Positions 1-64,000 of a stretch of DNA of 64,000 nt are shown in pieces; the stretch's first letter is position 1; each line of letters begins with the position of its first letter. The notes below the pieces were generated by a model. That model did no database searches and was not told the origin of the DNA. It was given only the letters and a program-made list of their open reading frames with translations. Both the position numbers and the translations under genes were made by a program. Source of the stretch: Proteromonas lacertae (Eukaryota; Sar; Bigyra; Opalinata; Proteromonadidae); assembly GCA_002245135.1 (NCBI GenBank), contig NGBS01000308.1, forward strand, positions 62,001-126,000. Reading direction: 5' to 3'.

Positions 1-330
1 AGATCTTATTATGCAGCTGGTGTACTATCAAATGTTGAAAATATTAAAGATGAAGATATAAAACTTGTTGATAAACATCTATTAAATTATTGTGAGTATA
101 AAGATGCACAATTTAGACTAGATGAGCATGTTGATGTTGAATTTAAGTATTTTACTTTAGCTATTTTCAATTTCAAAGAAGAATTAGTTGCAAGAAAAAC
201 CATAGCATTGTCTGGATTCGTTGCTGCTGACATGGGAGTAGTTGTTTTAGGTGTATTTACATTGATTATGGTTGTTGTATTATTGATATGGACATGTTGT
301 TATTGTGCTTATAAGAAAAATAAGAAGTAA
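1..330 (+). CDS. Type I membrane protein, 3' part only
   Basis: The window opens inside this gene; 109 codons remain before a TAA at 328-330. The visible part is the end of an extracellular domain with one Cys, then a strongly hydrophobic stretch (about residues 75-100 of the fragment, rich in Val, Leu and Ile), and a short basic tail ending KKNKK. The tail suggests the C-terminus is cytoplasmic. The next two genes on the same strand have the same plan: signal peptide, roughly 150-residue ectodomain with few cysteines, one membrane segment and a short tail. This is therefore the third member of a tandem family. I do not recognise the ectodomain and assign no function. The start lies outside the window. 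Confidence 0.7.
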   Translation, partial: RSYYAAGVLSNVENIKDEDIKLVDKHLLNYCEYKDAQFRLDEHVDVEFKYFTLAIFNFKEELVARKTIALSGFVAADMGVVVLGVFTLIMVVVLLIWTCCYCAYKKNKK

Positions 331-439
331 TTACAGTTGTATATAAATTAAAATCCGATATAATCATATTAATTAACTTTATATTTTTATATGTAATTTT
401 GACAGTCATTTTGACATATTGTTTTTTTTTCTTCTATTC

Positions 440-1117
440 ATGAATAAAAGATTATCTATATTTTTATTCATATTTTTTATGTGTATAGACTCTGCGCATG
501 ATTTAAAAAGTAATCTACTATCGATAAATGCTTTGAATACTAATAATCTTAAATCAAAAGAGATGATAGATAAGAACAAGTTAACAAACGGTACTGTGTC
601 TTTATCATTGAAATATATATCAAGTGAATTAATTGGTGATAATCTAGAAGTAAAAGTAGAAATAGATGTCAAGAATCTCGATAATTGTTCTAATATACCA
701 ATTGTATGTTTTACCTACAATCTACCAGACATTCCACAAAAAGACATTGATGATTCAATTTTAAAAAGCAATAAACATATCAACACATGTTCAGGCAGTT
801 TATCATTGAAATTTTTAGTTAGTGACACATTACCAAATGTTTATTACATCTATTTCGGTATTCTTAACTCAGAGAAGAAAGTAGAAGCTAATCAAATAAT
901 CCAATTAAATAAACCATCGAGTAATAGTGTTAAATTAGATGGATGGTCATACTGTGTTATTGCTTTAGCAATATTTGCATTTCTAATGGTTGTAGGACTA
1001 ATAGGATGGACTGTATTTTTCTGTAGAAAAAGAAAAGAAAATACAACTCAAGAATCTAAAGGTCACATAGCAGAATCTTTGTTGAAGAGTAATAGTGCAG
1101 ATAGTGATGATGATTAA
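440..1117 (+). CDS. Type I membrane protein, tandem family member 2
   Basis: An intronless gene of 225 codons. The ATG at 440 is chosen because the frame further upstream offers only a TTG at 419, and 440 gives a textbook signal peptide (MNKR, then a Phe/Ile/Leu core ending near SAH). The ectodomain is about 150 residues with four cysteines and no family I recognise. A single membrane span follows at about residues 170-194, then an acidic tail ending SADSDDD. Spacing to the neighbouring paralogues is only about 110-145 bp and all three point the same way, so they probably arose by tandem duplication followed by strong divergence, with little obvious sequence identity left. Surface location is inferred from the signal peptide and membrane segment. 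Confidence 0.75.
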   Translation: MNKRLSIFLFIFFMCIDSAHDLKSNLLSINALNTNNLKSKEMIDKNKLTNGTVSLSLKYISSELIGDNLEVKVEIDVKNLDNCSNIPIVCFTYNLPDIPQKDIDDSILKSNKHINTCSGSLSLKFLVSDTLPNVYYIYFGILNSEKKVEANQIIQLNKPSSNSVKLDGWSYCVIALAIFAFLMVVGLIGWTVFFCRKRKENTTQESKGHIAESLLKSNSADSDDD

Positions 1118-1260
1118 CTAATTAATATATGTTATAATTCTATTGATTGATAGTTTTTCGATTGTTGGATAAATTATGCGATTGTTATATTATCAATCGA
1201 TGGTTATTTCGATTGTTTTTCTCACTTTGTGTTTGTGTTTTAATTGATTTTTATCGCTCT

Positions 1261-1854
1261 ATGCAACTTTATTTACTCCAATTTATAATTTTATTTACTT
1301 TTAGTTTATGTATTGATCCAATTGATAAATTAAATAACAGAAATATCAAGGGGAATGTGATTTCTTCTTTTTCAGTTGCAGATATATCAGTAAATATAAG
1401 TGAAATTGTTGTGGATTTAACATCAAAGCCAAAAACTGTATCATTTAATCTAAATATAACAAATTGGCCATCTTGTGAAAGTAGTTATAACAGTAGTGTA
1501 TTAGTTGGTACATCTAATGAATTTTCCGATTCTGATATAATGATGAGAAAAGCAGAACTAAAGGGATGTGAACACAAAATAGTTAGACCATTTGAGTTAT
1601 ATACAAAGGATGAACCTCATGTATTATATATGGTAGTGGCAATTATGAAGAATCAAAATATATTTTCAAAGAATATTATCAAAATATTAGATAATCCAGA
1701 AAATAAACCAGCAAATGTATGGTTGTTGTATGTTATACTATTTCCTGTACTTATTGTTGTTATAGCGCTTGTTGTGGGTTTATGGTGTTATTGTTCTTAT
1801 TATCACAAGAAGAAAGAAAATACAAATTCAAATCAGATAAACCTTTTGATGTGA
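1261..1854 (+). CDS. Type I membrane protein, tandem family member 3
   Basis: 197 codons without introns. The frame is open further upstream but has no ATG there; the ATG at 1261 starts a clear signal peptide (MQLYLLQF, then a hydrophobic core ending at CIDP). The ectodomain has two cysteines and several N-glycosylation sequons. One long hydrophobic segment occupies about residues 152-177, followed by a Cys/Tyr/Lys tail ending NLLM. The size and order of parts match the two upstream genes. Function unknown; a cell-surface role is inferred only from topology. Confidence 0.72.
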   Translation: MQLYLLQFIILFTFSLCIDPIDKLNNRNIKGNVISSFSVADISVNISEIVVDLTSKPKTVSFNLNITNWPSCESSYNSSVLVGTSNEFSDSDIMMRKAELKGCEHKIVRPFELYTKDEPHVLYMVVAIMKNQNIFSKNIIKILDNPENKPANVWLLYVILFPVLIVVIALVVGLWCYCSYYHKKKENTNSNQINLLM

Positions 1855-2041
1855 TGATAATAATAATTTATAATTTTATTAATTTTGTATGAATATAAAT
1901 AATGTTGATTTGTTTGGTAGAAAATAATCAATTATTCATCACTTTTTTTCTTTTCTATTTGTAACGAATATATTTTTAATAATTTTTATTCTCTTTATTC
2001 GTTTGTTTTATAGTTGATCAAAATATATCAAATCGTAATTC

Positions 2042-2786
2042 ATGTTTGATGAAAATGAAATATTAACTATTATTGGATATAGACCAGATTTTTGGTAGTT
2101 TTTATTGTTATGTTGTTAGGATTGGAAAGCCTTCCATATTTAGTAATCTACAATACTATTATAATGGCGATTTTTACTCAATCCCGCTGAATAATAAATC
2201 CGCCTTTTTAATTGGTTCAGATAACCGATGTGATATAAAACTACCAGTTATAGATTTATCACCATTTCATGCAGTTCTATTTTATGGAATAAACAGCTTA
2301 TTATATTTACTTCCGCTTCAAAATTCAAATTCTACTTATTATTCAAAGAATGTTCTAAATAATGGTCAAATGTTTAATTTAAATGATATAATATAATTTT
2401 ATATATTTAGGGCTGAAATACAACCAAACACGCCAATTCACTTTGGATCTTCAAATGTTGCATTTTATGCATATTTATATCAAAATCCAATTAATTACAA
2501 TTGTGTCAATTGCTTTAAAATAGATGTATGTTAATGATTGATATTTTTCTAACTTAATTAGATGAATAATAAAAAAAGAAGGAAGAAGAATAAAAATAAA
2601 ATTCAATGGTCTGATAAATTAATTAGAGAATATGAAATAGAACCACAATGTGTAGAACCAAAATCTAGTCATTTTTCTTTGAAAGAATCAAGAGATAAAT
2701 GGCCACATGACCAACAGAATGAAAATATTCATATATTGGATAGTAAATGTATAACTTCATATTCTAGTAGATTTAATCTCTTTTAA
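2042..2786 (+). CDS. FHA-domain protein, NIPP1-like
   Basis: Four exons with introns at 2095-2119, 2372-2410 and 2526-2561 give 645 nt, or 214 residues. The FHA fold is recognisable: an IGSD segment, SPFHAVL (the conserved Ser-x-x-His phosphopeptide-binding core) and PIHFGSS at the end. FHA domains bind phosphothreonine. After it comes a very basic run (KKRRKKNKNK) leading straight into KIQW, which fits the RVxF-type docking motif for protein phosphatase 1. That order, FHA then basic region then RVxF, recalls nuclear PP1 regulator NIPP1 (PPP1R8), but similarity outside the FHA core is not strong enough to name it. The second intron starts GTTTAA rather than the usual GTAT; that donor is chosen because it alone keeps the FHA reading frame. 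Confidence 0.7.
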
Positions 2787-2961
2787 AACCTGTTAAATTT
2801 ATATGGTGATATTTGATATGTTTTAGTAGCATGTGTATTGCATAAATACAATTAATTCTTCATAAGTAAGCTTGATCTAATGTTAAAACAAAAAAACAAA
2901 AATAATAGAAATATAGTCGTTTCTTCATCCTTTTTTTAATCTTTTCTTTCTATTTTTGGTG
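2787..2961. promoter_or_regulatory. Intergenic spacer before the ArfGAP gene
   Basis: About 175 bp with no coding sign. The last 50 bases before the ATG at 2962 are T-rich with C-containing pyrimidine tracts, as upstream of several genes here. I see no TATA-like box clearly set apart from the general A+T background. Confidence 0.3.
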
Positions 2962-4532
2962 ATGGAGACTGTGAGCCAGGACATAACCAACAGATTATTT
3001 AAAAAATTAAGAGCTAGAACAGAAAATCAAGTATAAGGATTTTTAACCTTCTTTTTTGTAGTCATGTTTTGATTGTGGTGAAAAACATCCAGTTTGGGCA
3101 TCTGTTACATATGGCATTTTTATTTGTTTAGAATGTTCTGCAGCTCATCGTAATTTAGGAGTTCATATTAGTTTTGTAAGGTATTAACGTTGTTCTAATA
3201 TTCATAGATCAAGCGTATTAGATAAATGGAATGAGAATGATTTATTAAGAATGAAAGCTGGTGGTAATGGTGAAGCTAAGAAATTTTTTGAACAATATGG
3301 TTGGACAGATTTCACTAGTAAAAAAGTATCTATATAGAAATGTAAAATACTATGCCTATAGACAAGTGAAAAATATAATTCTCGTGCAGCTACAATGTAC
3401 AAAGCATATCTTGACAAAAAGATAGAAACTGAGAGAAATAATCTATTACCACTAATTACAGAAGAAGTAGAAGTGTCTACACCATTAGAAGGAAGTATTT
3501 TTATATCTATAATATATATATATATATATATCTTTAGATTTGGATGAATTAGAAAATGAAATAAAGTTAAGTCCTCCAACTCAACAATTTGATGATGATA
3601 TAAGTAATGCTAATGAAGGAGATAGTAATAAAATTATATCATCTGATGGAAAATTGGCAGTTAAACCAGTATCAACATTATCTAAACCAAAACCAGCCAA
3701 AGTAGCTGTATATTTATATATAATAATAATTATTATTATTATATTGAACAGAGTCGTAAAGGAAAACTTGGTGCAAAAAAAATTGGTGCAAAAAAGATCG
3801 ATGTTGATATCAGTAGTTTAACTTTAGATGATACAGCTCCACCAGCACCATCGACTTCCTCCAATAACAGCAATAATAAAGATGGCGTAATTCATTTAGG
3901 ATTACCAAGTAGTCGAGAACAGCAAATTGAAGATGATGTGTTAATCAGTGAAGCTTTAAAAGTATATATATTAATAATAATAATAATAATAATATTTATA
4001 GAGTAGTGGAACAACTGATATCAGTGGAGGAAGTTCCTCTTCTTCCAGTAAAGTATACGAAGCAACGAATTATAAACCAGCCACTGAAAGATTTAGTGGT
4101 GCTAAAGGAATTAGTTCTGATATGTACTTTAATCGAACTGGTCCTTCTCCTGAGGAACAACGAAGAATCACTGAGAATCTAAGTAGATTCAGTGGAAGTA
4201 AAGGTATTAGTTCCGATATGTTTTTCAATACTTCATCTAATTCTACTTCATCAACAACAGCTTCTTCTTCATCATCAAGTAGCAATAATTATAGTTATTC
4301 AACTAGTAATTATAGTGGTAGTGGATCTAATGCAGCTGCTTTACCTATTAATAGTGGTGAATTTAAAGTGATTAGTGATAATACATTTGGTTCAAGTGGA
4401 AGTAGTAATAATAATGTGAATATAAATAATAACGGTTCTTATGCACCAGCTGATAATTTAGAAGATTTTATGCAACAATTGGGAGATGGTGCAAGTGCTG
4501 CTTTATCTAAGATGAAGACTTATTTTGGTTAG
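2962..4532 (+). CDS. ArfGAP2/3 (Glo3-type) GTPase-activating protein
   Basis: Seven exons (introns 3031-3061, 3181-3207, 3326-3361, 3495-3537, 3708-3751, 3962-4001) join to 1350 nt, 449 residues. The N-terminus is an ArfGAP zinc finger: CFDCG, then 16 residues, then CLECS, followed by [13 protein letters not shown] with the catalytic arginine finger. The C-terminal half carries two copies of the ISSDMYF/ISSDMFF motif that marks the Glo3/ArfGAP2/3 branch, separated by a Ser/Thr/Asn-rich stretch. Family knowledge: these proteins stimulate GTP hydrolysis on Arf1 and act with the COPI coat in Golgi-to-ER transport. A Sed5-type Golgi syntaxin lies in the same window, but the genes are not coupled. 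Two introns contain (TAA)n or (TA)n microsatellites. Confidence 0.92.
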
Positions 4533-4910
4533 ATATTATTAAGAAAAGAAATTTTTATTATAAATAATCTATTGATCTATTTTGATGTTTTCTTGGTTGT
4601 TTGAATGAATATATAAGAATGTTTGAATATATTATAAGTGAAAATATTGAACTTTTATGTAGATGATGTGATATCTTCGATACTATCAAAATGGGAGTAT
4701 GTTTGTTGTTAATAAAGCAAAAAGTGAAAGTAATATTTATGAATATCATAATTCTACATCCAAATTTACTTCATTAACACTAAAAATAGTTAAATAATCA
4801 CAAAATCAACCTCTGAATATGTATATCTCTAAAGATTGAATGTATAACTGATAAAAAATCCAAACAGCTATCAAGCTTTTTAATCTTTCATTTCATTTTT
4901 ATCACTATTC
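4533..4910. other. Intergenic region, no gene seen
   Basis: 378 bp between convergent-free neighbours on the same strand. The only open frame of note, on the minus strand, lacks codon structure and similarity. I see nothing that supports an RNA gene. It presumably holds the ArfGAP 3' end and the promoter of the kinase-LRR gene. Confidence 0.4.
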
Positions 4911-7900
4911 ATGGAAGATGAGAAAGTAAGTTACGCTCTTCCTGATGCAGATGAAATAACTAATCCTGTAGATGAAGGAGCGTATGGTAAAGTATTTTTA
5001 GTTAAACATAAAGGTGAAGTGCTTGCTAGAAAAGAAGTAGAATTTGATGGAAAGAGTGATGTTATTGTTGATAACACAATTCATGAAATAGAAATATTAA
5101 AAAAGTTGGATAACATAAATGTAGTTAAACTGGTTGATTCCTTTATTGATACTGAAAAAAATAAAGTTTACATTTACACAAAATACTATGAGAAAGGTGA
5201 TTTATGGAAAGTGATAAAAGAAAAGAGAAAGAAAAAAGAAGATTTCTCAATTGAAGTATATGTTGATTTATATATTATATGAATAGGAGTTAATCCATTT
5301 TATGAAAGATTTAATAAATGGATTGAAATATGTTCATAATAAAGGAATTCTTCATAGAGATTTAAAACCTGGAAATATATTGATTGGAGATGAAAATGAG
5401 TTAATAATAACTGATTTTGGATTAGCAATAGAAAGTGATATAAATGGTGTTAAAATAATAGGAACTCGTAATTATATAGCTCCTGAAATATGGCCAGGAA
5501 CAGATAAATATTCTGCATCATGTGATATATTTTCATTGGGTTGTATTTTATATGAATTATACACATTAAGAATGGCATTCAATGGATCTAAAACTGAAGA
5601 AATTACAGAAAAGATAATCCATAGAAGAGAGTTGAACTTTGAAAGAATAAATGATGAAAGAAATGATTTGATAGAAGAATTAATAAAAGGAATGTTAGAA
5701 AAGAACCCGAAAGAAAGAATGACAATGAATGAAATAGAATATAGAATATTCAATCTATCAGAGAATTTATCTTTACAATTAAATTCATCAGCTTATAATA
5801 TATATCAGAATCATTCCCATCCAGATAAAGATGAAATAATGGGATTAAATTATACTGGAATAGATGGGATAATATATGAAGTGAAACATGGAAATATACT
5901 TTGTAGTAGAAAAGATATATTATATGATAAAAGAAATGAAAATCAAATCAGAAATACAATACATGAAATGGAATTATTGAAAGAGTTAAATCATGAAAAT
6001 GTAGCTCAACTGTTTGATTCATTTATTGATGTAGATAAAAACAGAATTTACACTTACACAAATTATTTTGAGAAACGTAATTTAAGGAAAATGATAGAAG
6101 AAAAGAAAGATAAGAATAATTATTTTTCTCTTCCTGTATATTTCATAATATATATTGTATGAATAGGAGATATTCAATTATATGAAAGATTTAATAAATG
6201 GATTAAAATATATTCACAATGAAGGAATAATTCATCGAAATTTAAAACCGAGTAGTATATTAATAGGATATAGAAACGAATTAATGATCAGTGAATTTGG
6301 ATTAGATTTAGACAGTAGAATACTTGATGTTAATTTAACTGGAACACCAAATTATATAGCTCCTGAATTATGGCAAAACAAATCTCCTCCTCTTCCATAT
6401 TCTGAATCAAGTGATATATTTTCATTGGGTTGTATTTTATATGAAATATACACATTAAGAATGGCATTTAATGAAATCGATACTAAATCAACAATAGAAT
6501 CCATAATCAATAAAACAGAGATTAACTTTGAAAGAATGAATGATGAAAGAAATGCTTTGATAGAAGAATTAATAAAAGGAATGTTAGAAAAGAACCCGAA
6601 AGAAAGAATGAAATTGAATGAAATAGAAGAAAAGATAGATCAAATATCAAAATCATTACAACCATTATCTATAGCACTAAAAACATCAGCTTATAATATA
6701 TATAATAATCATTCCCATCCAGATAAAGATGACGTATTTAAGTGTATAGGAAAATGCAAATATGATAAAGTAGTAGTAGCTATACATAAAGGTGAAGCTT
6801 TATCTAGAAAAGATTTAATTTATGATAGAAAAAATGAAAATCAAATCAGAAATACAATACATGAAATGGAATTATTGAAAGAGTTAAATCATGAAAATGT
6901 AGCTCAACTGTTTGATTCATTTATTGATGTAGATAAAAACAGAATTTACACTTACACAAATTATTTTGAGAAACGTAATTTAAGGAAAATGATAGAAGAA
7001 AAGAAAGATAAGAATAATTATTTTTCTCTTCCTGTATATTTCATAATATATATTGTATGAATAGGAGATATTCAATTATATGAAAGATTTAATAAATGGA
7101 TTAAAATATATTCACAATGAAGGAATAATTCATCGAAATTTAAAACCGAGTAGTATATTAATAGGATATAGAAACGAATTAATGATCAGTGAATTTGGAT
7201 TAGATTTAGACAGTAGAATACTTGATGTTAATTTAACTGGAACACCAAATTATATAGCTCCTGAATTATGGCAAAACAAATCTCCTCCTCTTCCATATTC
7301 TGAATCAAGTGATATATTTTCATTGGGTTGTATTTTATATGAAATATACACATTAAGAATGGCATTTAATGAAATCGATACTAAATCAACAATAGAATCC
7401 ATAATCAATAAAACAGAGATTAACTTTGAAAGAATGAATGATGAAAGAAATGCTTTGATAGAAGAATTAATAAAAGGAATGTTAGAAAAGAACCCGAAAG
7501 AAAGAATGAAATTGAATGAAATAGAAGAAATAGCAAACAAAATATCTCAGCAATTGGAACATAAATCAGATAATGTCAGTGCAAATCAGAGAATCTCATC
7601 ATATACATATTCTTCTATAACATCATGTGAATCAGACAGTCTAGCAAGTTTTTGCGATTATAATTTTTTGATAATAAATATATATTTAGAAAATGCTTCT
7701 TTTATAGGTAATACTTTAAAAGAGATGAGTGAAATGAATGAAGAAGAGTTTAAATCATTTTGGAAAGATGATTATATACCTGTATATATGAAATATCTAA
7801 TTTATTATAGGTTTTATTTCCTTCAATTAATCAAGACAATCCTCCATTATCATTAGAAGATTCAAGAAAATTGAAGCTTAATAAATCCAAATTTTCACCT

Positions 7901-10900
7901 TATTTAAGAAAAATAATCAATTTACTTTTGAAAAGAGACGAAGGAAAGAAAATAGAGAAATCATTCATATTTGAATTATACAAATCATTTTCTTTCGTTG
8001 ATGATATTTTATATTCAATAATACCATTAAAAGCTGAAGTATTTCAATATAGTTTAATTTCATTTTAATAGATAAAAGAGAAAATAGAAAAGAGTAATAA
8101 CGAGATAGAATGTGTAGTTCAACATCAAAATGATTATAAAATGGTGAAAATTCTAGATATTAGTGGAATTAAAGAAAAGAAAATATCAAAATTCTATGAG
8201 AATAACTCCTTCTTGTTAGAATGTTGTTTATCCTTCGTCCATCCTTCTAAAATATTTCAATTGAATAGTTACAATGAATATATGATACTATCAAGAGATT
8301 ATTACTCTAGAGATTTAGAAGAGATGATTGAAAGTAACTCCTTGTTAAGAAGTGACATTTGTGAAATGATATATTCAATATGTGATATATTGTTAATATT
8401 GAGCGAATATTATGTAAAGATAAGCAATTTGAAGAGTTCAAACATAATAGTCAATAATAATAATGTTATATTCATATGTGATATGTTTCTAGATACATTT
8501 AGAAAAGAAGAAGATATGAGATTGTATGATATATGCTTTAAACCTCCAGAACAGTTGAATGGATTAGAATGTAATGATAGAAGTGTGATTTGGTCAATTG
8601 GATGTATATTATATGAAATAATTTATAAGAAATTACCATTTAATGAAGATAATCATATCAACAAAACAAAAGAGAATATTATGAGATGTAAATACAGTAT
8701 TGATGTAGAATGTGATGATGTGATGAAAGAAATGATAGAGAGAATGTTAAAAGTTAAAAGTGAAGATAGATTGAGTTTCAAAGAGTTGAAAAAAGAAATA
8801 ATGAAAATGAGTGAAATACCAAAAGATGGATATAATAATTTGATGGTATGCAATGAAAAGAAAGAAATAACCTACAATTATGATAAGTCAGCTATAGTTT
8901 TTTTTCACCCACCAGAATATTTTCTAAAAAGTGATAAATGGAAAAGTATAATTATATAAATGATTATTATTATGATATTTAAATAGAAAACCGAGATGAT
9001 TTAATAGAATTATACAACGAAAGATATAATGTAAGAATTCTTCTAATATTATGGTTGATGAAAAAATATAAAGGATATAAGCCAATAAAAGATCAGTTAA
9101 AATATCACATTCACCACAAATGTAGAGATGGAAAAGAATGTTATTTAGATAAAATTATTTATAATATTTCGGCTGAATATGATAGATATGAAGTTTCAAT
9201 AAATTCAGACTGTATATGTCAATGTGAAGAAGGAATAAATTACTTATTCAAAATATTGAAACTAATTAATCCAACGAAACTCAAATTTGGTATATTCTTC
9301 ATTTTATAGTTTGCTTAGATAATATTCATATGTCAGTTCAATATCAATCATTGTTCGGATTATGTTTTGCTGAATTATCAAATCTACAGGAATTAGATTT
9401 ATACAGATGTAAACTTACTTCTGGTTTTATAGAAGGTTTAATAAAATCACTTCCATCAATGATGAAAATGAAATATATTAATCTACAGTGTATTTATTAT
9501 CTTTCTTATTTTTTTATGAAATAGCAAATCGAATAGGTTCAAAAGGCTTTAAATTATTACTTCCATATTTACATTTATTAATAAACAATAATAATGAATT
9601 ACTTCTTGATAAAATGAATTTAAATGATGAATCAATGATATTATTATCAGAAGAATTATACAAATATCCAAATATTGAAGTAATAGATATTAGAGATAAC
9701 GATAGAATTGATTCAAAAGGATTAAAAGCCTTATTATTGAAATTCTCCATCAATAAAATAAGATTTGAGCCATATGGAAGTAAAGAGTTATTGATAGATA
9801 AAGACATTCCAGAGATAATAAACCATTTCCTGTTAGTAGTAAATTATACAGATTTACAATTATTTATGAGTAATTCTGGAATTAATGATGATTTTTTCAA
9901 ATCATTCATTTCGTTAAGATCAAATGAATTGAGAGAAGTAGAAGAATTTAATTTGAGTAGTATAATTTCACATTTTTCTGTTATTTAGATAATAAACTAA
10001 CATATAAAAGTATCAAAACATTAATTGACAGTTTATCATCATTTCTTAGTATTAAATATCTTCATTTAGAAGGAAATGAAATAGGAGATATAGGAATGGA
10101 ATTGTTATCTCCATACCTATATTTATTAATAGATAAATATGGTAATATTAATTGCTCTAGTATTATTGTTATTTATTTTTATTTAATAGAAATGGGATTA
10201 TCTTCAGATGGATTTATCTATTTAATTGATGGTTTAGTGAATATAAGAAGAAATGAAATTAGACTGGATATAAGTGGAAATAACATTAATTCAGATGGAA
10301 TAGAATATATTATGAATTATACGAAAGAAAATGATAGAATTAAAGAATTAATTATTTACAGTAAATATATATTATTTTTTATATTCATATTAGATAATCC
10401 AATTGGTAATAAAGGATTTAAATTGTTATTAAATAATTTAAACATGTTAGATCATATATCAGAATTAAATTTGAGTAATATATCAATAGATGATGAAAGT
10501 GTGATAATATTGACAAGTAAAATTGATTCACTTAATAAATGTTATACTATTAATCTAAAAGGAAATGAAATGCATATGAATGGCTTAAAATCAATATGTT
10601 CAAAATCATTAGAAAATGAAGAATATCCATTTATAAAAATGAAATGTTCATCATGGACAAACGAAGAATTGGAATATTATTTGAATTATTTCATTAAAAA
10701 GAAAAGAAAAAATAAATATAACAAAGACTATGATTTATCTAGTATAGTATTTAAATGTATAATGAAATAGACATGAATATCAATGATTCTCATATTTCCA
10801 TTATTCAGCAAATTGCTTTTGAAAAGCTTGATTTATCCAACAACAAAATCAGTTCAAAAGGGTTGAAACAACTAATTTGTAATACAGTTGATTTATCTCA

Positions 10901-11416
10901 TAGAATAATTAGTTATACAGTGATTGGATTAATGTATTCTTTACCAGAAAAATCAGAATGTATATCAATAAATAATAATCCAATTGGAGATGAAGGAATT
11001 GAGATAATATGCAATCATTTAAAGGAATTTGTTGAAATAGGTGATTTTCTTTTCCCAAATCTATTAAATTTTTCAAGTATTAAAAAATATAATGTATATT
11101 TCTAATTTGAATAGACATTGGAATGAGTGAAAAAGGATTGAAAATGTTAATAGAAAAATTAAAAGATTATAAACAATTAGATGAGATAAATCTATCAGGA
11201 AATGAAATGAATGAAGAAGAATTGATATTAATGAAAGACAATCAAGAGGTATTTGAGGATTTAAATGCTTTATCAATAACAGTAAAAGAGAATATAAACA
11301 AATCAAAATTAAAATCATTTCTACAAACATTTTCAACAATTAGTTTTATACAGTTGATTGGAATATCAGAAGAAGAAAAGAGAGAATTATCGAAGGAATT
11401 CTTCAATATTATTTAA
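4911..11416 (+). CDS. Tandem kinase/pseudokinase-LRR protein, 2025 aa
   Basis: Fourteen exons joined by 13 tiny introns (20-48 nt) give 6078 nt exactly in frame. Domain 1 (about residues 15-280) looks catalytically complete: GAYGKV loop, ATP-anchoring K41 in ARKEV, HRD with D140, DFG with D158. Domains 2 (about 300-570) and 3 (about 590-860) are near-copies of each other that keep the fold but read HRN (N423, N712) and SEFG (E441, E730), so the catalytic and metal-binding aspartates are gone. Domain 4 (about 1025-1240) is more decayed, with no HRD or DFG. Residues 1395-2025 are RNase-inhibitor-type leucine-rich repeats with recurring NxIxxxGxxxL. There is no signal peptide or membrane segment, so it is probably cytosolic. 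Pseudokinases next to a kinase often act as allosteric regulators, and LRRs as ligand sensors; applying that here is inference. Confidence 0.85.
5934..6632 (+). repeat. 699-bp direct repeat, copy 1
   Basis: This segment is identical, base for base as far as I can check by eye, to 6832-7530 (offset 898). It spans the end of one pseudokinase N-lobe, a 31-nt intron and the whole C-lobe. Identity covers silent sites and the intron, so the duplication or a conversion event is very recent. Confidence 0.9.
6832..7530 (+). repeat. 699-bp direct repeat, copy 2
   Basis: Second copy of the 5934-6632 segment inside the same gene. Flanking sequence diverges at both ends (a mismatch just upstream, and GAAGAAAAG versus GAAGAAATA downstream), which sets the limits of the homogenised tract. 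Confidence 0.9.
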
Positions 11417-11510
11417 TTGAATAACCGTATTATAGTTAATATTATTTCTTATTTTTCTTAATCATTTAAAATTCAACAAAATATACAAAAATAACATCTA
11501 TTAATTAACT

Positions 11511-12534
11511 TCATCTATGCAGATAAGCACTAAATAGAATTATTACTATCATCAATAGAAATAATTTCAGTATTAAACTTCGATTGCCTTTCATTATATC
11601 AAGAAACTTATACAATTGCATTTTACCTTCTTCTACATGATATTCTGTCTCATCGATATTGCTTTCAATATCTTCTATCTGCTTACTTTGAATTGATACT
11701 AAGTTACTCATTCGATTTAATAAATTACCTATCAGAGACATTTGTTTTTCGATTTCTCGTTGTTCTTTTAACTGTTGTTCATCCAAAATATCACTGGATA
11801 TTGTAGTATCTACCATCAGTGTATTGGTTACATTATAAACTTGTCTTTGTCTTAAACCGTTTGATTTGGTGATATTATTACTATTAGCTTGTTCTTCATC
11901 CAATTGTTGTTGTGATAATTGTTGTTGTGGCTGTTTCTGTATTGGTTTTACTACTTTTATGTAATTTGGTTGATATTTAATAAATCTTTTAGTTTGAGCT
12001 AATTTAGATTCTTGAATATCTTTTAAGAAGTTCTATTGATATTAATGCATGCACTATAGTGTATTATACTTGCAGTCTTCTACAGCAATTCTCTGATTCT
12101 ATTTGATAAACATCTGCTACTGTTTTCCAATGATCAATTCCTTGACGACTCAACTAATCAATACAAACACATATAAATGATTAATCATACATTACTAGAA
12201 TTCAACTCTTTGTGCATTGTTTCTAAATCTTTTGAATATTCTTCTAATTTGTTATAAATAAATGTTTGTAGTTCGTTTAATTCTTTTGAAGAATTAGTAA
12301 ACAAGTCTCGTTTCTTAGATTTCTGTTTCAATTCGTTTAAATATGATTTGATGGTATTTAAGTTTTCAGTTAGTTTTACACATAACGAATACAAGGGATC
12401 ATCTAATCTAATAATTCAAATATATAATAATAACCTTACCTAGAATCTAAATGTCTTTGAGGTTTATTTATTTCTTTATTCGATAAAACAAATACTGTAC
12501 TCCAAAATTCAGAGCTTCTATCAACACTAACCAT
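11511..12534 (-). CDS. Qa-SNARE, syntaxin-5/Sed5-like
   Basis: Four exons (introns 12033-12069, 12154-12190, 12408-12439) sum to 918 nt, 305 residues. The N-terminal half carries KKRDLF followed by ELNELQTFI, which matches the Habc region of syntaxin 5. A gl-rich linker leads to a SNARE helix with the zero-layer glutamine in IQSKQIEDIESN, then a C-terminal membrane anchor (about residues 284-303) and a three-residue lumenal tail. Known role of the family: target SNARE on the Golgi for ER-to-Golgi and intra-Golgi fusion. The predicted orientation is tail-anchored, cytosolic N-terminus. Syntaxin 18 was considered, but the N-terminal match favours syntaxin 5. Confidence 0.85.
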
Positions 12535-12696
12535 GCTATTTAATGAGAAAAAAGAAAAAAAGAGAAATAGAAAAGTTTGAGGTTCGTGAATATATATTCG
12601 TTTCAAATTTCTTTTTCACTTCATATCTCTTTATACTCAATATCTACACAAAGAATTATATAAGGGAAAAAATAAATTCATAAAAATTGTAGTTAT

Positions 12697-15042
12697 TTAC
12701 TTATTTTGAAATCTTTTAGAGTATTCTTCAGATAATTTCTTCACAGCATTCTGTGGAGCTTTTTGGATGTGACTATACTCCATAGTAAACTCACCTCTAC
12801 CTTGAGTACACTGTCTCAACTCAATCGAATAACCAAACATATTAGATAAAGGAACATTTGCTGTAATAGTCATTTCACTATTACCTTTCATTTCAGTATC
12901 TCTAATTTCTCCTTTTCTTCTATTTAATCCACCAATCACAACACCTTGGAATTCTTCAGGAATAACAACTTCAACCTTCATTACTGGTTCTAATACTGTT
13001 GGATTAGCATTTTTAAATGCTTCAGAGAATGCATACTTTGCTGCAGTTCTGAATGCTAATTCACTTGAATCTACTGGATGGTATTGACCATCATTAAATC
13101 AATTAAAGAAAAACAGTAATTTGAATGGAAATAATCAACAACAAAAAAGATATGTTATAACAAATCTAACTCCTTGTACTTTATGTCCAGATATTTTACC
13201 TTCTTCCATTGCTTCCATAAAACCTTTCTCTATTGCAGGTACATATTCTGGCAATATATTCAATCCAACCAATTTATTCACAAACTCTGCTCTAACTTCA
13301 CCATTGTAAGGTAATGGTTCAATGTAACCAATGACTTTAGCATATAAACCTTGACCACCACTTTGTTTCTTATATAAATAATTGAAATCAGCTCTTTGTT
13401 GAATGCATTCACGATAATTCACACGTGGAGGTGATACTTCTACTTCACAATGATATTCCCTTCTTATTCTTTCTAAATATATCTGTAAATGTAGTTCACC
13501 CATTCCATTGATTAATGTTTCATTCTTTTCATGATTATAAGTAACTTTAAATGTAGGATCTTCTCTTTGAAAACGTTTCAATGCTTTTGTGAAATTCTCC
13601 AAGTCTTTTGAATTTTTATTTTTTACTGCAAATGATATAACTGTTTCTGGAATATACATATTACTTAAAGAATATCGAATTTTATCACTTGTGAATGTAT
13701 CTCCACTATTACATTCTACTCCAAACATAGCGACAATTTCTCCAGGACCAACGCCATTTACATCTTCCATATCATTTGAATGCATTCGTACTAATCTTGG
13801 AACTTTAATTGATTTCTTTTCTCTTGTATTAACTATGATTTCTCCTCTTTTAAATAAACCTTGATATATTCGAAGATATGTCAATTGACCGAATTTTCCT
13901 TCGTCTAATTTGAAGGCAAATGCGACTAATGGTAAGTTAATATCTGGATAAAGTTCAACCAATTTATTCTTTAGTTTTCCAGTTTCATCATCTTTTTCTG
14001 TTTTGTTTAAATCAAAAGCATTTTGTTTAGTTTCTTTGGGAGATGGTAAATATTTCACAACTCCATCTAATAATGGTTGAATCTATTAATAAATAAAATA
14101 AAATAAAATAAAATATACTCCTGCATTTTTATAAGCTGAACCAACAAAAACTGGTGCAAATTTCAATCCAATTGTTGTTCTTCTTATTGCTTCATATAAT
14201 TCATCATTTGTTGGATCTTCTTCCATTATAAACTTCTCAGATATTGCATCATCCACTTCCGCTAATTTTTCCACTAACTCTTTTCTTTTCTCTTCCACTA
14301 ATTCTTTCATATCATTGGGTACTTCCTTCTCAACCAAATCGTCACCATTTTTACCTTCATAATAAATAGCTTTTCTTTTAATAATATCAATTGTTCCTTT
14401 GAAATTTGATTCTGAACCTATTGGTAACATCACCATTGCACAATTTAAATGAATTTTATTCCTCAAATCTTCTACTACACGATAAGCATCTGCACTTTGT
14501 CTATCTAATTTATTAACAAAACATAACCTTGGAATATTATATCTTCTCATTTGTCTATCTACAGTGATTGATTGACTTTGAACTCCTGCTACACCACAAA
14601 GGATTAAAATTGCTCCATCTAACACTCTTAAAGCTCTTTCTACTTCAACAGTGAAGTCAACATGTCCTGGTGTATCGATAATATTTATTCTATAATCTCC
14701 CCAATGAGTATATGTTGCTGCAGATTGAATTGTAATACCTTTTTCTCTTTCTAATTCCATTGAATCCATCTTTGCACCAACTCCATCTTTCCCTCTCACT
14801 TCGTGAATTGCTTTTATTCTTCCTGTGTAATAAAGGATTCTTTCAGTTACTGTAGTTTTTCCAGAATCTATGTGTGCAGATATACCAATGTTACGAAGTT
14901 TTTCTATTGGGACAATATCCATATTGCTAGATGCAAAACATCGATATAGATATAAACTAGTGAAGCAAGGCTTGAATGGATTCTGTTTAAGTGATTGAAA
15001 CAATGGCTTAATTGTATTTGGTTTAAAAAAACGACCTATCAT
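12697..15042 (-). CDS. Mitochondrial elongation factor G1 (translocase)
   Basis: Three exons (14119-15042, 13154-14082, 12697-13093) give 2250 nt, 749 residues, close to the usual length for mtEF-G1. The first 35 residues are basic and hydroxylated without acids, a mitochondrial presequence. G motifs are intact: [22 protein letters not shown]. Domain IV contains [10 protein letters not shown] and then the [10 protein letters not shown] loop, and domain V ends near QKAPQNAV. The protein moves tRNA and mRNA through the mitochondrial ribosome, so this organism has a translating mitochondrion. The 36-nt first intron is GT-AG; the second, 13094-13153, is not GT-AG and is listed separately. A PIP-box gene starts about 80 bp away on the other strand. 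Confidence 0.93.
13094..13153 (-). other. Candidate U12-type AT-AA intron in EF-G1
   Basis: Coding must jump from GVRFVI to the universal DGxxHPVDSS segment, and no AG exists before that point to end a GT-AG intron. The 60-nt gap starts ATATCTTTTT, close to the minor-spliceosome donor ATATCCTTT, has TTTCTTTAATT (consensus TTCCTTAAC) about 9 nt from the end, and finishes GATTTAA. Removing it gives a Thr codon across the junction and a total CDS divisible by three. Confidence 0.7.
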
Positions 15043-15120
15043 CTTCTAGTTAGTGAGATACAGATTGAATGATGAAAGGTCAAATGATTCTGTAAGTGAC
15101 ATTTGACATGTAATTTCAAA

Positions 15121-15565
15121 ATGAAAAATAAAAAATCGAAAAAAAGCAAACAGACAGATATATCCTCGTTCTTTTCAGCAGAAAAGGCAGAAGCAGTGAT
15201 AGAAGTTATAGATAATGATAAAAGTAAGACGAAAAAATTGAAAATTGAGAAAACTAAGAAAGAAAAGGTAGATCATATCGAAAAAGAGTATAATATTGAT
15301 TAATCAATTACATAGAGAGTTGGATAAATCTATATCTAAGCAGAAAGAAGATGCCCGCCAAATTCACAATAGATTAGTGGGAATGCAAAGAAAGCATATT
15401 CATAAAATTGACGATACAACAGGTGGTTTGCCAATATATCCTCATGCAGATATATCTTTAGAAGACATTGATATTCTAAAAGCTGTTTCTGAAACAACAA
15501 AACCTCCTAAAAAGAAACGAAAAACAAAGAAAACAAAAGAAGATGAAAATGAATTTGAAGAATGA
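15121..15565 (+). CDS. Small basic nuclear protein with PIP box
   Basis: Two exons with an intron at 15288-15315 give 138 residues. Right after a lysine-rich start comes QTDISSFF, an exact match to the PCNA-interacting consensus Qxx[ILM]xx[FY][FY]. The C-terminal end carries PPKKKRKTKK, a classical nuclear import signal. The middle is charged and likely unstructured or helical. PIP-box proteins bind the sliding clamp during replication or repair; which process applies here cannot be told. Pol delta subunits, PCLAF and Fen1 relatives were considered, but nothing beyond the motif matches. Confidence 0.7.
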
Positions 15566-15715
15566 AGAGAATTTTTTTTTTATAATTTAATTGTTGTGAT
15601 ATGCATGTGTTTTTGTTAAATATATTAGTATATACCTACCCACAAAAAAAAACATTAAAAACATATAATAATAAAGAAATAATTTAAAATGAATAATATA
15701 TAATTGTTAGAAATG

Positions 15716-18108
15716 TCATATATTGCTATATATATATTCACAATTAGTAGTATTACTATCTGCATTAACATAACTAACTTCAATTTCATTACCTGACTCA
15801 ATAATTGTTTTAGGACATTCACATACACCTTTATTTCTATTACATTTTCCAATGCCACTACATTCCATCACAATATTATAAGTATTATTAAAATGATAAT
15901 TGCCATAACTACATTTCCTTAAATCACAATTCTTACCAGTCCAATTATTAATACAAATGCATTCATTTCTTCTACATATTCCATGATTATTGCAGTTATT
16001 TTCGCATCTACTATTTCTGTTATTATCCTTTAAGATTGGATATAATCCTGTGATAGGTATTTCAAATACTCTTCTTTCTGGTTCTCGTGAGATTATTAAT
16101 TCTCCTTTCTCACTAACTGTCCATACATTAGAATCCCAACAATCTCCATCTACTTCATATTTAGAAGCAGCAATTTTGGTGAAATAAATTTCTTCTTTGA
16201 ATGGATCAGTATTTGGCAAACGACTTAATCCAACAAACAAATTATCTTCTGATTCATCTTGTAATATTCTATTTTTTAATTCATTATTATTATTATTATA
16301 TATGATATTTCCATCTTTTCCAAATATTTTAAAATATCCATTACTAGTGAAATCTAAACCAGGAAATGTGGAAGATGAAATATTTCTAGAACTAATAGAT
16401 TTAATCCCCTTAATGTTTATTTTTTCACATTCGTATATATATACATCACTATATTTATTATTAATTGATATTTTACTTTCAGTACATTCCTCTGGATTTT
16501 TTAAATCAATTAATAATTTCATTATATTCATTTTTTTATTATTTCCATTTATATAATTACTACTTATCATATTATTACTACCCTTAATAAAACCTCTACA
16601 ATTACTCATTTCTATAGTGTCATCTGTATTATTTGCAATAAAACCATAAACATTATGAACATTTGTATTTAATCGAATATCAATATATGAAAGAGTGATT
16701 TTACTCAATCGTGATGCTTTTCCTATTATTCCACCAAATAATACATCTTTCTCAAGCAATTTCAATCCTGTTATTATAGTAAAACTATTATGAATTAATG
16801 TATCTACAGAATCAGCAATAATTCCAGAATATATATGTTGTCCTGATTTAGTTTTAGAAATCTCAAACCCTTCGGCTTGAGTATATGATTTTTCTATATT
16901 ACAATCATCACATTGACCAACCATTAAACCAAAATTCTTTCTTTCAGTAATTTTGAATTGTTTAACTCGAACATATGAATTTATTATATTAATTTTCTTT
17001 CCATTTCCTATTAATAAACTAGTAAAAATATCTTCTTCTAATTCATTCATATTTCTTCTAATATTTCCATCTTTATTTGTTATTTCTAATGGTGAAATAA
17101 AGTCAATTGTAACTCTATTAAACTCAGTAGAAATTGCACTTCCACTAACAATGCCAAAATTAATATCGTTATTAATAGAAAATTCAGTTGTTGTTGTTTG
17201 ATTGAATATTATTTCTACATTACTTAATCTTGAATTAATTACTTGGTTGAATAACATTCCTGAATATTTATTATCATATTCATCAGTAATTTCATTCTCA
17301 CTAAATTCATATTTTCCTTCACTTATAAATACGAATGTAATATCTTTAATTTCTGTATAATTTAATTTATTAATAAAACCAGACTTTGATAATTTATCTT
17401 TAAATATTACTCTATTATTTCTACCATTGATTGATCCTTCAAATATTGGATTCACTATCCATTGAGAATTATCATTGTTAATAATCTCAATATCGTTTAA
17501 TAATACACACTGAGTAGCATTCTCTTGATTTAAACAGTTTCTTAAAGTATCTTCGTTAATTACATAGAATATATTAGGTCTTAGTGGGATTAATGGAATA
17601 TCTGGAATAGGTGTTGGAGTTTCTTCATCTGTAACTTCTTCTTCAGTCTTTTCTTTATCAGTAAAATCATCTCCTTCACCATCTTCTTCTGTTGGTTTGC
17701 TTTCATCTCCCTGGTTTGTACCACTCGCTGTAGTTGTAGTTACTGAGTCTGGATTGGTTAAATCTTCATCTGTTTCTGTTGATTCTTGTTCATTTACAAC
17801 ACTACGAATATTTGACTTTTTATCTATTAATATCATATGAATCGAATTTTTATACACTCATAAACTGGTATTTCATCTCTCTGTAACTCAGGATTCTTTA
17901 ATTTGCTGTCATCTACTTTAACACTGATCTTTTCATGCAGATCATTCTTTGGTTTACTTTTTGAAAACAAATATTCTTCATCAGAACCCTTTTTATTAAT
18001 ATAATTTTCATTAAACTGTTTTTTGAAATTCTTGGTGGCTCTACTAGCAGATATAGCATTAATATAAATTATTAGAATAACTAGAATATAAACATTGTTC
18101 TTCATCAT
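15716..18108 (-). CDS. Secreted protein with C-terminal EGF-like modules
   Basis: Two exons (intron 17824-17855) give about 786 residues. Two ATGs in a row (18108, 18105) start a signal peptide with a Val/Ile/Leu core ending near SAS. After an acidic Thr/Glu-rich linker there is a long middle part of short beta-like repeats with Asn, Ile and Gly turns; phrases such as LFGGIIGKA recall beta-helix or GLUG-type repeats. Near the end are EGF-like modules (CNNHGICRRN, CICINNWTGKNC; a second with GIGKC and CECP). No membrane anchor is visible, so it is probably secreted or wall-bound. The exact family is not recognised. A second EGF gene lies at 37409-38652. Confidence 0.7.
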
Positions 18109-18341
18109 GAAAAAACAAAGCCAACGTAATGGTATCAAACCAGAATCGAACCTCTTTTATATTTCGTTGATTATGTAATGATATAGTTGTTATTATGTCA
18201 AATATTATTGTATAAAGCAATCTTGCTGTTTATATTTATATTATACTCTCGATATATAGAAGTAATTGTTGTGGATTTGATGTTTTTTAGATTAACAATA
18301 CAAAAATAATTTTAAATACACTTTTATTTCAAATATAATAA

Positions 18342-18959
18342 CTACAAATCAGCTAAACCACCTATTGATTAAAATAAATAAAAACGATCTATACCTTGTT
18401 TTGCTTGAACTGGCTTTACAAGTACAGCTTCAGGTTCTGGAGCAAAGAATGCAACAGGTATTTGAGATTCTTTTAAAACTCTTGAACCTGGAGGAATTAA
18501 TAACTGAAGTAAAGAAAATCTTCCACCTTTAATGAAGTAAACAATTGCAGATAGAATAAGAACAAGAAACTAATAATAATAAGTATAATATTATTAATAC
18601 TTTTAAACCAACTAAACCTAATGATGCAAATAAACCAATAGTCCATGTCTGAGGTGGATACATTCTATCCATTGCACTGTCTATATATGGAATACATAAT
18701 TGTTATTTAAAAATACGAACTGCATAAACGCAATAACCTGATACACAAATGCTAATAGTATAGAATATCATTAATCTAATATAAACAATTATAAAAACGA
18801 ATACAATAACATCCATCTCTCGCTATATCTACCTAAAACGTACATACAGAAAAGAGCAAGAACAAGATCATATTGAGGCAGTTGTCCATTTAATGGTTCA
18901 AATAGTGATGCTAATAATACCAAAATGTTAATATTGTAAAGTATTGACAAAGAATCCAT
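18342..18959 (-). CDS. Small multi-pass membrane protein, 164 aa
   Basis: Five short exons with introns at 18362-18394, 18570-18600, 18681-18716 and 18776-18798. The exons sum to 495 nt, exactly in frame, so the model is self-consistent although each exon is too short to stand out alone. The product has about four hydrophobic segments: residues 8-20, 32-45 with 50-70, 88-102 and 103-118. A cytosolic-looking tail rich in Pro, Val and Ala follows. Topology and size resemble AGTRAP-type four-span proteins, but identity is too weak to claim this. Function unknown. Confidence 0.6.
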
Positions 18960-19001
18960 ATTTTTAAAAATCTAAAGTGAACAAGCCAAGTTTATTGAAA
19001 A

Positions 19002-20077
19002 ATGTCAGAAGAAGAAAAAGGATCATCTGTATATTTTTTTATAATATTATCGATGTATTTAGTCTGAGAATGAGGGTGGAAGTAGTGGAGAGGAAGTAGA
19101 GCTTTCAGATGATGAAATTGCACGAGTTCCTTTATTAGGAGATGATAGTGCTGTATTATAATATATATAATATGTATAGCCAAATGAATTGCCATCTGAG
19201 AAGTTAAAAGAGTTGATTGATAAACAAAAAGCAAAAAATGAACCACCGCCAGTTGAATCTGCAAATGATCCTTCAAAACCAACAGAAGTTGATCCAAATG
19301 CAGTAATAAATACCAATAATACAGAAAATATACCTACAAATCCAAATACAGGTTTAAATCCTGATAATAAAAACAATGAAGAAGGAGAAGGAGAAGTTGA
19401 CGAAGATGAATGTTTCCCAGTGGATGCACCTATCAGACATCACCTACAAGATGATATTCTAAATCAAATTTCAGAAAATGACTTATTAAAAATAGCTGAT
19501 AGGCAATTATCACTCTTAGATATAGATTATCAACAATGTATTAACTGTCAAAGAAGAAATGATAATCTTGAAGAAAGAGAGTTAGAAAATCAAGATGAAT
19601 CTGTCATTGAGAGAAATCCATATTCTGAGAACTATACTCCCATTACTCAAATTAATTCCGATGATGATGATGATGATGATACTGAAGAAGAAGAAATAGA
19701 AGGTGATAATTTATTTAAACATGATCCAAATTATATTCGAAAACCTCATCAACCGCTTGAAAATGAAAAAAATAGTAAAATTAAAGATATTATTAATAAG
19801 TTACCACCTCCAAAATATCCTAAATGGGTAGAAAGTATTAATTATGTGATTTATTTTCTAAATAGATTTGAATATGGAAAAGATGAAGAAAATGGCAGAA
19901 CAGAAACAGCAACAACAACAACCTCCGCCTGATTCAGCATCTATTCCTCCACCTCCTTCCACAAATCAATCAAATTTAAAAGATTATGATATATTACCCA
20001 CCAATCCAGGTACTAAATCAAATAAAAATGGAAAGAAGAAGAGAAATAATAAAAAGAAATCTCATAATAAAAAATAA
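19002..20077 (+). CDS. Acidic low-complexity protein, unknown function
   Basis: Four exons (introns 19029-19062, 19153-19179, 19835-19865) give 327 residues. The sequence is mostly charged and proline-rich: an acidic Ser start, a Lys-rich helix (SEKLKELIDKQKAK), a conserved-looking block around DECFPVDAPIRHHLQDDI and DLLKIADRQLSLLDID, an Asp run, then a Gln/Pro stretch and a basic KKKRNNKKK tail. The block containing CINCQRRN may be a small structured element. I recognise no family. The basic end suggests nucleic-acid or nuclear association, which is inference. Confidence 0.65.
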
Positions 20078-20113
20078 AACTCAATTTATTATTATCTTGT
20101 CATAAAAACTATT

Positions 20114-20776
20114 TTATATCTTTTTAGTACCATAATATTTACATATATCAATTATACATGACTTTATATCTTCATATACTTTCACATTGTGTCTTTCAGC
20201 AACTTCTTTTAAATATGCTCTTGCTCTGTTGATATCCTTCAATTGTTTATCATCTATTTCTTGACCATCAATTGTGCATCCTTGTTTCAACATTTTTAAA
20301 ACTAAATATACCTTCCTACCACTTCCTATTGCTTCATTAGCTTCACCAAGACTTACTAATGCTCTTTTAAACTAGTAATTAAGAAATAAATTAAAAAAAA
20401 TATAATTATGATTAAAATGATATGTTTCATCATCAATGCAAAATAACAACGAATCTGATTCTTCTTTTGCTTTTCTTTCGAGTTCAATGAGTTCTTCTGA
20501 CCATTCTTCAACCTATAGACATTTTATATTGCTTATTAAATACTTGTGGATTATAATATGACACTCCATGCAAATCAAGCATTGGCATGGCTATATCTTT
20601 ACGCCATGTGGTTGGATTGCAAGATCCTCCTAAAAATACATTTGGATGTCCTCGTTTGTACTTTTTGTAAATATATCTACCTGCCAACATAGTACCTACT
20701 AAAGCAACACCACAAGTCTATATCGTTAAGACATAATAAATACAATTAAAGTACTTTTATTGGAATTTGAAGACAT
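20114..20776 (-). CDS. Nucleoside 2-deoxyribosyltransferase-like protein
   Basis: Four exons (introns 20718-20743, 20513-20543 and the unusual 20367-20423) give 549 nt, 182 residues. Family signatures are clear: VFLGGSCNPTTWRKDI, SYYNPQ, EEWSEELIELE, LLFCIDDET and then RALVSLGEANEAIGSGR. The order and spacing match the eukaryotic group of nucleoside 2-deoxyribosyltransferase-like proteins (Nuc_deoxyri_tr2). Enzymes of the wider family transfer deoxyribose between bases; the role of this branch is not settled. A short N-terminal extension includes a hydrophobic stretch before the domain, which may be a membrane or mitochondrial signal. Confidence 0.82.
20367..20423 (-). other. Candidate U12-type AT-AA intron
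   Basis: The exon ends DDE-AC and the family requires Thr-Arg-Ala next. There is no GT donor here. The 57-nt gap begins ATATCATTTT, contains TTTCTTAATTAC (close to TTCCTTAAC) 12 nt before its end, and finishes AGTTTAA, the same ending style as the EF-G1 intron. Using the internal AC or AG as acceptor would put the downstream domain out of frame; AT-AA restores it exactly. Confidence 0.68.
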
Positions 20777-20911
20777 AGCAAATCTAACTGACAATTATTA
20801 AATTTGGGTAATTTGTCAGAACATGTTTTTAAACACCCAAAAATTAAAAATAAAAAAAATTCAACATATATTCCATAATTAACATACAAAAAGTATAATC
20901 TTAAATTATTT

Positions 20912-21693
20912 TTAATCCAAATTACACATTTCAATTGCTTCTTTCAATATACTCACTTGACTATCACTAAATATCACCTTTGGCCTTATATCTTTAATCA
21001 TTTTATAACCTTCATCGATGCTTTTAACTATATTCCTCTTCATCATATATAATATTCCTGTTAAAACAGATCTTCCATGTCCATAGGCACAATGTATATA
21101 TATTTTTGTATCCTGTGGGTATTTATCTAATTTTTCTATTAAATTGCACAGATCTTTAGCACTCGGCATTGTCATATCCAATGTAGGTATACAATAATAA
21201 CTAAATTTAGAATATTTATTTCGATTATACTCACAGTTGTTGAATAGTTTGGGAGGTAGTGGAAATTCTGTTGTAATATCAACTACTACATCTATAGATG
21301 ATGGGAATTTCTTAGGATAATAAAAAGGATACCTACCAATGAAGATATTCGGATAAACTTCTGAGTAAGCAGGCTCATTTGATAGTTTTTGACGAATGTA
21401 CCATATGATATAATAAACTATCAAATATGGAAAACACACAACCAAACTCAAATATGATAATTGACCAGTTTTTGGATTTTTGTGTATCATCATTAATGCA
21501 ATAGATCTTCAAATTATAGTAATAATTTTATAACATACCTATTGTATAAATAACTTAGTGCAATTACGAATTGAACAATACCAGCCCACAATGAATAAAA
21601 AAACAAGTATGGGCAGTTTATCGAGTATTTACATATATAAAACCACACAAAAGAAATCACTAGATAGCTTGCTCCTACATGAAAAAAAGCCAT
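20912..21693 (-). CDS. Membrane-anchored dual-specificity phosphatase
   Basis: Two exons (intron 21507-21538) give 249 residues. The C-terminal 150 residues form a cysteine phosphatase domain with the signature HCAYGHGRS (Cx5R, nucleophilic Cys in HCA) and an upstream Asp in TLDMT that may be the general acid. Before it lie about four hydrophobic helices (residues 5-20, 28-50 and 75-92 are clear). PNIFIGRYPF just after them is the usual start of the phosphatase fold. Similar membrane-plus-DSP proteins act on lipids or proteins at membranes, so a phosphoinositide or phosphatidate substrate is possible but unproven. Confidence 0.8.
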
Positions 21694-21792
21694 AAACGAA
21701 TCTTTTTTGAATATTCACATGTCAAAATAGAATTGAACTTCTCTCAAAATAAACACAATAATCTTAATAAATAACATAATATTCATTTCTAT

Positions 21793-22394
21793 TTATTTTT
21801 GCTTCAACACTTTCAAAGGTCTAAGTTGTTCTAACAACCACTCAATCCCTCTTTTTATATTCACTCCTGTTAAAGCACTTGTAGATTCCAAATGCAATGG
21901 ATGACCTAAATTTCCGTATAGATTAAACGCATCTCTTACATCTTTCTCACTAATAGCTGATAAAAGGTCTTGTTTATTGGCATAAATCAAAATTGGAACT
22001 TTATTCAATCTTGATTCGTTAATAAGCAAAGTAAAATACACTCCAACTTCATTTAATCTTCTTCGATCAGAACAATCCATAACAAATATTACAGCACTTG
22101 TATTATCATAATAAGTACTCCATAACCCTCTAGTTTCTCTTGAACCACCAATATCATACAATTTTAATACAGAACGATGTTCTTCATTAGAAAAAGAGAC
22201 TATATTGTATCCTTCAGAAGGTGTGGCATCTGATAATACAGGACATTCATCAGTAGAAAAATGTTTTAAAATTGATGTTTTACCAGAACCATCCAATCCT
22301 ATACAACAAAAATATGTAATTCTCATATAATACCCAAAACTAACACTTTAAATACCTGTATTTTGTCAAAATTACAACAATTTATATTACCCAT
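21793..22394 (-). CDS. ARF-like small GTPase (ARL13/ARL3-like)
   Basis: Two exons (intron 22322-22344) give 192 residues. All GTPase motifs are present: GLDGSGKTS (P-loop), DIGGS (switch II, D-x-G-G as in Arf/Arl), ANKQD (guanine specificity) and TSAL. The first exon adds MGNINCCNF: Gly2 followed by two cysteines suggests N-myristoylation plus palmitoylation. RGLWSTYY resembles ARL13 more than ARF1, but there is no ARL13 C-terminal tail. The donor GTTAGT was preferred to the nearer GTATTT because only it joins the frames. It is divergent from cyclin Y with 135 bp between the start codons. Confidence 0.88.
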
Positions 22395-22529
22395 ACTTCG
22401 TCTATCTACTCTTCAATAAACATTTTTTGAAAATAAATAAATTGTAACGAATAAATATTTTGAATTACTTTTAGTTTTGATTTTGTGTATTTATTATAAG
22501 GTATTTAATTATTTAATCGCAATCACTAA
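22395..22529. promoter_or_regulatory. Divergent promoter between ARL and cyclin Y
   Basis: Only 135 bp separate the two ATGs, so both promoters must lie here or overlap the first exons. It contains GTAACGAATA (22444-22453), a CG-bearing word in very A+T-rich DNA that also occurs before other genes in this window. Confidence 0.4.
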
Positions 22530-23635
22530 ATGGGAAATCTGTATTCACATAGTATACAATTATTGAATAATTGTTTTATGGTTAGAATCAAAAGAAGATG
22601 TAGACGAGTTTGAAATAGCTTTGAATCCACAATCAGAAGAAGGTATTTTGATTAATGTATTACAAATAATAGACCTTGATAATAATACAAGTCTAATTAG
22701 TGAAGAATTACCTGACAATCTTCAATATAGGCCTGTTGATCAACGTGTATATCCAGCAATGGATGCACCAGAGATTACAATAGAGAATCCCAACACTGAT
22801 GATTTATTAAGAAGAGTTAGTATAATAATTCAACAACATATAAATAATGGGTCTACAAGATATGCCAAACAACAACTACTACAGAAACAACTACAGCTAC
22901 AACAACAACAACAACAAAGTTCAGAATCATTGTCAAATAGCACAACACCTCGAACTCCTCGAACTCCTCTTTCTCCAAGCGAATTTCCTGATCCAAGTGA
23001 TATATTTGATGAAAGCAATTTCATATCAACTCAATATGAATATAGAATCATCAATATTCCTCGAATGCAAGCATTTACTTGTTATGAAATGAGGAAAGTG
23101 AAAAGAGAATATAAAATACCAACTGTTGATAATATTTATTCATTTATGAAATGGTTATATGATAAAGCATATGTATATTATTATTATTTATTTATTTATT
23201 TAGATGTGTACCGAATGTATAGTAGTATCGTTAATATACATTGAAAGATTATTAGAATTTGAATCAAGGATGATGTTATTGCCTAATAATTGGCGACCAG
23301 TCTTACTTTCATCGATATTATTAGCACATAAAGTATGGCCTGATAATATATCCAAGAATATTGATTATACATTGATATTTCCACAATTTACTGTAAAATC
23401 GGTAAATGAGTTGGAAAGATTGTTTATAAAATATATCCGTTGGGAATTATATATAAGCAGTACAGTTTATGCAAAATATTTCTTTGCTTTGCAGTCATTA
23501 AATGTGAATAAAAATTTTCGTCAAAAGTATATGAATACTATTCGTAGTGTGAATAAAAATAGTGTTTATGATAATAAAAAATTAGAGGAAAGAAGTAAAG
23601 ATATTGAAGATATTCTTTTAAGTCGTAGTATTTAA
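22530..23635 (+). CDS. Cyclin Y family protein
   Basis: Three exons (introns 22552-22585 and 23173-23203) give 346 residues. The product starts MGNLYSH, a myristoylation-type N-terminus as in human cyclin Y. The cyclin box runs from about FMKWLYDKAY through IVVSLIYIERLL, NNWRPVLLSSILLAHKVW and NELERLF to SSTVYAKYFFALQSL; the last phrase is a strong marker of the Y branch. Known role: cyclin Y is membrane-tethered and activates CDK14/16-type kinases (Pho85-like in other lineages). A Gln-rich and Pro/Ser tract (about residues 80-120) is specific to this gene. Confidence 0.9.
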
Positions 23636-23807
23636 ATATATGTTTTACATAATGATAATATTTTTATTTATTTTGAAGTATTTAATAAAATAATAATATT
23701 CATATAACACTACAGAATTCTTTTGATAATTCTTATTTTTCACTTTTAGCAAAAAACAAAAAATCAATAAATTTCGATTTCAAATATAACTAAAATATTT
23801 AAAACAA

Positions 23808-25394
23808 TTAATTTTCAACTTCTACTCTTCTTCTTTCTTCTCTTGATACTGGATTTTGAACTTTACAATCCAATAATAAATGATTATCAGGCTTCAAGCC
23901 AATACAAGCACGTAATAAATTAATAATACACTCTCTTTGTTTGAATAAAGCATTTACAACTGGACTATTCTTTGGAACTTCTGGTTGTTTAGTTAAATAA
24001 CTCAAAATTGATAAAATAGAATCGAATTTCTCAAATCCATTACTTCCTGGGTATTGAACGTGAATTCTTTCCATTAATTCTGTTAATAATACTAAATCCA
24101 ATATGATTGGAGCAGCTAATAATGAATCTTCACATGTATTATGCATAGAGATTGTATTCAATCCACCGCAGAATATTTCACTTGTATATTCATCAATAGC
24201 TCTTTTACTATCAGCAACATAGGGAATATATTTAATTACAACTAAATGATCTGGTTTTTCACCTTCTTTATATAATATTCTATTGCTATTAACCATATCA
24301 TCAATCACTGTTGATTTACTAATCTCTTTAGATCTGAATTGTTGTGGAGCTGATAAATTCTTACCATCGTTATTACCAAGATGGTTATAACTACATACAC
24401 TTACTGGTTTTATACCAGCAGATATTAAGAAATCGACTAATACAGATTTCATCTTAGTTTGACCACTCTTCAAATCATTTCCACCAATGAATACTTTCTT
24501 TTGTTCAGCTAATTCTTTTACACCTGGTACAAATGTATTTTGAGGACTTGCGTTAATATAACTGCAACCTTCTAATATGGAAGCTACTGCAAAGATTGTA
24601 CTAGCAGAAATTTCACTTTCACTTCTATCTATTGCTTTTAATAAATTTTCAGCTGTATCATTAATTCCTTCTTCTAATGCAGCATATCTTTCAGTATTAG
24701 CTGTCCATAATAATATCACTTTATCTAATTCATTATCTCTTTTGAAATTTCTAATATCTTCACGAATCTTTTCTAAGTGCTGTTTCTTATCATCACCTGG
24801 TAATATATTATCTGCTCTATCAGCTTGATTTGCAGCAATGAAATCTGGGTAATAGATTGATGGTAATGGACGAATATCTTTTAGATAAGGATATAATTTA
24901 TCTTGCAATGTTACATCAAATACTCTGGCTCTTCTCATACCATCACCTAAATTCATAGAGTTAATATCCCAACCACCAACTACTAAATCATTTGGATTGA
25001 CCATTGGTAAGATATTGTAGAAAGGAACATACACTTCTTCTTTACCACAATCACCTATTTTTACTGTAGAGGCTTGAGTTAAAGAACCAACATAATCAGC
25101 ATGTCTTGTACCATTCTTTGTTTCCCATGTTAATCCTTCTCTATTGGCAATAATACCACCAGTTAATGTTGTACCATTGTTACCACCCCAACCAATGAAC
25201 ATTACACCAGTTTTTGGAGCTCTTCTTTCTGTTTTGAAAGTGTATTTGGTTGAAACTGGGACGACCTTCAACTTTCCACGTTCATGTACTACTTGGGATT
25301 GATCGTAGTAATAATCAGCAACAATTTCGCTTTCGGTGTATTTAACATTTGGAGCATCTACTATGACAGGTTCACTGGAGAATTGAGTTGACAT
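23808..25394 (-). CDS. INO1: Inositol-3-phosphate synthase
   Basis: An intact intronless gene of 528 residues, typical for the family. The NAD-binding start [13 protein letters not shown], then [27 protein letters not shown], the [10 protein letters not shown] region, [11 protein letters not shown] and [14 protein letters not shown] are all textbook. It converts glucose 6-phosphate to inositol 3-phosphate with an internal NAD redox cycle, the first step of inositol synthesis, feeding phosphatidylinositol and phytate. Lack of introns in a gene this long is unusual beside its neighbours, though bacterial transfer is not suggested because the sequence is eukaryotic in type. Confidence 0.96.
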
Positions 25395-26227
25395 AATGTT
25401 TGAAAATTAGTAATGAACGTAGAGAAAATGAAGAATATCATTTTTCTTCGATTTTTTGATAGTGATTTAAATGATGAATATTGAGGGATCTCATCACATT
25501 TTAGTGAAGTTAAAGAATGTATGAAGAATAATAAATGATGAACGTATTATTAATGATTTAAAAAGGATAGGAAATGATATAGAAGGCAGAAATATTGAGA
25601 GATTATTATGATGACTGTTTAAATTACTGATAAATTACATATATAGATTTAATAAGCTATAATAAAGATAAATATTCTGTTTATTTATTGATAGAACATA
25701 ATTTGTCATATAATAGTCATCAAATGTATTTATCAGGCAAAACTGTTTCTAATGATATTAATAGAGCATGATTGATCCATTTATTATATTAATTTGGCAT
25801 GCCAGTTAGTATTCAGTGATTTCATACAGAAGGATGATTTTATCAAATATTTACACAGCATAATTAAAGCATTGACAATATTGTGAATTATGTAAAATAT
25901 AAGTTAGAACGTAATAAAATGAGATTTATTTTTTCTACCTAATAGAGTATTCTCCATATATTTATAAACATATTATTGCATTTTTCTAATTTTTGTTATT
26001 CTGAGGTAGTATAACATCACTGAAACAATCAAGAAAATTGTAAATAAGTTGGGTCACTTTTGTTTTTACCCTATACTGCTCTTTAAAAATACATTCTGTC
26101 TTCTCATGTGTTAATAAGCCGCATTTAATAGTTTTCACAATCAAAAATGAAGAAATTTATAATAATTTCAGTTAAAAAACATTTTTTAATTATTTTATTA
26201 GGCTGTTTATAATCTGTTAATGAAGTG
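25395..26227. other. 833-bp intergenic region, nothing assigned
   Basis: The longest stretch in the first half without a gene. All six frames are broken, and I could not join short open pieces into an in-frame model with the usual introns. There is no tRNA B-box and no snoRNA box pair at a sensible distance. It must contain two divergent promoters (INO1 and the EF-hand gene). A non-coding RNA here cannot be ruled out. Confidence 0.4.
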
Positions 26228-28145
26228 ATGTATAGGCACAATAGCTCAAGTGATTACGTAAGTCAACATCTGTACGATTTAAACTCGTCTTCTACACAAT
26301 TTGCTAAATTTTACTACCGTATGCTTAGTCTGTTTATATGATAGTAAACAATCAAGAAATTGAAGCGATTAGAAATATATTTGAGGTTATGAAGGAGTAT
26401 GTCACAGATATTTTATAATATGTAGTTCTGAAAATAATATCAGTTGTTACGATTTTCATCTTTATTTCAATAACGAGGCTGTACAGTTATTTGAGAGTTT
26501 TTTCAAGTTAAGCAGTATATAACTTTTAATTATGATCCTTTAGATGATTATACATTTACATGGAATCAATTCTTTCAGTTCATGGTAATTGTATTATTCG
26601 CCCCACAAATTGTCATATTTTACATGCTACTTGTTTTTAATAGCAGTTATAATGGTTCAATATCAATCGTATATATCATAATTATATTTATTAGAATGAT
26701 ATTATTGTTTTAATAAGAAGTATAAACGATGAAGCAGTAAATCGAAGTGATATTCGAAAAATATTTGATTACTTAGATTTGTATAATATAAATAACATTA
26801 TATATTTATTTATTATAGAAATAAGGATGGTTATTTAACATTAAACCAATTCTGTAATTTCATTTCCAAAAGTATTCATTACTTTGAAAATATAATGATA
26901 TTACGAGAAGCAATAATTGATACAGTATTTCCTCACAACCATATATTCGCAATACTCAAAAGAAAGTTATATATCGAAAAAATCAGAAGATATAAAGCTG
27001 AACATGGTAATGAATTACCTCCTATAAATTGTGTGAGTAGATTGAAAATGTTTTTTTATAATACACCACATCCTTACGAATATAACTATGATTATAATGA
27101 AATTACTGATAATATGATTAATCTACACAGTTTATTATGTTTATTCATGAGAAATTTCATTCCGAATTATTCATTCCAAAAAGAAATTCAAACATTACCA
27201 CCCAAATATTTGAAAATATTTAAAGTGTTTTTTATTATATCAAAAATAGATAATTATTATATTAAGTTCAAAGAACAATCGAGTGTAAATACGATAACAT
27301 CAATGTCAGTATTGAGTCCAATGAGTTTTCCAAGGAAGAAATCGTCTAGTAATATGCAAAACTCAAGATATAATAATGATAATGATAGCACACCAATTGT
27401 TATTGCAACATCAACTAATACAGGAAATACAGGAAATACAAGCAGTACAGGTAATACAAGCAATACATGTAATACAACAAATACAAATAATCAAAAGAGA
27501 GATGGAAAAGGATCGTTAATAAGTTCTAGTGTTAGTATCAGTCAAACACGTCATTGTTCGATATTAAGAAAACCTTCCTTTGTGAAGAAAATGAAACATC
27601 GATCAGATGTAACAAATTATAACACTGATCGAAGTAGATCTATAGTTAAACCAACAGTAGATACTTCTATCAATAAAATGGATAATAGCAACAACAACAA
27701 TAATAAGATTGGAAAACGAAATTCAGTCGATTCTAATTCTCCTTTTATATTAAACGTTGAAAGTAGAGATGATTCTCCCATTTACAGTTTTTCTCCAAAT
27801 CTTCCACCTCCTTCTCTAAGTAATATAACAAAAAGTACATCTGCAAAACCAAATCTAAGGCCTACTTCTACTTCATTGAATATGATTCAAGTTTCTCATT
27901 CTAATACATACTTACCTCCAACATATCCTACACTACGTCCTTTAGCTAATAGTTGTGATGACGCTGGTTTTAATACTACTAGCACCAATGATCATAATAA
28001 TAGAAAGAATCTTAAAATAAATAGTAATTTTGAGAGAAGCAATAGCAGTAATTCTGTTAATTTGCCTGGATTTATATCTCCCTGTGAGACTGAAGAAAAT
28101 CACAATTACTATGATGATGATGATGATTTAGATATGAAAGTGTAG
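26228..28145 (+). CDS. EF-hand protein with long disordered tail
   Basis: Six exons (introns 26319-26344, 26397-26425, 26515-26543, 26669-26694, 26781-26818) sum to 1770 nt, 589 residues. The best calcium loop is DLNKDGYLTLNQF; an intron interrupts it, which is why it is easily missed. Two weaker EF-like loops precede it (DSENNISCYDF; NSSYNGSISIND). From about residue 300 on, the protein is Ser/Thr/Asn-rich with GNT repeats and an Asp run near the end, so probably disordered. EF-hand proteins sense calcium; the partner is unknown. Confidence 0.75.
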
Positions 28146-28332
28146 TAATAAGAAGATATATATATATTTATATATTTATATTTCGTTCAATGTACATTTA
28201 CTTATATATATGATTATATATGAGCTTATTTTATTTATTAATTATTATTTATCACCATTATATAGTTTATATATTATTTATATTATTAAATTATTGTGTG
28301 TGTGTTTTTTTAAAATTAATTTATATAATATT
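28146..28332. other. Spacer with TA-rich simple sequence
   Basis: Short A+T-only stretch including ATATATATATATTTATATATT. I see no gene; it holds the 3' ends of the two flanking convergent transcripts. Confidence 0.4.
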
Positions 28333-28840
28333 TTAATAATATTTTCTTTGCCAATAATTGTCATATTTGAAGCAATGAAGATATTGAGTATTTACATATC
28401 TTATATTGCTGATTATGATTAATTGAGATGAAATCTTTTTTAAATAATTTATATCATTCTGATTATTAATGATATTGATTTTCTTAACACTTGCTAAAAG
28501 ATTTGATGGTATTTGATTTGAATATAAAAATAAATTCTCTCTATAATTCATACCACAATTTCTTTCAAAGAATTCAAGATTATTCATTCTTACTAATGTG
28601 CATTTAACTTTACCTACATTACAAGGAAAACGAGGAAAGATGAATATCCTATTTAATAACTTACTTATGTATATCAGCGTTGATAATAATCTTGTTAAAT
28701 TAATATAATCAATATGAAATTCTTCATTGTTGCATCATATATATTTATATAACCAATCAAATTAAGACAGTTTGTTATTCTGCTGTAATATGAAGTAAGA
28801 TATATGCTATTACGATAAACTAAAACACAAAAAAAAACAT
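28333..28840 (-). pseudogene. Glycosyltransferase-like fragment
   Basis: An open minus-strand stretch from about 28728 down to TAA at 28333 encodes coding-looking protein: LLNRIFIFPRFPC, then a Cys pair and MNYRENLFLYSN. The combination of a F-P-R-F-P-C core and Y-R-E followed by an N recalls the C-terminal part of nucleotide-sugar transferases. A possible 32-nt intron joins it to more coding up to about 28833. The ATG there is out of frame by one base in a run of nine T. The fragment is far shorter than a whole transferase. It is either a decayed gene or a gene with an assembly indel. Confidence 0.35.
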
Positions 28841-28875
28841 ATTATAGAAAATTTAAAGATAAATCTTTACACATT

Positions 28876-30411
28876 TCAATTGTATTCATGATAGTATTTC
28901 CCAATAACTTCTAATCCCTTCTTTACAAGTTCCATATCCCTATTTTCCCATACTAAAAATTCACCTTGATCAGAATAGCCAACAGCATGCAAAAATTGAA
29001 CACCACCTACCACATTCTTCACTCTAGTCAAAAATGCTTGATTCTGCATACCAATCTTCAAGAACTTCTCATAATTTGGATCTTCTGTTTTAGTCAAATT
29101 ATTCAAATACGCTCTCAATGTTCTTAAACAGGTTCTTCCTTCATTATTGTAAGTATTCAAAGATATAGCTTTCCCATACTTATCTAACATCTCTTCTGGT
29201 GATAATTCTTTACTCTTTATAGTAGGAACAGAGATATTTGAATTAGGATGTTGTTTCTTCCATTCTTCTAATAATCGAAGCTTTTGTTGTTCTTCCTCTA
29301 TTTTCTCTCTTTTCTTCTTTTCTGCTTCCATTTTACGTTGTTGTGCTTCAATTTCTTCTTTAGTTAATAACATCTTTTTACCTTCTTCAATCCTTTTCTT
29401 TTCTAATTCAATTTGTCTTTTCTTTTCTTCAGCTTCTTTTTGTCTTCTTCTTTCATCAATTTTTTGTTGGATTAACTGTTTCTTCTCTTCTTCTGTAAGT
29501 TCTTTGGGTGGTTCTGTTGGTGTTCCTTCTGTTGTAGATGTTGAAGTTGATTTCTTCTTTTTCATCATTTGCGCTATTAATTCTGCATCTGCATCTGCAT
29601 CATCATCATCATCATCTACCATACGACATGTGTTACCATCACATTCAACATGTTGTCTTTTCTATTTTTAATAAAAATAAATATAGGTTTGATACTGGCT
29701 TGGTTTGAGTTTCACTTTCTTTCGTTTCTGAAGAATTTGATACAATATAATCAACAGCATCATTAAGTGATTGATTCATAGTCGCAAGTAAAGCTTGAGA
29801 GGCTTGTTCTTTTTCAAAACCCATGCTTATTAATTCTGTTAATAAAACAGGATTAACTTCACCAGCTGGTGTATTAGTTGCTGGTGCTGGTGCTGAAGAT
29901 TTTGAATCATTACCAGCTAATCTTTCCAACCTTTTTCTTCTAATTTCATCAGCAGAAAGACTTTCTGATGTTGTACCACTAGATAGTGTCATTCCTTTAC
30001 CGCCAAAGGTTGTTGGGCCGGCTTTAGCTGACCATTGTTTGACTTTGGCTTCTAGACCTGAAGCATCAGCTCCAACTAGTTCATCTACACAACTGCCGTT
30101 TATATAAAACTTAAAAGTGGGGAAACCAGTTATGCCTATCAATAATACATACAAATGAATAATTTGCCATACCTTCACTTGAAGAAATTTCTCTATTCTT
30201 GTCACCATCGCAACGAAGGAACATTACACCCGTATAACGATTGGACAATGATTCATAGATGGGATGCATCATTTTACATGGTCCACACCTATACCGATGT
30301 ATAAAGGATTTATTCTACATACCAAGTTGCATAAAAGTCTACCACAACTAGAGATCCACCGGCTTTACGAAAATAAGAACTAAGAGAGCCTGTAACTTCT
30401 TCGACAACCAT
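28876..30411 (-). CDS. Thioredoxin-UBA-PUB domain protein
   Basis: Four exons (introns 29662-29695, 30136-30172, 30289-30322) give 476 residues. Domain 1 is a thioredoxin with the redox motif WCGPCK, split by the first intron, and cis-Pro in GFPTFKF. A linker leads to a UBA domain (LLTELISMGFEKEQASQALLA), an acidic stretch with an Asp/Ala run, a long charged coiled coil (about residues 245-350), and a C-terminal PUB domain (NEGRTCLRTLRAYLNNL ... FLHAVGY). UBA binds ubiquitin and PUB binds the tail of p97/Cdc48. The protein therefore looks like a redox-active adaptor for ubiquitinated clients. Confidence 0.88.
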
Positions 30412-30732
30412 ATGAAAACTTGAAGAATAAAAAAGTATGAAAGTTAAAGCTTGAGGTAATCAAACTCTCTATTTTACAAAAACGTTGATTATACATTTTC
30501 AATAAACATTACTCTCACTTGAACCTTCTAAATTAATATTTGTGGCATAATGTAGCAAATTAAGACAATAAAGAACACATTTTGTGAGAGGTTGAATTAA
30601 ATCAACCTTACCTTTTTATATAATAAAGATGAAGAGAGTAAAATTATTACAAAATATGAGTAAAATATGGTAAAATATTAAAAATGATAAAACTGATTTG
30701 TCAAGCCGAATTTTTAAAAAATTGATTAAAAC
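30412..30732. other. Divergent intergenic region, no gene seen
   Basis: 321 bp between the thioredoxin-UBA-PUB gene and the PA14/He_PIG gene, which are transcribed away from each other. Both promoters must be here. Nothing else recognisable. Confidence 0.4.
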
Positions 30733-33700
30733 ATGTTTTTATCACAACTAAGGCTGTGCGTATTAGTTTATTTGTTTCATAGCAGTTATTTGTAATTATA
30801 TTAACACATATTGTGAAGAATTTAGATACAGGGATCACTATATACAGAAAATGGTTAATTCTGATTATATCGATATATCACCGTTAGTTAATGTTTCTCC
30901 AAAATCCATAGTTAGTAAATCTGAATTACCAGATGGTTTACATTTCTGTACAGGAAGGTTTTATGGTGTTATGAAAGGGATAGTCAGAAATTATACAGTT
31001 ACTGTAGAAGCAACATATGAAGATAAGATCTGTAGAGAAGTTTTGGCTTTTAGTTGTATATTTATTTACTTTTATTAATCTTATAGCATATCCCAATATT
31101 AGTGATTGTGATTATAATTTAAATGATTCTATGTTTTATGTAAATCAAATAATCCAGCCAATTACACTGAATTGTTCATATGAATTATCATCTGTAACAG
31201 TAACTCCCTCATTGCCAGAAGGATTATCTATCAGTAATAAGAATGGTGCAATATCTGGAAAACCTGTTTCTATATCACCAAGTCATTTATATTCAATAAC
31301 AATTAAGTCATTTAAAATCTCGAAAACGTTAAACGTAACAATCAAAGTATTATCACTGGAAAAAAGCAGTAGAAATAGAAAATTAGATAATTATAAAGAT
31401 ATAATAGAAATGGTTGGTATAGAAATGGATATAATAGAATATTCAATTCAATCAGTTCCAACACTTAAAGAATTTGAAAAATATAAAATAATCACCAGTA
31501 GAGTGATCAATACGATGGAAATATACAATAATAATAGTGAAATAAATCCATTATTTAATCTACCTCCATCTATCTTTAATTTAAATCAATATCATGCCAT
31601 TAAATTTCACGGTTATATATTACCTCAGTTTTATGGAAATTATGAATTTAGAATAATCGCAAATGATGGTTACAATCTCAATTTTCCAGATAAGAAATCA
31701 GGTACAATATCTCAACGTGTAAAAAGTGGTTTAACTGAAAGGAAGGTGATGTTTAGAACAGATGATAATCCACTGGAATTTAATTTAATAACGACTAGAT
31801 TTTTGAATTTCAATTTATTTCGATTTGATTATAGATTTTCAACTTCTAAAGAGTATGAATTAATATCTTCTAGAAATTGTATTATTCGAATGTCTAATAA
31901 CATTACAAATGCGTTTTATACCAAAAGTAATAATATAATAATAGAATCAAATAACAATAATGCAAATGTTATATTATATCCGTTTTATAAAGGAACAGTA
32001 ACTAATTATTATGTGATGGATAGTTTACCCGCTAATATTATATTAAATATAACTACTGGAATATTAACAATATCAAATCCATCTACTGGAAAAAGTATGA
32101 CACAAAATATTGAAGTGTTTTTTGGCAATGATTTTACATTTGTTAAAGTGACTTTAAGGATAATATTTTTATCAAATAATCATCACATTATTACGAATAA
32201 CAGTGGAATCTTAACAAAATTTTATTCAATTGAAAGTCAAAGTGAATTTCGTTCAGATGATATCACTCTATCACTTAGCAATATGTATTCATTGAAGAAG
32301 AGTTATATTTCAACCATAAATGAAATGAATAATGAATGTAATGAATTATCTAATATTTGGATTAATCTTCCTTATGATCTATCACTTCCATTTATTGCAG
32401 ATTGGAAATCGTTATTTTATTTCCCATTAAGTTGGGATTATTGTTTCTATATGGAAATCTCTTCAACATCTTTATCATCACAAATGAATGATATTTCATT
32501 TATATTTATTGATGGAGTAAATATAACAACTCGAAATATCAATCACAATATGGCATGTAGTTATATATTGAAAGGATATCATTTAATTGATTTTCATGCA
32601 GTGCTATATACATATAATAGAAATATTCATTTTTATATTAATTCTACTTCAGTTAGTTTGTTGAATTATGGTAATAAAGATAAGGGAATTGTTAATGTGG
32701 AAGACTATATTATTCCTTATTATGAATATAATAATTATATGAATGGATTTATTATCAAAGAAAAAGAAGAGATCATTTATCCTAATAATAATAATGAAGA
32801 AATATTCTATTATAAATATAGAAAGTATGTTGGATATAAGTATATAGTTCTTCCAGTTAATGTGCCAATATTTAACTATGATAATATCAATCCAATTGAA
32901 TATACTGTAGTTTCACCTAATATTAATATCTTAAATTCTATTGGCTTATATTTAGATAGACAAAATGGTAGAATCAGTGGAATTCCAACTGTAGATTATT
33001 ATCCTGAAACGGATATAATTATAACAATAATTAGTAATGAACATATTAATTATAATACAACCATAACACTATCAATTGAACAGTATGAATTAAGTGATGA
33101 TGATGTTGAATATAATAGTTATGAAGTCAGTGTTACCTTATGGAAATTAATAGAATTAATACCTACAATCAATGAAACAGTTGTGGTAGATAATTTTACA
33201 ATAATTTCTGGAAATTTACCGAATTTTCTAGAAATTAATCCATTAACTGGTGTAATAAGTGGAATAGCTAATGAAATGGTGAATAATAGAGATGTAACTA
33301 TATTAATCTCAAATCATGGTAGTTCAATCCAAAAAACTATTCGTTTCTATATTAATAAAGATTGTAAAGGAGATATTGATCCAATATTTTTCTATTTCAA
33401 TTTCACTCGTTTTAGAAATCAAGTTTTAACTATTGAAGGTAGTGTTAGTGGAAATATATTTTCCGCTTCTGGTACGAATAAAGAGGAGGATAGAATAATC
33501 TGTCAATCCACCAATGAAACTATCAGAATATTTATCTCTAGAGATGATGTAAGAGATAATCCATTTTTATCATTACACTATTATCCAGATGTTCATTTAT
33601 TCAATGGAAATGTATTTAATGAATCAACAAAGGAACAACATCAATTTGAAATAACATTTCCAACTTTTTATGACAAGCCAAACTTTATTGATATAAATAG

Positions 33701-36186
33701 TACCGTTACATTTACAGTTTTTGATGAAATAAAGTTCATTCCATCTATTGGACCACCTTATTCATTATGTAGAATTGATCCAAATTATTTAGCCCAATGG
33801 TTTAACGTTTAATAACAAATCTTGTGAAATTAGTGGAAATTCGTTATATTCAACGGAAACTAATCACCACAATATTGACTATTTAATGACACTATCCAAT
33901 CCTCATTCATCCATCAATAAACAATTTCAATTAAAAATAGAAAATTGCAATAACAACGATAGTGAATTGATTGAGTTATATATTATAATAATTACAACAA
34001 TTACTATAAGAATGGATATAAATTGATGAATATTAGAATATTGGATTATAGAAGAGAAATAATTATGGAAATAAATGATTTTAAAGTTTATAATAATCAG
34101 AATTTCATTACTCAATATTATTGTATAAAAAGAGATGTTTATATCGTTGATCTTACTTTTGTTAATGATAGAAGGAATATGAATGGAATTGATTTAAAAG
34201 AAAGTAATTCAAATATAGAAATATATATTACAACATTCAATGGGTTTTTATTGTTTTATTTCAATTCAAAATATTCATTTGATATTCGTCCAAGGAGTTA
34301 TGATAATTTAAATGAAATGATAATAATTGAAGATGAAATGAATATGAATAGATTAATAATAAATTATAATTCAAGTATTTGGTATTCAGATAGATTCTAC
34401 GATGAGTGGTTAGAAACAAAATACAATTTTAAAAAGACATTTGTTGAGAAAAAAATATTCTCAATTCCATTTTATAAGTATAATAATGTTCAAAGATATT
34501 ATAAAACTGAGTTTAATATTGATGAGAATATGTTTTATATATCTTCAATAGTCCAATTATCTGTTTATTACAGAGAAGGAGTTATTATTTATTTAAATAA
34601 TAATAAAATATATATTGACAGCATTAACCAAAATCAATTTGGAGTAAATCATGAAGAATTATATAACATGTTTTATATCACATTTTCTATTTTGGAATTG
34701 AACTTATTAATGAATTATATTAATGTAGAAATTCACCAGAGTCAAGAGAATTATGTGAAAGATAATAATGAAGATTATTTCTCCTTATCTTTAGATATTA
34801 TCGATCAAAAATGTTTTGAATATAATAGTAAAATTCCTTTTATTCTTTCTAGTAATGTTGAAAGATATGATAATATTAATTTATATAAATTACTACAACC
34901 TTTGAAATCTGAAGATTTTGTTATTATTTTTAATCCAAAAATTAATTTCACTTTGGATATATTTTTACCTAATTATTATTACATCATTATTAATCGTTAT
35001 ACTGTGATAAGTAGTAATTTTAATGATATGTTAATAAATATACCAATATCATGGAGATTATATGGTAATAAATAACAGCAATAATGAAAATGATAATATC
35101 AATGAAGTTGTTTTAGATGAGCAGAATGATGTGGTTTTTGAAGGTAATTATGAATCAAAAATCTTCTATTTACCTCCACGAAGTTTATCATTTAATCACT
35201 TTAGAATAATTTTCACAAAAGTCGGTATAAATGATAATAAAGATGATGATGTTATACAACAATCAGTATTATCATTAAATTCAATTGTATTTGAAGGATG
35301 TAATATACAATATTGTATATATGAAGGACATGATCCTGTAGAAATTGGAGATACAATTCGATTGAATTGTCCATCAGATGAAACTGGTTATATTGAAAGA
35401 AAATGTTTGTTAAATTTTGAAACTAAAAAACCATATTGGAGCAATCCTTACAATCACTGTAAAGTAAATCCTCCAAAAATATTTGAAATAATTCCGTTAG
35501 AAAGTAACGGATATACTGGATATCCAATAGAAACACTGAATTTATTATGTTCTGGTAGAAATGTTGGATATAATGTAACGCCTAGTTTACCAGATGGAAT
35601 AAAGTTAATTGCCTCTCAAATCAACGGAATTAGTCAATATGAAATGAATATATTTTATAACGTAAGTTGTTGTAATGATGGTGGATGTTTAACAAAATCA
35701 TTTAGAATAAATGTGAAATTAGCTGCTTGTGCAAATGATAATATAACAAAATTACATGATAATAATAATAGAAATAATATTAGAATAAAGCTAAGAAAGT
35801 CATATAAAGATGATGGTGATGATAATGATGAGGACTACTGGCCAACTACAATGGTTGGTAATACGAGTGTAATAAACTGCAAATCTCCATTAATTGGTGT
35901 GAAAGAAAGATCGTGTTATTTTGATAGTTATCCAGTCTGGGGTAAAGTGATAGATAAGTGTAGAGAACCTGGTGATAAAGATTCTGATGTTGGAACTATT
36001 GTTGGTGTTATTATTGGTGTATTGGCTGTATTGGTGTTGATTGTTGGAGTGATCTGTTGTTTGAAGTCTAAACGGATTAAACGCCAATCATTAATGATAA
36101 ATAATAGTAAATCAAGAACATATTCTAATACAAGGCGGAATAACAACGGTGGTATTAATTTAAGTGAATTCGGTTTCATACAATAA
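30733..36186 (+). CDS. Large surface protein: PA14, He_PIG, CCP-like, TM
   Basis: Two early introns (30792-30825, 31053-31086), then one long exon. A signal peptide starts MFLSQLRLCVLVYLF. Recurrent phrases LPEGLSISNKNGAISG, NLPNFLEINPLTGVISG and GLYLDRQNGRISG are He_PIG (cadherin-like) repeats. A PA14-like carbohydrate-binding domain (FHGYILPQFYGNYEFRI) sits near residue 270. The C-terminal part has CCP/sushi-like Cys clusters and one membrane span (VGTIVGVIIGVLAVLVLIVG), with a basic tail. Coding is interrupted at about 33793, 33980 and 35072, each curable by a one- or two-base change; the net corrected length is 1794 residues. Likely a type I adhesion or recognition protein. Confidence 0.72.
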
Positions 36187-36338
36187 ATTCATGCTAATTT
36201 TATCTTTACATATTTATTTTGATTTTCTAATTTGTTGTTTACTTGTTGTAAATAATAATAATTGAGAAATAGAATTATATAGGTTTGATTCTCTCAAATA
36301 TTTCTATTTTTCATTTATCGATTTTCTCACTATCTACA

Positions 36339-37313
36339 ATGGAAATTACTATAAATCCAGCTCAGAAACAAGAACAATCATCTGTGCCAAGTAAATATGC
36401 TATTACTACTCCTGGAGAGATGATTCCTGCTAATAATGACTTTATGTGTGGACATGGAACATATCAAGAGGATGATAAGGTCTATTCGAGTGTATATGGT
36501 GTTGTGACAAGAATTAATAAATTATTATCAGTAAGACCAGCAAAAAGTAGATATAAGGGTGAAATTGGTGATGTTGTTGTTGGTCGTATATCGATGGTAG
36601 ATAATAAAAGATGGAGAGTTGATATTCATAGCAGTCAAGATGCTGTGTTGCATTTATCTTCAATTATTCTTCCTGGAGGTGAACAGAGAAGACGTACACA
36701 ATCAGATGAATTACAAATGAGAAAATTCTTCGTTGAAAATGATTTAATTAGTGTATAATTCCATAATTTTATTAATTATAATAATTAGGCTGAAGTACAA
36801 TCAATCAATCGAGATGGAACTATTTTATTACACACTCGAAATACAAAATATGGAAAATTAGAAAATGGCATATTCTTAAGTGTTCAGTCAATATTAATTA
36901 CTCATTTATCTCAACACTTCATCACTTTAGATTGTGGAGTAGATATTATATTAGGAAAAAATGGTTATATCTGGATAACAGAGAAAATAGACTATGGCTA
37001 CAACAAGAACAGTGATTTAGAATTACAAAGGCCATTAGTGACTATAATGGAAGAGAAAAAACTCCAACATAAAGTAAAAGACATAGCTTCTGATATGAGA
37101 ACAAAAATAAGCAGAGTAGTCAATAGTATTAGAATATTAGAGTATATTTATTGATATATTGATTATTATTTGTATAGTGAGATGAGTTATCCAATAAATC
37201 CAAAGACTATAATGATTTTATATAATAATAACGTTGAAAATGAGATTCCTGTGTATTTGATGTGTAATCCAAACCTATTTCAACAATATAAAACATTGCT
37301 AGGTAGTGAATAA
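36339..37313 (+). CDS. RRP4: Exosome complex subunit Rrp4/EXOSC2
   Basis: Three exons (introns 36753-36788, 37142-37177) give 300 residues. GHGTYQEDDKVYSSVYGVV is the N-terminal barrel, GEIGDVVVGRI and RWRVDIHSSQDAVLHLSSI mark the S1 domain, and NGYIWI in the last third belongs to the KH domain. The family forms part of the RNA-binding cap of the nuclear and cytoplasmic exosome, which degrades and trims RNA. Length and order agree with yeast and human homologues. Confidence 0.92.
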
Positions 37314-37408
37314 ACTTATTATTATTGTTTTGTTGATTTTTGTTGTTAAATATTTAAAATCTCACAAATATCTTTTATATATATATATAATAATAAAATA
37401 TATATTAA

Positions 37409-38652
37409 TTAAACCAAGTATGATCTTAGATTTTCACAAGCTGTACCATAATAACCAGTATAACATTCACATAATCCTGTTTCACCATTACATACACCTC
37501 TATTACTACAAGTTGATGGTTTTACAGCTGGATTTGTATTATCATTACCTTCTTCAATTCTTTTAACAACATCTGTACATTTATCACTAGGTTTTTCAAG
37601 AAGACTACTACCATATCTAACAGTAAATGTCTTATCTTCTGTTTTATCTCCATTTTTATATACTACAAACATATCATCAGAAACATCTTTTTCTTTATCT
37701 TCTTTACATTGATCAATATATTTCTGTACATCAGCATATTCTGTAGTTATTATCACAGTAAGAGTATTTTCAGATTTACATTTTACTAATACACTTGATT
37801 GTGTTAAAGGAGGTACAACCATTAATGATCTTCGAATATCTTCTTGAATATTAGCAGCTTTGGATAATTCTAATGTGGGATTAGCATCTTTACAAACACC
37901 ATCACTAAATGTTGCTTTTACTATTGGAGTAGTATATTTAACACCATCAAAATTAACAACATAATATGTTTCAAATGATTTAGCATCATTCTCAAATTTA
38001 ATATCATATGAGAATGTAAAATCATGTCTTTTATCAACAACAGGATCAATTCCAGTTGGACATATTCTAGAATCACACATAATACCGTCCCAACCTTTAT
38101 CACATTTACATTTATAAAACTTATTAAATTCCCAATTAGCTGCTTTAGCAGTTTCTTTATAATCATCACCTGCTGCTATACAAACACCATGACCACTACA
38201 ATAAGTGCCTTCTACAGCTGTTGGACAACTATGACGTTGACAAGCACTACCTTCATAACCTGGGAAACATTTACAATCACCTGTTGTTCGATCACATAAA
38301 CCTACATTGGAACATTCTGCATATCTATGTGCTCTTGTGGATGTTACTTCACCATCCATGTTTTCTGCTAATCCTGATTTTGGATACCATTCAGATTTTA
38401 CTTCAGATCCTGTAATTTGTCCATCATGATTCAAATCACCTCTAATTAGATCAATAAATGCTTCATCATATGGACAAGCTCCTATTCAAATTTATAAATT
38501 TATTATATACTCAATGAGCAATCTGCACCACCCCAACCTGGATAACATTCACATTTATCTAAAGTTCCACAACTACCATGTCCATTACAGAAGTTATTAC
38601 AAGCTAGACTAATCCCGAATATAAATAATAGTACCAAAACTTTAGTCTTCAT
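37409..38652 (-). CDS. Secreted EGF-repeat protein
   Basis: Two exons (intron 38482-38510) encode about 404 residues. A signal peptide ([17 protein letters not shown]) is followed at once by EGF modules: [11 protein letters not shown] with [12 protein letters not shown], later [16 protein letters not shown] and CSGHGVC, with a last one near the C-terminus ([22 protein letters not shown]). Between them is [12 protein letters not shown], a perfect calcium-loop spacing like an EF-hand or dockerin. The part between modules 3 and 4 (about 200 residues) is beta-rich without a known name. No anchor, so secreted. The same type of EGF module occurs in the gene at 15716. Confidence 0.82.
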
Positions 38653-38799
38653 TAAAACCAATAATTTAGATTGAATACGTTGGTGTGACTTTATATGGAC
38701 AAGGTCTATGTCATATTTACATCCCCCAATTTTTACGAAAATTAATTTTCAATAACCGATTTAATATCAGTTTTTTTAAATTCTTTGAAAATACAAACG

Positions 38800-41700
38800 A
38801 TGGATCATCGATTTGATAAGCCACAAGTCTGTATGATTATTCCTATTATTTATATCTACATTTTTATAGTAACTCCATACAGATCCCTTCGAAAGTTTAA
38901 AACCTTCTCACCATCTAACAAATTAAATAATCAAAATGTAATGAACAATAATGCTTCTATTGGTCCAGAGATAAATATTCCTTCGTATATTGAAGATGAA
39001 AAAACTACTAGAACGCCAAATGCTTCACCTAATCTATTCCCATCTCCACCTTTTACACCACCTCCTGATAATATTAGACCTAACAAAAATACATCAACAT
39101 TAGAAGAAAGCAAAAAATCATCTCCTGAACCAAATGAAAACTCTCACAAAGTATCAAAAGAAGTAGAAATTAGAAATGAAGAAAGTGTTATTATTAAACC
39201 TCCTCCACGTCCTGTAGTTAATACAATATCATTTATCTCAACACCCAAAATAGAGAATAAGAATAAGAAGTTATTAAGTGCATCTACAAATAACCAAATA
39301 TTAGAATTTTACACTCCTCCACCAAAAGAACAAATAAAACAAGAGAAAATCACATATACATCTGTAGAACCAATATTAATAAAAGAAGAATCATTACATA
39401 CAAATAGAGAATCAAGAGTAATAAAAAGAACAATTAATGAAAGTTATATCAATGAAGATAATGAAGAAATTAACCAAGAAAATATCAAGCCTAGTCAAGC
39501 CTCAAAATATCCATCTTATATTCCATTCAATTGGAAAACTTTTGTAATATTTGCAATTATTCAAATCATATCATTTCTTATTTATACTTTAATAATGTGG
39601 TTATTCGTTTGGTCATATATTAAGAATCATTATAGTATTAGAACAACAGAAAATGGTGAATTATCTGTTAATTCATTATCTATATATAAAGGTGATTTTG
39701 AAGTGAATGATATTTATACAAATGCAGTGGTGAATGAAATGAATAACGTAGAAAAATCCTCTAAGAATCATACATTTACATTGACAAAACAATTGATTGA
39801 GAATAATAAAATCAGCAACAAAAATACCACAATCTCAACAAAACAGGTAGAAAACAGAGAAATGAAGAAATCTTCAAAATCACTTCGTCATAATCCAAAA
39901 ATAGAAAGAAATCTAGCCGTTACATACGATACAACTCATCACTTATCTATAGATCCATCCACAGACGAATTATACATCTCTTCACACAGATTAACCAGTG
40001 ATGAGTTATTAATTGATGGAAATAGTTATTTTAAAGGAAATATTATAATGGGAGATCCATTGAAGAATACAACGATATTAGTGAATGGAAATATTGTTTT
40101 TAATACACATAATATAACTGTAAAAAATATAAATATTGAAAATGGATTAATTTCTAATTCAATGATAAAAGGAAATTCAATTATTTTTGATAGAAATACG
40201 AAATATAAAGTGCCATTTATCAATGATGAAGGAAAATTCGATTTTTTAAATGATTTTATCTATTCGAATGGTATTTTAACAACGAAATCCATTCAAAGTA
40301 AAGAAATAAATAATATTGAGAATATAAACAAATTAGAACCTTCTGTATTACATATCTATGATTCTATTAAAACTACAAATTATTTATTTGAAGAAGGGAA
40401 TAATAAATTTACACTGAATGATGGATTAATATCAGATAAGATTCAAACTTTATTCCTTAAAAGTAAAACTTCAGATCCAATCACATTTGAAAGTGATATA
40501 AGTGGAAATAATGTTAATAAAATATCCAAAATCAATAGAATAGAAGTAAATGAAATAAAAGGGAATGATGAAATAATTAAAGTAAAAAGTGATTTAGATT
40601 TTGGAACTAAAAGTATTAAAATGATTGAAAGAATTGATAATATGAAAGAAATGACAATTGGAACAATTAATATAATAGATTCGTTACATGTCAAATCAAT
40701 TGATAATGGTATTAGTTCTATTGATATGAATAGTGATGTAAATATGAAGAATAAAGATATTAATAATATAAAATCATTATATTCGAATACAATCAATGTA
40801 GAAACACTTCAAAGAGGTAATAGTGATAATACTATTAAAGTGTCAAGCAAATTGAATTTACAGAATACATATGATATTGTAAATGTAAGGGAAATACAAT
40901 CAAATAATATAAAAGTAAATAAAATAGAGAGTAAAGACGGTTCTACTCCATTACAAATAAGTAGTGATGTTAATATAAACAGAATAACAGCCGGAATAAT
41001 CAATACAAATACACTTAAAGCAGAATATAAAATAGATGTTAATACTGTATTTGATATGAATAATAATGATATAAATAATGTAAAATTGTTAAACTCTAAA
41101 GAAACAAATATTAATGAATTACATGTTAAATCTATTGATAATAATGCTAATGCTATTGATATAAACAGTGAAATGAATGTAAAAAAAATAATGAAAGTGA
41201 ATACTATTGAAAGTCTTAATCCCTCTGATTCTATTGAAATAAAGAGTAATATAAAAACAGATCATATATTTTCAGCAAGTAGTATTAAGGTTGAAAGTAT
41301 TGAAGGAGGTGCAAGTGGAAATATTAAAATATCTTCTAATGTTGATATTGGCACTTATAAACTGTCAGTTAGTAATTTGAATATGGGTTCAATTGCTTTA
41401 AGTAATTCAGTTTCTACACCTTTAATTACAGGACCATATTCTGATATTAAAATTAATAAAGATTTGAATTTACAGTCAAAATCTATGAGTAATATAAAGC
41501 AAATAACATCTTCAACACTTAATATAGCAAATCTTCAAAGTAGTAGTGGTTCTGGAGGTAATATTAAAGTGAATAGTGATTTAGATATGTTAAATAATGA
41601 TATTAGTGGGATAAAAGAAATGAGTAGTGGAATAATTAATGTTGGCATAATTCAAAGTAGTGGAATAATTACAGTGAAAGGTAATTTGGATTTATTAAGT

Positions 41701-42114
41701 ATTAATGATATTACGAATGTGAATAATATGAAATCAAATGAGTTGTTTGGTAGTACATTGAGTATTGACAATTTAAAAACATTTACAGGAAGTTCAATCA
41801 ACATATTGAGTGGTATAAATATGAATTCAATGGATATAAGTGGAATAAGCACAATTAGTAGTGGAACAATCAATGTTGGAACTATAATGAGTAGTAGTGG
41901 AAGTACAGGAACAATAATGATATATAGTAATTTAGATATGTTAGGAAATAGTGTTTTACATGTTAATAAACTACAAATTCCAACAGTAATATCTCCAGTT
42001 TCATCTACTTGTGATAAAATAGGAGAAATATATTTTGATTTAACCAATGATAAGATTTATATTTGTAATGGAAGTAAATTTTTGGAATATTCTATTACAC
42101 CTTCATCTCCTTAG
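38800..42114 (+). CDS. Type II membrane protein with repeat ectodomain (A)
   Basis: Two exons (intron 38831-38869) give 1091 residues. The N-terminal 230 are cytosolic in character: Pro, Ser, Lys and Glu, no signal peptide. A single hydrophobic span sits at about residues 235-260, after which the chain reads SVNSLSIYKG, matching LSLNSLRVYKG at the same place in the giant gene next door. The rest is imperfect repeats of about 38 residues built on patterns like SSGTINVGTI and IKVNSDLDM, probably a beta-solenoid. The last 40 residues (CDKIGEIYFD ... IYICNG ... TPSSP) share an ending with the giant gene. It is the most diverged, so likely an older member. Convergent with gene B, 122 bp apart. Confidence 0.8.
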   Translation: MDHRFDKPQVCMIIPIIYIYIFIVTPYRSLRKFKTFSPSNKLNNQNVMNNNASIGPEINIPSYIEDEKTTRTPNASPNLFPSPPFTPPPDNIRPNKNTSTLEESKKSSPEPNENSHKVSKEVEIRNEESVIIKPPPRPVVNTISFISTPKIENKNKKLLSASTNNQILEFYTPPPKEQIKQEKITYTSVEPILIKEESLHTNRESRVIKRTINESYINEDNEEINQENIKPSQASKYPSYIPFNWKTFVIFAIIQIISFLIYTLIMWLFVWSYIKNHYSIRTTENGELSVNSLSIYKGDFEVNDIYTNAVVNEMNNVEKSSKNHTFTLTKQLIENNKISNKNTTISTKQVENREMKKSSKSLRHNPKIERNLAVTYDTTHHLSIDPSTDELYISSHRLTSDELLIDGNSYFKGNIIMGDPLKNTTILVNGNIVFNTHNITVKNINIENGLISNSMIKGNSIIFDRNTKYKVPFINDEGKFDFLNDFIYSNGILTTKSIQSKEINNIENINKLEPSVLHIYDSIKTTNYLFEEGNNKFTLNDGLISDKIQTLFLKSKTSDPITFESDISGNNVNKISKINRIEVNEIKGNDEIIKVKSDLDFGTKSIKMIERIDNMKEMTIGTINIIDSLHVKSIDNGISSIDMNSDVNMKNKDINNIKSLYSNTINVETLQRGNSDNTIKVSSKLNLQNTYDIVNVREIQSNNIKVNKIESKDGSTPLQISSDVNINRITAGIINTNTLKAEYKIDVNTVFDMNNNDINNVKLLNSKETNINELHVKSIDNNANAIDINSEMNVKKIMKVNTIESLNPSDSIEIKSNIKTDHIFSASSIKVESIEGGASGNIKISSNVDIGTYKLSVSNLNMGSIALSNSVSTPLITGPYSDIKINKDLNLQSKSMSNIKQITSSTLNIANLQSSSGSGGNIKVNSDLDMLNNDISGIKEMSSGIINVGIIQSSGIITVKGNLDLLSINDITNVNNMKSNELFGSTLSIDNLKTFTGSSINILSGINMNSMDISGISTISSGTINVGTIMSSSGSTGTIMIYSNLDMLGNSVLHVNKLQIPTVISPVSSTCDKIGEIYFDLTNDKIYICNGSKFLEYSITPSSP

Positions 42115-42236
42115 ATTAAGTATTAATTTATTCTGTTTATGTATTTTTGTTTATAATTGTGTATAAATAAAAAAACAAACAATATAGAAAATAATAAAAA
42201 TTTATAATAAATAGTAATTAAAAGATATAAAAATAA

Positions 42237-45200
42237 TTATGGTGAAGATGATAATTTTTGTAATTGTACTTTCATCCATTGATTGTTTAAACAAATAACA
42301 ATTCCATTATTACCATCTAAATAAATAGCACCTTCATTATCTATATTACAATCTGATGGTTTATTTGGTAATTTAAGCATTGTACCAATAGTGACTGTTC
42401 CTGATGATACAGTTCCAGCTTTAATCTTTCCATCACTTCCTATATTTATTTCTTTTTCTTTAAGTGTTGAACTTCCTAATGTTAATGTTCCTGCTGATAT
42501 TTTACCATCATTTCCTAAGTTCAGATTCTTGTCACTTAATGTTGTTCCACCTAATGTTAATGTTCCTGCTGATATCTTTCCATCATTTCCTATATTTATT
42601 TCTTTTTCTTTAAGTGTTGAACTTCCTAATGTTAATGTTCCTGCTGTTATTTTACCATCACTTTTTAAATCTAATGATTTATCACTTAGTATAGTGTTTG
42701 CCAGAGTTAATTTTCCAGCTTTAATCTCTCCATCATTTCCTATATTTATTTCTTTTTCTTTAAGTGTTGAACTTCCTAATGTTAATGTTCCTGCTGATAT
42801 CTTTCCATCATTTCCTATATTTATTTCTTTTTCTTTAAGTGTTGAACTTCCTAATGTTAATGTTCCTGCTGTTATTTTACCATCACTTTTTAAATCTAAT
42901 GATTTATCACTTAGTATAGTGTTTGCCAGAGTTAATTTTCCAGCTTTAATCTCTCCATCATTTCCTATATTTATTTCTTTTTCTTTAAGTGTTGAACTTC
43001 CTAATGTTAATGTTCCTGCTGTTATTTTACCATCACTTTTTAAATCTAATGATTTATCACTTAGTATAGTGTTTGCCAGAGTTAATTTTCCAGCTTTAAT
43101 CTCTCCATCATTTCCTATATTTATTTCTTTTTCTTTTAGTGTTGAACTTCCTAATGTTAATGTTCCTGCTGTTATTTTACCATCACTTTTTAAATCTAAT
43201 GATTTATCACTTAGTATAGTGTTTGCCAGAGTTAATTTTCCAGCTTTAATCTCTCCATCACTTCCTATATTTATTTCTTTTTCTTTTAGTGTTGAACTTC
43301 CTAATGTTAATGTTCCTGCTGATATCTTTCCATCATTTCCTATATTTATTTCTTTTTTCTTTAAGTGTTGAACTTCCTAATGTTAATGTTCCTGCTGTTA
43401 TTTTACCATCACTTTTTAAATCTAATGATTTATCACTTAGTATAGTGTTTGCCAGAGTTAATTTTCCAGCTTTAATCTCTCCATCACTTCCTATATTTAT
43501 TTCTTTTTCTTTTAGTGTTGAACTTCCTAATGTTAATGTTCCTATATTTATAATACTGTTTGAATTCATATTAAAATCATTATGAACATTAATTGGACTA
43601 TTTGCAACATTAGGATATTTACTATTTATATCACCTACATATAAAAATTTACTCAATTTCATATCTCTATCAACAATAACATCTGATATAGCACTTATTG
43701 TATTACATATAATTTTGTTAGCAGTTACACTATTTGTTGAAGCATCAACATTTGAATAAAATTGTATAGCAGTAGTATCTTTTCCTTCTAATGATTTAAT
43801 CTTGATTATTTTATTACCATTCATATCAAGATCTCCCATTCTAATTATTTTTTTACCATTCATATCAAGATCTTCCATTCCAATTATTTTATGATTATTC
43901 ATATTAATATCACTACTTACAACAATTTCTTTATTATCAGAGGATTGTATTTCTTTCAATGCTAAAGGACTATGAATATAAATTGGACTAGCAGCTACAC
44001 TTTCTATAGTTCCTACATTTAACTTATTGTTTATAGTAACTGTTGATGCTGTAATTATATTTATATGCATATTATCAATATTCTTTATACCTTTTATATT
44101 TAGAAAATCTAAATCATTGTGAATTTGTATATCTGCTGCAACATGATTACTTTTTAAATGATCAACAGTGATTGTGCCAGTTATTATAATACCATTATTA
44201 CTCATACTCAATGTTCCAGCACTTATTATTCCACCTTTCAAATCTAATAATTTATCACTTAATGTTGTTCCACTATTTCCCAATTTTATTGTTCCAGATG
44301 TTATTATTCCATCAGATTTTAAATCTAATAATTTGTTACTTAATTTCGTTCCATCATTTCCTATTTCGATTGTACCTGTACTGATCTTTCCATCATTACC
44401 CATATTCAATGTTCCAGCACTGATTGTGCCAGTGAATATTTGACCACCACCACCCATTTTCAATGTACCAGCACTTAACTCTTTTATATTATAGATATTA
44501 CCATTAGACATATCTATATTATTCAGTATCTTCATATCACTACCACTTAATACTTTTATGTTATTCACACTTAATGTATTTCCAGATAATTCATTAGCTT
44601 CAAACTGTTTTATTTTTATCAGACTGTATTTATCTTGAAAATTCATATCACTGTTGATCATTATTGAACCACTAGCACCACCACCATTATTTTCGATTGT
44701 ACCTATATTCAATGTTCCAGAACTCATTCTTCCATTTGCACCTAAATTCAATGTTCCAGCACTTATTATTCCACCTTTCAAATCTAATAATTTATCATTT
44801 AGAGTTGTCTTTCCTGATCCTAATTCGATTGAACCTGTATTTATATACCCTGCATTACCCATATTCACAGTTCCGGCACTGATTGTTCCACTCGCTCCTA
44901 GATTCAATGTTCCAGCTGTTATTATTCCATCAGATTTTAAATCTAATAATTTGTTACTTAATTTCGTTCCATCATTTCCTATTTCGATTGTACCTGTACT
45001 GATCTTTCCATCATTACCCATATTCAATGTTCCAGCACTGATTGTGCCAGTGAATATTTGACCACCACCACCCATTTTCAATGTACCAGCACTTAACTCT
45101 TTTATATTATAGATATTACCATTAGACATATCTATATTATTCAGAATCTTCATATCACTACCACTTAATACTTTTATGTTATTCACACTTAATGTATTTC

Positions 45201-48200
45201 CACTTAAATTTTCACCTCCTAGTGTTAAAGCATTCAATACACTATATGTTCCTTGTAAATTTAAATCACTATTGATCTTTATATCATTTCCAGCACCATT
45301 ACTACTTTGAATTGTACCAATATTTATTGTTCCACTACTAAGCTCTTTTATTCCACTTATATCTTTGCTTGTTAGCTTCATATTACCATCTATTGTTATT
45401 GTTCCACTACTACCTTTCATTTTATCGATGTTTAATATACCACCACTTATCTCATTCACATTTAATAAATTATATGTTCCTTGTAAATTTAAATCACTAT
45501 TGATCTTTATATCATTTCCAGCACCATTACTACTTTGAATTGTACCAATATTTATTGTTCCACTACTAAGCTCTTTTATTCCACTTATATCTTTGCTTGT
45601 TAACTTCATATTACCATCTATTGTTATTGTTCCACTACTACCTTTCATTTTATCGATGTTTAATATACCACCACTTATCTCATTCACATTTAATAAATTA
45701 TATGTTCCTTGTAAATTTAAATCACTATTGATCTTTATATCATTTCCAGCACCATTACTACTTTGAATTGTACCAATATTTATTGTTCCACTACTAAGCT
45801 CTTTTATTCCACTTATATCTTTATTATCTACTTTTATATTATTCAATATATTGATTGTACTACCACTTAATACTTTTATGTTATTCACACTTAATGTATT
45901 TCCACTTAAATTTTCACCTCCTAGTGTTAAAGCATTCAATACACTATATGTTCCTTGTAAATTTAAATCACTATTGATCTTTATATCATTTCCAGCACCA
46001 TTACTACTTTGAATTGTACCAATATTTATTGTTCCACTACTAAGCTCTTTTATTCCACTTATATCTTTGCTTGTTAACTTCATATTACCATCTATTGTTA
46101 TTGTTCCACTACTACCTTTCATTTTATCGATGTTTAATATACCACCACTTATCTCATTCACATTTAATAAATTATATGTTCCTTGTAAATTTAAATCACT
46201 ATTGATCTTTATATCATTTCCAGCACCATTACTACTTTGAATTGTACCAATATTTATTGTTCCACTACTAAGCTCTTTTATTCCACTTATATCTTTGCTT
46301 GTTAGCTTCATATTACCATCTATTGTTATTGTTCCACTACTACCTTTCATTTTATCGATGTTTAATATACCACCACTTATCTCATTCACATTTAATAAAT
46401 TATATGTTCCTTGTAAATTTAAATCACTATTGATCTTTATATCATTTCCAGCACCATTACTACTTTGAATTGTACCAATATTTATTGTTCCACTACTAAG
46501 CTCTTTTATTCCACTTATATCTTTGCTTGTTAGCTTCATATTACCATCTATTGTTATTGTTCCACTACTACCTTTCATTTTATCGATGTTTAATATACCA
46601 CCACTTATCTCATTCACATTTAATAAATTATATGTTCCTTGTAAATTTAAATCACTATTGATCTTTATATCATTTCCAGCACCATTACTACTTTGAATTG
46701 TACCAATATTTATTGTTCCACTACTAAGCTCTTTTATTCCACTTATATCTTTGCTTGTTAACTTCATATTACCATCTATTGTTATTGTTCCACTACTACC
46801 TTTCATTTTATCGATGTTTAATATACCACCACTTATCTCATTCACATTTAATAAATTATATGTTCCTTGTAAATTTAAATCACTATTGATCTTTATATCA
46901 TTTCCAGCACCATTACTACTTTGAATTGTACCAATATTTATTGTTCCACTACTAAGCTCTTTTATTCCACTTATATCTTTATTATCTACTTTTATATTAT
47001 TCAATATATTGATTGTACTACCACTTAATACTTTTATGTTATTCACACTTAATGTATTTCCACTTAAATTTTCACCTCCTAGTGTTAAAGCATTCAATAC
47101 ACTATATGTTCCTTGTAAATTTAAATCACTATTGATCTTTATATCATTTCCAGCACCATTACTACTTTGAATTGTACCAATATTTATTGTTCCACTACTA
47201 AGCTCTTTTATTCCACTTATATCTTTGCTTGTTAACTTCATATTACCATCTATTGTTATTGTTCCACTACTACCTTTCATTTTATCGATGTTTAATATAC
47301 CACCACTTATCTCATTCACATTTAATAAATTATATGTTCCTTGTAAATTTAAATCACTATTGATCTTTATATCATTTCCAGCACCATTACTACTTTGAAT
47401 TGTACCAATATTTATTGTTCCACTACTAAGCTCTTTTATTCCACTTATATCTTTGCTTGTTAACTTCATATTACCATCTATTGTTATTGTTCCACTACTA
47501 CCTTTCATTTTATCGATGTTTAATATACCACCACTTATCTCATTCACATTTAATAAATTATATGTTCCTTGTAAATTTAAATCACTATTGATCTTTATAT
47601 CATTTCCAGCACCATTACTACTTTGAATTGTACCAATATTTATTGTTCCACTACTAAGCTCTTTTATTCCACTTATATCTTTGCTTGTTAGCTTCATATT
47701 ACCATCTATTGTTATTGTTCCACTACTACCTTTCATTTTATCGATGTTTAATATACCACCACTTATCTCATTCACATTTAATAAATTATATGTTCCTTGT
47801 AAATTTAAATCACTATTGATCTTTATATCATTTCCAGCACCATTACTACTTTGAATTGTACCAATATTTATTGTTCCACTACTAAGCTCTTTTATTCCAC
47901 TTATATCTTTGCTTGTTAACTTCATATTACCATCTATTGTTATTGTTCCACTACTACCTTTCATTTTATCGATGTTTAATATACCACCACTTATCTCATT
48001 CACATTTAATAAATTATATGTTCCTTGTAAATTTAAATCACTATTGATCTTTATATCATTTCCAGCACCATTACTACTTTGAATTGTACCAATATTTATT
48101 GTTCCACTACTAAGCTCTTTTATTCCACTTATATCTTTATTATCTACTTTTATATTATTCAATATATTGATTGTACTACCACTTAATACTTTTATGTTAT

Positions 48201-51200
48201 TCACACTTAATGTATTTCCACTTAAATTTTCACCTCCTAGTGTTAAAGCATTCAATACACTATATGTTCCTTGTAAATTTAAATCACTATTGATCTTTAT
48301 ATCATTTCCAGCACCATTACTACTTTGAATTGTACCAATATTTATTGTTCCACTACTAAGCTCTTTTATTCCACTTATATCTTTGCTTGTTAACTTCATA
48401 TTACCATCTATTGTTATTGTTCCACTACTACCTTTCATTTTATCGATGTTTAATATACCACCACTTATCTCATTCACATTTAATAAATTATATGTTCCTT
48501 GTAAATTTAAATCACTATTGATCTTTATATCATTTCCAGCACCATTACTACTTTGAATTGTACCAATATTTATTGTTCCACTACTAAGCTCTTTTATTCC
48601 ACTTATATCTTTGCTTGTTAACTTCATATTACCATCTATTGTTATTGTTCCACTACTACCTTTCATTTTATCGATGTTTAATATACCACCACTTATCTCA
48701 TTCACATTTAATAAATTATATGTTCCTTGTAAATTTAAATCACTATTGATCTTTATATCATTTCCAGCACCATTACTACTTTGAATTGTACCAATATTTA
48801 TTGTTCCACTACTAAGCTCTTTTATTCCACTTATATCTTTGCTTGTTAACTTCATATTACCATCTATTGTTATTGTTCCACTACTACCTTTCATTTTATC
48901 GATGTTTAATATACCACCACTTATCTCATTCACATTTAATAAATTATATGTTCCTTGTAAATTTAAATCACTATTGATCTTTATATCATTTCCAGCACCA
49001 TTACTACTTTGAATTGTACCAATATTTATTGTTCCACTACTAAGCTCTTTTATTCCACTTATATCTTTATTATCTACTTTTATATTATTCAATATATTGA
49101 TTGTACTACCACTTAATACTTTTATGTTATTCACACTCAATGTATTTCCACTTAAATTTTCACCTCCTAGTGTTAAAGCATTCAATACACTATATGTTCC
49201 TTGCAAATTTAAATCACTATTGATCTTTATATCATTTCCAGCACCATTACTACTTTGAATTGTACCAATATTTATTGTTCCACTACTAAGCTCTTTTATT
49301 CCACTTATATCTTTATTATCTACTTTTATATTATTCAATATATTGATTGTACTACCACTTAATACTTTTATGTTATTCACACTCAATGTATTTCCACTTA
49401 AATTTTCACCTCCTAGTGTTAAAGCATTCAATACACTATATGTTCCTTGTAAATTTAAATCACTATTGATCTTTATATCATTTCCAGCACCATTACTACT
49501 TTGAATTGTACCAATATTTATTGTTCCACTACTAAGCTCTTTTATTCCACTTATATCTTTATTATCTACTTTTATATTATTCAATATATTGATTGTACTA
49601 CCACTTAATACTTTTATGTTATTCACACTCAATGTATTTCCACTTAAATTTTCACCTCCTAGTGTTAAAGCATTCAATACACTATATGTTCCTTGTAAAT
49701 TTAAATCACTATTGATCTTTATATCATTTCCAGCACCATTACTACTTTGAATTGTACCAATATTTATTGTTCCACTACTAAGCTCTTTTATTCCACTTAT
49801 ATCTTTGCTTGTTAACTTCATATTACCATCTATTGTTATTGTTCCACTACTACCTTTCATTTTATCGATGTTTAATATACCACCACTTATCTCATTCACA
49901 TTTAATAAATTATATGTTCCTTGTAAATTTAAATCACTATTGATCTTTATATCATTTCCAGCACCATTACTACTTTGAATTGTACCAATATTTATTGTTC
50001 CACTACTAAGCTCTTTTATTCCACTTATATCTTTATTATCTACTTTTATATTATTCAATATATTGATTGTACTACCACTTAATACTTTTATGTTATTCAC
50101 ACTCAATGTATTTCCACTTAAATTTTCACCTCCTAGTGTTAAAGCATTCAATACACTATATGTTCCTTGCAAATTTAAATCACTATTGATCTTTATATCA
50201 TTTCCAGCACCATTACTACTTTGAATTGTACCAATATTTATTGTTCCACTACTAAGCTCTTTTATTCCACTTATATCTTTATTATCTACTTTTATATTAT
50301 TCAATATATTGATTGTACTACCACTTAATACTTTTATGTTATTCACACTCAATGTATTTCCACTTAAATTTTCACCTCCTAGTGTTAAAGCATTCAATAC
50401 ACTATATGTTCCTTGTAAATTTAAATCACTATTGATCTTTATATCATTTCCAGCACCATTACTACTTTGAATTGTACCAATATTTATTGTTCCACTACTA
50501 AGCTCTTTTATTCCACTTATATCTTTGCTTGTTAACTTCATATTACCATCTATTGTTATTGTTCCACTACTACCTTTCATTTTATCGATGTTTAATATAC
50601 CACCACTTATCTCATTCACATTTAATAAATTATATGTTCCTTGTAAATTTAAATCACTATTGATCTTTATATCATTTCCAGCACCATTACTACTTTGAAT
50701 TGTACCAATATTTATTGTTCCACTACTAAGCTCTTTTATTCCACTTATATCTTTGCTTGTTAACTTCATATTACCATCTATTGTTATTGTTCCACTACTA
50801 CCTTTCATTTTATCGATGTTTAATATACCACCACTTATCTCATTCACATTTAATAAATTATATGTTCCTTGTAAATTTAAATCACTATTGATCTTTATAT
50901 CATTTCCAGCACCATTACTACTTTGAATTGTACCAATATTTATTGTTCCACTACTAAGCTCTTTTATTCCACTTATATCTTTGCTTGTTAGCTTCATATT
51001 ACCATCTATTGTTATTGTTCCACTACTACCTTTCATTTTATCGATGTTTAATATACCACCACTTATCTCATTCACATTTAATAAATTATATGTTCCTTGT
51101 AAATTTAAATCACTATTGATCTTTATATCATTTCCAGCACCATTACTACTTTGAATTGTACCAATATTTATTGTTCCACTACTAAGCTCTTTTATTCCAC

Positions 51201-54200
51201 TTATATCTTTGCTTGTTAGCTTCATATTACCATCTATTGTTATTGTTCCACTACTACCTTTCATTTTATCGATGTTTAATATACCACCACTTATCTCATT
51301 CACATTTAATAAATTATATGTTCCTTGTAAATTTAAATCACTATTGATCTTTATATCATTTCCAGCACCATTACTACTTTGAATTGTACCAATATTTATT
51401 GTTCCACTACTAAGCTCTTTTATTCCACTTATATCTTTGCTTGTTAACTTCATATTACCATCTATTGTTATTGTTCCACTACTACCTTTCATTTTATCGA
51501 TGTTTAATATACCACCACTTATCTCATTCACATTTAATAAATTATATGTTCCTTGTAAATTTAAATCACTATTGATCTTTATATCATTTCCAGCACCATT
51601 ACTACTTTGAATTGTACCAATATTTATTGTTCCACTACTAAGCTCTTTTATTCCACTTATATCTTTATTATCTACTTTTATATTATTCAATATATTGATT
51701 GTACTACCACTTAATACTTTTATGTTATTCACACTCAATGTATTTCCACTTAAATTTTCACCTCCTAGTGTTAAAGCATTCAATACACTATATGTTCCTT
51801 GCAAATTTAAATCACTATTGATCTTTATATCATTTCCAGCACCATTACTACTTTGAATTGTACCAATATTTATTGTTCCACTACTAAGCTCTTTTATTCC
51901 ACTTATATCTTTATTATCTACTTTTATATTATTCAATATATTGATTGTACTACCACTTAATACCTGTATGTTATTTATTTTCAATGTTGATCCTTCTAAT
52001 ATATTAGCAGCAAATGATTTCAAATTCAGAATACTGTAAGTTCCTTGAAAATCCAAATCACTTGATATATTTATTGTACCACTATTACCATCCATTTCGT
52101 TAATAACAATTTTACCACTACTTAGTATATCGTTACCATTCATATTGATATTATTCTTTATAGATATTACACTATCTGCTGCATTACTTTCAATTTGTGG
52201 TAATTTTACTGAATGTATTATATTGATTGTTCCTGCTGTTGCTTCTTTTACTTTATCAATATTATGACTATCTTGTAGATCTAAATTGCTATTTATCATT
52301 ATTGTTGAAGTTGGACTATTTAATGTACCAACATTGATTTTTCCTGAGCTTAATTCTTTTACATCTTTTATATCATTTTGTTTCATATCTAAATCACTTT
52401 TAATAGTAATTGGTTGATTGGCTGTTGGATTATCAACTGATGTAACATGTAACCAATTACCAATGTTAATTGTACCTGAACTTAATTCATTAACATTTGA
52501 AACATCTTTACTATTCATATTTATATCACTTTCAATTGAAATTTCATCATTTCCATTACTTATGGTTTTAATATTTAGAGTTAAACCACTTATTTCACTT
52601 ACATCAGATATTTTATTACCTTTCATACTTATATCACTGTGTATATTTATTGAATTACCACTTAATACCTTCAAATTGTTAATATTCAATGTAGTTCCAG
52701 ATAAATCTTTAGCTTTAAAGTTCTTTATATTAACAATATCATGATCCAACATATCTAAATTACTGTTTATCATAATAGTTCCAATTGAACCAATATTACT
52801 TTGAATTGTACCAACATTCATTGTAGAACCATTCATTTCATTTATTCCAACTATATTTTTACTTTTCATATCAACATCACTAATTATTGAAATTGTTCCA
52901 CTTATTCCACTACTACTCTCAATTGTTCCAATATTAATTGTTCCACTACTCATTTTATTTATTCCTTTTATATCTTTACCATTTAAATTCATATTATCAC
53001 TTATAACTATATCAGTTCCACCATTACTCACTTCAGGAACGTGTAATACTTTGCCAATATTAATCGTACTTGCATCTAATACATTCACACCAATTATATC
53101 ATTATTATTATTCATATTAATATCAACATTTATAGTGACTGTTCCACCATTTTTGTCATTTATTGATTGTAAATTATAGATGGATGTTCCATCTATTTCT
53201 AAGTTATTATCTACAGATATTTTCTTTACTTTTAATTCATTGTTTTCATATTTGAATGTATTATCAAATGAGACTTTTCCATCTTCATTTAAATAAGCAA
53301 CATTGTTCTTATTTTCTATTGGATAATGTAATCCGTTGGTTGTGTCTTTATCATAAGTGATATTGGGATTAATTACAGTTGGCTTGACAATGCTTGAGTT
53401 TAAGATGGATGTACCATTTGCAAATGTCATATTACCATATATATAACTTTTATCTATATTAACTGTATTTTGAACATTTCCACTAGTTAAGGTTAAATTT
53501 CCTATTCCATCTGTAGTTTTTATTGTTGTATTTTCTAATGTAATATTACTGATTCTGGTACTATTAGATATTGTCACATTACAAATTTTTGTTTCATAAA
53601 AAATATCCGTTACATTTAATTGACCAACCGTTATATTAGAAATTAAGTGTTTGTTTATATCAGGATTGTATTTATATTGAAATGTTGCATTAGTTAAATC
53701 GATAGTATTGTTTACTACTAAATTTGGTGTTTTTATCTCTCCATTACCTATTTTTATCTCATCATCTGTTGTATTTCCTACTGTAACATCATGAGCATTG
53801 ATATTACCATTATTTATAGTTACTACTTTATCTGAAGCTGCTCCAATGGATAAATTACCACCAATATTAGTATTTTCATTTACAACCATGTTATCAGATG
53901 TCATCTTCTTTGTATGCAAATAAACATTATTGTTATTATCAATTCCAATATGATAATTAGGCGATTTTTTTGTTTCCTTACTATTTGATAAATGACGGAT
54001 ATTGGATGATTTTGAAGATGATTTATGTTGTTTAGATGACAATGATGATGATAATGACGATGTATTCTTTACCTCATAATCTCTAAGATTATAAGCTTCG
54101 TTTTTACTAGATGATTTAATAGATTCACTGAATATTGGAATTGTACCACTATCATTGGAATCATTTTCATAAAATTGAGTTTCAGAACCTTTATAGACTC

Positions 54201-54656
54201 TTAAACTGTTTAAACTAAGCATTGAAGCAGATATGGTAATGTTGTAATAGTATCTCATATAACTGTAAACAAATGCCCACACGATGAATGTGTATAAAAG
54301 ACAAATAAATAGGACGATAGCAGCTACTGATTGTAAAAAACAAGAATTATACTAAATTTTAAGCACTCTTTACAATGATGTTTCTTATAAGATAAATCTA
54401 CAGGTTTTAAAAACTGTCTATCCATCTTTTCTACAGCTTCTGAATATGGAACTACAGGAGTATAGTCTTTATCTATAAACTCAGGAGCAACACTATGAAC
54501 AACATTGGGTCTTACTGATAAATATCTGCCATGAGAATTATGTTCTTTGACAGTTTTGATAGAATTAGGAACTAGTCATAATTAAAAAATTAATATACCT
54601 CTAGCTATTGGAGGGGGAGCTTTTGGAGAAGGATAAGCCCATTTTTCTGAAGACAT
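42237..54656 (-). CDS. Giant type II membrane repeat protein (B), ~4121 aa
   Basis: Three exons (introns 54572-54598 and 54327-54352). The cytosolic N-terminus is Pro-rich and ends LKPVDLSYKKHHCK, then a membrane span (about residues 94-115) and a huge ectodomain. Residues of about 880-3136 are 29 near-identical units of two kinds, 76 and 82 residues, sharing the half KDISGIKELSSGTINIG. Next come AGTLKMGG/AGTLNLG repeats and a last array of 25-residue repeats (AGTLTLGSSTLKEKEINIG). The end shares a domain with gene A (GAIYLDG ... ICLNNQW ... SSSP). One surplus T at 43353-43358 (six T where sister repeats have five) breaks the frame 370 codons before the end. Without it the model is exactly 4122 codons. 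Surface fibre or adhesin is inferred. Confidence 0.82.
42430..43545 (-). repeat. 75-nt tandem repeats in the C-terminal part of B
   Basis: About fifteen units of 75 bp, in two alternating kinds (25 residues each), encoding AGTLTLGSSTLKEKEINIG... and AGKLTLANTILSDKSLDLK.... Some steps are 150 bp (for instance marker words at 42901, 43051 and 43201), one is 225. Copies differ by only a few bases. Confidence 0.88.
44160..45185 (-). repeat. AGTLNMG-type repeats with a ~300-bp duplication
   Basis: Short Gly/Thr-rich units encoding SAGTLNMGNDGKISTGTIEIG and similar. Two long blocks (about 44320-44580 and 44925-45190) are almost identical to each other, so a chunk was duplicated here more recently than the units themselves. 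Confidence 0.8.
45190..51965 (-). repeat. 29-unit tandem array, periods 228 and 246 bp
   Basis: Two unit types, X (246 bp, begins SVLNALTLGGEN) and Y (228 bp, begins NLLNVNEISGG), share an identical 120-bp half. From N- to C-terminus the order is X, 5Y, 2X, Y, 3X, 3Y, X, 4Y, X, 4Y, X, 2Y, X. Differences between copies are a few silent bases (for example TTAGC/TTAAC, TGT/TGC, CTT/CTC). Confidence 0.92.
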
Positions 54657-55112
54657 GATGAAAGAAAAAAAAATTCAAAAACTCAACTGATAGTTAATGA
54701 AAAATATAATTTCATACCCCTAAAAATGAAAATGTGTAGAATTTGTCTATAACACTTTTAATTCTTTCAGAAATGCTCATATGAGAGTAATTCATGATTC
54801 TATATAGACAAATGAATTTAATTTTATTGTTATGTGTTTATGTTTTCTATTTATACTTGAGAATGACAAAACAATCTTTAAATTGCTTCTTTTCTTTTTG
54901 TGATAATCGAAATAACAAAGTGGAGTAGCTATATTGGTGTAATTGACATTTTTGTCACATTGAAATTAGCATAATATAAAGCACTGCAATAGGTTACATA
55001 TCAATCAAACATCATATTAATTAGAAATAAGTTGTACATAAATAAATGAAAAAAACTGTTTGATTATTGTTTGAGATTTCATTTTGATTTTTTTAATTTT
55101 AATCAGCTTATA
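54657..55112. other. Divergent promoter region, no gene seen
   Basis: 456 bp between the start codons of gene B and the BTB gene, which point away from each other. Very A+T-rich, with homopolymer runs. No coding or RNA feature found. Confidence 0.4.
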
Positions 55113-57261
55113 ATGATCATATCAAAATATTTCCCCCAAAATGGGTATGAAATACCATTCTATTTCCTTTTTAGACTATTAATGGATATAGTTTCGAAAG
55201 GTTATCATGATATGAAAATAGAACTAAATAATGGAGATGTAATTTACTCTGTTAAGTTAATTCTATGTTATTCTAATGAAAATTTCAAGGATATCATAGA
55301 AGGTAATGAATGTAGTGATGATATATATATAAAGGAGGATATTAATAGAGAATCTGTGATGTTATTACTTCAATATTATGGTGGTGGTAAAATTGAAATA
55401 AATGATGACAATGTGAAGAATTTAATGTTGTTATGTTTGATTTATAAAGAAAATACCTTGTTAACTGAATTGAAAAACTATTGTATTAATCATTTAAATG
55501 AAGATATAATAAAATACTTATTAAATCATATCGAAATAATGGATGTAGAAATACTGAAAGATTTAAAATCTAGTTGTGATGTATATGTCAAAGATATAGG
55601 GTTTTTACTATTAGAAGATGCAAATCAACTAGCTATTGGTGGATTAAAATATATTCTATCAACAGAAAATCTATCAATCAAAAATGAAAATCAAATATTG
55701 AATGGTTTATTGAGTTATTATAAAACAAATAAAAATGAAATTGAAAGTATACAATCTTTATTTTCTAATTAAATAGATGATGAAGAGAAGAAAGAGTCTT
55801 TTTATAGTCTTATGAAGTATATTAATTGGGATAAAATAAATGTAAAGACAATCAATCCAGAAGATCTTTCGTTAGTTGATAAATTTGAAGATTCAATTAC
55901 AGAAAGTTTAACAGAAGCAATTCAGAGAAATTATATATTAATTCCAGATATTAAAAACCGCAAATTAGATAGAATAGTAAATAATGTTTATAAATCAATA
56001 ATACTTCATGAAGAATACTCATCTAATTGTTTAAATGATATTGAGAATGAAAATTTGAATGAAGATTTGAGAATGTTATTTTCCTCAAATGATATAAGAA
56101 TAATCAAAGTGACAATATATGTAATTATTGACTATAATATAAATTATGAAATTGAAAAGGATTTGAAAAATAAATTGCTCAAAGATTTGATTAGAGATTA
56201 TAAAGAATTAAAGTCAAAAGAAGATGAAAGAGCAATAACTGTAAAATGTATCTCCTATTTCATAAACTGTATTAATTCATCATTTAATGTTCTATCATAG
56301 ATGAATCTTTGAAAAAGATGTATGATAAGTGTGGATATAATATACTATTGAAGTTATTAAATGTAAATACAATATCAAATGATAAATCTGAAACAATAAC
56401 ACAATTCATAAAAGATGCTGGTTTATTAAACAATGAAAAAGTACTTCACAAGTTTAAATCAAATGTAAAGAAAGGTGAAATTAAGAAAAAGATGGTTAAA
56501 AGAATGACTTATTTTAGATATGATAAGAACAAATACATATTTCATGTTAATGAAGAGGTTTATATTCCATGTGAAACTGATGGTGAATCATGTTGTTTTT
56601 CAATCTATCCAAGTATGTAAATATATTCTATTATTTAATGATTTAGTATTACCTTCTGGATTGTATATTGATGAAAAAACAGGAGAAATTAGTGGTAAAG
56701 CATTGAAAACAAGTGAAAGAAAAACATATGAAATAACATGTAAAGCTGCAGATGTTGAAATGATGTTTTCAGTTGTTTTATCAATTACAACTTATCAATT
56801 TTTAACCAATAAGAATAGCACAGTTGGAGGATTATCTATAATCAATGAAGGGAAAAAGCTGTTGTGTGTTGGTAATAAAGGATATAATTTCATTAATCTG
56901 AAACTCGTAAATAGAATATATCGAATTAAATTCAAAGTATCATTCAAATTTACTGCTTATTTCAAGTATTGGTGTTTCAACAAAGATGGATTTATCCTCC
57001 AAAAATGATCAAACATATTCTATTGATTTATATAACTCTGAATCTAGATTATTTGGTAAGAATAAAGTGAAGAACCCACATTACATCACTAATAAAGGAG
57101 ATGAATATGAATTTATATATAAGATGGATAAAATGACAATATCAGTAAGACAAAATGGAGGAGAAGAGATTGAAATATTTAAAGATTTACCATCTCCACT
57201 ATATCCTTATGTTAGTTTAAATGAAAAAGGAAGTGGAATTGAAATAGGTAAACACTTGTAA
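55113..57261 (+). CDS. BTB-He_PIG-SPRY-like protein, 673 aa
   Basis: Five exons (introns 55145-55174, 55747-55776, 56269-56300, 56613-56646). The first 130 residues are BTB-like: GDVIYSVKLILCYSNENF, MLLLQYYGGGKIEI, NVKNLMLLCLIY. An alpha-helical middle of about 300 residues is unnamed. Then ILPSGLYIDEKTGEISG is one He_PIG repeat, normally extracellular, and the C-terminus is SPRY/B30.2-like (AYFK, IGVSTKMDLSS, EYEFIYKMDKMTISV). No signal peptide. Coding is broken once at about 56967 by a surplus T between AYFK and IGVS; with it removed the CDS is exactly 674 codons. BTB proteins often serve cullin-3 ubiquitin ligases, with the C-terminal domains reading substrate. Confidence 0.7.
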
Positions 57262-57348
57262 TTGAATAATTTTACTGTTTTTGTTATTTTTGGTTGAAAA
57301 ATTAAAAAGAGAAACAATAAAAACAACATATCTATATATAGAATTATA

Positions 57349-60300
57349 TTAATAAAAGTTAATTTCACAATTATTCAATATTGTCTTAACTTCATCAACT
57401 GTAGTATTAATTGGATTATTTACTAAACTCAGTTTCTTCAGTTTAGGCAATAAAGGCAATGATATTTTCAATACATCAACACTTTCATCAGTCAAACCAT
57501 TATCTAATAAAAAAGAAATAAAAACTATAAAATATACTATTCAAATATAATTCCTCCAAATTATTGGTATAACGGAAAGAATCTACAAAGAATTGTACTC
57601 CTATTGGTCCCATTGCCGTTGAACCAATCGCTAATATCTTCAAGCCTGCCAAGCCTTTCAAACCATCACACAATAATCTCACTCCTTTTTCACATATTTT
57701 ATTCCCCCAAATCGATAATCTCGTCAATTCTGTAGTGACTTTCAATCCTTCATTCAACCACTTTATAGATTCCAGCATTTAATTGTGTTCTACTTATTCC
57801 TAAATCTTTTAGTTTTGGTAAATACTTCAATCCATTACTTAACCACATCATCCCTGTATCTCCTATATTATTACCATCTAAAGATAGCTTTTGCATATCA
57901 GGACAATATCTTAAGCTATTACCTAAAAATTTAATACCTTCTTCATTGATTTGATTATTTCCAATCTCAAAATCTTGCAATTTATTTAACATTTGTAGCC
58001 TATCGCATAATCTTTCAAATCCAATATCACTTATCTTGTTTCCATATAAATATAACACTTCTAATTCCTTTGTAAATTGTAAACCTTCACTTAAGAACTT
58101 TAAACCTGCATTTCCTATGAGATTTTCATATAATGTCAATTTCTTTAATTTCTTCATGGATCTTAGTGATTTAACGAAGAATTTCATTCCATTATCTGCG
58201 ATGTGATTTGTACCTAATTCTAAGTCCTCTAAATCATGTAACGCACTTAATCCTAAACATAAATAATTCATTCCTATATCACCAATTTCGTTACCCCATA
58301 AATGTAACGTATTTAATTTTGGTAATGTAATCAGTGCATCACTTAGCCATTTTGCTCCATCATCTCCAATATGATTTCCATCTAAAGTTAACACTCTTAA
58401 ATTACTCATTACACTCATAAATATACTTATATACTGAATTCCAACATCACCAATATTGTTCCCTATATATAAAAACATAAATAAAATAGTAAAACGGATA
58501 GAAAAGTGAATATAAAAGTGAATATATATACTTGATATTTGAAGATCAATCAAATTCGGCAAACACTTCAAACCTGTACATAGTAACTTTAATCCATTAT
58601 CACCTATCTTATTACCATATAAATACAATATTTCCAATTCATTTGTATATTGTAAACCATCACTTAAAAATCTCATTCCCTCTTCTTTAATCTGATTTCC
58701 ATCTAATGATAGTTTATTCAAATGAATTAAATGTTTCATGGCGTTAGATAAATACTGAACTCCTGCATCTGTTATATCATTATCGCCAATTTCTAAGTCT
58801 TTTAAATTCTGCAAATTGATTAATCCTTCTGACAATAACTTTACACCAGAATCTCCTAAATTATTCTCAAATAACCACAAAGTGTCAATGGATTTAGTAT
58901 ACATAAAACCATCGCATATTACTTTCATTCCTGTTGCTTGTAATTGATTTCCTCCAATTGTTAGACGTAATAATTTGCTTGAATTTTTCATACACTTATC
59001 AAATGAGATTATATCATTATCTCCAATATTGTTATTTCCTAATTCCAATTCTTTTAATTGATTTAATATACTGATTTTGTCTAATAATGTGTTTAAACCA
59101 TATTCATTTATTGATACATCAAATACTCGTAGAATTTCTAATCGATTAACTAAATTGTATGTTATTACATAAAAAACTAATTCCTTCATTTCCTATAGGA
59201 TTTGAACCAATTCCAAGCTCAATTAGATTCGGTATAAATTGTAAAGAATTAGATAGATAAGTCATTCCAATAGATGTTATATGATTTACACCAACATTTA
59301 AAACACTTTAAATGTCTCATATATGACATATTATCACATAAATACTTCATTCCTTCATTACCTATATTGTTATTATATAAATATAATGTCTCTAAATCAC
59401 CTAAGAATTTCATTGATGATGAAAATATCTTCATTCCTTTATAAGTCAAATTATTCTGTGCTAAATTCAAATCTCTTAATCGATATAATCTTATAATTAT
59501 ATTACTCAAATATTCTATTCCTTCATCACCAATAGCGTTATTATTTAAATATAAAACCACTACATTTGGGATATACTTTAATAATGAACTTATTTCCTTG
59601 CAATTCTTGATTGGATATCACCATATTTTGACAGTCTATTGTACCTAATGAAGTTCCTTTCATTACTTTGTAATGAATCATATCCACAGGATTATTCAAT
59701 TGATTTTTTCAATATATCCGCTAAACTAATTTCCATATTCAAACATACATTAATTAATAACTTATATAATTTTGGTGAATAAGTATTGTTAAATCCATGT
59801 ATTATTTGATACAATAATACTACATCAGTTAATACATTTTGTACAACTTTGTCAGTTACAATTTCTTCGTTACTCATTGCATTGATTTCTTCGTATGTGT
59901 AACGGACGACTGGTAAAGGATCTATTTGTGCATTGTCTCTAATTCGCTGTAATTCGCTGATAATTTCATCAATATTTAATCTTTCTTTTTGATCTATTAC
60001 TAGTAATTTCTTGAGTAATTGATTGAGTTGATCACTGAACACACTTTCTAAGTCTGGATAATTAGCTGATGTGATTGATAACTGAACATCTAATAAAGAT
60101 TTACCATTGAATGTGTTTTTTCCACTTAGAATGTAGTACATTACACAACCATAACTCCAAATATCAGTTTTTATATCAATTTCTTCATTCTTTAACATTT
60201 CGGGTGACATGTACTGATATGTTGAAATTGCGATTGAAGGAAGTGAACTTGGTGCCAATAAATCATTCTTACAGTAATCACTTACTATTGCATTACCTTC

Positions 60301-60780
60301 TGAATCTAATAATACATTGGATGGCTTTAAATCACCGTGATAAATGTTTAATTTATGTATTGATTGAATTCCATCCGCTATGCTGCTTAATAAACTATAT
60401 GTTCTAAATTCTGCAACTGTATCTTTTGTGTCAATAGCTATGATATTAGAAGGATATTCTGACATTGTCACTACTATAGTGTTTTTCACAGCAGCTGTTG
60501 CATGGTAATGGATTATATGTGCGTTGTCTTGAGAACTGACCTTTGTTACTTTCTCTAAAAACTTTTGAATCACTCCTTCTTCTATTTTATCAGCTTTCAT
60601 CATTTTTACTATTTCTTGTTCCTTAGTACTCTTATTTTTAACTAAATACAAATTACCATCTGCACTACCACTTAACTCTCTGATAATCTAAACGAATTAT
60701 AATTCATATAACAATACTTGATAGTTCAATGATGGATCTAACCCGCTTAGCAAAGAAGCATTTGAAGCACCTGCACCCAT
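57349..60780 (-). CDS. Myristoylation-motif kinase-LRR protein, frameshifted
   Basis: Start MGAGASN fits N-myristoylation. Introns at 60688-60717, 58463-58531 and 57504-57537. Residues of about 22-300 are a protein kinase fold with HGDLKPSN (the Asp kept, Arg replaced by Gly) and SDYC in place of DFG, so activity is doubtful. After it come about 25 RNase-inhibitor-type LRRs of 28 residues (LxxLxLxxNxIGDxGxxxL). The frame breaks five times, near 57772, 59165, 59298, 59598 and 59706. Each is cured by deleting one base, after which the CDS is 1098 codons. The same repeat type occurs in the 4911 gene. Either a decaying gene or a region with sequencing indels. Confidence 0.72.
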
Positions 60781-60934
60781 TGTATTTAGCTAGATATTTC
60801 AAGAAACGTTATAACGAATAAATCAAATTAATACAAGTATTATATTGTATTCTTATGTATTTTGCTGAAAAGTTTATAAAAACAAACAGTATTATATACA
60901 AAACCAAAACAATCATTTAATAAAGTGAAATATC

Positions 60935-62529
60935 ACTACTCTTTATTCATTTCAAATTGAACTAAACAATCATTATACAATCCATTCATAGGAATATCTT
61001 TGAACGATTCAATATACTTGTATATATCTCCTTTCTATATATAAATATAAATATATTATAAATATAAATATACATCCAGATTATGTAAAATACACAATTC
61101 AACGTATTTCTTCAAGAATCTATTCAATATTTTGGAGAAATATGATTTATTATAACTTAGAATTGTATGAACATTATTATGAACACTGTAAAACTCTTTA
61201 ATTTTATTACATAACATTTCTATCACTTTCTATTTAGAAGATAAATAATATAATTAATAAATATACTAATATATTTATCATTTTACTAATAATTACTTCT
61301 TTTTTGTTAATATTTTCTATCTTCATAAGACTATTCTTATGTGATTGAAATAGATCTATATATTGATCAGATTGGTTTAATAAAAATGAGGTTATATCAT
61401 TTGGATTAACATTTTGAAGTGTTGGATACCTTTGATATAAATTATTTATGAAAATATATAGCATATTCTGGTTTTGATTTATTTCACCATTTATTTTATT
61501 AATATCATTTTGTAATGGAGCAATTTGATTCTCTATATCTAATCGATAAGCTAAATATAATAACTCTTAAATATACTTTGAAATAAAGATTCATATAATT
61601 TCATATTATTCATAAAATTCTGTAAATCATATAATACAATATCCGTTTTATCATTAAATATTTCTTCATTATCATCATCCTCAACAGTATATAGTTTCAA
61701 AATTCCATTTAAAAATTCTTGTGATAAAGACACTGTTGTAAAGTCATAATTATTTGGATGTAACATTAATGATGGTAAAGAATAAATCATTTGAATAAAA
61801 GTACTATATAAATATAAATATATAAATATTATTATTAATTAAAAATATTATAATATACTATAGATATTTACCAGTATATTCATTATTCCAATTCTCTAAT
61901 AATTCCTTTAAAATACTTATTATCAATTCATTTAATGGTTCTGGAATAAACTCAAATCTGGTTAACATTTCATGAATAACATCTTCTATATTTATTTTTG
62001 ATGGATTGTTCATTTTTGACTTTATTTCTTTATAAATGTGATGAATTTCTCTTTCTTTTTCCACTTGATTTAGTTTGAGTTTTCTGAAACTTCTGTATGT
62101 TGATGGTTCTGAATCTGTTTTAGGAGTTTTGGGAGTGGTAGGAGAAGAATAAGAAGAATAATCAAAACTATGAATAATGTATGTTAATATACAGTTGAGT
62201 GGAGGAAATATCATCAACACTAAATAAAATATAATAACTTATAGATATACATAAAATATTCATTTGATGGATTTTCTGGATTTCTAAAATGATTGTATAA
62301 ATGACTATACAGTGGTTTAAAAGATGACGATTCTCGATGAGATCTTAAACTTCTATACAAAAATATAACTATACACTATACTTTGAATTTGTTTTGATTA
62401 TTTTAGTATTTCTTCTAGAAATATAATTCATGAACATACGAGATAGAACTGCTATTTCCACCAGGACTATATTAATTAACATAATATTATGAAATACGAT
62501 TGGGGGTCGTAAGATAATGATCTCTTCAT
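60935..62529 (-). CDS. Helical orphan protein, many small exons
   Basis: About ten exons, several only 27-33 nt, with introns of 25-55 nt (for example 62467-62497, 62415-62439, 62353-62381, 62220-62250, 62168-62192, 61804-61858). Starting MKRSLSYDPQ, the product is about 425 residues: a Ser/Thr/Pro N-terminus with SPTTPKTPKT (proline-directed phosphorylation sites likely), then long helices and a coiled segment (IENQIAPLQNDINKINGEINQNQ). I recognise no family. The first exons are short enough that alternatives exist; the start is the least certain part. Confidence 0.55.
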
Positions 62530-62909
62530 GAGTAAAATCAAAAAATAATTTCAAGCTTCTATCAAGCCTAATCAAAATCTAACTAAAAGGGTTAAAATAT
62601 GTTTAGTATAATGTATTATGTTGATAGATACAATACTAAATAGTTTAAACAGAAAATCAAAAAATCTTAAGGAAAAGTGTTTTTAATATAAGCAAGATAG
62701 AAGAATAGCGAAAAATTTATATTTATTGATAACATTTTGCTTAAACTATAGATATTCTATAAGAAATGAAAATGAATGAAACTACTATTCAAAATAGATT
62801 TGCACTTTATTATAAGATTATCTATTTAAACATAAATTCTATTTTGAATAGTAGATTTGAAATATATTTTTGTTTACTCTTTTGTTAATCGTGTTTTGAG
62901 TAATATAAT
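62530..62909. promoter_or_regulatory. Divergent spacer with a perfect 17-bp inverted repeat
   Basis: 380 bp between two divergent genes, so promoters for both. It holds a perfect 17-bp inverted repeat, 62782-62798 and 62838-62854, with a 39-nt loop, 55 bp before gene C. Confidence 0.5.
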
Positions 62910-64000
62910 ATGAGTGATTCATCTTTCGACGATGGATATGATGATGTAAACCTTCCAGGTATTCCTATTCACCAATTTTCGCAAAGTCCACATAAAAATA
63001 AAGTCAGTCCATCAAAATATATCAGACCACCAGAAGCTCCTTCTAATATATATAAATCTACTCAAAGAGGTATAATAACATGTATATAATTAAATAGTAC
63101 CTGCAACTATGAAGAACTTAAATGAACATAGAATTGGACCTAATAAGGTGTACGTAACAGCTCCACCTCCAATAAGGAAAAGAACTCCAATACAGGAAAT
63201 AATAGATCCAATGAATCCCGCTGGAGGTGGAGTGTCTGTTGATAAATCATCTTTAGACTTAATGAAAGATTATCTAAAACCAAGAGATTTGTCATACAAA
63301 AGACATTACTGTAAATACTATTCTTTGATGAGTATAATTTATTAACCTATATTTATAGCTCTCTTTTGTTTAATTGTATTTGCTATTTATTCTCTTATCA
63401 TTTTCTTTGTATATAAATCGTATATGAAATCTCATTACAAAATCTCCATTGATTCAAACACGCTTAATCTTAATGCATTTAAAATTGAAAAGTTCAATGG
63501 AATATATACTCAGTTCTATAATGAGTCAAACACTCCAATTGCTAAAGAGAAGACTAAAGTGAAAACTAAAATCGTTAATCATAACATTAGAAGTGATAGA
63601 AAATTAGCAGCTTCTACAATAGCTCCTACAACTTCAATACCTTCAACAGCTGCACCACCACCACCAACAACTACTACTACAGCTGCACCAACCACTTCTT
63701 CACCAACCACTTCTTCACCATCCACTGCTAATCCAACTGCAACTTCTAATCCAACAACAGCATCTCCTACATCAACTACAATTCCAACATCTTCAGATCC
63801 AACAACATCTGTACCAGCAACAACAACAACGACAATTCCAACTAACGTAATAGATGATGAACCATTTCCAAATATTCCAGAAGATGAATATAATTACAAA
63901 AACAGCAAAACAGTCTCAGATTCTAAAGCAATAATTGACTCACAGAATCATTTATTCCTTACTACAAGTGGATTGAAGAGTAATAATTTAGAAATTAATC
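62910..64000 (+). CDS. Type II membrane protein, family member C, 5' part
   Basis: Three exons so far (introns 63070-63097 and 63332-63358); the gene runs off the window. The cytosolic part is Pro-rich and ends LKPRDLSYKRHYCK, nearly the same as LKPVDLSYKKHHCK in giant gene B, and in both an intron in phase 1 falls about five codons later, just before the membrane span (about residues 133-155). Outside the membrane comes SNTLNLNAFKIEKFNG, aligning with the other two members, then a mucin-like Thr/Pro/Ser stalk at about 63620-63840. The repeat ectodomain presumably follows beyond 64000. Confidence 0.8.

Follow-up and report, generated by a model that had tools for sequence, protein, structure and literature searches.

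What kind of surface molecule could be made from a protein of roughly 4,100 residues that, beyond a single membrane span, consists almost entirely of repeats? The question is raised by a locus in the window analyzed here, a stretch of 64,000 nucleotides from Proteromonas lacertae (C147:62001-126000 of a 50.2-Mb, 1,181-contig assembly) with a GC content of 22-32% (2-kb steps). Where its genes were inspected by eye, they carry introns about 26-40 nt long. A sequence-only reading had described one gene with a cytosolic head, one span and three repeat arrays, running from 29 units of 228/246 bp through AGTL repeats to 75-bp repeats. Open frames and repeat searches confirm this overall plan and recover the arrays in that order; the gene as first described has to be amended by two small introns and a frame shift near 43.35 kb. 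The gene family and the length differences between copies were likewise absent from the first description. The features are as follows.

54656-42237, minus strand: giant putative fibre gene, with its ATG at 54656 and its C-terminal stop near 42237
54353..54656, minus strand: exons 1 and 2, proline-containing head of ~92 residues, predicted cytosolic (splice sites by eye)
54598-54572, minus strand: intron 1 of the giant, 27 nt (by eye, without transcript)
54352-54327, minus strand: intron 2 of the giant, 26 nt (by eye, without transcript)
54265..54326, minus strand: single membrane span (signal anchor) at the start of exon 3 (ends approximate)
53470..53934, minus strand: membrane-proximal ectodomain common to the family (family alignment; ends approximate)
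51895..53175, minus strand: diverged units (unit profile)
45103..51894, minus strand: main array; 29 periods of 228/246 bp, two basic units per period
43544..45102, minus strand: AGTL-type repeats and further diverged units
42398..43543, minus strand: 75-bp (25-residue) array (Tandem Repeats Finder)
42237..42377, minus strand: C-terminal cap with two cysteines, and stop
38785..42114, plus strand: convergent paralogue, 1,109-residue open frame with the same plan and a cap
62910..64000, plus strand: third family gene, start only, running past the window end (rest on C147; similar copy on C148)
37409-38652, minus strand: EGF_2 gene of mastigoneme type with three EGF_2 stretches and, at 38652, a signal-like N-terminus

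Reading frame, anchor and neighboring genes

The main open frame of the giant (54282-43333) extends over 3,649 codons; when the locus was shuffled base by base 50 times, no open frame in the three frames of that strand exceeded 102. It is broken near 43333-43371 by a 75-bp unit whose run length departs from that of the others. Beyond the break, the next frame is open through the remaining 75-bp units to the C-terminus (375 residues from 43364); the whole protein comes to about 107 + 3,649 + 366 residues. A second copy of the locus, on contig C547, is open at this position, with a 2,474-residue frame that starts in the main array and shares the window copy's C-terminus; at other points of the main array, the frame of C547 is itself broken several times. 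We read the break in the window as a difference in run length, either allelic or due to sequencing, and have left it unmended in the window sequence.

The span lies near residues 92-113 (19-residue Kyte-Doolittle mean 2.69). As far as the frame break (3,756 residues), no other Kyte-Doolittle window exceeds 1.6, and by the Kyte-Doolittle measure alone the giant is without an N-terminal hydrophobic stretch. The head contains 11 prolines in its first 90 residues, and the basic stretch YKKHHCKECLK stands directly before the span, so that the N-terminus is predicted to be inside. Paralogues that reach this far have the same plan, with a similar span and a similar following stretch (HYxISIDxxxLSLNSL-like). 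One span, its flanking charge and the plan of the paralogues thus agree in giving sequence support to the type II anchor originally claimed, with a predicted N-in topology and one internal signal anchor.

Several other genes of the window were noted in passing. The adjoining EGF_2 gene has at least 185 matches genome-wide (118 of 405 candidates scored), some of them in open frames of 3,279-6,770 residues; as this family is spread over the genome, a link of the fibre locus to mastigonemes by neighborhood was dropped. Surface-type frames lie near the fibre cluster at 31017-36186, the first with a He_PIG (putative Ig) match and the last with a C-terminal hydrophobic stretch (by eye), and leucine-rich-repeat-like frames (by eye) flank the locus on both sides (57500-59560 and 9488-11105). 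Kinase-like frames in tandem, near-duplicates of one another and apparently split by short introns, are found at 4911-7856 together with 29-bp imperfect repeats. In a FastTree analysis of 121 rows (the window gene and 120 listed hits), the inositol-phosphate synthase encoded at 23808-25394 falls in a group with Blastocystis and four further rows (support 94, below the tool's mark of 95), and has its highest identity to a row outside that group. On this tree the source would be placed, with moderate confidence, as a stramenopile near Opalinata, the opalinate assignment being suggestive only.

Repeat units, array length and predicted fold

The main array contains 29 recognized units, 19 of a short type (228 bp) and 10 of a long type, of which nine are full 246-bp intervals; by Tandem Repeats Finder the array has 28.6 copies with 91% matches. 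The periodicity of 228/246 bp is real, and each period resolves into a pair of basic units, which in the giant measure ~36-44 residues. The 228-bp unit joins a 40- to a 36-residue unit; in the 246-bp variant, the second half is 37 residues long and a short linker is added. A unit profile was started with eleven units chosen by hand and refined by iteration on the giant's locus; it finds a 37-position unit 76 times in the giant's main frame (E<0.01). At the DNA level, the 19 short units comprise two sequences that are one synonymous base apart, and the nine complete long units comprise three sequences with two synonymous changes. The main array has probably been homogenized recently, because the DNA of its units is almost identical.

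Comparison of the two copies, which are 98.5% identical over 6.9 kb left of the giant, bears on array length. Main units are recognized 29 times in each, with the short and long types in a different order, and the C547 array holds more than 29, as its contig ends inside the array and intervals of 671 and 432 bp hold unrecognized units. The 75-bp units number 13 in the window and 44 in C547, and the stop follows the last main unit after 3,109 bp and 4,737 bp, respectively. Both C147 and C547 end inside repeat arrays. No array was shown to be collapsed or expanded by the assembly, yet either may have happened, as the contigs disagree on the number of 75-bp units and on unit order; because the arrays differ in this way, the copy number given here is that of one allele or is assembly-limited. 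The array length itself may be either, and the giant protein's exact size is not to be relied on. We further note that about 2.4 kb separate the two fibre genes in C547 (about 6925-9339), with almost nothing between them in the window, and that this insert contains a 507-residue open frame that is transposase-like by eye.

The hydrophobic pattern of the units was examined in 184 aligned matches from the giant and related genes, 88 of them distinct, from which 67 units were kept (at least 25 residues, below 75% mutual identity). Columns 3, 8, 10, 13, 21, 23, 27, 29, 34 and 37 are hydrophobic in 94-100% of these units and the remaining columns in 0-31%, percentages that are somewhat flattering in that the profile used for selection is itself biased towards the pattern and only 25-60 of the 67 rows extend into the outer columns. 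This arrangement points to buried alternate residues of β strands, perhaps with two short coils per unit, and the hydrophobic/polar pattern in 67 non-redundant units is the best structural evidence that we have for the ectodomain.

Structure prediction lends weak support to a regular solenoid. For a near-perfect array segment, the best of five AF2 models is a regular solenoid (pLDDT 77), and the four others are poor (57.4, 54.0, 37.4 and 33.4); a diverged paralogue segment with its cap reached 47.4 at best, giving no confident model. One report describes a bias of AF2 towards solenoids for perfect repeats (PMC11795689). A Foldseek search of the PDB gave no match at E≤0.001 (best 0.21), and a search of viral models gave none at E≤0.001 as the tool counts, the weak fold matches being to proteins of Tetraselmis virus 1 (E 1.0e-3, the best) and Heterosigma akashiwo virus 01 (E 1.6e-3). 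A β-rich ectodomain is supported by the hydrophobic pattern, and the regular solenoid appears in the best model only; a regular solenoid and a rigid fibre are no more than plausible.

A family within the genome

The search for homologues found a family inside the genome and, at the sensitivity used, no relatives outside it. Genome searches with the 1,109-residue paralogue, with another member and with the C-terminal part returned at least 127 (42 of 69 candidates scored), at least 17 (53 of 53) and at least 13 matches (38 of 38), respectively, and among the matches listed, relatives fall on C147, C148, C149, C488, C547 and C1012 only. By our count the family has at least seven members, mostly clustered: the 38785 gene, the giant, the 62910 gene, three on C149 and one on C1012. 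This count folds together overlapping or second-copy contigs (C149 1-5892 is 99.5% identical to C148, C488 ~97% to C148, and the end of C147 95.8% to C148). Taken as a family, the genes are of greater interest than the giant alone.

Members that reach far enough have the span and the membrane-proximal domain in common, and one cysteine of this domain is kept in five of six aligned members. Similarly, all six aligned C-terminal caps carry two cysteines, with a G-x-[IM]-Y core in four. The 1,109-residue paralogue contains 15 units at E<0.01, has a probable intron near its start (by eye) and stays open for 1,109 codons in each copy of the locus. N-x-S/T sequons are fewer in its ectodomain than four control spacings would give (5 versus 18-25), and the giant outside the main array has 20 (23-39 for control spacings).

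Outside the genome, no relatives were found among 5.8 billion proteins or in IMG/VR or GTDB genomes at the sensitivity used. With phmmer, 7,992 candidates were scored for the 1,109-residue paralogue, none at E≤1e-3, and a six-row family profile scored 7,996, none at E≤0.01; the protein search requires shared 5-residue words and compatible length, and absence is not proven by it. Pattern stretches in viral contigs numbered 4 for the paralogue, 177 for the array and 1 for the membrane-proximal region, and tblastn confirmed none; the array gave 76 in genome contigs, likewise without confirmation. By sequence, the PDB held no match to the 1,109-residue paralogue at E≤10 and none to the cap profile. 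In the PDB the unit profile picked up neurexin (E 3.9) and, through two 15-residue pieces, a biofilm surface protein (7dm0, E 0.00055); both were judged to be chance. The Pfam matches of the repeats (PTSIIB_sorb) and of the C-terminal part (seven families, of which DUF5386 and DUF1968 pass cut-offs) likewise look like low-complexity chance. The literature searched yielded no paper on type II membrane proteins with a β-solenoid in protists, or on β-solenoid fibres of giant viruses.

A probable tethered fibre, its alternatives and known systems

We hold it fairly probable that these genes encode a lineage-specific family of single-pass type II plasma-membrane proteins, each a tethered β-strand fibre of expandable length. 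On this reading, whose topology, β-fibre fold, surface location, unequal exchange and coat or hair function we infer, as we do its oligomeric state, rigidity and biological role, a signal anchor would insert the protein N-in with the short cytosolic head facing the cell cortex. The ectodomain would form a long β-strand fibre of one 36-44-residue unit, closed at the distal C-terminus by the small two-cysteine cap, and many copies side by side might make up a surface coat or somatic hairs. Solenoid geometry amounts to about 18.5 residues per 0.48-nm coil, and we estimate that 3,900 ectodomain residues would give a fibre of ~100 nm, each basic unit of a two-coil solenoid adding about 1 nm; a trimeric fibre would be longer. 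Repeat number would set array length and would change by unequal exchange, so fibre length could vary between alleles and paralogues.

The alternative that survives best, possible if doubtful, is a homotrimeric fibre of the virus or phage tail-fibre type, in which a triple β-helix would stand on a membrane stalk and the cap would act as a trimer clamp. By eye, the units look like tail-fibre repeats. Mtd_N, a phage tropism-determinant domain, matches one of six caps (18 residues, E 0.0036), at 17.6 bits against a curated cut-off of 26.3, and two virion structural PHROG families each match one of six (E 0.014 and 0.12). These are matches of single members, however, and the giant's own cap is without a Pfam match even at E≤10; there is likewise no S74/ICA Pfam match (E≤0.01), nor any PHROG match for the 1,109-residue paralogue (E≤1). 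The failure of the monomer model for the diverged segment is as expected for a trimer, whereas for the array a monomer solenoid was modeled. Also in favor of a trimer is MYRF, a eukaryotic membrane protein with a trimeric tailspike-type β-helical stalk (PMC8326128, PMC3742443).

Cleavage of the anchor, with the repeats shed as a secreted matrix protein into an extracellular layer in place of a tethered fibre, strikes us as unlikely. In its favor, the topology given here is a prediction from sequence; against it, the span and following stretch are similar in those paralogues that extend this far, which would be more than a throw-away signal needs. Decidedly unlikely, in our judgment, is that the locus is a decaying repeat tract, or one inflated by assembly, that yields no functional giant protein. 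The frame shift in the window copy, the several breaks in the C547 copy, the disagreeing array lengths and the contigs ending inside arrays would all suit it; yet the two copies are broken at different positions, with C547 intact at the window's break, which is the pattern of sequencing errors, and the paralogue stays open throughout in both. A disordered or mucin-like low-complexity coat, for which the AF2 solenoid bias and the low-complexity composition could be cited, is very improbable given the hydrophobic spacing in the 67 diverged units and the few prolines (16 of 3,649 in the giant's main frame).

If expressed, the tethered fibre that we favor would be unusually long for a β-repeat fibre on a eukaryotic type II anchor, and could be a natural case of allelic fibre-length variation. 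Diverged paralogues beside a perfect array also offer a natural test of structure predictors on near-perfect repeats. Surface proteins of opalinate-type stramenopiles are poorly known, and the family supplies direct candidates for somatic hairs or glycocalyx; the body hairs of Proteromonas are named somatonemes. Opalinata are described as having cilia without tubular hairs and cortical ridges underlain by microtubules (PMC6492006). As a speculation to which we give little credence, the family may represent an EGF-independent class of stramenopile surface hairs, in which virus-fibre-like, perhaps trimeric, type II fibres of repeat-tuned length would be tethered to the cortical cytoskeleton, a possible somatic-hair material in an opalinate.

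Among known systems, phage and virus tail fibres and tailspikes are long chains of short β repeats with a small terminal domain. The present family would share both traits, and gives the weak cap and Foldseek matches noted above; it is unlike them in being membrane-anchored, eukaryotic and intron-containing, with no match above a curated cut-off; PHROG 20068 (function unknown) matches the 75-bp array at E 8.6e-14, a low-complexity match. Bacterial β-helix adhesins such as filamentous haemagglutinin and HxuA differ in anchoring and secretion route, and the paralogue has no PDB sequence match at E≤10. MYRF is N-in and single-pass. Like the present family it is a membrane protein, and it uses phage-type β-helical architecture (PMC8326128, PMC3742443); the former places its β-helix and ICA between the DNA-binding domain and the span, whereas the repeats described here lie on the other side of the span. 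ICA/Peptidase_S74 was absent by Pfam from three pieces (main frame, C-terminal part and paralogue, E≤0.01) and from six caps (E≤1). The Phytophthora proteins PnMas1-3 are described as lacking a membrane span and as carrying 3-4 EGF-like domains behind a signal peptide (PMC12223298). In contrast, the present family has an internal span and no EGF match by Pfam at E≤0.01 in the main frame, the C-terminal part or the paralogue; what it shares with PnMas1-3 is that both are candidate surface-hair components from the same supergroup.
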